Shown: piece by piece, positions 1 to 43,170 of the stretch
Numbering within the stretch: the stretch's first letter is position 1
Layout of the letters: each line of letters begins with the position of its first letter
From: Patescibacteria group bacterium
Lineage (GTDB): Bacteria; Patescibacteriota; Microgenomatia; JAMCYU01
NCBI GenBank assembly: GCA_023473585.1
Contig: JAMCYU010000009.1
Coordinates: forward strand, 83,487-126,656
DNA: 43,170 nucleotides
Direction of reading: 5' to 3'
The notes under the pieces: model-generated
Database searches by the model: none
Told to the model about the DNA's origin: nothing
The model's input: only the letters and a program-made list of their open reading frames with translations
Translations under genes and position numbers: made by a program

Positions 1-444
1 GACCTCATAAATCAGGTTAATAATTTAATTCCTTCAAGTATTGTGGATAAAGCCGTGACTGTTTGGAAGGCGGGGCTTTTAACCTCTTTAAGAACTCACG
101 AACGAAATTTGCTTGGTAATACTATCCATGGGGCTGCCGAGGTTTTTAAGGATATCCCCGCAACCGCAACAGATATGCTTTTGTCGCTAAAAACGGGCAA
201 AAGGACACTTACTCCGACATTCCAAGGAACAGGAAGCGGGGCCAAGCAAGGATTACAGGCGGGTAAAGATATTATTATTAAAGGTTACGACCCAGAACAG
301 GCTATTTCTAAGTACGACGTTCAAAGAGTTACTTGGGGTAATAACCCCATAGAGCAGGCCTTAAAGATTTATACAGAGACTGTTTTTAGAACTCTCGGAG
401 CATTACAAGCGATATGTATGACAGCAAAGCGTCTGAGTATATAA
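1..444 (+). pseudogene. Phage-type polyvalent protein fragment, 3' end replaced
   Basis: The frame is open from the first base of the window, so the start lies outside. The protein is rich in helices and reads like the large virion-associated polyvalent proteins of phages and mobile elements of CPR bacteria (segments such as TSLRTHERNLLGNT and EQALKIYTETVFRTLGA). After FRTLGA near base 399 the family-like sequence stops and the frame runs 14 codons into DNA that, in another frame, encodes a serine recombinase. The gene is therefore probably truncated by a deletion or rearrangement, or the assembly is chimeric there. Family assignment is from pattern recognition only; moderate confidence that it is mobile-element DNA. 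Confidence 0.5.
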
Positions 445-722
445 AAAGACGGGACGATTTAGTCTTGCAGTTAGAAGAACATAACAACGCCGACAGTAAT
501 TATTATGTCGAGGCTGAAAAGGTGCTGGACGTTACGCAAAGAGCTTACGAAATTTTCAAAAGTTCTGAAGAAGAGGAAAAACGGGAATTTCTGCAATATA
601 TGCTTCAGAACTCTGTTTTAAAAGGAAGAAAGCTTGAACTGACGCTCCAAAAGCCCTTTGACGAGATACTCGAGTACGCTTCCCGTCAACTATGGCTCCC
701 CCGAGAGGATTCGAACCTCTAA
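414..722 (+). pseudogene. Large serine recombinase, C-terminal fragment
   Basis: About 100 residues match the coiled-coil and C-terminal tail typical of large serine recombinases (YIKRRDDLVLQLEEHN, then EKREFLQYMLQNSVLKG). The catalytic N-terminal domain, with its Ser nucleophile, is missing: upstream in this frame a stop (TAG at 387-389) closes the reading frame and the DNA belongs to the phage-type protein. The ATG at 414 is just the first in frame, not a credible native start. The last ten codons (LWLPREDSNL) are read from the 3' half of the tRNA-Asn gene, so the recombinase gene ended inside a tRNA, as expected for an integrase beside its attachment site. Probably non-functional. Confidence 0.65.
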
Positions 723-767
723 CCTTCTCCTTAACAGGGAGCCGCTCTACCATTGAGCTACAGGGGA
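693..767 (-). tRNA. tRNA-Asn (GTT)
   Basis: Read on the minus strand, acceptor arm TCCCCTG pairs with CGGGGGA, followed by discriminator G and an encoded CCA (bases 693-695). The anticodon loop CTGTTAA gives anticodon GTT. The T-loop TTCGAAT is canonical. The 3' half overlaps the end of the recombinase fragment on the other strand, suggesting that this tRNA was the insertion site of the element to its left. Confidence 0.93.
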
Positions 768-812
768 ATATTTTGTTTTAAATGTACAATCGAGTTTGCG
801 TTTTACGCTCAA

Positions 813-841
813 ATTATACCTTATCCATTGTTAATTGTAAA
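813..841 (-). promoter_or_regulatory. Promoter of tRNA-Asn
   Basis: On the minus strand TTTACA (836-841) and TATAAT (813-818) are separated by 17 bases. The predicted start is about 40 bases before the tRNA. Confidence 0.55.
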
Positions 842-866
842 TTCAATCTCCCCCTTCAAGTATAAG

Positions 867-895
867 TTGCTTCTTTTTACCGAAAATGGTATAAT
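867..895 (+). promoter_or_regulatory. Probable sigma70 promoter with long leader
   Basis: TTGCTT (867-872), 17 bases, TATAAT (890-895) preceded by TGG. Transcription from about base 902 would give a leader of about 160 bases before the zinc-ribbon gene. The leader contains a hairpin (AAAGATAC at 963-970 with GTATCTTT at 989-996) and several TTTAAA words. Confidence 0.45.
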
Positions 896-1035
896 ACGCT
901 TCTTAAAGGCAATTTGAACTTTTAAATCTGTTTAAATCGAATTTTGTTTTGAAAAGTAAGATAAAGATACTCTAAACTTTTTAACTTCGTATCTTTCTTC
1001 TCTTTAGAACTCTTCAAAATTTAAACAGTTTTAAC

Positions 1036-1059
1036 GGTTTAAACTTAGGTTTAAACTTA
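1036..1059 (+). repeat. 12-base tandem repeat before a start codon
   Basis: GGTTTAAACTTA occurs twice in direct tandem (1036-1047 and 1048-1059), five bases before the ATG at 1065. Each unit contains the palindrome GTTTAAAC. It could be an operator or an accidental duplication. The whole gap 768-1064 is otherwise AT-rich without a gene. Confidence 0.6.
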
Positions 1060-1064
1060 ACTTT

Positions 1065-1319
1065 ATGCAAAACAAGACTGACAATCTCTGTATCAGGTGC
1101 GGTAAGCCAAGAGTTGACGTTAAGACTTGGAAAGAATGTGTTAAGGGGATTACCTTCACCCATACCACGACTTCATGTCCCGATCCTGAATGTCAAAAAC
1201 TCGTTGATAAACAATTTGCCGTGGAAAAAGCCAAAAAAGAAGCGATTGAAAAAGAAAAGCTGCAAAGAATGGCCGCCAATAAATTAGCTCATCAAAAAAC
1301 TTCGAAAAAGCCCCGCTAA
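1065..1319 (+). CDS. Small zinc-ribbon protein, unknown function
   Basis: This is an 84-residue protein with an N-terminal zinc-binding pattern: CIRC near residue 9, Cys near 25, then CPDPEC near 38-43. A lysine/glutamate-rich helix follows, with a basic tail. Small proteins of this layout are common in CPR genomes, but I cannot name a function; nucleic-acid or ribosome binding is possible from the basic tail. There is no clear Shine-Dalgarno sequence: the ATG directly follows the tandem TTTAAAC repeat. The coding call rests on the cysteine pattern and isolated, clean frame. Confidence 0.75.
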   Translation: MQNKTDNLCIRCGKPRVDVKTWKECVKGITFTHTTTSCPDPECQKLVDKQFAVEKAKKEAIEKEKLQRMAANKLAHQKTSKKPR

Positions 1320-1337
1320 AACTTACCAAACTTCGGT

Positions 1338-1721
1338 TTAAAGATGATCTGTCGTATCCGCCATGGCTTCTTCTTTTGTTTTATGAATAATCGCGTCCTT
1401 ATGTTGAGGCGGCGTATAAATGGTATAGAGTTTTAACTGTTTGTCGGCTGATGTGTTAACGACATTGTGTTCGGTTCCGGCCGGAATCACGATGGCAAAG
1501 CCGTCTTTGATCGCCTGTTCTTCGCCGTTAATTAAGACTTTTCCTTCGCCCTGCTCAATTCTAAAGAATTGGTCAACGCTTTGATGCACTTCAAGGCCGA
1601 TATCTTCGTTTGGCTGCAAAGACATGACGACCAATTGAGAATGGGGTCCGGTAAAAAGAACTTGACGGAAGAAGCTATTGTTTAAGGTTTTTTCCTCGAT
1701 GTTACCTACAAAACCTCCCAT
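1338..1721 (-). CDS. Cupin-domain protein
   Basis: The protein has 127 residues and a single cupin barrel. Motif 1 is visible as LEVHQSVDQFFRIEQGEG (around residues 43-60; metal-ligand His and Glu) and motif 2 as IPAGTEHNVVNTS (around 80-92). The final part, KLYTIYTPPQH, is typical of the mannose-6-phosphate isomerase-like cupins. The substrate cannot be told from the sequence; such proteins bind a metal and a small molecule or sugar. A strong Shine-Dalgarno sequence (GGGGAGGTGA on the minus strand) precedes the ATG, in contrast to many genes here that look leaderless. It stands alone between the zinc-ribbon gene and rpoD. Confidence 0.85.
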   Translation of the reverse strand: MGGFVGNIEEKTLNNSFFRQVLFTGPHSQLVVMSLQPNEDIGLEVHQSVDQFFRIEQGEGKVLINGEEQAIKDGFAIVIPAGTEHNVVNTSADKQLKLYTIYTPPQHKDAIIHKTKEEAMADTTDHL

Positions 1722-1809
1722 TTTTTATTTTCACCTCCCCTCTTCGTGTATTAAGACCATTTTAGACAAAATTTGGCAGGATGCAAGATGGTAAAAAGAG
1801 GAGGAAGAT

Positions 1810-2895
1810 TTATTCTAAATAGTCTTTGAGTTTTTTGGATCTTGAAGGGTGTCTTAATTTTCGCAACGCCTTGGCCTCAATTTGTCTGATTCGCTCTCTG
1901 GTCACGGCAAATTCCCGGCCGACCTCTTCCAAAGTTCGGGGTCGACCGTCATCCAAACCAAAGCGCAGGATTAAAACTTTTTTCTCCCGGTCAGAGAGAG
2001 TGGACAAAACTTCTTCCATGTGTTCTTTTAAAAGCTGACGGGTCGCGGCATCATAAGGCGTCGGCTGAGTCGTATCCTGGATAAAATCGCCCAAATGAGA
2101 ATCTTCCTCATCGCCAACCGGCGACTCAAGCGAAGTCGGCTCTTGCGAGACCTTAACGATTTCGCGGATTTTAGAAACGTCAATCCCCATTTCCTGGGCG
2201 ATTTCTTCGGGCGTCGGTTCTCTCCCCAACTCCTGCATCAGGCGTCTTGAGGTTCTGACAAAACGATTAATCGTTTCGACCATGTGGACCGGGATCCGAA
2301 TCGTTCTGGCCTGATCGGCAATCGCCCGGGTGATCGCCTGTCGAATCCACCAAGTCGCGTAGGTTGAGAATTTAAAACCGCGCTGCCAGTCATATTTCTC
2401 TACGGCCCGAATTAATCCCTGGTTCCCTTCCTGGATTAAATCCAAAAGCGACATGCCCCGGCCGACGTATTTTTTGGCAATCGAAACGACCAGCCTTAAA
2501 TTCGACTCGATTAACTTTTTCTTAGCCGCCCGGTCGCTTTTTTCAATCGCCTTGGCCAGGGAAATTTCCTGTTCAAAATTAAGAAGCGGCACGCGACCGA
2601 TTTCGCGCAAATACATTCTGACCGGATCTGAGACCTCGCCCACCCCAATGGCCGCCAAAGCTTCAAGTTCTTTTTCCAATTCAGACACCGGTTTGACCTG
2701 TTCCTCGTCCTCGGAAACCGTCTCGAAAACATCAACGCCCACTTTATTTAACTTATCAAAAAGCTCTTCAATTTCCGGAATATGATGCTCGGCCTGTGGA
2801 AAAACCGCCAGGATATCATCCTGGGTGATAAAGCCCTGTTCACGGCCCAAAGACAAAAGATCCGCAACAGTAGAAAGGGTTTTTGGTTTAGTCAT
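1810..2895 (-). CDS. rpoD: RNA polymerase primary sigma factor (sigma70)
   Basis: This 361-residue protein is the housekeeping sigma subunit that directs RNA polymerase to -10/-35 promoters. Visible regions: a short region 1.1-like N-terminus (1-60), region 1.2 starting [11 protein letters not shown] (about 90), region 2 with [16 protein letters not shown] and [17 protein letters not shown], region 3 with [12 protein letters not shown], and region 4 with the helix-turn-helix [19 protein letters not shown] near the end. It is shorter than the E. coli protein because the non-conserved region is absent, as in many bacteria. It follows dnaG by 17 bases, the classical dnaG-rpoD arrangement, here without rpsU. 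A TATAAT at 2907-2912, 11 bases before the ATG, may give it its own near-leaderless transcript. Confidence 0.97.
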
Positions 2896-2912
2896 TTTTC
2901 TCTTTCATTATA

Positions 2913-4691
2913 CTATGTCTTCTGGTATTTTTTAAGCTCGACGGCAATTTGCCGATATTCCTGCGTTAAGGATTCCAGTTCTTCTTTGTTGACTTCTTTC
3001 ATTTGTGCCGAAAGAGCAAGCAGTTTATTTTTGCAATAAATTTTTTTAATTTCATCGGCAGTTTTTTCCAGTTCGCGTTCAAAAAGTTTTTTGTCGTCTA
3101 AAATTGAAGCTAAATCAAGAAGATAGGCCTGATCGAGCGTGGGAACCAGTTCTTGAGGTAAAATTTTAACGAAATCTTTAATCGTAAATTGCGGCTGTTT
3201 CGCCAAATAAAGATAGAGCTTTTCAAAAATTTTCCTCAGCGCTTGGTTCGTAAAAATCTCCGGTTTGATCGTCCATTTTTCCTCTTTTAAGATTTCCGTC
3301 AAATCAGGACTTTGTAAAATTAAGGCTAAAAATTGTTCTTCTAAGAGTTGTTGTCTTGATATGGCTTGTCCCTGGGTTGAAGTTGGCGAGACTGACCCTG
3401 TCTTTCCAAGTTCTTCTTTTTTGGTAAGTTTCTTGGCCGTCTCAATAATCACCTCTTCGGAAACACCTAAAAGGCCAGCCAGTTTTGAAAGATAATGGGA
3501 TTGAACAATCGGATTGGCAATCTTAGCAAGAGTCGGGATAACCTCGTCGCCGATTTTTCTTTTTCCGTCAGCGGTAGACTTATCAAAACGTTCCAGGGCT
3601 TTAGCCAAAAGGTGGTCAAAAACAGGAATGGCTTCTTTAACGGCTTTTTGCCAAAGACCGGGATTGGCCCTAGCGCACTCGTCGGGATCCTTTCCTTGCG
3701 GTAAAGAAACGACGTTAATGGTCAAACTCGCCGCGTCAGCGACCTCAATCCCCCGTCTGGCCGCCGCGTCACCGGCCAAGTCCATATCCAAAGCCAAGTC
3801 AAGATTTTGGGTAAAACGTTTCAAAAGATTGACCTGGTTAACGGTTAACGCGCTGCCTTTAATGGCGACCACGTTGGCAACTCCGGCCTGAAAAGAAGAG
3901 ATTAAATCAAATTCTCCTTCAACGATAATCGCCCGATCCTCTTTTTTGATCGCTTCTTTGGTAATATCTAAACCGTACAAAATATTTCCCTTAATATAAA
4001 CGGCGGTTTCCGGAGTATTAATATATTTAGCCTCTTGGGCTTTTGGATCAAGAGTTCGACCGGCAAAACCCACAATATTACCCCGATGATCACGCAGGGT
4101 AAACATTAACCTTCCCCGAAAACGGTCATAATAATTTTTATCATCTTTGATGACTAAACCGGCGGCTTCCATTTCCGGTAAGGAAAAACCTTTTTTCGTT
4201 AAAAATTTGATCAGGTTGTCCCAATTTTTTGGCGCCCAACCTAAAGAAAAAGTCTCCAGCGTTTTTTTCTTAACCCCGCGACCCAAAACATAATCTAGGG
4301 CTTCCTGACCTGAAGGGTGGTTGACTAAAAGATAATGATAATACTCGCTGGCCAGATGATTGATTTTATAGATTTTTTCCTTATTTTTGGCCTGTTCACT
4401 GACTTCAAAACTCCTGATGAGTTTAACCCCGGCTCTTTTGGCTAAAGTCTCTAACGCTTCGGGAAATTCCATATTTTCCATCTGCATCAAAAAGCCGAAA
4501 ATGTCTCCACCCTTCTGACAACCGAAACAATGCCAGATTTGCCGCTCGGGGGAAATCATGAAAGAGGGTGTTTTTTCGCCGTGGAACGGACAAAGAGCCT
4601 TAAAATTCCTCCCGGCTTTTTTTAAGGGCAAATATTCCGAGATCAGATTGACAATATCGATTTTGGTTTTGATTTCTTCAAGTTGATCCAT
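2913..4691 (-). CDS. dnaG: DNA primase
   Basis: At 592 residues this is a normal-length bacterial primase, which makes RNA primers at the replication fork. The N-terminal CHC2 zinc finger is intact (Cys34, His37, Cys55, Cys58). The TOPRIM core follows, with AIIVEGEFDLISSFQAG (catalytic Glu) and LALDMDLAGDAA (the DxD metal site) at about 255-310. The C-terminal helicase-binding region is more divergent. A TATAAT at 4701-4706 lies only 9 bases before the ATG, with no Shine-Dalgarno sequence, suggesting a leaderless mRNA. It is the first gene of the dnaG-rpoD pair. Confidence 0.97.
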   Translation of the reverse strand: MDQLEEIKTKIDIVNLISEYLPLKKAGRNFKALCPFHGEKTPSFMISPERQIWHCFGCQKGGDIFGFLMQMENMEFPEALETLAKRAGVKLIRSFEVSEQAKNKEKIYKINHLASEYYHYLLVNHPSGQEALDYVLGRGVKKKTLETFSLGWAPKNWDNLIKFLTKKGFSLPEMEAAGLVIKDDKNYYDRFRGRLMFTLRDHRGNIVGFAGRTLDPKAQEAKYINTPETAVYIKGNILYGLDITKEAIKKEDRAIIVEGEFDLISSFQAGVANVVAIKGSALTVNQVNLLKRFTQNLDLALDMDLAGDAAARRGIEVADAASLTINVVSLPQGKDPDECARANPGLWQKAVKEAIPVFDHLLAKALERFDKSTADGKRKIGDEVIPTLAKIANPIVQSHYLSKLAGLLGVSEEVIIETAKKLTKKEELGKTGSVSPTSTQGQAISRQQLLEEQFLALILQSPDLTEILKEEKWTIKPEIFTNQALRKIFEKLYLYLAKQPQFTIKDFVKILPQELVPTLDQAYLLDLASILDDKKLFERELEKTADEIKKIYCKNKLLALSAQMKEVNKEELESLTQEYRQIAVELKKYQKT

Positions 4692-4700
4692 CGCAGGCGC

Positions 4701-4706
4701 ATTATA
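4701..4706 (-). promoter_or_regulatory. -10 box of dnaG, leaderless type
   Basis: TATAAT on the minus strand, preceded by TGG (extended -10), ends 9 bases before the dnaG ATG. The expected transcription start falls at or next to the start codon. Confidence 0.5.
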
Positions 4707-4788
4707 CCATGATCCTGAAGCTGCCGCAGGAAACCAAAAATTAATCTTGACTTTATGATTTGATTACGTTATTCTCCACTTGAAAACT

Positions 4789-4995
4789 ATGCCAAACCAA
4801 GAATCGGAACCAAAAATTGGCCCATTAGCCCGATTCTTCTTTCGACTTCGTCATGGACCAAATGTCAACCCGGATAATCGCTTGGTAAATTCTGACTCTG
4901 AATGGTTTTATGAACCATCGCTAACCGGTCAACCCGTAGGAATCAAGAAAGACCCATCGGTAGATAAAACTGCGAAGAACGCTCCTAACCAATAA
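4789..4995 (+). CDS. Short hypothetical protein
   Basis: This frame has 68 residues from ATG 4789 (a TTG three codons earlier is possible). It starts MPNQESEPKIGPLARFFFRL and is polar, without cysteines, membrane segments or recognised motifs. It has no clear ribosome-binding site. It is divergent from dnaG and convergent with the small zinc protein at 5094-5264. It may be a real small CPR protein or a chance frame; I do not recognise it. Confidence 0.35.
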   Translation: MPNQESEPKIGPLARFFFRLRHGPNVNPDNRLVNSDSEWFYEPSLTGQPVGIKKDPSVDKTAKNAPNQ

Positions 4996-5043
4996 TCCCC
5001 ATTTTATTTCCGTCAATCCTGCGGTGTGTGTTTAAAAAAATCC

Positions 5044-5062
5044 CTACCTGTGGCAGGCAGGC
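5044..5062. repeat. Small hairpin repeat
   Basis: CCTACCTG-TGG-CAGGCAGG folds into an imperfect hairpin in the gap between two convergent genes. Such GC-rich palindromes stand out from the local AT-rich DNA and could act as a bidirectional terminator or be a dispersed intergenic repeat. Confidence 0.4.
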
Positions 5063-5093
5063 AAACTGATTTTGGTCTTTGGCGGTAAATTCC

Positions 5094-5264
5094 TTAACCC
5101 CTTTTGTTTTCCTCGGCATGGGAAGTAATTTCAAGATTACAGCTATTAGTCTTTTTGCACCATTCCTCACACTTTTCCATCCATAACCTTTCCTTATAAT
5201 GCAAATGGCACTCGGGGCATTCATATAATCGCGGCTTTTCTTTTTTAGACCCCAGTTTGATCAT
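5094..5264 (-). CDS. Small zinc-finger protein, 56 residues
   Basis: This minus-strand frame encodes 56 residues starting MIKLGSKKEKPRLYECPECH. It has the pattern YECPECxLHY (Cys16, Cys19), then a helix with WMEKCEEWCKKTNSCNLEIT (Cys at 32, 36 and 42). The layout is that of a small metal-binding protein conserved in CPR genomes, where YECPECGLHY...CEAWC is a familiar pattern to me. Function is unknown. The overlapping 79-residue frame in another phase (4985-5224) has none of these features and is a shadow. No Shine-Dalgarno sequence is visible before the ATG. Confidence 0.75.
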   Translation of the reverse strand: MIKLGSKKEKPRLYECPECHLHYKERLWMEKCEEWCKKTNSCNLEITSHAEENKRG

Positions 5265-5327
5265 GTTTTCTTAATGTTTCCACTAATTGTTTCCCACTCG
5301 TCATAGTTTCAAAAGACATTTTCCAAC

Positions 5328-5417
5328 TGGCGGAGAGAGCGAGATTCGAACTCGCGATTACCTTGCGGTAATATTCGCTTTCCAAGCGAACGCACTCGGC
5401 CACTATGCGACCTCTCC
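5328..5417 (-). tRNA. tRNA-Ser (GGA)
   Basis: Acceptor GGAGAGG pairs with TCTCTCC; discriminator G and CCA are encoded (5328-5330). The anticodon loop TTGGAAA gives GGA. The long variable arm (ATTACCGCAAGGTAAT hairpin) is that of a class II tRNA. Confidence 0.93.
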
Positions 5418-5475
5418 CTTCGATTTTGCCCGGTCTGACTTGGCTTTATTCAGGGTAAACCATGTTGTGTTTACA

Positions 5476-5499
5476 CTGAAAAATCGACAGATTTTTTAG
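5476..5499 (-). terminator. Terminator-like hairpin after tRNA-Arg (CCG)
   Basis: Directly 3' of the tRNA on the minus strand, CTAAAAAATC and GATTTTTCAG form a 10-pair stem (one G-T) with a 4-base loop. The stem is AT-rich with an internal run of T, so it may terminate or only aid 3' processing. Confidence 0.35.
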
Positions 5500-5571
5500 T
5501 GCACTTGGGCAGAATCGAACTGCCATCACAGCCTTCGGAGGGCCGTACTTTATCCGTTAAGCTACAAGTGC
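5500..5571 (-). tRNA. tRNA-Arg (CCG)
   Basis: Acceptor GCACTTG pairs perfectly with CAAGTGC; discriminator A; CCA is not encoded. The anticodon stem CGGCC/GGCTG carries the loop CTCCGAA, anticodon CCG. Confidence 0.92.
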
Positions 5572-5580
5572 TCGGGAATT

Positions 5581-5670
5581 TGGCGGTGGGAGAGGGATTT
5601 GAACCCCCGTGACCCTTGCGGGCCGCATGGTTTTCGAGACCAGCCAGTTGAACCGCTCCTGCATCCCACC
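5581..5670 (-). tRNA. tRNA-Ser (CGA)
   Basis: Acceptor GGTGGGA pairs with TCCCACC; discriminator G and CCA are encoded (5581-5583). The loop CTCGAAA gives anticodon CGA; the long variable arm is present (GCGGCCCGCAAGGGTC). Confidence 0.92.
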
Positions 5671-5702
5671 CCTTCGGCAAGCTCAGGGTAAACCAAAATA
5701 AG

Positions 5703-5774
5703 TGCGACTACCCAGAATCGAACTGGGATCAGCGGTTCCGCAAACCGCTACTCTATCCATTAAGCTATAGCCGC
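5703..5774 (-). tRNA. tRNA-Arg (GCG)
   Basis: Acceptor GCGGCTA pairs with TAGTCGC (one G-T); discriminator A; no encoded CCA. The anticodon stem GCGGT/ACCGC closes the loop TTGCGGA, anticodon GCG. Most bacteria read CGN codons with an ACG anticodon modified to inosine, so GCG is unusual (see findings). Confidence 0.9.
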
Positions 5775-5779
5775 AATTC

Positions 5780-6274
5780 TTAACTTTTTTCTAAGGGGAC
5801 TTTTTCCGACAACCATTTGGCAGCATCGTCCATCCAATTTTTTTCCGGTTTTTCTTTAAAAGCTAAGTTTTTGGAAAGCAGAGCCTTAATTTTCTCCTTA
5901 TCCTCTATTCCGGTTAAGATAACTAATCTTCCCGGAAATTTTAATTTCGTCGTCACGACCAAAAGCGACTGTCCCCATTTCTCGGCAAACCAAAAAGCAA
6001 CCAATTCTTCCCATTTATAAAAATGGCCGACACTTTCCAAGCCAAGACTGGTAATTTTGTGCTCGACTTCTTCCGGCGGAATGGTCGCCAGAACATAAGC
6101 CACAAAAGCCAAAGCCAAAATGGCGCCGATTAACAAAAATTCTTTGATAAAAACTAAAATGACCGCCAGTAAAAAGACAATGGCGCCAATGGTCGTAAAA
6201 AATTCCTTTTCTCTTTTTTTAAAGGGCCTGGAAGCGCTCTTCCAAACAAATAATGTTTCCTCTTGAGCAGACAT
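5780..6274 (-). CDS. Two-helix membrane protein, unknown function
   Basis: The protein has 164 residues. A short polar N-terminus is followed by two hydrophobic helices at about 27-45 and 47-66 (IGAIVFLLAVILVF, LIGAILALAFVAYVLATI), then a soluble domain with conserved-looking segments (HKITSLGLESVGHFYKW, LLVVTTKLKFPGRLVIL). The soluble part may resemble a membrane-attached PH-like fold, but I cannot support this. A good Shine-Dalgarno sequence (AGGAGG, nine bases before ATG) fixes the start. A TATAAT at 6330-6335 may be the promoter. It sits inside the tRNA cluster on the same strand. Confidence 0.8.
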   Translation of the reverse strand: MSAQEETLFVWKSASRPFKKREKEFFTTIGAIVFLLAVILVFIKEFLLIGAILALAFVAYVLATIPPEEVEHKITSLGLESVGHFYKWEELVAFWFAEKWGQSLLVVTTKLKFPGRLVILTGIEDKEKIKALLSKNLAFKEKPEKNWMDDAAKWLSEKVPLEKS

Positions 6275-6335
6275 AATATTTTTCCTCCTTCAGTTCGCCA
6301 AAGCTTTCGACTTGGACGACCTGTTTAAGATTATA

Positions 6336-6683
6336 TCACCTTTGCCATTTTTGAAGATAATACTGTACTACTAGAAATTCATGCTTCTTCATAAAAGCCC
6401 TTCCTGAACCGGATTTGAGGTATTTCTCAAAGTTAAAAGCAGTATATTTATTAGAAAAGGCAATATAAGAAATAAGTCTTACCGGAAGTCTACCTTTGGT
6501 GGCAGGAATTTGACCCTTTTGATGTCTACTAAGTCTGTTTTTAAGATTGTCTGTACAACCAATGTAGGGCTTATTATCACCGCACCGTAAAATATAAACG
6601 TAATAAAAGCGGACTGTGTCCGCCGAAGGTCGCCTAAGAATAACAGGTTTATCGTTATTATCAATACTAATTTTCATTAACAA
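6336..6683 (-). CDS. GIY-YIG domain protein
   Basis: The protein has 115 residues with a single GIY-YIG nuclease module: YYVYILRC (about 27-34), PYIGCTDNLKNRLSRHQKG (catalytic Tyr and Arg) and the C-terminal FNFEKYLKSGSGRAFMKKH (catalytic Glu). These stand-alone short GIY-YIG proteins (UPF0213/YhbQ-like) are widespread in CPR genomes; their substrate is unknown. The first 25 residues are unusual for the family and are partly encoded by GC-rich palindromic DNA (around 6607-6635), so the true start may be internal or the N-terminus may have been extended by a repeat insertion. Confidence 0.85.
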   Translation of the reverse strand: MLMKISIDNNDKPVILRRPSADTVRFYYVYILRCGDNKPYIGCTDNLKNRLSRHQKGQIPATKGRLPVRLISYIAFSNKYTAFNFEKYLKSGSGRAFMKKHEFLVVQYYLQKWQR

Positions 6684-6717
6684 AAGTCGCCACCGCTAAA
6701 GCTATGGCGACCGAAGG

Positions 6718-6799
6718 CGGAGGGTAGAGGGGTCGAACCTCTTAGAGCTTACGCTCACTGGTTTTCAAGACCAGCGCATTACCGTCCTGCCCACCCTCC
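6718..6799 (-). tRNA. tRNA-Ser (TGA)
   Basis: Acceptor GGAGGGT pairs perfectly with ACCCTCC; discriminator G; CCA is not encoded. The loop CTTGAAA gives anticodon TGA, and the long variable arm (GAGCGTAAGCTC) marks a serine tRNA. Confidence 0.92.
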
Positions 6800-6813
6800 C
6801 TAAAAATGGTTTA

Positions 6814-6864
6814 CACTTGAAAATACCTGCGAAGCACAATTCTTACGAATGGTGTTTTCAAGTG
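6814..6864. repeat. Inverted repeat between two tRNA-Ser genes
   Basis: CACTTGAAAA (6814-6823) and TTTTCAAGTG (6855-6864) are perfect 10-base inverted repeats. They occupy almost the whole spacer between tRNA-Ser (GCT) and tRNA-Ser (TGA), and could be a processing or termination hairpin. Confidence 0.6.
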
Positions 6865-6950
6865 CGGAAGGTACAGGATTCGAACCTGTGCGAGCCTTGC
6901 GGCTCAAGGGGTTAGCAACCCCTCGCTTTGGACCACTCAGCCAACCTTCC
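6865..6950 (-). tRNA. tRNA-Ser (GCT)
   Basis: Acceptor GGAAGGT pairs with ACCTTCC; discriminator G; CCA is not encoded. The anticodon stem AGGGG/CCCCT carries the loop TTGCTAA, anticodon GCT. The long variable arm (GAGCCGCAAGGCTC) is present. Confidence 0.93.
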
Positions 6951-6977
6951 AATTTTCTTTTATTATAGCAGATCGCC

Positions 6978-7646
6978 CTATCTGGCCAGAGTTAAACCCC
7001 AAACCCATTTGGCGCCGGCTTTTTTCAAAACCGCGCCGCAGGTCCTAAGGGTCGCGCCGGTTGTCCAAACATCGTCAAAAACGTAAATATAGATCTTAGG
7101 AATTAGTAATTGGTATTTGGGATTAATAACAAAAGCGTCCTGGATATTTTTCAACCGGTCTTTCTTGGTAAATTCAACTTGTGGTTTGGTGTTTTTGGTT
7201 TTAATCAGTAAATCCGAAACCATTTTTAATCCCGTTTTCGCGCCGACAAATTTTCCCAAAAGTTCCGTTTGGCTGAAACCGCGCCAATTTTCGCGTTGGC
7301 TGTGCAGAGGAACCGGAACTAAACTTGGATTTTGAAGTTTCATCTCTTTAAGCGGCGCTAAATCAATCAATTCCGAGGCCAGGTCAGAAACCAGTCTGTA
7401 TTTTAATTCTTTAATGGCTTTTTTCGCCAAACCCTGATAAGACCAAAAAGACGTTAGACCGTCAAGCGCATAGCGGGTTTGACAGCGGGGATGAGTCGCG
7501 CCACCAATGGCCGCTCTTTCACAAATCGGGCAGATTTGCCCCTCACACTTTTGAATTTTAGTTGCACATTGCCGACAAAAATATTGTCCCAGCTTGCCGC
7601 AGCCCAAACACCGACGGGGAAAAAGAAGATTTAAAAGAAGATTCAT
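6978..7646 (-). CDS. ComF-family phosphoribosyltransferase-like protein
   Basis: The protein has 222 residues. The N-terminus carries a cysteine-rich zinc finger (CLGCG, CRQC, CPIC; residues about 13-45) and the C-terminus the phosphoribosyltransferase signature IYVFDDVWTTGATL (about 187-200). ComF proteins are linked to DNA uptake by natural competence and to replication restart, though the enzymatic reaction is not settled. The middle contains the family's SLVPVPLHSQRENWRGFSQTE segment. It is followed upstream by a GIY-YIG gene ending one base before its start, so the two are probably co-transcribed. Confidence 0.92.
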   Translation of the reverse strand: MNLLLNLLFPRRCLGCGKLGQYFCRQCATKIQKCEGQICPICERAAIGGATHPRCQTRYALDGLTSFWSYQGLAKKAIKELKYRLVSDLASELIDLAPLKEMKLQNPSLVPVPLHSQRENWRGFSQTELLGKFVGAKTGLKMVSDLLIKTKNTKPQVEFTKKDRLKNIQDAFVINPKYQLLIPKIYIYVFDDVWTTGATLRTCGAVLKKAGAKWVWGLTLAR

Positions 7647-7647
7647 T

Positions 7648-7884
7648 TTAAACTAGCCTTTTATTACGAAAAGCAAAACCGGAATTTGTTTTGAGATATT
7701 TCTCGAATTCTAAGGCTTTTTTCTTTGAAGAAAATGCGGCGTAAAAAACAAGTTCTAACGGTCTTAGATTTTTGGTTTGGGAGACTCTGCCTTCTATATG
7801 TTCTTTTACTCGTTTTTTGAGATCGGCAGAATAACCAATATAAAATGTTTTATTTATTAACCTTAATATATAAGCGTAATACAT
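7648..7884 (-). CDS. Short GIY-YIG domain protein
   Basis: The protein has 78 residues and is a minimal GIY-YIG module: MYYAYILRLINKTFYIGYS at the very N-terminus, then ADLKKRVKEH (catalytic Arg), ending in ALEFEKYLKTNSGFAFRNKR (catalytic Glu). It begins exactly at the domain, as is normal for this family, unlike the longer paralogue at 6336. It precedes comF with one base between them. Its substrate is unknown. Confidence 0.85.
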   Translation of the reverse strand: MYYAYILRLINKTFYIGYSADLKKRVKEHIEGRVSQTKNLRPLELVFYAAFSSKKKALEFEKYLKTNSGFAFRNKRLV

Positions 7885-7969
7885 GCCCCACTTCGCTAAA
7901 GCTCCGTTTGGGGCACCCTTCGCGTGTTCTAACTTTTAAACAAATCGAAGGGGGCTGTGCCACTCCGTA

Positions 7970-7993
7970 GCCAGGTACTGTATAGTACCTGGC
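7970..7993. repeat. Perfect 10-base hairpin 3' of ssrA
   Basis: GCCAGGTACT-GTAT-AGTACCTGGC is a perfect palindrome seven bases after the tmRNA 3' end on the minus strand. No T-run follows, so it is more likely a processing or stability element, or a repeat, than an intrinsic terminator. A second GC-rich inverted pair (GCCCC/GGGGC, about 7883-7913) lies between it and the GIY-YIG gene. Confidence 0.6.
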
Positions 7994-7999
7994 GAAGGG

Positions 8000-8373
8000 T
8001 GGAGATGGGGAGCAATGAACTCCCGTCCGGAAAAACAAATTAAAAACTTCTACAAGCTTAGTCAGACTTTGTCCTCCCGAGGGAGGTTTCGCCTTAATCT
8101 GTTCCGTCTGACAAGAAGATTAAAGCTAGTCAACTTAAAATTTGATTTATAACTATCAACGCGGTTATAAACTACATCCTGACTAAGTTTGCGCCCAAAA
8201 TTCGTCATCAGGAAAAAGAATTAAGGACGGCTTAAGCTTGCTTAGTTATAAGCAGGAACTTGAGCATATGCTAAATTTGCATTAGCAATTAAGTTTTGAC
8301 AACGTTTTACGAGTTGGTGTCATCCTCGGCTTGCCGTTTTTAAAGTGCAATCTCCGTCGAAACAATCATCCCC
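8000..8373 (-). ncRNA. ssrA: tmRNA
   Basis: The 5' end GGGGATGATTGTTTCGACGG is the hallmark of tmRNA, and GGGGATG pairs with CATCTCC at the 3' end, followed by discriminator A; CCA is not encoded. The T-arm (GGGAGTTCATTGCTCCC) is intact. Length is 374 bases. The likely tag frame runs GCT AAT GCA AAT ... ending TAA and encodes ANANLAYAQVPAYN, which does not end in the usual Ala-Ala (see findings). tmRNA rescues stalled ribosomes and tags the nascent protein. Its protein partner smpB starts its transcription just upstream on the same strand. Confidence 0.95.
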
Positions 8374-8377
8374 ATTT

Positions 8378-8821
8378 TTAAATTTTACCTCTTAATTCTT
8401 CTTCGACTTGTCTTTCCAAATCTTTGCGTTTTAAGGCTTCCCGCTTTTCGTACTGTTTCTTACCTCTGGCCAAGGCTATTTCTAATTTGATAAAACTATG
8501 ACTCGTAGTATAGCACGAAAGCGGAATCAAGGTCAAATTAGATTGCTGCAATCGGCCCTTTAAAGCCATTATTTCCTTTTTATGGAGTAAAAGTTTGCGC
8601 GTTCTTTTGGGATCATAGCCTTCGGCCGGAGCGTTTGAGTAGGGATGGATTTGGGCATTAACCAGATAAGCTTCTGTCCCTATAATTTTTACAAACGAAC
8701 CCTCTAAAGACAGATGTCCTTCTTTAACCGACTTGACCTCTGGTCCGGTTAATTCTAGACCAGCTTCAATTTTCTCCAGAAGTTGATAATCGTGGTAGGC
8801 CCGCCGATTGCCGATACGCAT
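8378..8821 (-). CDS. smpB: SsrA-binding protein SmpB
   Basis: At 147 residues from the ATG at 8821 this has normal SmpB length. It shows the family blocks NRRAYHDYQLLEKIEAGLEL, GPEVKSVKEGHLSLEGSFV, RTRKLLLHKKEI and the C-terminal ARGKKQYEKREALKRKD. SmpB binds the tRNA-like domain of tmRNA and brings it to stalled ribosomes. A longer frame to 8932 is open, but its extra 37 residues (out of phase with the preceding gene's 3' end) do not resemble SmpB and are rejected. It ends four bases before ssrA, so the protein and its RNA partner are likely transcribed together. Confidence 0.96.
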   Translation of the reverse strand: MRIGNRRAYHDYQLLEKIEAGLELTGPEVKSVKEGHLSLEGSFVKIIGTEAYLVNAQIHPYSNAPAEGYDPKRTRKLLLHKKEIMALKGRLQQSNLTLIPLSCYTTSHSFIKLEIALARGKKQYEKREALKRKDLERQVEEELRGKI

Positions 8822-8829
8822 ATAACTTG

Positions 8830-10707
8830 TTATTTTAAACCAATTTGATAAATTTTGCTTGCCCGCAAAGATAGGATTTTCTTTTCTCCCTCCGACACCA
8901 CAAAACCCGAAGTCTGACTCATCCCTTCCCAAAGATACTGGCTTTGATAAGAGCCGTTTTTCTCCAAGACTAAAATCCGGCGATTAAGTTTGTCCAAAAG
9001 ATAAAGATTTTTCGTTTCTTCACTGGTAAAAAGAAAAAGATTATTGGCTAAGGGTAAGTTTAGATTTTGAATTTCAAAACGATCATTTTTTCCATAAGTG
9101 AATTTTAAAATTTTATCCGTGGTCAGCCAAACCGAACCATCAATGGCCAAAGATGAAGCCAGAGCCAGATCCACCTTGTCAAGTAAATAGCCTTTTTTGC
9201 CGGAAAAACCCGACTCGCTGCCAACATATTTCCAGATTTGGTTTTTGGTTTTGTCAAGTAAATAGAGATTGTCGGCAAAACTGGTGAGAAAAATTATTTC
9301 TCCCCATTCAGGATCAGCTTTAATGGCTAGTTTAGCCGTCCCATCATTTATTTTTATTTGATAAACACCTTTATCGGTCAGGGCAAAAACAGCGCTTGCC
9401 GTCACCGTCAGGCTTTTTAAGCCTTTAAAATCTTCGCCACCGGCTAAAATTTGGCTCGCTTTGGACTTGAGGTTGATTTTATAAAGGGAAGAATTTTTCC
9501 CATCGGCCACATATAAATTTTCTCCGGCTACAGCGATTTGACTTCCCTCTCCTCCCTCTTTAATTAAGCCCACGTCTAAAAAGACCTCTCCGTTGACTTT
9601 ATAAACCTGACTGGCCGTTTCTAAATTTTCGTTAATCTTCGTCAATAATTCTTTGATTTTTTTCGCCTCGTTTGAGTTTGGCGAGTAATCTTTGCTTAAA
9701 GCCTCAAGGCTATTTAGGGCTTCTTTCAAAAGTTCGCCAGCCCGGGGATTTTTAAGACCAACCAGGGCTTGACCTTCGTTAAGTTGGGCAAGCGCAGACT
9801 GATAAATTTGGCTGAAACGGCTTTCGTTTTTACTCCCTAATTTTTTATTCAAACCCAAAACAATACTGATAATCAGTAAAATCGTTAAGATAACGGCGAT
9901 GCCGAAAATAACTCTTTTCTTCTTTTCCTCTTCGGTCGGTGCCTGCCGAAGATAAATTTGGCTGGACCGACGAAATCTAGAGAATAAATTGTAGATTATA
10001 GATGAGAGTTTCCGGAGGAGAATTTTCAGTTTCGATTTTTCCTTTGTTGCCAAATCGGGTTTTGGGGCAAGAAAAGTTTCCTCTTCGGCGGGAAGAGTTT
10101 TTTCTTCCGTCCAGGACTCTTTGACTTTAGCAAATTGTAAAAGAAGACCAGCCACCCCGCTGGTATCTTCAGATCGGTGGATTAAACAAGTTAAACCTTC
10201 CGAAAAATCAGTGAGGCTAAGATTATTCTCTGGGATTGAAGTTTCAAAAACTTGCTTGACTTCATCAAAAGAAACGACCTCGGAAAATCGTGGCGAGGTT
10301 AAAAGAAAAAGATCGTTATCGGTAAGAAGGCCCGAAGCCGTCCCGTCTTCGCTTAAAAGAAGACCAAGTTTCTCCCCTCTTTTGATCATGACACGGCCGG
10401 CCCCGCGACTGACTAAATAAAGAACCTGACCAACCTGCACGGCTAAAACCAAGGATAAACTTAGACCTTCGTCAACTTCGATTTTTTTAACCAAAACCTC
10501 TAGGTTCGCTAAATTTTTGTAAGGAAGGCTTTGGAAATCGGTGATAATTTTTTCAAAAGTTTCCTTACCCTTGGTGGTGACGGGAAAGCCCGAAGACGCC
10601 GCCATTTCCAAAACCAAAAAAAGTTTATTATCAGCGTAAACCCAGGAGTCTATTTCTCCGGTTTGAGGTGTTCCGACTATTTCGGCAAAATTAGCCTTAA
10701 AATCCAT
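8830..10707 (-). CDS. Membrane protein with PP2C-like and beta-propeller domains
   Basis: The protein has 625 residues in three parts. The N-terminus (1-210) looks like a degenerate PP2C phosphatase fold (LVLAVQVGQVLYLVSRGAGRV, TDNDLFLLTSPRFSEVV); the metal-binding aspartates of active enzymes are not obvious. One transmembrane helix follows at about 267-287 (VIFGIAVILTILLIISIVLG). A coiled segment (295-365) leads to a C-terminal set of repeats (about 375-625, e.g. VAGENLYVADGKNSSLYKIN, DNLYLLDKTKNQIWKYV) typical of an NHL/six-bladed propeller outside the membrane. It may link a cytoplasmic sensor to an extracytoplasmic binding surface. The function is unknown. smpB follows nine bases later. 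Confidence 0.75.
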   Translation of the reverse strand: MDFKANFAEIVGTPQTGEIDSWVYADNKLFLVLEMAASSGFPVTTKGKETFEKIITDFQSLPYKNLANLEVLVKKIEVDEGLSLSLVLAVQVGQVLYLVSRGAGRVMIKRGEKLGLLLSEDGTASGLLTDNDLFLLTSPRFSEVVSFDEVKQVFETSIPENNLSLTDFSEGLTCLIHRSEDTSGVAGLLLQFAKVKESWTEEKTLPAEEETFLAPKPDLATKEKSKLKILLRKLSSIIYNLFSRFRRSSQIYLRQAPTEEEKKKRVIFGIAVILTILLIISIVLGLNKKLGSKNESRFSQIYQSALAQLNEGQALVGLKNPRAGELLKEALNSLEALSKDYSPNSNEAKKIKELLTKINENLETASQVYKVNGEVFLDVGLIKEGGEGSQIAVAGENLYVADGKNSSLYKINLKSKASQILAGGEDFKGLKSLTVTASAVFALTDKGVYQIKINDGTAKLAIKADPEWGEIIFLTSFADNLYLLDKTKNQIWKYVGSESGFSGKKGYLLDKVDLALASSLAIDGSVWLTTDKILKFTYGKNDRFEIQNLNLPLANNLFLFTSEETKNLYLLDKLNRRILVLEKNGSYQSQYLWEGMSQTSGFVVSEGEKKILSLRASKIYQIGLK

Positions 10708-10731
10708 ACCAACCTACGTTTCCGGCAGTTT

Positions 10732-10968
10732 TCAAAGTAAAGTAAGGGTTAGGATAAAAATCGTCATAGCCGCTAATAAATGCAATAAACCGATAAAGCG
10801 CAGGGCCGGAGAAATTTTGGCCTCAACCATCTGGTTCATTAAATCAATTTGCCGAAAACAAATACCGGCAAAAATAAGATAGAGTCCCAAAAGAATTAAC
10901 AGAAACAATTTTATATAAATCCAGGGCCACCAAGAAACTAAAATCATTAGAAATTGCTCAGCCGTCAT
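10732..10968 (-). CDS. Small two-helix membrane protein
   Basis: The protein has 78 residues, mostly two hydrophobic helices (IYIKLFLLILLGLYLIFAGI at about 17-36; FIGLLHLLAAMTIFILTLTL at about 58-77) joined by a polar loop. It overlaps the PH-domain gene by four bases (ATGA), implying translational coupling and a shared role in the envelope. Function unknown. Confidence 0.75.
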   Translation of the reverse strand: MTAEQFLMILVSWWPWIYIKLFLLILLGLYLIFAGICFRQIDLMNQMVEAKISPALRFIGLLHLLAAMTIFILTLTLL

Positions 10969-11621
10969 ACGTTTTCCTCGCTTTTTTCGGTCATTTCGCC
11001 GATCGCCCGGACCACCTGCTCCGGATGAGGCACGGCTTCAAAACAAAAATTGGCCTCGGTCCCGGCGGTTTGGATATTGACGTCGCCGTAGTCAAAAATC
11101 GCCCGGACCACGCCGCCGAGTTTGTAGCTTAAATCCTGAATTTTGGCGATTCTCGTTGAGGCCAAACGTTTATATAAAAGTTGGTAAAAATCAACGTCAA
11201 TGATCCGTTCGTTGGTGACGATATAAACATTAAAATACCAGCCGATAAAATTAACTAAAATAAAACCGGTTGTACATAAATACCAAAAGAGACTGATAAT
11301 TAAAGTCAGATTCGCAGGAATTGGCGGTAAAACTTTCTGCGTTAAAAGAAGGGGCAAAATAACGGTGGGCACCAAAAGCAAAATCACGGAAAAAAGCATC
11401 CAGGGGATATTGGTTATCCAATGCTTTCTTAAAAGCATGACAATTTGTTCTTCATCTTCCTGAGTATTAAAACGAACACTGTCGGGGTAAGTCATAAAAG
11501 CCGAAAGAGAACCGCCTTTGGATTCCGGAGGAACGACGTTGGGTAAGGTGGTTTTTGGCTCTGAAACTTTTGGCTCTTCGGTTTCAGTTTCTTTTTTGGG
11601 GGCGACAAAAAGATCAGGCAT
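10965..11621 (-). CDS. Membrane protein with bacterial PH domain
   Basis: The protein has 218 residues. The N-terminal 45 residues are polar, with many Glu, Lys and Pro. Two transmembrane helices follow (about 72-97 and 105-135). The C-terminal part is a bPH_2 (YdbS-like) domain: VTNERIIDVDFYQLLYKR, then RIAKIQDLSYK and FDYGDVNIQTAGTEANFCF. Such proteins sit in the membrane with the PH-like domain in the cytoplasm; no partner is known. It is coupled to the small membrane protein downstream. The gap of 124 bases before it holds an AT-rich inverted repeat. Confidence 0.85.
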   Translation of the reverse strand: MPDLFVAPKKETETEEPKVSEPKTTLPNVVPPESKGGSLSAFMTYPDSVRFNTQEDEEQIVMLLRKHWITNIPWMLFSVILLLVPTVILPLLLTQKVLPPIPANLTLIISLFWYLCTTGFILVNFIGWYFNVYIVTNERIIDVDFYQLLYKRLASTRIAKIQDLSYKLGGVVRAIFDYGDVNIQTAGTEANFCFEAVPHPEQVVRAIGEMTEKSEENV

Positions 11622-11639
11622 GGTCGTTTCACTCCAATT

Positions 11640-11738
11640 TCTAAATTTTAATTTCTAAATCCTAAATATTTTGAATTTTGAGAATTGTAATTTGCGATTT
11701 GTTTAGAATTTAGGATTTGTTATTTAGAATTTTCTTTT
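11640..11738. repeat. AT-rich inverted repeat, family 1, without internal gene
   Basis: The left arm (TTTCTAAATCCTAAAT near 11669) and right arm (GTTTAGAATTTAGGATTTG near 11701) are imperfect inverted copies of the repeat that flanks the four-helix-bundle gene at 14480. Here about 25 bases separate them, so this looks like an empty or solo copy of the same element. It lies between the PH-domain and SpoIID genes. Confidence 0.6.
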
Positions 11739-11745
11739 TATTATA

Positions 11746-13452
11746 CTATTTTTTCTCGATATTAAAAAATGAAAAACCCGATTGAGGAATCTTCAAATAT
11801 CCGGGAGCCCGCAAATTAAACCCTTTTTTAAAATCAGCGCCGCTTAAACGAATACTCCCGTTGATGACCACTTCATTGGTCGTGCCGTCGCCCTGAATAA
11901 CCGACACACTGTCAACAGAATTTATGCCTCCGTATTGACGAGCGACATTTCTTAGTTCGTCTTGGTTGTAAGGATTCCCTCCCCAGCAGGAAGTGGTTGT
12001 CGGCGTAATCCGATCGTCATTGGTATTTTTTAAAACTAAGGCGGCGTTGACAATATCAGCCAAATCAGAGGCGGTTAACCAGGGATTAGAGCGACCGCAT
12101 TTATCACTGTTAACATCATAACCCTTGGTATACCAAGCTTTATAGGCCCAGGGCGAACCGCTTAACTTCTCGTATGATTTGTCAAAAAAATTAGAGCCGC
12201 CCGATCCGTCAGTCGTATCCCAACCCATGGTCGTTATAAACCCGCCGGTGGTTGAGGAATAATAAGTCACGACGTCTTCTAAGACTTGGCCGCGGGTCTC
12301 ATCAACCGCCTGTTTCCAGGAAGACGGAGGGTTGTTTGATTTGCCTTTATTAAAAACCTGACAGCCTTCGTCAGCACAAATGGTCGTGCCATTTTGTTTG
12401 TACCTTAAAGCAAAGCTTCTGGCCGCCACGGCTTGCGCTTTCAAAGCATCCGTGCCCCAAGTTGAAGGCATTTCCGCAATCCCGTAAAGATAAGTCGTTT
12501 CAAACTCCATTGAGCCGTATCCAGAAACACTGATGTTTCCTCCGGTATCTTTATTAACCGGTTCTTTACCGTAATAAGCCCTTAGGATTTCGCGGTAATT
12601 TTTGCCCTGCCCTGCTCTGCCTCTGGCACCATACTGGCTCATGCCTTTACGATGGGTATAAGCTCCGAAGGAAAAAACGGCAAAAGAACCCGAGGGCGCA
12701 CTTTCGCGAAAACCCTTGATGGAAGCGTTATAATCGTCGGCCAGCTCGCTGTCACCGACCGAGGCGGTAAAACCGCCGCTCTTAACGGCCAAAATCGCTG
12801 TCTGTAAAGAGGAAATCGAGCCTTCCAGTTTTTGCTGATAAGAAGTGGCTTCTTTTAAAAGTTTGCGCACCGATTCGGCTCTTTTATCGGTTTCGGCTTT
12901 AATTGAGGCTAAACCGGTTTTTTCCGTCTCGAGTTGTTGTTTTTTAGTTTCTAAATCTTTAAGATAAAGGACAATTTCCGTGATTTTTTTCTTATCTTCA
13001 TTGGTTACCGCCCGCTGATAAGCCAGTTCTCTTAAAAAAGACGCGGCGCTTCCTTTTGAAAAAATTAAAACCAGGGGGTTATCATAATAGCTTCGAATAT
13101 AAAAGTGGCGGACTCTTTTGGCTAATACTTCTTCCTGGGCCGCCAAATTCTCATCCCCTTTTTTGATTTCTTTTTCCTTAATAAATAGCTCTCCCTCAAT
13201 TTGTTTAATTCTTTTTTGAAAATTAGCAATATCGGTTTCCATTTTCCGTAAATCCTCTTCGTGAGGCTTGATCGCTTGCTCCATTAAGTCCCACGCGTGT
13301 TGGCAACTCTCCATTTTCGTTTGGCAATCCAAAAGATTGGTACAGGTTGAAACACAATCCTCGGCAAGAACGAAAGGGGGATGCTTAAAAAGAAAATTAA
13401 AAGTAAAAATCAAAAAAATTAAGCTTAAAAATGAAAGGAAGGTTTTTTTCAT
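11746..13452 (-). CDS. Secreted coiled-coil protein with SpoIID/LytB domain
   Basis: The protein has 568 residues. A signal peptide (about 1-30) is followed by a cysteine-containing segment (CVSTCTNLLDCQTKMESC), a long coiled coil (about 55-225), and a SpoIID domain (about 255-545; SQYGARGRAGQGKNY, YLYGIAEMPSTWGTDALKAQ, AVAARSFALRY, YYSSTTGG). SpoIID proteins bind or cleave denuded peptidoglycan glycan strands; the coiled coil resembles that of wall-hydrolase regulators of the EnvC/PcsB type. It probably acts in wall remodelling outside the membrane. A Shine-Dalgarno sequence (GAGGAG, six bases) fixes the start, and a TATAAT at 13464-13469 may be its promoter. It is divergent from the T4SS-like pilin gene. 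Confidence 0.88.
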   Translation of the reverse strand: MKKTFLSFLSLIFLIFTFNFLFKHPPFVLAEDCVSTCTNLLDCQTKMESCQHAWDLMEQAIKPHEEDLRKMETDIANFQKRIKQIEGELFIKEKEIKKGDENLAAQEEVLAKRVRHFYIRSYYDNPLVLIFSKGSAASFLRELAYQRAVTNEDKKKITEIVLYLKDLETKKQQLETEKTGLASIKAETDKRAESVRKLLKEATSYQQKLEGSISSLQTAILAVKSGGFTASVGDSELADDYNASIKGFRESAPSGSFAVFSFGAYTHRKGMSQYGARGRAGQGKNYREILRAYYGKEPVNKDTGGNISVSGYGSMEFETTYLYGIAEMPSTWGTDALKAQAVAARSFALRYKQNGTTICADEGCQVFNKGKSNNPPSSWKQAVDETRGQVLEDVVTYYSSTTGGFITTMGWDTTDGSGGSNFFDKSYEKLSGSPWAYKAWYTKGYDVNSDKCGRSNPWLTASDLADIVNAALVLKNTNDDRITPTTTSCWGGNPYNQDELRNVARQYGGINSVDSVSVIQGDGTTNEVVINGSIRLSGADFKKGFNLRAPGYLKIPQSGFSFFNIEKK

Positions 13453-13460
13453 CTAATCTC

Positions 13461-13533
13461 CTCATTATATCAAAGATAAATGAGCAAATTATTTGATTTC
13501 TTTGATTAATTCGCTTTGCTCATTATATCAAAT
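13461..13533. repeat. Hairpin repeat copy A in divergent promoter region
   Basis: A segment of about 57 bases (13477-13533) is nearly identical to 32476-32533. It folds with GAGCA pairing to TGCTC and AATTA pairing to TAATT. Here it is bounded by a 14-base direct repeat CTCATTATATCAAA (13461-13474 and 13519-13532), each copy containing a minus-strand TATAAT. Confidence 0.75.
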
Positions 13534-13543
13534 CTTCTCTCTC

Positions 13544-13572
13544 TTGAAATTTCTCCAGCCATCAGCTATCCT
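13544..13572 (+). promoter_or_regulatory. Promoter of pilin-like gene, leaderless type
   Basis: TTGAAA (13544-13549), 17 bases, TATCCT (13567-13572). The ATG at 13580 is only 7 bases after the -10 box. Confidence 0.45.
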
Positions 13573-13579
13573 GAAGGTA

Positions 13580-14440
13580 ATGAAGAGAGTTTTGGGAGTA
13601 TTGATTGGCTTGGTTTTTTTAATTTTAAGTTCAGGCTCCGCTTATGCCGAAAACTGTTCTTTCAGTTTCCCGGGACAGGTAACAACCGCACAAATTATCA
13701 CTATAACCGTAACGCCCACTACTCTTGATTCAATTTATAATTTAGAAGTTTTTAAAGACGGTAGTCCTTATGCCAATATTGATCAAACCGCAAATTCTAC
13801 CAGTTTAATCTTTAGTGTCGGCCCTTATCCCGAAGGCTTTTATGGCTGGAGTGTGTGGGTAAAAAATAGTAATGGGCAAACATTAAAGGGATGTTTTGCC
13901 CCACCGCTTCCAAAAACCACGCAAGTTGTTAATTCCAGTGGCAAATTCAAAGGCTCTGGATGCGGAACGGCACAAGCAAAATGTGTGGCCGATCCCAATG
14001 GTGTCTCTTTAACTGAATGTCAAAAGAAGTGTAAAAACACACTTACTTCATCTCCTCCTCCTAATGATCCTTGCGCGGGAGCAGGAGCAATCACTTCTTC
14101 GGAATATCAGAAATGCAATGATTGTCTTAAGGGTAATGATCCGGCTACTGCTGGTAAACCCGGCGCTTATACCGCCTTAGGTTGTATTTCTACCGATCCT
14201 CAAGGTTTTGTTTCTTGGCTTTTGGGAGCGGTCATCGGTATTGCCGGCGGCATTGTTTTTCTTTTAATTCTTTACGGCGGGTTTCAGATTTTAACTTCAA
14301 CCGGCGATCCGGAAAAACTGAACAACGGCAAAGAAATTATTGTTTCGGCCATCGCCGGACTTTTGATGATTGTCTTTTCTGTGCTATTATTGAAAATAAT
14401 CGGCGTGGATATTTTAAAAATACCAGGATTCCAAAAGTAA
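13580..14440 (+). CDS. Secreted protein with C-terminal VirB2/TrbC-like pilin domain
   Basis: The protein has 286 residues from ATG 13580. A signal peptide (MKRVLGVLIGLVFLIL...AYA) is followed by a beta-rich extracytoplasmic domain (about 25-115), a cysteine-rich linker, and a pilin-like C-terminus (about 210-286) of two hydrophobic helices around the motif LTSTGDPEKLNNGKEII. The same motif marks seven other proteins in this window. The longer frame to 13493 is rejected because the signal peptide begins at 13580. The beta domain may be an adhesin or cap on the pilin-like anchor; that is inference. Confidence 0.8.
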   Translation: MKRVLGVLIGLVFLILSSGSAYAENCSFSFPGQVTTAQIITITVTPTTLDSIYNLEVFKDGSPYANIDQTANSTSLIFSVGPYPEGFYGWSVWVKNSNGQTLKGCFAPPLPKTTQVVNSSGKFKGSGCGTAQAKCVADPNGVSLTECQKKCKNTLTSSPPPNDPCAGAGAITSSEYQKCNDCLKGNDPATAGKPGAYTALGCISTDPQGFVSWLLGAVIGIAGGIVFLLILYGGFQILTSTGDPEKLNNGKEIIVSAIAGLLMIVFSVLLLKIIGVDILKIPGFQK

Positions 14441-14477
14441 AATTCTAAACTCTAAATTCGAAATCCTAAACAAATTT
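14441..14477. repeat. AT-rich repeat, family 1, left arm
   Basis: Built from CTAAA words, ending TCCTAAACAAATTTTAA. It is an inverted copy of 14881-14922, and the two enclose the four-helix-bundle gene. Confidence 0.6.
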
Positions 14478-14479
14478 TA

Positions 14480-14845
14480 ATGCTCCAATCCGTAAATTTT
14501 AAACAAAACCACTACGATCTTGAAGAAAGAACCTTAAAGTTTTCCCAAAGAATATTTAATTACGTAAATAAGCTTACAAAGACAATTACCAATCTTGAGA
14601 TTGGCAAACAACTTATAAGGTCGGCTTGCTCTGTTGGAGCTAATTACATTGAAGCAAACGAATCCTTGAGTAAAAAAGATTTTATCATGAGAGCTAAAAT
14701 TTCCAAGAAAGAAGCAAAAGAAAGCCGTTATTGGTTAATCCTTAGCCAACCAAACGAAACAGAGATTGAAGAAAAAGAAGCTTTAATAAGAGAGGTTAAC
14801 GAACTGATGAAAATTTTTGGTGCAATCTTAGAAAAATCTAAGTAG
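14480..14845 (+). CDS. Four-helix-bundle protein (S23/IVP family)
   Basis: The protein has 121 residues and the family pattern: LEERTLKFSQRIFNYVNKL, then IGKQLIRSACSVGANYIEAN (about 43-62), KISKKEAKESRYWL, and a C-terminal helix NELMKIFGAILEKS. This family was first seen encoded in intervening sequences of 23S rRNA genes and is also related to the Avd accessory proteins of retroelements; its job is unknown. It sits inside the T4SS-like locus, lacks a Shine-Dalgarno sequence, and is framed by inverted AT-rich repeats, as is its paralogue at 25772. That suggests it arrived as a discrete mobile unit. Confidence 0.9.
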   Translation: MLQSVNFKQNHYDLEERTLKFSQRIFNYVNKLTKTITNLEIGKQLIRSACSVGANYIEANESLSKKDFIMRAKISKKEAKESRYWLILSQPNETEIEEKEALIREVNELMKIFGAILEKSK

Positions 14846-14880
14846 TTTTCAAAAAAATAATGTGGGTTATAAGTTTATAG

Positions 14881-14922
14881 TTTGTAATTTGTTTAGAATT
14901 TAGTTATTATGATTTAGAATTT
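14881..14922. repeat. AT-rich repeat, family 1, right arm
   Basis: TTTGTAATTTGTTTAGAATT and following AT-rich bases are inverted relative to 14441-14477. The arm runs up to the ATG of the next pilin-like gene and may supply its promoter (TATGAT at 14908-14913, 9 bases before ATG). Confidence 0.6.
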
Positions 14923-15246
14923 ATGAAATATTTAGCACAGATAGATTTTGACAATTTTAATAAGGCCATCTTCAAAAATGGGGGTCCGTTTGTTGATATA
15001 AAAACTTCCAGTCTGGGTTTAATTATCTCTGAATTTTTAAAATATCTTTTCCCTCTGGCCGGGCTTTTGCTGTTTGCTTATTTGGTCATGGGTGGCTTTA
15101 GTTACTTGACCTCCGGCGGGGATCCTAAGGCAACAGAACAGGCTAAAAGCAAAGTAACAAACGCCATCGTGGGTTTTGTGATTTTAGTGGTCGCTTATTG
15201 GATCGTGCAAATTTTCGGCTACATGTTCGGCATCACCATTTTTTAA
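14923..15246 (+). CDS. VirB2/TrbC-like pilin protein
   Basis: The protein has 107 residues. A polar N-terminus of about 35 residues is followed by two transmembrane helices (YLFPLAGLLLFAYLVMGGF and AIVGFVILVVAYWIVQIFGY) separated by the small loop SYLTSGGDPKATEQAKSKV. This is the architecture of VirB2/TrbC major pilins of type IV secretion, and the loop motif recurs in seven other proteins here. There is no clear signal peptide. It overlaps the convergent mvaD by four bases. Confidence 0.82.
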   Translation: MKYLAQIDFDNFNKAIFKNGGPFVDIKTSSLGLIISEFLKYLFPLAGLLLFAYLVMGGFSYLTSGGDPKATEQAKSKVTNAIVGFVILVVAYWIVQIFGYMFGITIF

Positions 15247-16223
15247 AATAAGTGGTCTTCGACTAAACTGGCTCCTCTGGCGGGAAAATTGACGATAATA
15301 TTTCTGACTTCTTTCACTTGCTTTAATTTCTCTTCCAAGGCTTTAAGATTTTTTTGTTCACAAAGAAGATGGACATCCTGGCCCGTATTAATCGTAAAAT
15401 AAACCAAAAGTCCTTCGCGGCGCCAGTCTTTGACAAGTTTCATTAATTTTAAAGTTCCCGGTGTCCAATAGATTAACGACGGCCGGGAAGTTAACATAAT
15501 CGCGTGCAGTTCTAAAGCTTCAGCCTCAATTAATTCCCCAAATTGAGAGAATTTTTTTTCTTTGATAAGTTCTTTGGCCAGTTCTAACTTGGTTTTTATA
15601 CCGGCTAATCTGGTTTGGAAAAACGGACTTGTCGCCACCAGTTTTTGTCCTTCGGTGGTCGAAACATCTTTTGGCCCCTCACTCACAATGGCAACGACAT
15701 CGCTAATTGCCCAATAGTCCGGCGGAAACAAAGAAAGAGCGTAAGAACTTTCGCTCTTTTCCCCGTCCAGCCACTCTACAAAACCATCAGGGATAGAACG
15801 ACAAGCAGAACCGGAACCCTGTCTGGCTAAAATGGAAAGTTCTTTTTTTGACAAATTAAGTCCCGCGGCGAAAGAAGCCGCCAGGGTTAGGGCGGCAAAA
15901 CCGGAAGCAGAGGAAGATAGGCCTGTTCCTTTCGGAAAATTATTTTCGGAAACAACTTTGGCCCGGTCATTTAAACCGGCTAATTTTCTGACGCGATCAA
16001 GATGCTCGATAACCCGAATCGCTTCTTCTTTTTCTTGTTGATTATTAATTATAATTTCGTCTTTTTTATATTGAGGACTAAATTCCACGGTTGTTTTTGT
16101 TTGTAAGTTGCTTAAATTCATTGATATGCTGCCGTTTTCCGGCAAACGCAAAACCTCATCTTTTTTACCCCAATATTTAATAAAGGCGATATTTGACGGG
16201 GCAATCGCTGTAACTTTCATCAT
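15243..16223 (-). CDS. mvaD: Diphosphomevalonate decarboxylase family (GHMP)
   Basis: The protein has 326 residues and the family's blocks: APSNIAFIKYWGKKDEVLRLP (about 8-28), the phosphate loop FPKGTGLSSSASGFAAL (about 95-111), and the substrate site SGSACRSIPDGFVEW (about 136-150). It should turn mevalonate diphosphate into isopentenyl diphosphate, the last step of the mevalonate pathway. One oddity: the position I take for the catalytic Asp of the DAGPN motif reads FTINTGQDVH, with Asn in its place. It is last in the operon, 26 bases after the second kinase, across an AT-rich repeat. ATG-ATG at the start leaves a one-codon uncertainty. Confidence 0.9.
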   Translation of the reverse strand: MMKVTAIAPSNIAFIKYWGKKDEVLRLPENGSISMNLSNLQTKTTVEFSPQYKKDEIIINNQQEKEEAIRVIEHLDRVRKLAGLNDRAKVVSENNFPKGTGLSSSASGFAALTLAASFAAGLNLSKKELSILARQGSGSACRSIPDGFVEWLDGEKSESSYALSLFPPDYWAISDVVAIVSEGPKDVSTTEGQKLVATSPFFQTRLAGIKTKLELAKELIKEKKFSQFGELIEAEALELHAIMLTSRPSLIYWTPGTLKLMKLVKDWRREGLLVYFTINTGQDVHLLCEQKNLKALEEKLKQVKEVRNIIVNFPARGASLVEDHLF

Positions 16224-16226
16224 AGA

Positions 16227-16257
16227 CTTAATACATAATACTTAATACTTTATACTT
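16227..16257. repeat. AT-rich repeat, family 2, solo copy
   Basis: Three units of the type CTTAATAC/ATAATACTTAATACTTTA in the gap between mvaD and the upstream kinase gene. The repeat overlaps and supplies the kinase stop codon (16250-16252). Confidence 0.6.
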
Positions 16258-17221
16258 CAATTTTTATTCCTTCAGTATTGGCTTTAACCGACAAAACTTC
16301 TCCGCCTGCCTTAGTTATGGCCCTTTCTACTAATTTTCTTTTCTCTTCAGAAACCAAAGCAATCATACAATCGCCACCGCCGGCTCCGGATAATTTCGCT
16401 CCGTAAGCTCCGACATCAAGAGCCGCTTGACACATCTTGTCAAGTTTATCAATACTGACTCCCAGTTGCTTTAATAAATGGTGATTTTTGTTCATTAAAT
16501 CACCGACTTTATCCCATTCTTTTTTTAGAATTTTTTCCTTGGCCTGATTGACAATCTCTTCGATCCGGTTATAAATTCCCTCGACTAATTCGGGGTTTTT
16601 GTCGGCTTTTTCTTTGACCTGATTTATCAAAGTAACCGTATCGGCTTTTATTCCGCTATAACCAACAACCAGCGGTATCGAATCAATATTAATCGGCTCA
16701 ATAATTTTTCCGCCTGTCCAAAAATAAATCGTTCCCCCGTAAATGGCGGCCGCGACATCAAAGCCCGATCCTTTGCCTTGAATATCCAAAACCGTTTTGT
16801 AAGAAAGATCAAAGATTTCTTTATTGGTTAATTTAATCTTGGCAATCTCTGACAAACACTTTAGAACACAAACGGTTAAAGCCGACGAAGACCCAAAACC
16901 AAATTGGGCAGAAAATTCAGCCCGGGTTTTGATTTTTAAACCAGCGGGAAGTTGATATTCCGTCAAAAAGTTCTTAACGGCCATTTCGACAAACCTGGCG
17001 GCCTTAGGAATGTCCCCTTTTCCCAAATCCTTAAGCTCTTTTTGGTATTCTTGTATTTGAACATCCGGAGCTTCAAGGAGTAAAATTTGGTCTTTAATTA
17101 TCTCCGTCTCTAGGTTTAAGCGCTGATTAACCGCCGTTACCAAACAGGGTCTGTTGTAAACCACCGCATGTTCGCCAAAAAGCATTAATTTTCCCGGTGC
17201 GGAAATAGTGATTTTTTTCAT
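16250..17221 (-). CDS. GHMP kinase, second mevalonate-type (possible phosphomevalonate kinase)
   Basis: The protein has 323 residues with all GHMP motifs: APGKLMLFGEHAVVYNRP (8-25), the phosphate loop FGFGSSSALTV (about 109-119), GKGSGFDVAAAIYGG (about 153-167, catalytic Asp) and GAKLSGAGGGDCMIAL near the C-terminus. It resembles mevalonate kinase overall but is clearly diverged from its neighbour. Since no separate phosphomevalonate kinase is present and the pathway continues to the decarboxylase, it is the best candidate for the second phosphorylation; that is inference. It overlaps the neighbouring kinase by four bases. Confidence 0.82.
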   Translation of the reverse strand: MKKITISAPGKLMLFGEHAVVYNRPCLVTAVNQRLNLETEIIKDQILLLEAPDVQIQEYQKELKDLGKGDIPKAARFVEMAVKNFLTEYQLPAGLKIKTRAEFSAQFGFGSSSALTVCVLKCLSEIAKIKLTNKEIFDLSYKTVLDIQGKGSGFDVAAAIYGGTIYFWTGGKIIEPINIDSIPLVVGYSGIKADTVTLINQVKEKADKNPELVEGIYNRIEEIVNQAKEKILKKEWDKVGDLMNKNHHLLKQLGVSIDKLDKMCQAALDVGAYGAKLSGAGGGDCMIALVSEEKRKLVERAITKAGGEVLSVKANTEGIKIEV

Positions 17222-18066
17222 ACGATTGTCAGACCTTTGACGCCAAATTTAACTTTAAAAGCTTCCAGTCCTAAATCATGACCTAATTTTAATATCTCGT
17301 CGGGGTTTTGATGATAACAAAGAAGAAGACCTGTTTCCTTTTTCCTGCCGCCGCCGCCACAAATCTTGGCCGCTCCCCCGATTTTTTCAATTTCACCGAC
17401 AATGTTTTTTACATATAAACTGACTATCCCCAGATCCTCAAGACAGCTCTCGCAATTTTGAATGCTATTTTTTAACAATTGGTCATCTTTCTTTTCGATA
17501 GCCAAGAGAAATAATTTAGTTTGTTTCTCAATGACATTAAATATCCCCTCAATTTTGCTTTTTTCTTTGATCCGTCTTTTTCTAACCATTTCGACCATCT
17601 CTCCGGTCGTTTCTATCGGTTTTCCGGTATTGATCAAAATAAATCTGGGAAGTCTCTTTAATTTAAGTTTTTTAAAGATTTTGCCTTTTTTGGTTTTCTT
17701 GTACCATAAGACGCCACCGTAAGTACAAATGGTCGGATCAACTCCCGAAGAATTAACATGATAACTTTTTTCATAATCTATGGCTAACTTATTGATTTTT
17801 GCTAATAAATTTTGATTTAAATTGGTTTCCCCACTCAGGGCAAATTTAGAAGCCGCCTGGATAACCGAAAGCGCGGCCGATGATCCCATTCCGATCCCTA
17901 AAGGAATTTCCGATCTTATCTTCGAGACGGTTGTGTTGCCGTCTGTTTGTATTGTTGCCGTCATTCTTTTATCCACGGCCGCGACCAGCGCCGGCCGGCC
18001 GTAAACAACGGCGTGTTCCCCCATTAAAATGATTTTGCCGGGGCAAGATATCTTAATTTTTTGCAT
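17218..18066 (-). CDS. mvk: Mevalonate kinase
   Basis: This is a short (282-residue) archaeal-type mevalonate kinase, which phosphorylates mevalonate with ATP. Motifs: CPGKIILMGEHAVVYGRPAL (8-27), IPLGIGMGSSAALSVI (about 54-69), HVNSSGVDPTICTYGG (about 104-119, catalytic Asp). The third GHMP motif is altered: AAKICGGGGRKKETGLLL instead of the usual KLTGAGGGGC. Length is 30-40 residues below typical. The start is set by the conserved N-terminus. It follows the DUF35 gene by nine bases. Confidence 0.88.
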   Translation of the reverse strand: MQKIKISCPGKIILMGEHAVVYGRPALVAAVDKRMTATIQTDGNTTVSKIRSEIPLGIGMGSSAALSVIQAASKFALSGETNLNQNLLAKINKLAIDYEKSYHVNSSGVDPTICTYGGVLWYKKTKKGKIFKKLKLKRLPRFILINTGKPIETTGEMVEMVRKRRIKEKSKIEGIFNVIEKQTKLFLLAIEKKDDQLLKNSIQNCESCLEDLGIVSLYVKNIVGEIEKIGGAAKICGGGGRKKETGLLLCYHQNPDEILKLGHDLGLEAFKVKFGVKGLTIV

Positions 18067-18075
18067 AAAAAGATT

Positions 18076-18375
18076 TTAAATGGGAGTAAATTTGATACCG
18101 TAAGGAATAACACCTTCACTGTCGGGTTTGTGCATCCGACGATAGACGGCTTTAACTTTTTGGCCAACGCGCAAATCTTTTTCCTGCCAATTCACCAGTT
18201 GGGCTACAAATCTTTCCTTATTTTCTAATTCCACCAAGGCCACCGGGTAAGGCGTTACTTCTTCAAAACCCAAGGGCGGCACTTTAATGACCGTCCAAGA
18301 AATAATTTTGGCTTCTTTGCCTAAAAGACTGGTGATCTTTTTTTGATGACGCCAAACTTTAACTGGTGAAATCAT
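18076..18375 (-). CDS. DUF35 OB-fold protein (thiolase/HMG-CoA synthase scaffold)
   Basis: The protein has 99 residues. The C-terminal two thirds match the DUF35 OB fold (SWTVIKVPPLGFEEVTPYPV, ALVELENKERFVAQLV, VIPYGIKFTP). In archaea this protein bridges thiolase and HMG-CoA synthase in a channelling complex. Archaeal forms carry an N-terminal rubredoxin-like zinc ribbon with four cysteines; here the N-terminus has only about 20 residues and no cysteine. It overlaps the thiolase gene by four bases, which fits the complex. Confidence 0.88.
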   Translation of the reverse strand: MISPVKVWRHQKKITSLLGKEAKIISWTVIKVPPLGFEEVTPYPVALVELENKERFVAQLVNWQEKDLRVGQKVKAVYRRMHKPDSEGVIPYGIKFTPI

Positions 18376-19523
18376 AAACTCTCCAAAAGATGAATAACGG
18401 CAACCGCTCCCGAACCGCCAACATTATGAGTTAAGCCGATTTTTGCCTTTTTAACCTGTCTTGACCCGGCTTTGCCGGCTAATTGATTGGCAATTTCCGC
18501 CACTTGCTTAACGCCGGTGGCGCCGACCGGATGACCACAGGCCTTAAGTCCGCCGGAAGGATTAATAACCGGTTTTCCTTGACCTAATTTCGTTTTGCCC
18601 AGAGCAATCTTTTTAGCGGCCTGACCCCTTTTAAAAATTCCCAAATCCTCACAAGCGAGAATTTCCGCAATTGTAAAACAGTCATGAACCTCGGCCACGT
18701 CTATTTTTTCTGGATTAATCTTGGCTATTTGATAGGCTTTTTGCGCGGCGCTAACGACCGCACCCAGACTCGTTAAACTTTTGCGCCCGGCTAAACCCAA
18801 ACTGTCAGTCGCCACCGCCGAAGCCGTAATATAAGCCAGAGGTTTGTGTCTTTTCCCTGGCCGTTCTTGACTTAAAATAATGGCCGAAGCTCCGTCAGAA
18901 ACAGGCGAACAATCAAGCAATTTTAGAGGTTCGGCAATTGAGGAACTGGCTAAGACCTGTTCCAAAGTAATTTCAAATGGAAATTGGGCTTTTAAGTTGA
19001 AAGAAGCATGGTAATGGTTTTTAACCGCAACCGCGGCCAGCTCTTTTTCGGTCGCCTGATATTTTTCCATGTAAGCTTTGGCCAAAATCGCGTATAAACC
19101 GGGAAAGGTTATTCCCGAAGCTCTTTCTTCATCATGACCGGCGGCCATTAAAGCTTGCGCCACCTCGGCCGGATTATGATCGGTCATCTTTTCCACACCG
19201 ACCACCAAAACGGTTTTATAGGTTTTCGCCAAAATCCCGTTAACCGCACTATGAACCGCCAATCCTCCGGAGGCACAAGCTCCCTCAATTTTAAAAGCCG
19301 CAACCGAAACGCCCAACTCTTCGGCAAAAAGAGCCCCCAAATTTTCCTGCCCGCCCAAAATACCGGAGAGCATATTGCCGATATAGACGGCTTCGATTTC
19401 CTTCATGTCGAGTTGCGCATCAATTAAAGCCTCATTCACGGCTTCCCGGACTAAGGTTCGGGGTGACACTTCCCAAAGTTCCCCAAATTTTGTTGTTCCC
19501 GTACCTAAAACAGCTACTTTCAT
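18372..19523 (-). CDS. Acetyl-CoA C-acetyltransferase (archaeal-type thiolase)
   Basis: The protein has 383 residues. It condenses two acetyl-CoA to acetoacetyl-CoA, the first step of the mevalonate pathway. The nucleophile Cys is in IEGACASGGLAVHSA (about 82-96), and the catalytic His and Cys region in NPSGGLKACGHPVGATG and THNVGGSGAVAVIH near the C-terminus. The sequence type is that of archaeal thiolases (SCP-x-like) which work with DUF35 and HMG-CoA synthase, not the usual bacterial AtoB. It overlaps genes on both sides by four bases, so translation of the three subunits is coupled. Confidence 0.93.
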   Translation of the reverse strand: MKVAVLGTGTTKFGELWEVSPRTLVREAVNEALIDAQLDMKEIEAVYIGNMLSGILGGQENLGALFAEELGVSVAAFKIEGACASGGLAVHSAVNGILAKTYKTVLVVGVEKMTDHNPAEVAQALMAAGHDEERASGITFPGLYAILAKAYMEKYQATEKELAAVAVKNHYHASFNLKAQFPFEITLEQVLASSSIAEPLKLLDCSPVSDGASAIILSQERPGKRHKPLAYITASAVATDSLGLAGRKSLTSLGAVVSAAQKAYQIAKINPEKIDVAEVHDCFTIAEILACEDLGIFKRGQAAKKIALGKTKLGQGKPVINPSGGLKACGHPVGATGVKQVAEIANQLAGKAGSRQVKKAKIGLTHNVGGSGAVAVIHLLESL

Positions 19524-20566
19524 ATTTTTCTTGTGTATTTCAAATATTCTGTATAGGTTATGTCTTTTTTCTTTTGCAAAAAACTACTTAATCCCGGCGC
19601 TAATTTTCTTCTTAATGGCAAAAGTTTGGTTGTTTTCAAAATAAAACTGTCTGCACCGGCGCCTGAACCATACGAGGTCAGAAAAAGAAGCCGGTTGGGT
19701 TGGGCCGTTTCTAAAACCCGGCACAAACCCAAAAGAGCTGAAGCTGAATACGGATTGCCAATCTCTTTAACCGTTAAGCTCGGCTCAAGCTGTTCTTGGG
19801 TAAAACCGAGCCTTTTGGCTATGTCCACGGGGAATTTACCGTTGGGCATATGAAAAATACAAGAGGCAAAATCCTTAGGTTTGAGTTGGGTTTTTTGTAA
19901 TAATTTTTGACTGGCTTCCTGCACGTGGGCAAAATAGGCCGGCTCGCCGGTAAATCTACCCTGATGTGAAGGATAAGGAATACCGTCACGACGCCAAAAA
20001 TCCGGCGTGTCTGACGAATAAGAAAGAAAGTCTAAAACTTCAACCAAAAAATTTTCTTTGTTTCTCCCTAAGACAAAAGCGGCCGCCCCGGCGCCGGCGG
20101 TATATTCTAAAATATCGTGGGGCTTGGCTTGTGAAGAATCACTGCCGATGACTAAGCCATATCTTATAAGCCCTGCTTCTAAAAGTCCGGCGAGATTTTC
20201 CAAACCAGAAGTGGCGGCTTTACAGGCAAATTCTAAATCCGCCGCCAGATAATTATGGCCGACACCTAGGGCTTCGCCGACGATGGTGGCGCTGGGATTA
20301 ACGGCATACGGGTGAGACTCCGAACCAACATAGACCGCTTCAATCTCTGAGGCTTCTTTGCCACTTATCATGAGGGCGTTTTTCGCCGCTTCCACAGCCA
20401 TCGTCACCGCGTCCTCGTCAGGTCCGACCACCGCTTTTTCCCTAACACCCAAAGATCTTTCCATGTCCTGGGCGTTTTTCCCCCAGACCTTAGCGATTTC
20501 CGCAACCTTAATTCTGTTTTGAGGGACGTAACTACCAAAACCGACAATGCCGACATTTTTAAGCAC
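19520..20566 (-). CDS. mvaS: Hydroxymethylglutaryl-CoA synthase (archaeal type)
   Basis: The protein has 348 residues and adds acetyl-CoA to acetoacetyl-CoA to give HMG-CoA. The N-terminus VGIVGFGSYVPQNRIK and the active-site LEFACKAATSGLENL (Cys about 111), the HMPNGKFPVDIAKRLGF block (His about 233) and the LTSYGSGAGADSF block are those of archaeal HMG-CoA synthases. It overlaps HMG-CoA reductase by eight bases and thiolase by four, consistent with the channelling complex known from archaea. Confidence 0.94.
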   Translation of the reverse strand: MLKNVGIVGFGSYVPQNRIKVAEIAKVWGKNAQDMERSLGVREKAVVGPDEDAVTMAVEAAKNALMISGKEASEIEAVYVGSESHPYAVNPSATIVGEALGVGHNYLAADLEFACKAATSGLENLAGLLEAGLIRYGLVIGSDSSQAKPHDILEYTAGAGAAAFVLGRNKENFLVEVLDFLSYSSDTPDFWRRDGIPYPSHQGRFTGEPAYFAHVQEASQKLLQKTQLKPKDFASCIFHMPNGKFPVDIAKRLGFTQEQLEPSLTVKEIGNPYSASALLGLCRVLETAQPNRLLFLTSYGSGAGADSFILKTTKLLPLRRKLAPGLSSFLQKKKDITYTEYLKYTRKI

Positions 20567-21698
20567 TGTGTCCTCCTCTTGCCAGCTTTAAATGGGCCCC
20601 AGCTAAACTGCCTTCGGCTAAACTGGCTAAAAGCGACAATTCTCCGGCTAAAACCGCGCCGGCCATCACTTTGGCCAAAATATCCGTCTTGGGTTTTTCT
20701 TGGCCAAAAATAATCCCTAAACCTTCTTTTTGCGTCGCTAAATTAGTCCCGCCGCCGACGGTCCCGATCATTAAATCGGGTAAATAAACGGAAAAATATA
20801 AATCCTGGTCAACAATTTCCGCCGTGGTTAAACCCAAACTCCCCTCGGTGATATGGGCAAGGTCTTGGCCGGTAGCGGCAAAAACGGCGGCAATAATATT
20901 GGCAAAGTGAGCGTTAAAAGCCATCGAACCGGAAAGAGCCGAACCGATTAAACACTTATTTAACCAAACCTCAAAGATTTTTTGAGCCTTGGTTTTGAGA
21001 ACTTCTTTAAGAACTTTTTCGGTAATTTGCACTTCAGCCCAGACTTTTCGGCCACGGCCAAAAAGAAAATTGCGCCAGGCCTGTTTTTTATCAACACAAA
21101 AATTGCCGCTTAAACTTAAACACCGGCTTTGGGTTTTGGCTTCGATTAGGGGAATAAAGGCCTGGGTGGCGATTGTTGCCATGTTCATCCCCATGGCTTC
21201 TTCGGTATTGAAATAAAATCTGGCAAAAACGTTTTTACCAACCACCTGGGTTTCGACTTTAGTCAAGTCTAAATGGTTGGAGGTCTTTTGCGCCAAAGTT
21301 TTAAGCTTGTCAAGATTTTCCGTTAACCAATTGGCCAGTTTAAAAGAAAAAGCTAACGAATCGGTCTTAAAAACAGGACCGCGCGTCGTCCCGATTTTTT
21401 CCAAAAAAACATTAGCCCCACCAACCAAGCCAATCGCTTTACAACCACGATTAACGGAAGCAACCAAAGCTCCCTCGGTCGTAGCCAGGGGTAAATAATA
21501 ATAATCCTTACCAATCTTTAAAGGTCCGGCTACGCCCAAAGGTAATTGGATGACACCAATCATCTGTTCACAGTTTCGCGTGCTAATCAACTTATCGTCC
21601 AAAGAATAACAACCGATATTTTTTAAAGAAATTTTTAATTCTTTTTCTAGGGTTTCTCTTCTTTCCTCAACGGTTTTGACCTTCCTTAAATCAGACAT
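20559..21698 (-). CDS. mvaA: Hydroxymethylglutaryl-CoA reductase
   Basis: The protein has 379 residues without the membrane anchor of eukaryotic enzymes. It reduces HMG-CoA to mevalonate, the committed step. Visible class I-like blocks: MIGVIQLPLGVAGPLKIG (about 45-62), TTEGALVASVNRG (catalytic Glu), EEAMGMNMATIATQA, SGNFCVDKKQAWRN (catalytic Lys), AATGQDLAHITEGS (catalytic Asp), GTVGGGTNLATQ, and the C-terminal SLAGAHLKLARG (catalytic His). All four catalytic residues are present. It overlaps the membrane-protein gene upstream and mvaS downstream by eight bases each. Confidence 0.95.
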   Translation of the reverse strand: MSDLRKVKTVEERRETLEKELKISLKNIGCYSLDDKLISTRNCEQMIGVIQLPLGVAGPLKIGKDYYYLPLATTEGALVASVNRGCKAIGLVGGANVFLEKIGTTRGPVFKTDSLAFSFKLANWLTENLDKLKTLAQKTSNHLDLTKVETQVVGKNVFARFYFNTEEAMGMNMATIATQAFIPLIEAKTQSRCLSLSGNFCVDKKQAWRNFLFGRGRKVWAEVQITEKVLKEVLKTKAQKIFEVWLNKCLIGSALSGSMAFNAHFANIIAAVFAATGQDLAHITEGSLGLTTAEIVDQDLYFSVYLPDLMIGTVGGGTNLATQKEGLGIIFGQEKPKTDILAKVMAGAVLAGELSLLASLAEGSLAGAHLKLARGGHSA

Positions 21699-22047
21699 TT
21701 TTCCTCCTCAACCAAAGATAAAACCAGAAAAATAAATAGGCAAAGATGACGCCGGCCAAAAAACTAACCAGAAAAAAACCGATGATGGCAATATTGCCAA
21801 ATCTTAAAAGAGGCGCGCCGGTCAAGACCCTGGCGACCAAAATCCCGAAAATTCCTCCCAGCCAAAAATAAAATGGTAAACCGAAAATAAGAAGAATCTG
21901 TAAAGGGTCTTTTTCTCGTTCCAGAACCGTCATGGTTTTAAAGGGATGAAGCAAAATTCCCAAAAGATTGCGGCAGGTTAGATAACCTTCTTTGATAAAA
22001 AAGAGGCCGAAGAAACGGAAATAGGACTTTTTTCGGTCTTTTGCCAT
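21691..22047 (-). CDS. Membrane protein coupled to sigma factor gene
   Basis: The protein has 118 residues: a basic N-terminus, then hydrophobic helices at about 48-72 and 82-110 (LLIFGLPFYFWLGGIFGILV; IAIIGFFLVSFLAGVIFAYL). The first 70 bases overlap the 3' end of the sigma-factor gene in another frame; a later start (Met40) would avoid this but would remove a natural-looking N-terminus. Position right after an ECF-like sigma gene suggests an anti-sigma or membrane sensor, but it shows no recognised anti-sigma motif. Function unknown. Confidence 0.7.
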   Translation of the reverse strand: MAKDRKKSYFRFFGLFFIKEGYLTCRNLLGILLHPFKTMTVLEREKDPLQILLIFGLPFYFWLGGIFGILVARVLTGAPLLRFGNIAIIGFFLVSFLAGVIFAYLFFWFYLWLRRKNV

Positions 22048-22571
22048 TCTTTCTGAAAAGCCAATCTGGCCCGAGAAAGTCTCGATTCAACCGCTTTCAC
22101 GGAAATTTGCCGTAGATTAGCGATTTTCGCCATAGAAAGACCTTCAATATACTTTAGTCGTAAAATTTCCCGATATCCTTCGGAAAGACGCGCAAAGACC
22201 TTTTCGATTTCCTCCTTAACTTCTTTTTGCTGAAAAGACATCTCCGGTCCTAAGGCCTGACTGGCTAATTTTTCCAAGAAAGGCAGATGGGAAAAAATTA
22301 GGCTTTTAATTTTTCTTTTGCGATAAAAATCCGCCACCTCGTGAAGCGTAATACTTTTAGCCCAGGTTAAAATGGAGGAGCGAAAATCAAAAAAAGATAA
22401 CGAGTCAAAAATCGAAAGAAAAGTATCCTGCAAGATCTCCTCGGCATCTTCTCTTTTGTCAATCTTACCCTTAATCAAAAGAAAAAGAGCGGGGGCATAT
22501 TTTTGGTAAAAGATTTTAGCCGCTCTTTTGTTTCCCTTAATAACTTCCGCAATTAATTTTTTCTCATCCAT
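21978..22571 (-). CDS. ECF-type RNA polymerase sigma factor
   Basis: The protein has 197 residues and only sigma regions 2 and 4. Region 2: AEEILQDTFLSIFDSLSFFD, STILTW-like RSSILTWAKSITLHEVADF and the basic RKRKIKS (about 43-90). Region 4: LSEGYREILRLKYIEGLSMA followed by a helix-turn-helix KAVESRLSRARLAF (about 130-175). It would redirect RNA polymerase to a special promoter set. It lies 12 bases after uppS and overlaps the next membrane protein, so it is part of the isoprenoid operon and might regulate it. Confidence 0.88.
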   Translation of the reverse strand: MDEKKLIAEVIKGNKRAAKIFYQKYAPALFLLIKGKIDKREDAEEILQDTFLSIFDSLSFFDFRSSILTWAKSITLHEVADFYRKRKIKSLIFSHLPFLEKLASQALGPEMSFQQKEVKEEIEKVFARLSEGYREILRLKYIEGLSMAKIANLRQISVKAVESRLSRARLAFQKEWQKTEKSPISVSSASFLSKKVI

Positions 22572-22583
22572 ATGTTTTCTAAT

Positions 22584-23300
22584 TTAATTTCCTCCGAATC
22601 TTCGCTGCCGGTGACTGTATTCCAAAATCGCCTGTTTTAAATCCTCGATTGAACAATCCGGTAAATATTTTTTAATAAAAACAAATTCCGTATAAGCCAT
22701 TTGCCAAGGCAAAAGACCCGAGGTCCGCATTTCTCCGGAAGTTCTCACCAAAAGATCAGGATTGGGATACGGCTGATCTCTGGTATCGAGAAACTCGGAA
22801 AATTTCTCCTCGTTTAAATTTTTAATTTTAAATTTTAAATTTTTAATTCGAGTTATTGCGCGCAATAACTCGTCCCGGCCGCCGTAATCCACGGCTATAT
22901 TTAAAACATGTTTTTGATTTAAAACGGTTTCCTTTTCCGCTTTTTCCAGGGTTTTTTGAAAACTTAAGGGAATTCGGTCTTTTCTGCCCAAATGAATAAT
23001 TCTGACCTTGTCTTTTTGAAATTCCGGTAAATATTTCTTGATCGTTGCCTCTTCTAACTCCATTAAATATTTAACCTCTTCTTTGCTTCTTTGCCAGTTT
23101 TCCGTGGAAAAACCCCAAAAAGTAACCGTGTGAATTCCCCACTTTCTTGCCTGTTTCGCCATTTGTAAAAGTACTTGGAAACCCTTTTGGTGACCGACAA
23201 AGGAAGGAAGATGATGAATTTTCGCCCAGCGCCGGTTGCCGTCGGGAATAATCGCCAAATGATTGGGAAGTTTTGTTCCCGGGGGAAAAGGATTAGCCAT
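22584..23300 (-). CDS. uppS: Undecaprenyl diphosphate synthase (cis-prenyltransferase)
   Basis: The protein has 238 residues. It adds isopentenyl units in cis to farnesyl diphosphate to make the C55 carrier of wall precursors. Motifs: HLAIIPDGNRRWAK (Asp20, metal and diphosphate binding), TVTFWGFSTENWQRS, VDYGGRDELLRAI, and LLVRTSGEMRTSGLLPWQMAYTE split by a short insertion relative to the usual RTSGE-RLSNFLLWQ. It heads the operon whose other products make its substrate. A TATAAT lies eight bases before the ATG and no Shine-Dalgarno sequence is seen. Confidence 0.95.
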   Translation of the reverse strand: MANPFPPGTKLPNHLAIIPDGNRRWAKIHHLPSFVGHQKGFQVLLQMAKQARKWGIHTVTFWGFSTENWQRSKEEVKYLMELEEATIKKYLPEFQKDKVRIIHLGRKDRIPLSFQKTLEKAEKETVLNQKHVLNIAVDYGGRDELLRAITRIKNLKFKIKNLNEEKFSEFLDTRDQPYPNPDLLVRTSGEMRTSGLLPWQMAYTEFVFIKKYLPDCSIEDLKQAILEYSHRQRRFGGN

Positions 23301-23308
23301 GACTAAAG

Positions 23309-23338
23309 ATTATACCATGAAGTTATTCCACACCTCAA
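23309..23338 (-). promoter_or_regulatory. Promoter of uppS-mevalonate operon, leaderless type
   Basis: On the minus strand TTGAGG (23333-23338), 18 bases, TATAAT (23309-23314) preceded by TGG. The ATG at 23300 follows after eight bases. Confidence 0.55.
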
Positions 23339-23414
23339 GATTCCCGAGTTTACAACGAGGGTGAATTGAGGTAAGGAAAAAGGAGCGCGCGAAGCGGCGG
23401 ACTTATAACACAAT

Positions 23415-23443
23415 TTGACACTCCAGAAAAAATCTCTTACACT
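23415..23443 (+). promoter_or_regulatory. Promoter of pilin cluster, leaderless type
   Basis: TTGACA (23415-23420), 17 bases, TACACT (23438-23443). The ATG at 23450 follows after six bases, so the transcript probably begins at the start codon. Confidence 0.65.
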
Positions 23444-23449
23444 AGGTTT

Positions 23450-23752
23450 ATGTTTGTTGTGATTGCCGATTTTTTTTCACCGGCCAAGACTTTTCCGACC
23501 TTTGGCGATTTGGTTAACGTCTTAACGAAAAATGTCTTTGTTTTGGCCGGCGTTTTGGTTTTTGTCTTCTTGATTGTGGCTGGATTAAAATATATAATGA
23601 GTGCAGGCGCGGGCGATGAGAAAGAAATTAGCCAAAGTAAAACGGCCATGACCGCCGCCCTGATCGGTTTTTTATTAATTTTTACGGCTTATTGGATTAT
23701 TCAGATTATTGAATATATTACCGGTATAGCTATTTTTAAACCAGGAATATAA
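23450..23752 (+). CDS. VirB2/TrbC-like pilin protein
   Basis: The protein has 100 residues: a short N-terminus, a transmembrane helix (NVFVLAGVLVFVFLIVAGLKY), a loop MSAGAGDEKEISQSKTAM, and a second helix (AALIGFLLIFTAYWIIQIIEY). It is the first of six tandem pilin-like genes and has the strongest promoter match in the window. Nine bases separate it from the next gene. Confidence 0.8.
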   Translation: MFVVIADFFSPAKTFPTFGDLVNVLTKNVFVLAGVLVFVFLIVAGLKYIMSAGAGDEKEISQSKTAMTAALIGFLLIFTAYWIIQIIEYITGIAIFKPGI

Positions 23753-23761
23753 AATAATAAT

Positions 23762-24115
23762 ATGGCATCAATTTTTGGCGAAGTTAATCCACCTCTGGTC
23801 CAGTACGGGACATGGTCCCTCGGTTTTGTTCCTTTTTTGAACAATATTCTTCGTTTGGTTTTTGTCATTGCCGGTCTTTTTGCTCTGGTTAATTTAATCA
23901 CGGCCGGCTTTCAGTTTATGGGTGCCGCCGGCGACCCGAAGCAAATCGAAAAGGCTTGGAGCAAAATTTGGCAATCCATTATCGGCTTGGTTATTATCGT
24001 CGGATCCTTTTTACTGGCCGCCATTTTCGGCTACTTAATTTTTGGGAGCCCAACGGCTATTTTATATCCTGAAATATGGGGACCGGGAACACCGCCTCCC
24101 GCGGCAACTCCCTAA
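23762..24115 (+). CDS. VirB2/TrbC-like pilin protein
   Basis: The protein has 117 residues. The helix-loop-helix core is ILRLVFVIAGLFALVNLITA, loop FMGAAGDPKQIEKAWSKI, then IIGLVIIVGSFLLAAIFGYL, with a proline-rich tail (GPGTPPPAATP). The tail would lie outside the core pilin helices. Part of the same operon as its neighbours. Confidence 0.78.
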   Translation: MASIFGEVNPPLVQYGTWSLGFVPFLNNILRLVFVIAGLFALVNLITAGFQFMGAAGDPKQIEKAWSKIWQSIIGLVIIVGSFLLAAIFGYLIFGSPTAILYPEIWGPGTPPPAATP

Positions 24116-24128
24116 AGAGATATTAAAA

Positions 24129-24509
24129 ATGACATTACCAGCTCAAAGTCAACCAATCAATCCAGGAGGCCATCTCGGGTCAGGTGGCGGCCTGGGCCCC
24201 CTTTCCCGTCTTTGGGATATCGATAGTCTTGGTAAAGGTTTTGGCAATGTTTTTTCGGCGATCGTCGGATTTTTAACCGTTGGCGCCAGTCTTTTTTTTA
24301 TTTTTCAGTTTATAACCGCAGGCATTCAATGGCTCTCTGCCGGCGGCGACAAAAATATGCTGCAACAAGCGCAGCAAAAATTGACCAACAGTTTTATCGG
24401 TCTTGTGATCGTGGTCGCGGCGGTCGCCATTATTAAAATTATCGGCGTCTTCTTAGGCTTTGACCTTTTAAATCCGGCCAGCTTTATCGAATCAATCAGA
24501 TTTAAATAA
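24129..24509 (+). CDS. VirB2/TrbC-like pilin protein
   Basis: The protein has 126 residues from ATG 24129; a longer open frame to 24042 overlaps the preceding gene and is not favoured. A glycine-rich N-terminus (about 1-35) is followed by helix AIVGFLTVGASLFFIFQFIT, loop LSAGGDKNMLQQAQQKL, and helix FIGLVIVVAAVAIIKIIGVF. Same operon. Confidence 0.75.
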   Translation: MTLPAQSQPINPGGHLGSGGGLGPLSRLWDIDSLGKGFGNVFSAIVGFLTVGASLFFIFQFITAGIQWLSAGGDKNMLQQAQQKLTNSFIGLVIVVAAVAIIKIIGVFLGFDLLNPASFIESIRFK

Positions 24510-24512
24510 AAG

Positions 24513-24911
24513 ATGATTACCAATCCTGTTTTACCGGAGTTTGAAATCGGCACTTTAATCGGTAATTTTATCGGTCTTTTTATTATTATTGCCGGCATTA
24601 TGGTTTTAATTTATCTGGTCTGGGGAGGAGTTGAGTGGATTTCTTCCGCCGGTGACAAGGCGGCGATAGAGGGAGCCAGGAACAGAATTACCAACGCTTT
24701 AATTGGCCTGGGGATTGTGGTGGCGGCTTGGGCGATTATGACGCTGACCTCTGATTTTTTCGGCCTGAATTTTCCAAACTTGCCCATCCCAAGTTTATCC
24801 GGCGATCGGGTTTCCGAAACGAAAACCAGTAAAGAGAATTGTAGAAAAAATTGTTTAGCTGGCTCTAAATCTGCCCTTGAACAGAATCAGTGCCTTACCG
24901 CTTGTAAATAA
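24513..24911 (+). CDS. VirB2/TrbC-like pilin protein with cysteine tail
   Basis: The protein has 132 residues. Core: LIGNFIGLFIIIAGIMVLIY, loop WISSAGDKAAIEGARNRI, helix ALIGLGIVVAAWAIMTLTSD. The C-terminal tail contains ENCRKNCLAGSKS and NQCLTACK, four cysteines that could make disulfides outside the membrane. The core is very close to the next gene but one (GVEWISS..GDKA, ARNRIT), indicating recent duplication. ATG follows the previous stop by three bases. Confidence 0.78.
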   Translation: MITNPVLPEFEIGTLIGNFIGLFIIIAGIMVLIYLVWGGVEWISSAGDKAAIEGARNRITNALIGLGIVVAAWAIMTLTSDFFGLNFPNLPIPSLSGDRVSETKTSKENCRKNCLAGSKSALEQNQCLTACK

Positions 24912-24938
24912 TAAGACAAATTATAAATATTTTACTAT

Positions 24939-24968
24939 TTGACAAGCTATAACTTAATCAATTAAAAT
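24939..24968 (+). promoter_or_regulatory. Promoter of pilin gene 24995
   Basis: TTGACA (24939-24944), 18 bases, TAAAAT (24963-24968). Unlike its neighbours it serves a gene with a 5' leader and a strong Shine-Dalgarno sequence. Confidence 0.6.
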
Positions 24969-24994
24969 TAATTAAATCAAGTAAGGAGGTGAAT

Positions 24995-25366
24995 ATGCGC
25001 AAATTAGCTAAAATCGGTTTAAGTTTAGGTTTATTATTAACGCAGGTAGCTCCTGTTATCGCTGCCGACATTACGATTCCAGATACAGCAGGAGTAGGAA
25101 GGATAACTATTGGATCTTTGATTGGCGGTATCGTTGGAGTTGCTATCTTGATCGCCGGTTTATTGGCTTTTATTTATCTGGTTTGGGGAGGGGTTGAGTG
25201 GATTTCCTCAGGCGGCGACAAGGCCGGGATGGAATCAGCCAGAAACAGAATTACGGCAGCTTTTGTCGGTTTAGGAATTGTGGTTGCATCTTGGGCGATT
25301 GCCAAATTAATGGGAACTTTCTTTGGCATCGACATTTTTAACATCACTCTTCCCAAAGCCTATTAA
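24995..25366 (+). CDS. VirB2/TrbC-like pilin with signal peptide, likely major subunit
   Basis: The protein has 123 residues. A signal peptide (KLAKIGLSLGLLLTQVAPVIAA) is followed by the helix GGIVGVAILIAGLLAFIYLV, loop WISSGGDKAGMESARNRI, and helix AAFVGLGIVVASWAIAKLMG. ATG 24995 is chosen because AGGAGG (24983-24988) sits six bases before it; the GTG at 24989 overlaps that site. The own promoter, strong ribosome-binding site and classic VirB2 layout suggest the most highly made subunit; that is inference. Confidence 0.82.
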   Translation: MRKLAKIGLSLGLLLTQVAPVIAADITIPDTAGVGRITIGSLIGGIVGVAILIAGLLAFIYLVWGGVEWISSGGDKAGMESARNRITAAFVGLGIVVASWAIAKLMGTFFGIDIFNITLPKAY

Positions 25367-25370
25367 TTTT

Positions 25371-25724
25371 ATGTTTGTTCCTTCTGTTTTTGCGGCAGAA
25401 GCCACTCCTGCATCGTGGTCAGCACGTTGTGCTACTAATGAAGTGGCGACTATTCAGGGACTCGAATGTGTCTTTCAAAATATTGTTTCTGTGGCTTTAG
25501 CTTTAGCGGGTCTGGCGGTTTTTCTCATGCTTTTGGCTGGCGGGTTAAAATATTTAACTTCCGGAGGTGATCCTAAAGCTCAGGAATCGGCGAAAAATAC
25601 CCTGACTTATGCGATTTTAGGGTTGGTCTTGATGGTTGCCGCTTTCCTTATCTTAAGTCTGATTGCTAATTTTACCGGCCTCAAAGATAGTCTTCTGAAC
25701 TTCACTATCCCCGGCGGAAACTGA
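25371..25724 (+). CDS. VirB2/TrbC-like pilin protein
   Basis: The protein has 117 residues from ATG 25371, four bases after the preceding stop; the longer frame to 25323 overlaps the previous gene and is rejected. N-terminus MFVPSVFAAEATP, two cysteines (ARCATNE, GLECVFQ), helix IVSVALALAGLAVFLMLLAG, loop YLTSGGDPKAQESAKNTL, helix AILGLVLMVAAFLILSLIA. It ends in TGA, showing TGA is a stop here. Confidence 0.78.
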   Translation: MFVPSVFAAEATPASWSARCATNEVATIQGLECVFQNIVSVALALAGLAVFLMLLAGGLKYLTSGGDPKAQESAKNTLTYAILGLVLMVAAFLILSLIANFTGLKDSLLNFTIPGGN

Positions 25725-25736
25725 CACGCAAATAAT

Positions 25737-25760
25737 GGTATAAAGTATTAGGTATTAAGT
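25737..25760. repeat. AT-rich repeat, family 2, left arm
   Basis: TATAAAGTATTAGGTATTAA is an inverted copy of 26143-26174. The two enclose the four-helix-bundle gene at 25772. Confidence 0.65.
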
Positions 25761-25771
25761 TTGCGGAGATT

Positions 25772-26140
25772 ATGCAAGACACAAAAATAAAAAGTTTTAC
25801 TGATTTAATTGCCTGGAAAGAAGGACATAAATTAGTCTTAATAATTTATAAAATCACACAAAAATTCCCTAAAAATGAATCATTCGCCATTATTGATCAA
25901 ATAAGAAGATGCGTCGTTTCTATTACCAGTAACATTGCAGAAGGATTTTCTCGTCAGGGCAAAAAAGAAAAAATTCAGTTTTTTTATATGGCACTCGGTT
26001 CAAATACCGAACTTCAAAATCAATTATTAATTAGTAAAGACCTCGGCTATCTAGGGAAAGAAGAATTTTCTGAAATTGCTCAACAGACAATTATAGTAAG
26101 CAAACTTATCAATTCACTCATAAAATATTTAAAAAAATAA
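25772..26140 (+). CDS. Four-helix-bundle protein (S23/IVP family)
   Basis: The protein has 122 residues with the family signature DLIAWKEGHKLVLIIYKIT (about 11-29), IIDQIRRCVVSITSNIAEGF (about 40-59) and a C-terminal NSLIKYLKK. This subfamily (DLxxWqka...IAEG) differs from the copy at 14480, so the two were acquired separately. Like the other, it interrupts the T4SS-like gene series and is framed by an inverted AT-rich repeat. No function is known in this setting. Confidence 0.92.
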   Translation: MQDTKIKSFTDLIAWKEGHKLVLIIYKITQKFPKNESFAIIDQIRRCVVSITSNIAEGFSRQGKKEKIQFFYMALGSNTELQNQLLISKDLGYLGKEEFSEIAQQTIIVSKLINSLIKYLKK

Positions 26141-26142
26141 TT

Positions 26143-26174
26143 CTTAATACTTAATACTGGATACTTAATACTTA
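26143..26174. repeat. AT-rich repeat, family 2, right arm
   Basis: CTTAATACTTAATACTGG followed by another ATACTTAATACTTA; inverted relative to 25737-25760. Confidence 0.65.
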
Positions 26175-26181
26175 TCTAGTC

Positions 26182-26211
26182 TTGACATTTATTTATCTTT
26201 TCCCCCATAAT
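26182..26211 (+). promoter_or_regulatory. Promoter of VirB6-like gene, leaderless type
   Basis: TTGACA (26182-26187), 18 bases, CATAAT (26206-26211). The ATG at 26220 follows after eight bases. Confidence 0.6.
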
Positions 26212-26219
26212 GGATGCAG

Positions 26220-27626
26220 ATGAAAAAACTCATTTTCTTCTTATTTCTGTTTTTAATTTTCTTTCCTATAAAAAGCGTTTTAGCTGCCAATACCACTTGG
26301 TATGCACAGCCTCCAGAGAATTGGAGCCAAAATATCCAAAGTGACGGTCCTAATGGCGAACAGTTCTGGCTTTTTGCCTGGAGCAATATTCTAAACAATA
26401 TTGCTGCCTCAACTGAAGGTGTCCCAACCGTAATCGGCCAAGGACCCAATGGTTCAATATATGCCAATAAAGGCGGAGCTATCGAGATTATCGCCAGCCT
26501 TTCCTCTGGTTTGTTTGTGGCTCAACCGGCTTCATCTGTGGAATATCTGGCTAGCTTAGGTCAAAATCTGGGAATAGCTAAACCTGCCTATGCTCAAGGA
26601 CTTGGCTTTAATGCCTTTTCACCGGTTTTAAAAATATGGAAAGCTTTCAGAGATCTTGCTTATTTAGGATTTGTCATTATTTTTGTGGTCGTCGGTTTTA
26701 TGATTATGTTTCGGAAAAAAATTGATCCTCGAACCGTCGTTACAATTCAAGAATCACTACCGAGAATTGTTATCGCTTTACTATTAGTCACTTTCAGTTA
26801 CGCCTTGGCCGGGCTTATCATTGATTTAACTACACTAAGCAGTCGATTAATAGGTAACGTTTTCGCGCGTTCCGGTTTAATCGCTATTCCCAGACCAGAT
26901 ATTACTGCCCATCCAGAATTTAGTTCAACAGAAGGAATCATGAACCAACTTTACCAGGCTGATATTTTTTCTTTGGTCCGGCCCCTGGCTAGCAGCGAAG
27001 GTATTGCCAATAGAATTGGAGGAGATTGGTTTACTGCAAAAAATATAGGAAGTTCTGCTATGGCCGTCATTGGTTGGTTAACTTTTAAGGTTATTTTCGC
27101 TATCCTGGGCTTTTTTGTGATGTTTAAGATTTTTTTTGCCCTTCTCGGTCCATATGTTTCAGTTGTCTTAAGTGTGATTTTTGCTCCAATACAACTTCTA
27201 GCCGGAGCCATCCCCGGTAATAATGATACTTTGGTTAAATGGCTCAGGGGTCTTTTGGCTAATGCGGCGGTTTTCCCGGTTACTATGGCCATGTTATTAA
27301 TTGCTGCCGTTTTCAAGAGCGGACCCGATACTTGTGGACTTGGCAAGGCTCCAGAGGGAGGATGGGGCTGTGCAGAGAATGTATTTTATTCTACTAGTCA
27401 AGTACCAACGGTTATTAATTGGTGGGTTTTTGGCATCGGCGGGCGTTGGGGAAATGCGGTCGGAGAACTAATTGGTTTCGGAATTCTTTTTACAATTCCA
27501 GCTGTGGCCGAAGCTGTTAAAAGCATGCTTGAGGGGAAAGAATTACCACTGGCTCAAATTGCTGGTCAAGAAATTAAAGGTGGCTTCGGAAGACTTGCTT
27601 TTATCAAAGATATGTTACCCAAATGA
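26220..27626 (+). CDS. VirB6/TrbL-like polytopic membrane protein
   Basis: The protein has 468 residues from ATG 26220 (an ATG two codons earlier is possible, but the signal peptide and leaderless promoter favour 26220). Signal peptide KKLIFFLFLFLIFFPI..LAA, an extracytoplasmic stretch of about 115 residues, then helices at about 145-165, 178-200, 283-335 (several) and 345-365, and one near 425. The order fits VirB6/TrbL, the inner-membrane channel of type IV secretion. It closes the pilin operon. Its stop is separated by one base from the stop of the convergent 1586-residue gene, with no terminator between. Confidence 0.82.
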   Translation: MKKLIFFLFLFLIFFPIKSVLAANTTWYAQPPENWSQNIQSDGPNGEQFWLFAWSNILNNIAASTEGVPTVIGQGPNGSIYANKGGAIEIIASLSSGLFVAQPASSVEYLASLGQNLGIAKPAYAQGLGFNAFSPVLKIWKAFRDLAYLGFVIIFVVVGFMIMFRKKIDPRTVVTIQESLPRIVIALLLVTFSYALAGLIIDLTTLSSRLIGNVFARSGLIAIPRPDITAHPEFSSTEGIMNQLYQADIFSLVRPLASSEGIANRIGGDWFTAKNIGSSAMAVIGWLTFKVIFAILGFFVMFKIFFALLGPYVSVVLSVIFAPIQLLAGAIPGNNDTLVKWLRGLLANAAVFPVTMAMLLIAAVFKSGPDTCGLGKAPEGGWGCAENVFYSTSQVPTVINWWVFGIGGRWGNAVGELIGFGILFTIPAVAEAVKSMLEGKELPLAQIAGQEIKGGFGRLAFIKDMLPK

Positions 27627-27627
27627 A

Positions 27628-30600
27628 TTAATGGGCTTTCAGTTCAAGCCCCCGCAGAAATTTTTGTCTGGGCAATAAGACAAGGGCTGTGGCAAATTTC
27701 TGGCTTAACAAACTAGGATACGGACCAACTTTCATCGGTTCGTTAGCTGGCTTTTCTCCCCTTAAAGCTTCCCCTCTTTCATATCGACGATTAATAACTA
27801 ACGGCCTTAAGAGCGGGTTCTTGGCAAATTGTAAGAAGAAGTTTTGCATGTTTACTTTAGCTGCCGGAGAAACCCAATTAGCAGGGCCAAAACCGCTATA
27901 TAATATTAAATCATTTGTATCAATATCAATACTTTGCATATAGGAAATAAGACCCGCCCCTAGGCTAAATCCCAAAACGGGCAAAATTAATCCTGTAGTA
28001 CTTTGTCCTCCCGTCAAAATTGTGGCCCTTAAGATATTGTCGAGTATCATCGACCCCCCGACTCCTCCTACGCTCGGCCAAGCCGCCGCCCTGATTAAAT
28101 ATTTTCTACTCCACATGTTATGAGCATATTCACGTGTCACGTCAAGACCTAAGAATATCCTGGCAAATTCATCGGCGCCTTTAAATGTCAACATTTCTAA
28201 AGAACCCAACGCAAAGGCCTGACGTGTTGTCAATTCTCTTTTAATCGTTTCTTTAGCATTTTGTATCGCTTCTGGCCCACCAACCGTTGGTGAAGGAGAA
28301 ATATAATCTTTCCAACCCAATTCAAATGCTCTTTTTCTATATTCAGTGAGAGAGAGCTCTGCCTGTCTGTCTTCGACAGAATAGATCCCCATCATTTTAG
28401 CAAAGCGAACATATGGCGCCGGGTCATATTCCAATGACGGATCGGCTCCTTTAACCGCGATTTGAGTTAAACCGGCCATTATCCCTTCAAGGTTGTCAGG
28501 ACCAATCGTTGTCGTCGTCCAAAGGGCTAAATTATTAGTATAGATTTGTGTATACTCCCAAGTTTCTCTATCAAAATTTGTCACCTGGTCAACTTTTTTA
28601 TTGTTTCTAGCTGCAAAAATTTTATCAGACAACTCGGCTGCCAAAACCTGCTGTTTATTAATGGAAAAATAACCTAAAACGTAAGCCATGGTTAGAGCAG
28701 GTTCATTAATGGGAAATCCCTCCGACCAATCCTCTTCAAGCTGTCTTGGACCAAAGCCCATCATGGTTGAACGAACTTGACTAACACCATAAAGTGAAAT
28801 TTTTTCTCCTCTTTCGTTAATTATATATTTACGTTTATTATATTCAGAATTTTTTGTTCCGTCGGGATTAAGCTCTTTCGTTTCATATGGATCATATAAC
28901 CATTGCCCCTGAAGTCCTCCAAAGGGAACCTTATGACCAGTCAGCATACTGTCAATAGCCCAACGATAAGTATGGAGATTAATACTTTTTACGCCAGCCT
29001 GATCAAGCCAATACCATTCGTTTCCCGATTTTCCTTCTCTTAATAATGCTGCTGTCCTTGCTGCGGCAAAATTATAATTCTCTGCTGTTGATCTGTTATC
29101 GTCCCAGGAAAAATCATGTTTTAGAGTATAAGGAATAAGAACTTCTTTTAAAGCCCAATGAATTGGATCGAGAAAATCATAAGCATGCAAAAGATTTGTA
29201 GTCGTATATTCTCCCTGTTTTTTTGCAGGTTTAGTAACTTCCTCCATAAACAATCTTAAGACGTAATCGAGCTTGGTTTTTAATTGTTGGTCGCCTCCAC
29301 AAAAAGAAAGTAATTTTGCCTGTCTTTCTGCTTCTGTCATTTGATCATCATACTTGACTAAAAAACGATCGGTTCTTTTAATTTCTTCTGTCGGGCTTAC
29401 ACGCAAATAAGTCGGCGTCTCTTCAATGTCACGTTCTAGGTCTGCTTGTAATCCCATAAAAGTTAAAAGCAACTCAAGCGGTTTAAGATTTTTTTCTTGT
29501 TCTTCGCCTAGATTTTTTAAAATTTGGGCCTTATCCTCTTCGGTTACCAGAAGTAGAAGCTGTCCGTTTGCATCTCTCCGTTGTACAAGCTCATTAAGAA
29601 AGGCGCTAATTTTTTCTCTGGCGTAATTATTCCAAGCATCAAGATGAAAATTTTCATTCATGGCGCGTCTTAAAAGACCCCTAAATACGAGTTCAAGCCG
29701 ATCTTCTGGGGTTAACGGTCTTTTTCTTTCTTGTTCAAGTTTTCTTCTGGCTTTTTCAGATGGGTTGATCCCAACTCCGGTTTCTTTCGTATAGCTTCCT
29801 TCTAAACCGGCATCGGTAAAATGAAGAGTGGTGTTAAGAGTCGGTTCAAGATGATTGCGAAATTGCCAGATGGTTTCCATAAAGGCTAATTTTTGACCCT
29901 GCAATCTAATTAACTCTGCCTGATCCGCAATATATCTGCCAATTAATTTTTCTCCCCAAGAACTTAAAATATAATCACTTACTTCGGGAATCTGAACATA
30001 ACCTTTTATTTGACCACGTTTTTCTAATTCGTCAAAATTCTTAATTAGGGTTCCGTATTCGCTGGGATCAATATTCCCAATCATTTTGTCAACTAAAGGG
30101 ATTTCCTGTTCCAAAAGATAGCGGAGATACTGGACAACGGTTCCCAGCTCGGTATGTTGACCAACCAAATTAAGATCAAAACACCTACGAATATTTCCTT
30201 GACTATCAACCCAACATTCGTCTAAATCTATCCCTGGCTGGAGAATAGGAACCAATTCTTGGTGTAAAAGACCAATGTTGTCAAACTCGCTAACGGCCTC
30301 TTTCTTAAGCCAAACCGTTCTTTGTCTGGCCATATTAATTTTAACAATTCTTTTTAGAAGTTTTCGACGATGTTCTACCTCTTGCAGGTCGGTGGGTTTT
30401 TCGCTAAGAAGTAGATCTTTAGGAAACAATTGTCGATAAAATCGATAAAGAAATTCTCTCCTCTTTGCTCCGTCGGCTATTTGCGTATATGATTCAAAAT
30501 CCAATCCTGGAATCTTTCTGCCAATTTCTTCGAACAATTGTTTTGTTATGCTTGTTCTTGATAAAAGCCAGGCGATATTAAATTCGCCTATCCACGTATC

Positions 30601-32388
30601 TTCTTGCCCTAAGCGTAATTGAGGGTTATCTTTTTGGCTTGGTTTTTGTCCTTCAACCGTCGCGGCCAAAGCCTTTAGGCTTTGATCCATCAATTCGTAA
30701 TAAGCCTCACAGTTACCATCATCAGGATATCTAAAAAGATCGTGAACAATGTCAAAATGAAGTCTCCCGGCTTCAATTCTTTGTCGCCCAGCTATCCATA
30801 ATTTTCTAGAAATAGTCTGTCTGGGATCAAAATCTTCAGGAACATATTCTCCTTTTTCCCTTAAAATTTGTTCGTTGTGAGGAAGAGGAATCATGACTTC
30901 TGCTTCAGCTCCGGTTTTATAACCAATAGTCATATTTTTCATCTTGTGCGGCCAGTCAATTGATTGAAAAATCCATTGTTCTGCTTGACCGATTTCACTA
31001 TCGTCGACAAGAAGATCGGCCATACTATACATTCTGGCATAACGTAAAAACCTTTGGGTCCCCTGAAAAGCTGCGTAAATAGGATAAAAATATCTTGAGG
31101 TTACTTTACTTGTTTTAACGCATTTTAAAGTTTCTAAATTTATATATTGGCCCAAGACAAAAAGAAGGCTCTCTCTAGGTTTTTCTTGGTCAATAACTTG
31201 GTAATCGGGTCGTTCATCCCATGATCTGTGGGCGGCCTCACAAACCGCCCGGCTTTTAAATAACTCTCCTAATATTTCGTTTGGTAAGTATCTGTCAGCC
31301 GCAGCTTGAAAAGTCTGTAAGTCTTTCATCGTTGAGTCTTCCAGAGGCTTCATGGCTGTATCATAAGCAAAAGGAACATTACGAAGGACTCTCAGCCAAT
31401 TGCGTAATGTTTTTGCGTCTTCTCGAGCTTTTTTATTTTGAATTGGGATTCTGTCGGCTCGTATATCTGCCTCTATGGCTTGTTCTATCGAGGTTATGCC
31501 ATTATGAACATAATGTTGACCTTCTTCTCTTCTCGGATTATTTAAGTAATAAAAAACCAATTCTGTTCCCAGGGCCGCCATAACTGCCGTTCTCTCTCTC
31601 TCGTTAATTTCCCCGGCTTTTCTATTAAGAAAATTATCAACAATATCGCCTTGCTTATTTCTAATAACATCTATGGCTGTGGTATAGATTCCTGCTTTCA
31701 CTAACGCCTGTTTTCCCTCCTCATAAAGAGTCCAAACAATATTAAAAGGGTCTTCTCCTTCGCGCTCTTCTGGAGACTTTTTCCAATCAACTCTTTGTGG
31801 TTCAATTTTCACGCCTTGTTCTAATTGAACCCTCTTTTTTTCTAAGTCATCTTCTGAAGTTCTCTCGAGAAATCTTCTTCCTTCTCCTTTTTCTATCCAT
31901 TCGACATAAATTCTTTTTCTTTCTGCTTCTTCTTTTCTTCGTTGTTCTTTTTCTTTATCGCCTTCTGGGGGGGTTACGGTCTTTTTCTCGGGAGGGATAA
32001 AACTTCCCTCTCCAGGCTTGACCTTGCCCCTAACTATTTCTTCTTTATAAAGAAGAAAACGCTCGAGTTTCGGCTCTTCTTTAGTCATTTTCTCAAGATC
32101 TTTTAAGATATTTGCCGCTCGGTCCTTGTCTCCTTGGTGATTGGCCTCATCTATTTGTTTACCTAAAATTTTAGCTCTGTCTTTAAATCTTGTGGGAACA
32201 TTTTTTAGAGCCTTATCTGCCTCTTGTGGTGTTTCTCCTCCGACCATTGGGGCTATTCCTTTAGCAACTAATTTATCGATAATGTCTTTTGAAACACCGG
32301 AGACTTTTTTGGAGACATCTTCCCAATAAGCTCTGGCCCTCTCTTGTGGACTACGACCTTCACTTCTTATTTCCTGTTTTTCTGTCAT
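27628..32388 (-). CDS. Giant protein of unknown function in T4SS-like locus
   Basis: At 1586 residues this is the longest gene in the window. I recognise no domain. Residues 1-220 are highly charged and probably coiled (KEKEQRRKEEAERKRIYVEW). The large middle (about 220-1400) is soluble, rich in Trp, Tyr, Arg and Glu, with a mixed helical look. Only near the end, at about 1470-1530, are hydrophobic stretches seen (GGSMILDNILRATIL; TGLILPVLGFSLGAGLISYM), so it may be a peripheral or tail-anchored cytoplasmic protein. It is transcribed against the flanking secretion genes. A cytoplasmic component or substrate of the secretion system are both possible. Confidence 0.85.
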   Translation of the reverse strand: MTEKQEIRSEGRSPQERARAYWEDVSKKVSGVSKDIIDKLVAKGIAPMVGGETPQEADKALKNVPTRFKDRAKILGKQIDEANHQGDKDRAANILKDLEKMTKEEPKLERFLLYKEEIVRGKVKPGEGSFIPPEKKTVTPPEGDKEKEQRRKEEAERKRIYVEWIEKGEGRRFLERTSEDDLEKKRVQLEQGVKIEPQRVDWKKSPEEREGEDPFNIVWTLYEEGKQALVKAGIYTTAIDVIRNKQGDIVDNFLNRKAGEINERERTAVMAALGTELVFYYLNNPRREEGQHYVHNGITSIEQAIEADIRADRIPIQNKKAREDAKTLRNWLRVLRNVPFAYDTAMKPLEDSTMKDLQTFQAAADRYLPNEILGELFKSRAVCEAAHRSWDERPDYQVIDQEKPRESLLFVLGQYINLETLKCVKTSKVTSRYFYPIYAAFQGTQRFLRYARMYSMADLLVDDSEIGQAEQWIFQSIDWPHKMKNMTIGYKTGAEAEVMIPLPHNEQILREKGEYVPEDFDPRQTISRKLWIAGRQRIEAGRLHFDIVHDLFRYPDDGNCEAYYELMDQSLKALAATVEGQKPSQKDNPQLRLGQEDTWIGEFNIAWLLSRTSITKQLFEEIGRKIPGLDFESYTQIADGAKRREFLYRFYRQLFPKDLLLSEKPTDLQEVEHRRKLLKRIVKINMARQRTVWLKKEAVSEFDNIGLLHQELVPILQPGIDLDECWVDSQGNIRRCFDLNLVGQHTELGTVVQYLRYLLEQEIPLVDKMIGNIDPSEYGTLIKNFDELEKRGQIKGYVQIPEVSDYILSSWGEKLIGRYIADQAELIRLQGQKLAFMETIWQFRNHLEPTLNTTLHFTDAGLEGSYTKETGVGINPSEKARRKLEQERKRPLTPEDRLELVFRGLLRRAMNENFHLDAWNNYAREKISAFLNELVQRRDANGQLLLLVTEEDKAQILKNLGEEQEKNLKPLELLLTFMGLQADLERDIEETPTYLRVSPTEEIKRTDRFLVKYDDQMTEAERQAKLLSFCGGDQQLKTKLDYVLRLFMEEVTKPAKKQGEYTTTNLLHAYDFLDPIHWALKEVLIPYTLKHDFSWDDNRSTAENYNFAAARTAALLREGKSGNEWYWLDQAGVKSINLHTYRWAIDSMLTGHKVPFGGLQGQWLYDPYETKELNPDGTKNSEYNKRKYIINERGEKISLYGVSQVRSTMMGFGPRQLEEDWSEGFPINEPALTMAYVLGYFSINKQQVLAAELSDKIFAARNNKKVDQVTNFDRETWEYTQIYTNNLALWTTTTIGPDNLEGIMAGLTQIAVKGADPSLEYDPAPYVRFAKMMGIYSVEDRQAELSLTEYRKRAFELGWKDYISPSPTVGGPEAIQNAKETIKRELTTRQAFALGSLEMLTFKGADEFARIFLGLDVTREYAHNMWSRKYLIRAAAWPSVGGVGGSMILDNILRATILTGGQSTTGLILPVLGFSLGAGLISYMQSIDIDTNDLILYSGFGPANWVSPAAKVNMQNFFLQFAKNPLLRPLVINRRYERGEALRGEKPANEPMKVGPYPSLLSQKFATALVLLPRQKFLRGLELKAH

Positions 32389-32418
32389 TTATAATTTAAG
32401 CTTAGCAAAAAAGGCCCT

Positions 32419-32445
32419 CTAATTGCAAATTAGAACAAAATTATA
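32419..32445 (-). promoter_or_regulatory. -10 box and palindrome before giant gene
   Basis: TATAAT on the minus strand (32440-32445) lies about 50 bases before the ATG at 32388. A perfect palindrome CTAATT-GCA-AATTAG (32419-32433) covers the expected transcription start and could be an operator. Confidence 0.4.
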
Positions 32446-32475
32446 TCGAAGATAAGTCAAGCTTTTACTACGTAA

Positions 32476-32533
32476 TAAATGAGCGAATTATTTGATTTCT
32501 TCGATTAATTCGCTTCGCTCATTATACCAAAAT
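32476..32533. repeat. Hairpin repeat copy B in divergent promoter region
   Basis: Nearly identical to 13477-13533. GAGCG pairs with CGCTC here where copy A has GAGCA with TGCTC, a compensatory change. The gap 32389-32682 holds this repeat, the promoters of the two divergent genes, and no other gene. Confidence 0.75.
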
Positions 32534-32625
32534 AACGGTTTTTAATAATTTTACTTTCCCTAAAAATGGCTCCGTGAAAACTTATCTGCATCAATTTAAT
32601 CCTTATTTAATACATTTAGATACAG

Positions 32626-32654
32626 TTGAATTATACACTTTTACTCTTTAGAAT
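32626..32654 (+). promoter_or_regulatory. Promoter of PrgI-VirB4 operon
   Basis: TTGAAT (32626-32631), 17 bases, TAGAAT (32649-32654). A leader of about 22 bases precedes the ATG at 32683. Confidence 0.45.
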
Positions 32655-32682
32655 AAAATTAACTAGCATTATCTGATAGAAT

Positions 32683-33996
32683 ATGGAACAACATCCTGTC
32701 CCGCAAAATATAACCGGTTTCCAGTTCAAACTTATTGGTGACATGACGATCCGCCAATTCCTTTATCTGGGCGGCGGTATCCTCTCAGCTTACGTTACCT
32801 TGCAATTCGGCCTTCCGTCAATTATTAAGTGGTTTATCGCGGCGAATCTGACCGCGGCCGGCTTTGCCTTTGCCTTTATCCCGATTGAAGAAAGACCGCT
32901 GGATCGATGGCTGACCGCCTTTTTTAAAAGCATTTACAGCCCAACCCAGTTTCTTTGGAAAAAGAAAGTAACGCCGCCTGAAGTTTTAACCATGACGGTC
33001 GCCGTTTCGCAGCCGCCGACGCCGGAAACCCTTAAAAAAGAACAATCTGCGGCCCAGGTTGAAGAATATTTATTGACCTTACCCGGCGCTTCTTTGGGCA
33101 AATTGGACAAACAAGAAGAATCTTTTTTACAAAAAATCGCTTCTTCTTTTGAAACCCCGCCGTTAATCACGATTCCGGCGGCCGATCAGCCGTTAATCTC
33201 ACCGACACCCAACCCGGCCCCGGTTGTCCCGGTTAGCCTTCCCGAGGAAAAAATCGTCCCCCGAATTTTTCCCGACCAACCTCTGCTTGAAGTCAAAAAC
33301 GTCCCGCCGACTGTCCAAACGCCGCCGTCGCCACCCCCGCCGGCCCCAAAACCGATAACGCCGACAACTCCGCCCGTTACTCTCGGCCAAAAAACCGAAG
33401 AATTAACCAGCAAAATTAACGCCCTGCAAAAAGAACTTTCGGCTCAAACCATCACTAGACAAAGGTTTTTAGAAATTCAGGGGCAACTATTAGCGCTTCT
33501 TGAGGAAAAAGAAAACTTAACCACCGAACTGGTCGAACTGAAAAAAAAGTTGGCCCAAAAAGCCGAACCGACGGTCAAGCCGGCGGCCGTTGCCCAAGCT
33601 CAGGCAGAACCAACCGTGAAAATTGTGGCCACCGATCTGGCCGCTAAATTCGGTATGCCCAATCCGCCAATCACCCCCAATATTATCTCGGGTATGGTCA
33701 GAACCCAAAAACAGGGGATTTTACCGGGAATTATTGTCGAAATCAGAAACCAGGAGGGCACGCCGGTTCGGGCCTTAAAAACCGGAAAACTTGGCCAGTT
33801 TGCCATTTCCACGCCGCTTGCTAGTGGTCTTTACACTCTTCGCCTTGAAGATCCGCAGCACCGTTTTCTTTTTGACCTGATTGAAATTACTCTTAAGGGC
33901 GAAATCGTTTCGCCGATTGAAATTATGGCCAAAACGCAAAACGATTTGGTTAAAGAAGATCTTAAAAAAAAGCTTTTTGGTCCAGATAATTTTTAA
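32683..33996 (+). CDS. PrgI-like membrane protein with proline-rich stalk and C-terminal beta domain
   Basis: The protein has 437 residues. The N-terminus (1-110) is the PrgI/VirB3-like module: HPVPQNITGFQFKLIGDMTI, two helices (LYLGGGILSAYVTLQFGL; WFIAANLTAAGFAFAFIPI) and ERPLDRWLTAFFKSIYSP. Then come a proline-rich stretch (about 165-245), a coiled coil (about 246-295), an Ala/Pro linker, and a C-terminal domain (about 335-425) like carboxypeptidase-regulatory/CarboxypepD folds (SGMVRTQKQGILPGIIVEIR, GLYTLRLEDPQHRF). Usual PrgI proteins have only the first 110-130 residues. It starts the operon with the VirB4 ATPase. Confidence 0.88.
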   Translation: MEQHPVPQNITGFQFKLIGDMTIRQFLYLGGGILSAYVTLQFGLPSIIKWFIAANLTAAGFAFAFIPIEERPLDRWLTAFFKSIYSPTQFLWKKKVTPPEVLTMTVAVSQPPTPETLKKEQSAAQVEEYLLTLPGASLGKLDKQEESFLQKIASSFETPPLITIPAADQPLISPTPNPAPVVPVSLPEEKIVPRIFPDQPLLEVKNVPPTVQTPPSPPPPAPKPITPTTPPVTLGQKTEELTSKINALQKELSAQTITRQRFLEIQGQLLALLEEKENLTTELVELKKKLAQKAEPTVKPAAVAQAQAEPTVKIVATDLAAKFGMPNPPITPNIISGMVRTQKQGILPGIIVEIRNQEGTPVRALKTGKLGQFAISTPLASGLYTLRLEDPQHRFLFDLIEITLKGEIVSPIEIMAKTQNDLVKEDLKKKLFGPDNF

Positions 33997-34005
33997 TTAA
34001 AACAT

Positions 34006-34686
34006 ATGCCGATACCTGCCCCCATCAGAGGCACAACTCAAGAATTTACAGAAATTGAAGACATAAGAGATAATCTTCTTTTACTTTCTGACGGTTCTTG
34101 CTGTCTTTTAATCGAAACCTCGGCCACCAACTTCGGTTTATTGTCGGAGAAAGAACAAGAAGCCTTAATTTTTGCTTACGCCGGGCTTTTAAATTCCTTA
34201 ACTTTTCCGCTGCAACTGGTCGTCCGCTCAAGACGCAAGGATGTTTCTTCTTATCTTAAACTTTTGGACATCGCCATGGCTAAACAGGAAAAACCGGAAC
34301 TTAAAGACCGTATTGCCAAGTACAAAGATTTTATCAGTAAAATTGTCGGCGAGAATAACGTTCTCGATAAAAAATTTTATTTAGTTATTCCTTTTTCCAG
34401 TCTGGAGCTGGGTGTTAAAACCGCGGCTTCGGCCTTGGTTAAAAAAAGAGGCCTGCCTTTTTCTAAAAAATATATTTTGGAAAAGGCGAAAAACACTTTA
34501 GAGCCCAAACGCGACCATCTCTTGCGGCAATTAAATAGGCTTGGACTTAAGGGCGAACAATTAACGACGCAAAAATTGATTGAGCTTTTTCACAGCATTT
34601 ATAATCCGGAAACCAGCCAAAAACCGATTGCCAAAGAGGAATACGAGGTGGCGGTCGTGGAATTACAGCCGCCAACGAAAAGATAA
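34006..34686 (+). CDS. VirB4-associated TraC-like N-terminal protein
   Basis: The protein has 226 residues without membrane segments. The sequence (FTEIEDIRDNLLLLSDGSCC, LIFAYAGLLNSLTFPLQLVV, FYLVIPFSSLELG) resembles the N-terminal domain found in TraC/VirB4 proteins of Gram-positive and CPR systems, here as a separate gene. It ends two bases before the VirB4 ATPase, so the two products probably act as one. Role inferred from family and position. Confidence 0.78.
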   Translation: MPIPAPIRGTTQEFTEIEDIRDNLLLLSDGSCCLLIETSATNFGLLSEKEQEALIFAYAGLLNSLTFPLQLVVRSRRKDVSSYLKLLDIAMAKQEKPELKDRIAKYKDFISKIVGENNVLDKKFYLVIPFSSLELGVKTAASALVKKRGLPFSKKYILEKAKNTLEPKRDHLLRQLNRLGLKGEQLTTQKLIELFHSIYNPETSQKPIAKEEYEVAVVELQPPTKR

Positions 34687-34688
34687 AA

Positions 34689-36509
34689 ATGAAACTTAAT
34701 TTACCGTTTCTTAAAAAACCCGACGTCCAGGAACCGGAAACACCCGCCCAAACCCTGGCTAAAGGGATGGTTACGGTTGGCGATATCATTGCTCCGGGAG
34801 CGATTGAGGTTGATTTTAATTATCTTAAGATCGGCAATCTTTATTACCGAACCCTTTTCGTCGCCGGCTACCCCAGGTTTGTCACGGCCAATTGGCTTGA
34901 GCCCTTAATCTCTTTTAACCATTCGCTTGAGGTTTCCATGTTTATTTACCCGACGGAGTCGCGGGAGGTTTTGGATAATTTAAAAAGGAAAATCGGGGAA
35001 ATGGAAGCAACCATTCAGTCCGACGTTAAAAGAGGACGCGTCATTGAACCTTCGGTACAAGTGGCTCTGGAGGACGCGCTTTCTTTACAACAACAATTAG
35101 CTAAGGGGGCGGAAAGATTTTTCCAGTTCGGTCTTTATCTGACCATTCCGGCCGACAGCTTGGAAGAACTCGATACGGTCTCCAAACAGGTTGAGGCAGC
35201 CTTGGGCTCGCTTTTAATTATTTCCAAAAAAACGACGCTGCAGATGGAAGAGGGTTTTAAATCAACCCTGCCGATTTGTGCCGATAAATTAATGATCACC
35301 CGAAATATGGATACGACTTCTTTAGCGACCACTTTCCCTTTCACGACTTCGGAGTTAACCGCCAATGAAGGAATTTTGTACGGCATTAATGAGCAAAACG
35401 GTTCTTTGGTTATTTTTGACCGGTTTTCTTTAGAAAATGCCAACTCGGTGGTTTTTGGCAAATCCGGCGGCGGCAAAAGTTATCTGGTTAAATTGGAAAT
35501 TCTGCGCTCCATAATGTTCGGCACGGAAATTATTGTTATTGATCCGGAATCGGAATATGAGGAGTTGGCCAAAGCCGTCGGCGGTGAATATATCAGCTTC
35601 TCTTTTAGCTCTCAGGCTAAAATTAATCCTTTTGACTTGTCGGGTGTTTGGCAGGAAGGAGAAAACGAACTGGGCTTAAAGATTTTGTCCTTACACGGTC
35701 TTTGCAAGGTCATTATGGGCGATCTTAATCCGACGGAAGAAGCCATCCTGGACCGGGCGCTGGTGGCAACCTATAAACAAAAAGGGATTACCCCCGAACC
35801 AGCCACCCAAACCCTCCAGCCCCCGCTTTTGGAGGATCTTTATAAAACCCTGATCGGCATGGAAGACCCGGAAGCTAAAAGCCTGGCCGACCGTTTGGAA
35901 AGATTTATTAAGGGTTCCCTGACGGGTATTTTTAACCAACCGTCTAATGTTGATCTTAAAAATCCCTTTACGGTTTTTTCGATCAGGGAACTTGAAGATG
36001 AACTCCGGCCCATTGCCATGTATATTATTTTGGATTATATCTGGACCAGAATCAAAAAAGACATGAAAAAAAGAATTTTGGTCGTTGATGAGGCCTGGTA
36101 TTTAATGAAATATCCCGACTCGGCGACTTTTCTCTATTCGATTGCCAAAAGAGCCCGAAAATATTGGTTGGGGGTGACGACGATTACCCAGGACGTTGAG
36201 GATTTTTTGGGCACCGATTACGGCAAGGCCATTGTCCAAAATTCCTCCATTCAACTTTTACTGAAACAGTCCGCCGCGGCCATTGACAAGGTCGCCGAGC
36301 TTTTTTATCTTTCCGAGGGCGAGAAAAACTTGCTTTTGTCATCCGAAATCGGCAAAGGTCTTTTCTTTGCCGGACCGGCTCACGTGGCGGTAAGGATTGT
36401 CGCCTCTCCTGAAGAACACCGCTTGGCAACCACCAAACCTGAAGAAATTTTAGCCCGCCAACAAATGCCGAAAACTCCAGCCGCCGCCAAAGAAGAACAA
36501 ACGGCTTAA
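34689..36509 (+). CDS. virB4: VirB4-like secretion ATPase
   Basis: The protein has 606 residues and is a P-loop ATPase that powers type IV secretion at the inner membrane. Walker A VVFGKSGGGKSYL is at about 254-266, followed by the family's EIIVIDPESEYEEL and AKINPFDL blocks; Walker B ILVVDEAWYLM is at about 463-473 and the motif GVTTITQDVEDFL at about 495. The N-terminal 240 residues are the dimerisation/membrane-contact part. It has the DPxxEY signature of VirB4 rather than VirD4. The stop codon is formed by an AT-rich repeat that begins there. Confidence 0.95.
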   Translation: MKLNLPFLKKPDVQEPETPAQTLAKGMVTVGDIIAPGAIEVDFNYLKIGNLYYRTLFVAGYPRFVTANWLEPLISFNHSLEVSMFIYPTESREVLDNLKRKIGEMEATIQSDVKRGRVIEPSVQVALEDALSLQQQLAKGAERFFQFGLYLTIPADSLEELDTVSKQVEAALGSLLIISKKTTLQMEEGFKSTLPICADKLMITRNMDTTSLATTFPFTTSELTANEGILYGINEQNGSLVIFDRFSLENANSVVFGKSGGGKSYLVKLEILRSIMFGTEIIVIDPESEYEELAKAVGGEYISFSFSSQAKINPFDLSGVWQEGENELGLKILSLHGLCKVIMGDLNPTEEAILDRALVATYKQKGITPEPATQTLQPPLLEDLYKTLIGMEDPEAKSLADRLERFIKGSLTGIFNQPSNVDLKNPFTVFSIRELEDELRPIAMYIILDYIWTRIKKDMKKRILVVDEAWYLMKYPDSATFLYSIAKRARKYWLGVTTITQDVEDFLGTDYGKAIVQNSSIQLLLKQSAAAIDKVAELFYLSEGEKNLLLSSEIGKGLFFAGPAHVAVRIVASPEEHRLATTKPEEILARQQMPKTPAAAKEEQTA

Positions 36510-36540
36510 TACTTAATACTTGATACTGAATACTAAATCC
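36505..36540. repeat. AT-rich repeat, family 2, solo copy
   Basis: CTTAATACTTAATACTTGAT and further ATACTGAATACTAAA units directly after, and including, the virB4 stop codon. Confidence 0.6.
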
Positions 36541-36553
36541 TTCTCTTGGTAAT

Positions 36554-36582
36554 TTGCAAAAAAGGGCGAGGTTTCTTATGAT
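36554..36582 (+). promoter_or_regulatory. Possible promoter of the SLT-CHAP gene
   Basis: TTGCAA (36554-36559), 17 bases, TATGAT (36577-36582). The start codon at 36613 is about 23 bases after the predicted transcript start. Confidence 0.4.
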
Positions 36583-36612
36583 GGTATTGGGGCCTCTCTT
36601 TTGACAAAACTT

Positions 36613-39600
36613 ATGGAAAATCGCTACCAACAATTCTTAAAAAAGACTCTGCAAAGCGGACTTTGGGAACTTAAGAAAAATCCGGAAGCCACCGAAGTTG
36701 CCGGTATTTCCTTGCCAACTTTCGATCTTTTAATTCAGGCTTTTCGCAGTGGTTTGTCTCAAGAATTAAAAATTACCCTTCCCCACAATCTTAAAAATCC
36801 TGACTATCTGGAAACTCTTTTAACCAAACTCGACATTCTTCTTTCCCCGGGTCTCCCTGAAAAAGTGACCCAAGAAAACCTGGCAACCCTATCAGAGATC
36901 GTGGGTCTTTATCAGGAACACCAGGAAAAAGGAAAGATCGAAAAAGATTTAGCTAGTCAACAAGCCAGATGGCAAAGTAGGTTTGAACAGTCAATTAAAA
37001 CTTATCATCAAAATTTACTTCGCAATTTAGATAAAGAAATTCTTAAGGCTTGTCCTTCTTTGGCTGATAAACCAAAGATTGTGGAAATTATTAGTAAAGA
37101 TGTGGCCCGGACGATCCAGGATCAGGCTCTCCCCGCGATTAATTTTAATTATGAAGCTCAAAAAATAATTCAGGCGGTAACCGAAAAAGCTCTTATCGAT
37201 TACGCCTCACAAGTTTCTGAAATAGAAGCCGACCGATCTTTGGCTTCAAAAATTGCCCAAACCGTCGCTCGGGAAAACGAAGCCGCCACCTGGGAAACAA
37301 GAACTTCACAAATAAACGCCACCGCCACAACCCCTCTTTGGGAGGTCGAAAGGGCATTGCGTTTGGCGGTAGCCAGAAATTTACCCTTGGAAATTTACGA
37401 ACAACGTCCGGAAGTTGTTGAAGAAATTTCCCGCCGGGTCCTGGGAAGGCTTTCTTTGCCATATCTCGCGACCTCAGAAAACTATCAGCAAGAGTTAGCC
37501 AAAGAGATTGGCGTCATTATAGGTTCACCGGAAATACAAAAAGTCCTCGGCTCTTCTTCCGAAGAAGCACGACAAAAGATACAAGAACTGCCGGGTGAAG
37601 TTTCTAGCAGGGTGACTCCTGTCGCCCAAAAATGGTCACAGTCTCCCCAGGCAACCATGGCCGGAGTCAGTTTTGCGGCCCCTCCTAGTCCTCAAGCCCC
37701 TCCGGGATTACCGAATGATCCGAGTTTCCGTGGCCGCTTTGATGACGCCTGGGTGGCTTCCCACCCTACTGATTTTCTTTTTTTTGGTCTTTCCCAACCA
37801 GGTTTAAAAACTTTGCCGACCAGCCTTGTTGGTTTAGGCCTTGATTTTCTTGGCGTCTTTCCGCCCCTACAAAACAAAATGCTTCTTTCCTATCTGGCTA
37901 AGAATCAGAATGAACTGCAAGGAGCGATTGAATATTACGATAGAAAAGTAGCTAAAGAAAAAGCGGCTAAAGGACCAAACACAAAAGGAGAAGCGGCCTA
38001 TCAAAATATGGCAGATTATCTTCGAGCCGTTCAGGCTTTTGGTAAACATCTACCCACGTCGATAACTTTGCCCATAAGGTTCTATGCCAAGATACAGTCT
38101 CTTAATCTAAAATTCGCTAACAAAACAGGTATCGGTCTTTTTCAATTACTCGAATTAACGGCTAAATATGGCGGGCCCGGTTTTAGTTATGGAGCTGAAC
38201 ATGGCTTAAAAGTTCTTGCTTCAAGACTCGTCGGTGCCAGTCTTCATGCTTCTCTCCCTGGTCTTTTTCTTTATGACGAACTCGGACAAGAAGTCTATTT
38301 TAAATACGGACCTAGGGGCATAACAAAATGGGTTAGGGGGAAAATTTTCAAACTCGGCAAAGAAAGAATTGCCAGATCTGCATTCGGCGCCGGAGTTAAG
38401 GGCATCACCACAAAAATATTAGCTAAACTCGGTTTGTCGGCTCTTCTGGGAACTTTAAGCGGCGGGGCAACAATTTTATTACAAATCGGCTGGTCGCTTT
38501 TAAAAAGAATTTGGAAATGGCTGGCCGGCGCCTTAGGGCTTTTTATCTTTTGGCTAATCAGCCAGCTCGGCGGATTAGCAACTCTGCTTTTGGCTATTCC
38601 CGGATTTATTGCCGGCTTTATGATCGGCGGTCCGGTCGCAGCGGTTGTCGGTGCTATCTCCCTCCCGACAATTGCCGTTTTAGGTAAGGGTTTATTTTCT
38701 TCTCTGGCTTCGGCGCTTTTTGGCCCAGGTGGTTTAATTTCCAGTTTTTCCTTGCCAAGTTTGACCGGTTACGCCATTTTGGCGCCCGTCACATTTGCCG
38801 GCTTAGGTATCGGCACTCTGTTTGTCATGATTCCTCTAATGTCTGCTTTTGTTGACTACCAACAGACTTTTGCGCCGATCTTTTTTAGCGACTGCCGCGT
38901 TGATGATATTCATCAAACCAAGACGATTACGCCGGAAAACAAAGCCGTTTTTGTCGCCAAATACATGGCGCTTTTCCCCAACAGTTTTTTGGAGAAAAAA
39001 ATTGACGAAGTGATTGATCGCAGCCAGACCCTTGGTTTTAATCCGGCGCTGGCGGTGGCAATCTGGGGAGAAGAGTCTCATTTTTCCAATTACGGCGAAA
39101 AAGTCGGAACAGGCCAGGTTTCTGAGGGTTATGATTTTGGTTGTGGCGTTGGCTGTACGGAAAATCGGCCCAAGACTTTTGACCAATCGTTGGGCTGCTT
39201 TGTCGCCGGTCCTCCACAAACAACCTGTAAAAACGCTTGTCTTACCAAGCCCGACTTTGCTTCTTTTATGGAATGCTATGGCCCGGCTGCTCAAAATCCT
39301 AATTTTATCAGTAATGTTTTGTCTTTTTATCGTGATCTGGTCCCCGGTGGGGACGGAGCCATTACTTGTCCAGGCGGGACGACCAGTGAATATGCTTCGA
39401 GTCTTTTAAACGCTTTGATTGCCTGCTATGACCACAGCAGTGTCATTAACGAAACCAGCTTTAAAGATAAGGGCGCCTGTTTGGTCAGTAAGAGAATTAC
39501 TCCACAGGCGGCTTCTCTTATTGCCGGCTCGGTAAGTACTTATAAAGCCCTGCAATGTGTGGGCTTTGCCCAGGCAGTTGAGGCGGCGACCGGAGGCAGT

Positions 39601-39891
39601 TTACAGCAAACATCTTACGGTTCGGCCAAATATTATTATCTAAGAAGCGTCCCTGGTTATCAGAATGTTCCCAAAAGCCAAAAAAATGTTCGGGTCGGTG
39701 ACGTCGCGGTCTGGAATGGGACTGATGGACATATGGCCATCGTCGTTGAGGTCGCTTCTGATATGTCCTGGTTTCGTGTTGCCCAGGCGATTGGAACCGA
39801 CGATCTGGGCAGACCCTATGGTTTAGTTAATGAAAGCTCTAAACAATTAATAACCATGCCAAGTCTTTTGGGCTTTTTAAGGAGGCAATAA
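36613..39891 (+). CDS. Large membrane protein with lysozyme-like and CHAP peptidase domains
   Basis: The protein has 1092 residues from ATG 36613; a TTG four codons earlier is possible. Residues 1-350 are soluble and helical; a linker rich in Pro follows (SFAAPPSPQAPPGLP). Hydrophobic helices fill about 605-755. The C-terminus lies beyond them: a lysozyme-like/SLT region (about 785-910; NPALAVAIWGEESHFSNYG with a candidate catalytic Glu, six or more Cys) and a CHAP domain (about 970-1085; LQCVGFAQAVE with the nucleophile Cys, DGHMAIVVEVAS with His). It would open peptidoglycan for the secretion channel, the role of VirB1, but fused to a large membrane component. It follows virB4. Confidence 0.88.
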   Translation: MENRYQQFLKKTLQSGLWELKKNPEATEVAGISLPTFDLLIQAFRSGLSQELKITLPHNLKNPDYLETLLTKLDILLSPGLPEKVTQENLATLSEIVGLYQEHQEKGKIEKDLASQQARWQSRFEQSIKTYHQNLLRNLDKEILKACPSLADKPKIVEIISKDVARTIQDQALPAINFNYEAQKIIQAVTEKALIDYASQVSEIEADRSLASKIAQTVARENEAATWETRTSQINATATTPLWEVERALRLAVARNLPLEIYEQRPEVVEEISRRVLGRLSLPYLATSENYQQELAKEIGVIIGSPEIQKVLGSSSEEARQKIQELPGEVSSRVTPVAQKWSQSPQATMAGVSFAAPPSPQAPPGLPNDPSFRGRFDDAWVASHPTDFLFFGLSQPGLKTLPTSLVGLGLDFLGVFPPLQNKMLLSYLAKNQNELQGAIEYYDRKVAKEKAAKGPNTKGEAAYQNMADYLRAVQAFGKHLPTSITLPIRFYAKIQSLNLKFANKTGIGLFQLLELTAKYGGPGFSYGAEHGLKVLASRLVGASLHASLPGLFLYDELGQEVYFKYGPRGITKWVRGKIFKLGKERIARSAFGAGVKGITTKILAKLGLSALLGTLSGGATILLQIGWSLLKRIWKWLAGALGLFIFWLISQLGGLATLLLAIPGFIAGFMIGGPVAAVVGAISLPTIAVLGKGLFSSLASALFGPGGLISSFSLPSLTGYAILAPVTFAGLGIGTLFVMIPLMSAFVDYQQTFAPIFFSDCRVDDIHQTKTITPENKAVFVAKYMALFPNSFLEKKIDEVIDRSQTLGFNPALAVAIWGEESHFSNYGEKVGTGQVSEGYDFGCGVGCTENRPKTFDQSLGCFVAGPPQTTCKNACLTKPDFASFMECYGPAAQNPNFISNVLSFYRDLVPGGDGAITCPGGTTSEYASSLLNALIACYDHSSVINETSFKDKGACLVSKRITPQAASLIAGSVSTYKALQCVGFAQAVEAATGGSLQQTSYGSAKYYYLRSVPGYQNVPKSQKNVRVGDVAVWNGTDGHMAIVVEVASDMSWFRVAQAIGTDDLGRPYGLVNESSKQLITMPSLLGFLRRQ

Positions 39892-40313
39892 TGCTGGAAA
39901 ATCTACCGATTCCTAAAAAAACGCTTTTTTTTCTGGGGTTGCTTTTATTTTTAATAATTTTTCTTTATTTTTTTTCTAACCAGATAACGCCAGGCGTCGT
40001 TTTAAAACCCACGCCCGCGCCGTCAGTTGACCAAACCCCGCGTCAGGGCGATATTGGCGTTTATGAACAACAAAAAAAAGCCCTGGAACAAACACCCTTA
40101 ATTGACTATACCCCCTACCAAACCGCTGATTTTAGCCTGACCTATATCGGCCCCTTACATCTTAAAATAACGCTTTGGGCCAAAGACAAATTACGGGCCA
40201 AAGAAAAAGCCCTTGCCTGGATTAAAGAAAAAGGGGTTGATCCAAACACTCACCAAATAACCTGGGACCCGCCCTTTGAAGAAATTAGCCCTGCACCCGA
40301 ACCGGCATTATAA
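39891..40313 (+). CDS. Membrane-anchored protein of T4SS-like operon
   Basis: The protein has 140 residues: one N-terminal transmembrane helix (LFFLGLLLFLIIFLYFFSNQI, about 12-32), a Pro/Thr linker, and a small soluble domain (about 70-130; FSLTYIGPLHLKITLWAKDK). The start overlaps the stop of the CHAP gene by one base (TAATG), with a Shine-Dalgarno sequence AGGAGG inside that gene, so translation is coupled. Function unknown. It overlaps the convergent dnaN by 29 bases. Confidence 0.82.
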   Translation: MLENLPIPKKTLFFLGLLLFLIIFLYFFSNQITPGVVLKPTPAPSVDQTPRQGDIGVYEQQKKALEQTPLIDYTPYQTADFSLTYIGPLHLKITLWAKDKLRAKEKALAWIKEKGVDPNTHQITWDPPFEEISPAPEPAL

Positions 40314-41394
40314 TATGTAAGAAGGTGTCGTCGCCAACGGTTTTAAAAACGCCCGGAGAAAGCGGCCCACTCATTTCAAAAATAATTTCTTCTCCGGTGA
40401 CGACGGTTAGATATTCAAGTAAAAATCTTGAGTTAAAAGCAATTTCTCCCCCGTCCCCTTCAATTTTCGCTTCAATGGTCGTGGTGTTTTCTCCCACCTG
40501 GGGAGCGTTAGCCATGACCCTTAGCTCTGAACCCAAAACCACGAACCTTATAATATTGGCAGATTCCCGGGCGAAAATTGAAGCGGTTTTAATCGCCGCT
40601 AGTAATTCCCCGCGATTGACCGTGACTTTTGTGCCGGAATTTTCGGGAATGATTTTTTCAAAACTGGGAAATTGTCCCTCGAGTAGGCGACAAATAATTT
40701 CCGCCTTCCCCAAAGAAAAGATCGCCTGGTTGGCCTCTTTGGTTATTTCCAAACCAAACTCCTCCTCTTTTTCCTCATTTAAAATCCGCACGACTTCGGC
40801 CAGCGTTCGGGCCGGCAAAATCAAATCTAGGGACGAGATCGGGTTTATTTTTGTCAGTTTACAAACCGAAAGACGGAAACCGTCGGTGGCGGCCAAAGTA
40901 AGACCTTTGTTTTCGCCAAAAATTTTTACCCCGGAAAGAACCGGCCGGCTTTCGTCTTGAGCGGCCGCAAAAGCCACGCGCGAAAAAGAAGAAGAGATCT
41001 CGCTGGTTTTAAAAAAAAGGTTGGGTTTTCCCGACAAAGACGGCAAGGGTGGAAACTCTGTCGCGGGCAGACTGGCAATCGTCGCCTGGTATTTTTGACA
41101 GCTTATTTTTAGATTGTTTTCTTCTAAAGAAAAGTCAATTTTTTCGGCCGGCAGGGAACTTATAAATTCAACCAGGGTTTTGGCGGGAACGGTTATTTCT
41201 CCGTCTTTCTCGACCTTGGCCCCAACTTCAAAAGAAACCCCCGACTCTAGGTTGGTGGCTCCTAATTTTAGTTTGCCGTTCTTGGCCGAAAAAAGAATGT
41301 TGGCCAAAACGGGAAGTTGAGCTCGAGGAGAGACAAAACGACCAACAATAGATAGTCCCTTATTAATGTTTTCCTGTAAACAACTAAATTGCAT
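40285..41394 (-). CDS. dnaN: DNA polymerase III beta subunit (sliding clamp)
   Basis: The protein has 369 residues, normal for a beta clamp, which encircles DNA and holds the polymerase. Three repeated domains are seen: the N-terminus MQFSCLQENINKGLSIVGR, the FSRVAFAAAQDESRPVLSGV block at about 138-157, and the C-terminal LEYLTVVTGEEIIFEMSGP and FLHIIMPVRV. It is transcribed away from dnaA after a 184-base gap that holds DnaA boxes and its own promoter. Confidence 0.97.
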   Translation of the reverse strand: MQFSCLQENINKGLSIVGRFVSPRAQLPVLANILFSAKNGKLKLGATNLESGVSFEVGAKVEKDGEITVPAKTLVEFISSLPAEKIDFSLEENNLKISCQKYQATIASLPATEFPPLPSLSGKPNLFFKTSEISSSFSRVAFAAAQDESRPVLSGVKIFGENKGLTLAATDGFRLSVCKLTKINPISSLDLILPARTLAEVVRILNEEKEEEFGLEITKEANQAIFSLGKAEIICRLLEGQFPSFEKIIPENSGTKVTVNRGELLAAIKTASIFARESANIIRFVVLGSELRVMANAPQVGENTTTIEAKIEGDGGEIAFNSRFLLEYLTVVTGEEIIFEMSGPLSPGVFKTVGDDTFLHIIMPVRVQG

Positions 41395-41399
41395 CTTAA

Positions 41400-41578
41400 A
41401 AACTTTTTGTATTATCAGTGTTTATTTAATAAGTAGTAGTGTTAGTAGACAGCGTTGATAAGTTTATAAGATTTCGCAAGAAAGTCAAGACTGTCTTTTT
41501 CTTTCCACGTTCTTGTGGAAAAAATTGTGGAAAAAAGAGAAGTTTTTGTGGATAAGTGTAAAACCATAAAACCCCTTC
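41400..41578. other. oriC: Probable replication origin (oriC)
   Basis: The dnaN-dnaA gap contains a perfect DnaA box (TGTGGATAA, 41547-41555), two near-boxes TGTGGAAAA (41514-41522, 41526-41534), an inverted TTTCCAC/GTGGAAA pair around 41501-41520, and an AT-rich stretch at 41400-41430. Between them is AAGTAGTAGTGTTAGTAG (41431-41448), a run of TAG-like triplets as in DnaA-trios, followed by ACAGCG and a 7/9 DnaA box CGTTGATAA (41453-41461). The order AT-rich, trios, spacer, box matches the bacterial unwinding element. Confidence 0.7.
41461..41488 (-). promoter_or_regulatory. Promoter of dnaN
   Basis: On the minus strand TTGACT (41483-41488), 16 bases, TAAACT (41461-41466). The -10 box overlaps the weak DnaA box at 41453-41461, so DnaA binding may affect dnaN transcription. 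Confidence 0.45.
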
Positions 41579-42940
41579 TTAACTTGTCCCCCAAAGCTTA
41601 GTTTTTATCCAGGCAATATCCTCGCGTAACTTCTCATCCGTGGATAAAAGCGTGGAAATTTTTTCAACGCCATGCATAATCGTGGTGTGGTCGCGACCAC
41701 CTAAAACCTCCCCAACTTCCTCGAGTGGATATCCACATTCTATCCTCAAGATGTACATACAGACCTGACGAGGAAAGGAAAGAGACCGGTCTCTTTTTGG
41801 CCCCTTAAGATAGGAAATCTTAAGATTAAAACGGTCGGCAATTGTTTCTAAAACCTCATTACTGGTGACCTTTCTTCTGGTTGGGGTTTCATTATTATTG
41901 GTTTTACTAAGAAGAGACTTGGCCAGTTCCGGGGTTAAAGGAACTTTCTTAAATTGGGCCTCGGTGACAAGTCTTATGAGCGCCCCTTCGAGTTTTCTGA
42001 TGGAAGAAATATTAGCCGCGAGCGTTTGGGCCACGTCCATAGGAAGGTTAATTTCTTTTTGTTTGGCCTTAATCAAAAGAATGGCACATCTTAGTTCAAA
42101 ATCCGGCGGGGCAATATCAATAATTAGGCCGCCCTCAAAACGAGACCGCAGTCTTTCTTCAAGCTTGGCAATCTCGGCCGGTGGCCGGTCAGAGGTTAAA
42201 ACAATTTGTCCTCCCTCGCGTTGCACTGTATTAAAAGTGTGAAAAAACTCTTCCTGAACCGCCGTTTTGCCGGCAATAAACTGAATGTCGTCAATTAAAA
42301 GCATTTGGGCGCTGCGGTATTTTTCTTTGAATTTTTTTGTTGTTTTTGTTTGAATAGCGTCAATAATTTCGTTTGTGAACTCTTCCCCCATACAGTAAAT
42401 AATTTTTAAATTTTTCTGCTTTTCTAAAACCGTATGGCCGATCGCCTGCATAAGATGGGTTTTACCGACGCCGACGCCGCCGTGCAAAAACAAAGGGTTA
42501 TAAGCTGTTCCCGGGGAACGGCTGACGGCAACGGCCGCGGCATAAGCCATTTGGTTACAAGGAGAAACGGCAAAGGCCTCAAAAGTAAAATCCGGGCGAA
42601 GGTGGGCCTGTTTGGCCAGGTCTATTTCGGGAAAGCTTCCTGTTTTGGCAAAAAGAGGACCGGGTTCTTTTTGGGCCAAAGATAAAAGACCATCAGCTTT
42701 TTTAATCGCAAAAACCAAACTATTATTGCCCAAGGTGTGTTTATCAAGAAGATTTTTTATAAGCGCATAATAGCGGGTTTCGATCATTCTTTGGGTTAAG
42801 GGATTGAGGCAACCAATGGTCGCGACGTCTTTTTCCACGGAAATTAAAGAGGTTCCGGTAAAAAAAGTTTGGAAAACAGGCTTGGAAACCTGAAGTTCGA
42901 TTTCGGCTAAAATTATTTGCCAAAGTTTTTCGTTTTCCAT
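41579..42940 (-). CDS. dnaA: Chromosomal replication initiator DnaA
   Basis: The protein has 453 residues. Domain I (1-80) is followed by a short linker, the AAA+ domain with Walker A GGVGVGKTH (154-162) and Walker B LLIDDIQF (about 217-224), and the C-terminal DNA-binding domain IV with the signature GGRDHTTIMHGVEKI (about 415-429). It binds DnaA boxes and melts the origin. The gene has perfect DnaA boxes on both sides (41547-41555 and 43023-43031), one of them inside its own promoter. Confidence 0.97.
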   Translation of the reverse strand: MENEKLWQIILAEIELQVSKPVFQTFFTGTSLISVEKDVATIGCLNPLTQRMIETRYYALIKNLLDKHTLGNNSLVFAIKKADGLLSLAQKEPGPLFAKTGSFPEIDLAKQAHLRPDFTFEAFAVSPCNQMAYAAAVAVSRSPGTAYNPLFLHGGVGVGKTHLMQAIGHTVLEKQKNLKIIYCMGEEFTNEIIDAIQTKTTKKFKEKYRSAQMLLIDDIQFIAGKTAVQEEFFHTFNTVQREGGQIVLTSDRPPAEIAKLEERLRSRFEGGLIIDIAPPDFELRCAILLIKAKQKEINLPMDVAQTLAANISSIRKLEGALIRLVTEAQFKKVPLTPELAKSLLSKTNNNETPTRRKVTSNEVLETIADRFNLKISYLKGPKRDRSLSFPRQVCMYILRIECGYPLEEVGEVLGGRDHTTIMHGVEKISTLLSTDEKLREDIAWIKTKLWGTS

Positions 42941-42985
42941 AAAGCTTTTTAAAAAATATTAAGAGGCAGAGGACTTGTCGTTTAT

Positions 42986-43007
42986 AACTTGCGAGGCAAG
43001 GCAAGTT
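42986..43007 (-). promoter_or_regulatory. Stem-loop in dnaA leader
   Basis: On the plus strand ACTTGC (about 42987-42992) and GCAAGT (about 43001-43006) can pair with an eight-base loop in the dnaA 5' leader. It may be regulatory. Confidence 0.35.
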
Positions 43008-43010
43008 CGT

Positions 43011-43039
43011 ATTCTGACAAAGTTATCCACAATTGTCAA
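43011..43039 (-). promoter_or_regulatory. dnaA promoter with internal DnaA box
   Basis: On the minus strand TTGACA (43034-43039), 17 bases, CAGAAT (43011-43016). The spacer contains a perfect DnaA box (43023-43031, TTATCCACA on the plus strand), so DnaA would repress its own promoter. Confidence 0.65.
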
Positions 43040-43050
43040 GAGCGGTACGA

Positions 43051-43170
43051 TCACACAATAAGGTATACACTTTTGAACTCCGGAAACGATTGTAGTTTCT
43101 CCAACGGTGTTTTCCCATCCATGCCAAAACCCCAGTGTGGTCTTTCATTGTTGTAATGTTTAAGATAATT
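43051..43170 (-). mobile_element. IS transposase, integrase-core C-terminus (partial)
   Basis: The minus-strand frame entering from the right edge encodes 39 residues, NYLKHYNNERPHWGFGMDGK followed by TPLEKLQSFPEF, and ends at TGA (43051-43053). The pattern YNxxRPHxGLxxxTPxEKL is the C-terminal end of DDE (rve) integrase-core transposases of IS481/IS3 type. The catalytic residues lie outside the window. The element's end is probably close to base 43034, next to the dnaA promoter. Confidence 0.8.

What the first reader, a model, noticed from the sequence alone, without database searches (positions are those of the whole stretch)
27628..32388. 1586-residue protein of unknown fold inside the secretion locus
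It takes up 11 percent of the window in a small-genome organism, is encoded opposite to its neighbours, ends one base from the VirB6-like gene, and has no domain I can recognise. Large mostly soluble body with hydrophobic C-terminal segments suggests a cytoplasmic scaffold, a toxin or a secreted effector.
Basis: partly seen in the sequence, partly recalled or inferred. Interest (0 to 1): 0.7.

Follow-up and report, generated by a model that had tools for sequence, protein, structure and literature searches.

The report
VirB6-facing large protein of Microgenomates
This real 1586-residue protein has no detectable relative of its own, but it fills a gene position that nearly all tested genomes of this class of ultrasmall bacteria fill with a large, very divergent protein facing the secretion-channel gene virB6, so it is probably an undescribed part or cargo of their secretion machine.

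Summary
ORF 27628-32388 (-) is 1586 aa, in-frame coding, opposite to both neighbours, with 1 base between its stop codon and that of VirB6. It matches nothing in Pfam, NCBIfam, PHROGs, PDB sequences, phages, plasmids, 374 genomes of its class, or GTDB r220 contigs (close-relative search).

The main result is positional. The window comes from the Microgenomates group (Patescibacteria). At 131 of 131 further VirB6 loci of the class, the gene just after virB6 lies on the opposite strand, tail to tail, usually 500-1500 aa. One exception turned up later (G040, a six-gene insertion). Where VirB6 has moved about 22 kb from VirB4, the partner stays with VirB6. The partners evolve very fast, but one superfamily (over 35 proteins, at least 8 GTDB families) is provably homologous and confidently all-helical with no PDB match. 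P0001 shares position, size and amino-acid composition (p=0.93; 1.2% of other ORFs score as high), but homology to any partner was NOT detected.

Best reading: a cytoplasm-facing, membrane-touching subunit that works with VirB6 (0.45). Rival: a substrate exported by this T4SS (0.25). I found no published description of this slot. No toxin evidence.

The parts
27628..32388 (-). P0001, 1586-aa protein; positional counterpart of the class-wide VirB6-facing large protein ('X')
   Evidence: ORF and coding potential; no family match; position; composition classifier
27937..28071 (-). C-terminal hydrophobic pair of segments (residues 1440-1484), Gly-rich, possible membrane hairpin
   Evidence: hydropathy; 36% of X proteins have a hydrophobic stretch in their last 70 residues against 15% of other large ORFs. 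In P0001 it lies 100-150 residues from the C end
27627..27627 (.). single base between the convergent stop codons of VirB6-like and P0001
26214..27626 (+). VirB6-like polytopic membrane protein (470 aa), tail-to-tail partner of P0001
   Evidence: no Pfam hit
32389..32682 (.). 294-bp divergent intergenic region between P0001 and PrgI; imperfect hairpin at 32470-32545
   Evidence: -17.3 kcal/mol, z -3.6
32683..33996 (+). PrgI/VirB3-like protein
   Evidence: PF12666 above cut-off
34006..34686 (+). TrsD-like protein (N-terminal VirB4-like), by position and the published locus
   Evidence: weak PF11130 hit E 0.095; TrsD next to VirB4 in PMC12102498
34689..36509 (+). VirB4 ATPase
   Evidence: PF19044 E 3.9e-29; 52 of 59 relatives
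36601..39891 (+). large membrane protein with C-terminal CHAP domain (VirB1-type cell-wall hydrolase)
   Evidence: PF05257 E 2.7e-7
23450..25724 (+). cluster of six VirB2-like T4SS pilin genes upstream of VirB6
   Evidence: PF18895 above cut-off for 23450-23752 and 24989-25366; the other four by synteny and phmmer-based locus maps

Best explanation
P0001 is this lineage's version of an undescribed, nearly universal partner of VirB6 in the Microgenomates type IV secretion system. Shown: the gene is real and intact, it stands tail to tail with virB6, and a large antisense gene stands in that place at 131 of 131 further loci of the class. Shown for relatives: the products are large, charged, Trp-rich, Cys-poor, without a signal peptide, often with a hydrophobic C-terminal stretch, under purifying selection, and predicted all-helical. 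Inferred: P0001 is homologous to them though too diverged to see; the soluble body sits on the cytoplasmic face and the C-terminal hydrophobic segments touch the membrane at VirB6, where it acts as a platform for assembling the translocon or recruiting substrate. The convergent arrangement implies its own promoter (the divergent 294-bp region shared with PrgI), so it could be expressed separately from pilins and VirB6.
For: Position: 80/80 then 131/131 loci antisense and immediately after virB6; complete first ORFs have a median of 939 aa; median gap 17 bp in the script's metric (about 14 bp between stop codons), 101 of 131 at most 50. X follows VirB6, not VirB4: in G057 and G022 VirB6 lies about 22 kb from VirB4 and a superfamily-A member still faces VirB6 (L096, L144); in only 12 of 92 loci is PrgI the next gene after X. 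Homology shown without using position: a profile of one cluster (A2) hits 40 genomes, and the hits followed up in f2, f6, f8, f10, f16, f23, f32, f41 lie in the same slot except one at E 1.5e-4 in f35. Purifying selection: dN/dS 0.016 in the one pair with dS just measurable; within genus g47 X is usually as conserved as VirB6 or more so, e.g. 72% against 60%. Localisation: N-terminal hydrophobic segment in 1% of X against 94% of VirB6. P0001 belongs by composition: classifier with group-wise cross-validated AUC 0.98 gives 0.93; 1.2% of other ORFs score as high.
Against: No detectable sequence homology between P0001 and any X protein by phmmer, iterative hmmsearch or hhalign; scores no better than decoys. 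The X proteins themselves fall into several groups that do not align with each other, so the slot could hold unrelated proteins in different lineages. The 131 loci share one inheritance and are not independent events. Composition resemblance is not homology. Interaction with VirB6, membrane contact and any platform role are untested. At family scale X diverges much faster than the machine's core (24% identity against VirB6 51%, VirB4 78%), unusual for a structural subunit.
Confidence: 0.45

Rival explanations
1. P0001 and the other X proteins are the main cargo of the Microgenomates T4SS: large helical proteins made without a Sec signal and delivered through VirB6 into the host cell or its envelope.
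For: No signal peptide; fastest-evolving gene of the locus at family scale; stays with VirB6 rather than with the ATPases; many C-termini end in basic or hydrophobic residues. The weak, non-significant Foldseek neighbours of one X model among viral proteins are phage internal-virion and tape-measure proteins, which pass through channels. The substrate of the Patescibacteria T4SS is unknown (PMC11665869, PMC10633639).
Against: One copy at every locus examined, without arrays or recombining modules; strong purifying selection and conservation at or above VirB6's within a genus, not the pattern of a host-driven effector; the viral matches have TM-scores near 0.1 and E at or above 0.005; no conserved C-terminal signal seen.
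Confidence: 0.25
2. The slot is a shared location, not a shared gene: unrelated large proteins have replaced each other next to virB6, and P0001 is a lineage-specific orphan with its own function.
For: No alignment between P0001 and anything, and several mutually unalignable X groups.
Against: Consistent size, strand, gap, charge, Trp and Cys content across groups, and a composition classifier that generalises across held-out groups. Superfamily A joined family after family as sequences were added.
Confidence: 0.2
3. The convergent arrangement itself is the point: transcripts of P0001 and virB6 overlap at their 3' ends and regulate each other as antisense RNAs; the protein is secondary.
For: Stop codons 1 base apart here, and a median of about 14 bp in relatives, with no room for two terminators.
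Against: The reading frame is long, intact and under purifying selection in relatives; convergent genes with short gaps are common in compact genomes.
Confidence: 0.05
4. A toxin or effector acting on other organisms.
For: Size and place in a secretion locus only.
Against: No toxin domain in Pfam, NCBIfam, PHROGs or PDB sequences; no immunity-gene-like neighbour; single-copy core-like conservation of its counterparts.
Confidence: 0.05

Closest known systems
Patescibacteria T4SS locus (MPF_FATA-derived; VirB4, TrsD, PrgI/VirB3, VirB6, VirB2 pilin arrays), Quinonero-Coronel et al. 2025, PMC12102498
   Same: The window's locus has these parts in this setting next to dnaN/dnaA; P0001 lies inside it.
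   Different: The main-text parts I read do not describe a large antisense gene facing virB6. That study clustered neighbours at 30% identity and 70% coverage, which would miss it, and reports few VirB6 detected in Microgenomatia.
Saccharibacteria (Southlakia epibionticum) T4SS, SEML1_0006-0019, Wang et al. 2023, PMC10633639
   Same: Pilin-bearing T4SS near the replication origin; essential in its epibiont.
   Different: Not compared gene by gene here. In most of the 20 other-class loci fetched, virB6 is followed by a same-strand gene; the ones inspected look like cell-wall-hydrolase or membrane proteins rather than X.
Gram-positive conjugation proteins (pCF10 PrgH/VirB6, PrgI/VirB3, PrgL and PrgD/VirB8, PcfC/VirD4)
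   Same: VirB3-, VirB4- and VirB6-like parts are present.
   Different: I know of no counterpart as large and soluble as P0001 in these systems (own knowledge); no profile match to any known T4SS component.
Phage internal virion (ejection) and tape-measure proteins
   Same: Large, almost all-helical, no signal peptide; weak Foldseek neighbours of a superfamily-A model.
   Different: Not significant (best E 0.005, TM about 0.1), no consistent PHROGs match; resemblance of size and helicity only.

Membership tests
VirB6-facing large protein slot ('X') of Microgenomates | Immediately downstream of virB6 on the opposite strand, tail to tail with a short gap | tested here: met
   1-base gap in the window; 131/131 relatives; exception G040
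VirB6-facing large protein slot ('X') of Microgenomates | Large, charged, Trp-rich, Cys-poor, no signal peptide | tested here: met
   classifier 0.93
VirB6-facing large protein slot ('X') of Microgenomates | Detectable sequence homology to superfamily A, the Curtissbacteria group or any other X group | tested here: not met
   phmmer, hmmsearch, hhalign at decoy level. P0001 is therefore filed as a positional counterpart, not as a proven member
VirB6-facing large protein slot ('X') of Microgenomates | Shared three-dimensional fold | not testable with these tools
Patescibacteria T4SS locus | VirB4, PrgI and VirB2-like pilins beside the gene | tested here: met
   Pfam hits above cut-off
T4SS coupling protein (VirD4/TraG-D) | P-loop ATPase / TraG-D domain | tested here: not met
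   No Pfam hit in P0001; the genome has a separate TraG-D homologue at C9:40954
Known secreted toxin or effector families | Recognisable toxin or effector domain | tested here: not met
T4SS substrate (effector) | Exported by the T4SS | not testable with these tools
   needs a translocation assay
Phage internal virion / tape-measure proteins | Significant sequence or fold match | tested here: not met
   Tested on X relatives; P0001 itself: no PHROGs hit; no match in phages

The most novel reading that the evidence does not exclude
The VirB6-facing proteins, P0001 among them, are the unknown substrate of the Patescibacteria T4SS: giant helical proteins ejected through VirB6 to build a conduit into the host cell, working like phage ejection or tape-measure proteins.
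Probability: 0.12. Interest if true: 0.88.

Novelty: new variant of a known kind. Interest (0 to 1): 0.58.

Why it matters
The T4SS is essential for the one Patescibacterium tested (PMC10633639), yet its role is called completely unknown (PMC11665869). A large protein that accompanies virB6 almost without exception across a whole class, and that profile methods miss because it diverges so fast, would be a missing core part or the missing cargo. Either makes the function of this machine directly testable: one gene per genome to tag, localise or delete. It also shows that conserved position can reveal a protein family where sequence similarity fails.

Tried and rejected
Direct homology searches with P0001: 374 class genomes (best E 0.005, hits of about 50-95 residues), GTDB contigs and IMG/VR, phages and plasmids, PDB: nothing. 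The four scattered weak hits whose surroundings I fetched (L002, L005, L008, L009; loci L010-L013) showed no T4SS genes: rejected as chance. Profile bridging from every X cluster and singleton to P0001: failed; positive controls c7-c1 and L092-c1 worked. A first set of minus-strand ORFs upstream of PrgI mixed in other genes that looked like ClpB/C and LeuRS by eye; replaced by the stricter 'next after VirB6' rule. Internal repeats in P0001: none. PDB fold search of two X models: no match at E<=0.001. Viral fold search: suggestive but not significant. The same-strand large gene after virB6 in other classes as a homologue of X: rejected, since those inspected look like cell-wall-hydrolase or membrane proteins. 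Toxin reading: no support.

Full report
WHAT IS THERE. It is coding: the in-frame codon score is positive in all 100-codon blocks and negative in all five other frames, and the chance of so long an open frame is about 1e-40. One base separates its stop codon from that of the VirB6-like gene. Pfam, NCBIfam, PHROGs and PDB sequence searches give nothing; neither do tblastn against phage and plasmid records or scans of GTDB contigs and IMG/VR.

WHERE IT COMES FROM. The window lies in a 0.81-Mb genome with no order-mate in the held set. The neighbourhood is the Patescibacteria T4SS: VirB2-like pilins, a VirB6-like protein, PrgI/VirB3, a TrsD-like protein, VirB4 and a CHAP-bearing protein, matching PMC12102498.

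THE SLOT. Because P0001 had no homologue, I used VirB4 and VirB6 to find the same place in relatives and fetched about 140 loci. In 80 of 80, then 131 of 131 non-redundant loci, the gene directly after virB6 lies on the opposite strand, tail to tail. The first complete ORF has a median of 939 aa; the median gap is 17 bp in the script's metric, which still counts one stop codon, so about 14 bp between stops. A later look found one exception, G040, where six genes separate VirB6 from X, X still being antisense; small genes sit between them in a few others (G176, G159). X keeps company with VirB6 rather than with the rest: where VirB6 is about 22 kb from VirB4 (G057, G022) a superfamily-A member still faces VirB6, and PrgI is the next gene after X in only 12 of 92 loci. 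These loci share descent, so the count measures how stable the arrangement is, not independent origins.

ARE THE SLOT PROTEINS ONE FAMILY? Partly shown. A profile from one cluster (A2), applied to 374 genomes without using position, hits 40. Followed up, the hits in f2, f6, f8, f10, f16, f23, f32 and f41 lie in the VirB6-facing slot, one weak hit (f35, E 1.5e-4) elsewhere. This superfamily A joins over 35 proteins. The Curtissbacteria group (c0, 13 proteins) and several small groups do not align with A or each other. P0001 aligns with none; its hhalign scores equal those of decoys, while positive controls worked. What links P0001 to the others is position, orientation, gap, size and composition. 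A logistic classifier on amino-acid composition, cross-validated across groups (AUC 0.98), gives P0001 0.93, a level reached by 1.2% of other large ORFs of the same loci; VirB6, VirB4, the CHAP protein, DnaG and others in the window score low. Composition is not homology: I call P0001 a positional counterpart, not a proven member.

PROPERTIES. Slot proteins have an N-terminal hydrophobic segment in 1% (VirB6: 94%), a hydrophobic stretch in the last 70 residues in 36% (other large ORFs: 15%), 1.8% Trp, 0.2% Cys and about 30% charged residues. P0001 fits, with hydrophobic segments at 1440-1484 and a weaker one at 1554-1572. In genus g47, X is under strong purifying selection (dN/dS 0.016 in the one pair with dS just measurable; most dS values are saturated) and is usually as conserved as VirB6 or more so. 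Across families it diverges fastest: 24% identity against 51% for VirB6 and 78% for VirB4 in Curtissbacteria. Selection on P0001 itself cannot be tested.

STRUCTURE, BY PROXY. AlphaFold models of a Curtissbacteria X (L071; pLDDT 68, pTM 0.57) and a superfamily-A X (L027; pLDDT 76, pTM 0.68) are almost entirely helical, the latter with a long C-terminal helix. Neither has a PDB match at E<=0.001. Against viral models the A protein's nearest, non-significant neighbours are phage internal-virion and tape-measure proteins (E 0.005-0.05, TM about 0.1): a lead about size and helicity only.

OTHER CLASSES. In 20 loci from other classes, virB6 is mostly followed by a same-strand gene; those inspected look like cell-wall-hydrolase or membrane proteins, not X. 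A few (L213, L216, L228, L229) have an antisense neighbour; L213 and L216 look X-like (Trp-rich, C-terminal hydrophobic segments), L228 and L229 begin with a hydrophobic segment.

INTERPRETATION. Near-universal presence, purifying selection, lack of a signal peptide and loyalty to VirB6 favour a cytoplasm-facing subunit touching the membrane at VirB6 (0.45). Rapid divergence and the unknown substrate of this T4SS keep the cargo reading open (0.25). A mixed slot is the main sceptical alternative (0.2). No toxin evidence was found. I found no published description of this slot in the papers searched; supplements and non-open papers were not searched.

Noticed in passing
L057:13440-17096 (G055) and VirB4 of G039, G007, G021: VirB4 of some Microgenomates is interrupted near residue 260 (its P-loop region) by about 600 residues; in L057 Pfam shows an intein splicing domain and a LAGLIDADG endonuclease.
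   Followed up: partly
window 32470-32545: Imperfect inverted repeat between the divergent P0001 and PrgI genes, folds at -17.3 kcal/mol, z -3.6; function unknown.
   Followed up: partly
L231 (G040:C1:908500-922500): Only exception to the VirB6-X adjacency: six genes stand between VirB6 and the superfamily-A protein.
   Followed up: partly
L027, L028, L077, L085, L113 loci: A second minus-strand gene of 726-732 aa, highly similar between L027 and L028, sits just before PrgI in several loci; looks like a TraG/DUF87-type protein by eye.
   Followed up: no
L020, L026, L032, L035, L053 and others, between the pilin cluster and VirB6: Many relatives carry another large + strand gene (about 600-1400 aa) between the last pilin and VirB6 that the window lacks.
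   Followed up: no
window 15243-21698: Genes that read like a mevalonate pathway (HMG-CoA synthase and reductase, mevalonate kinases and decarboxylase), unusual for such a small genome; assigned by eye only.
   Followed up: no
window 14480-14845 and 25772-26140: Two small genes that look like S23-type four-helix-bundle proteins, each placed beside a T4SS pilin gene; assigned by eye only.
   Followed up: no
L213, L216 (other classes of the phylum): Antisense, Trp-rich proteins with C-terminal hydrophobic segments facing VirB6, suggesting that the slot exists beyond Microgenomates.
   Followed up: partly
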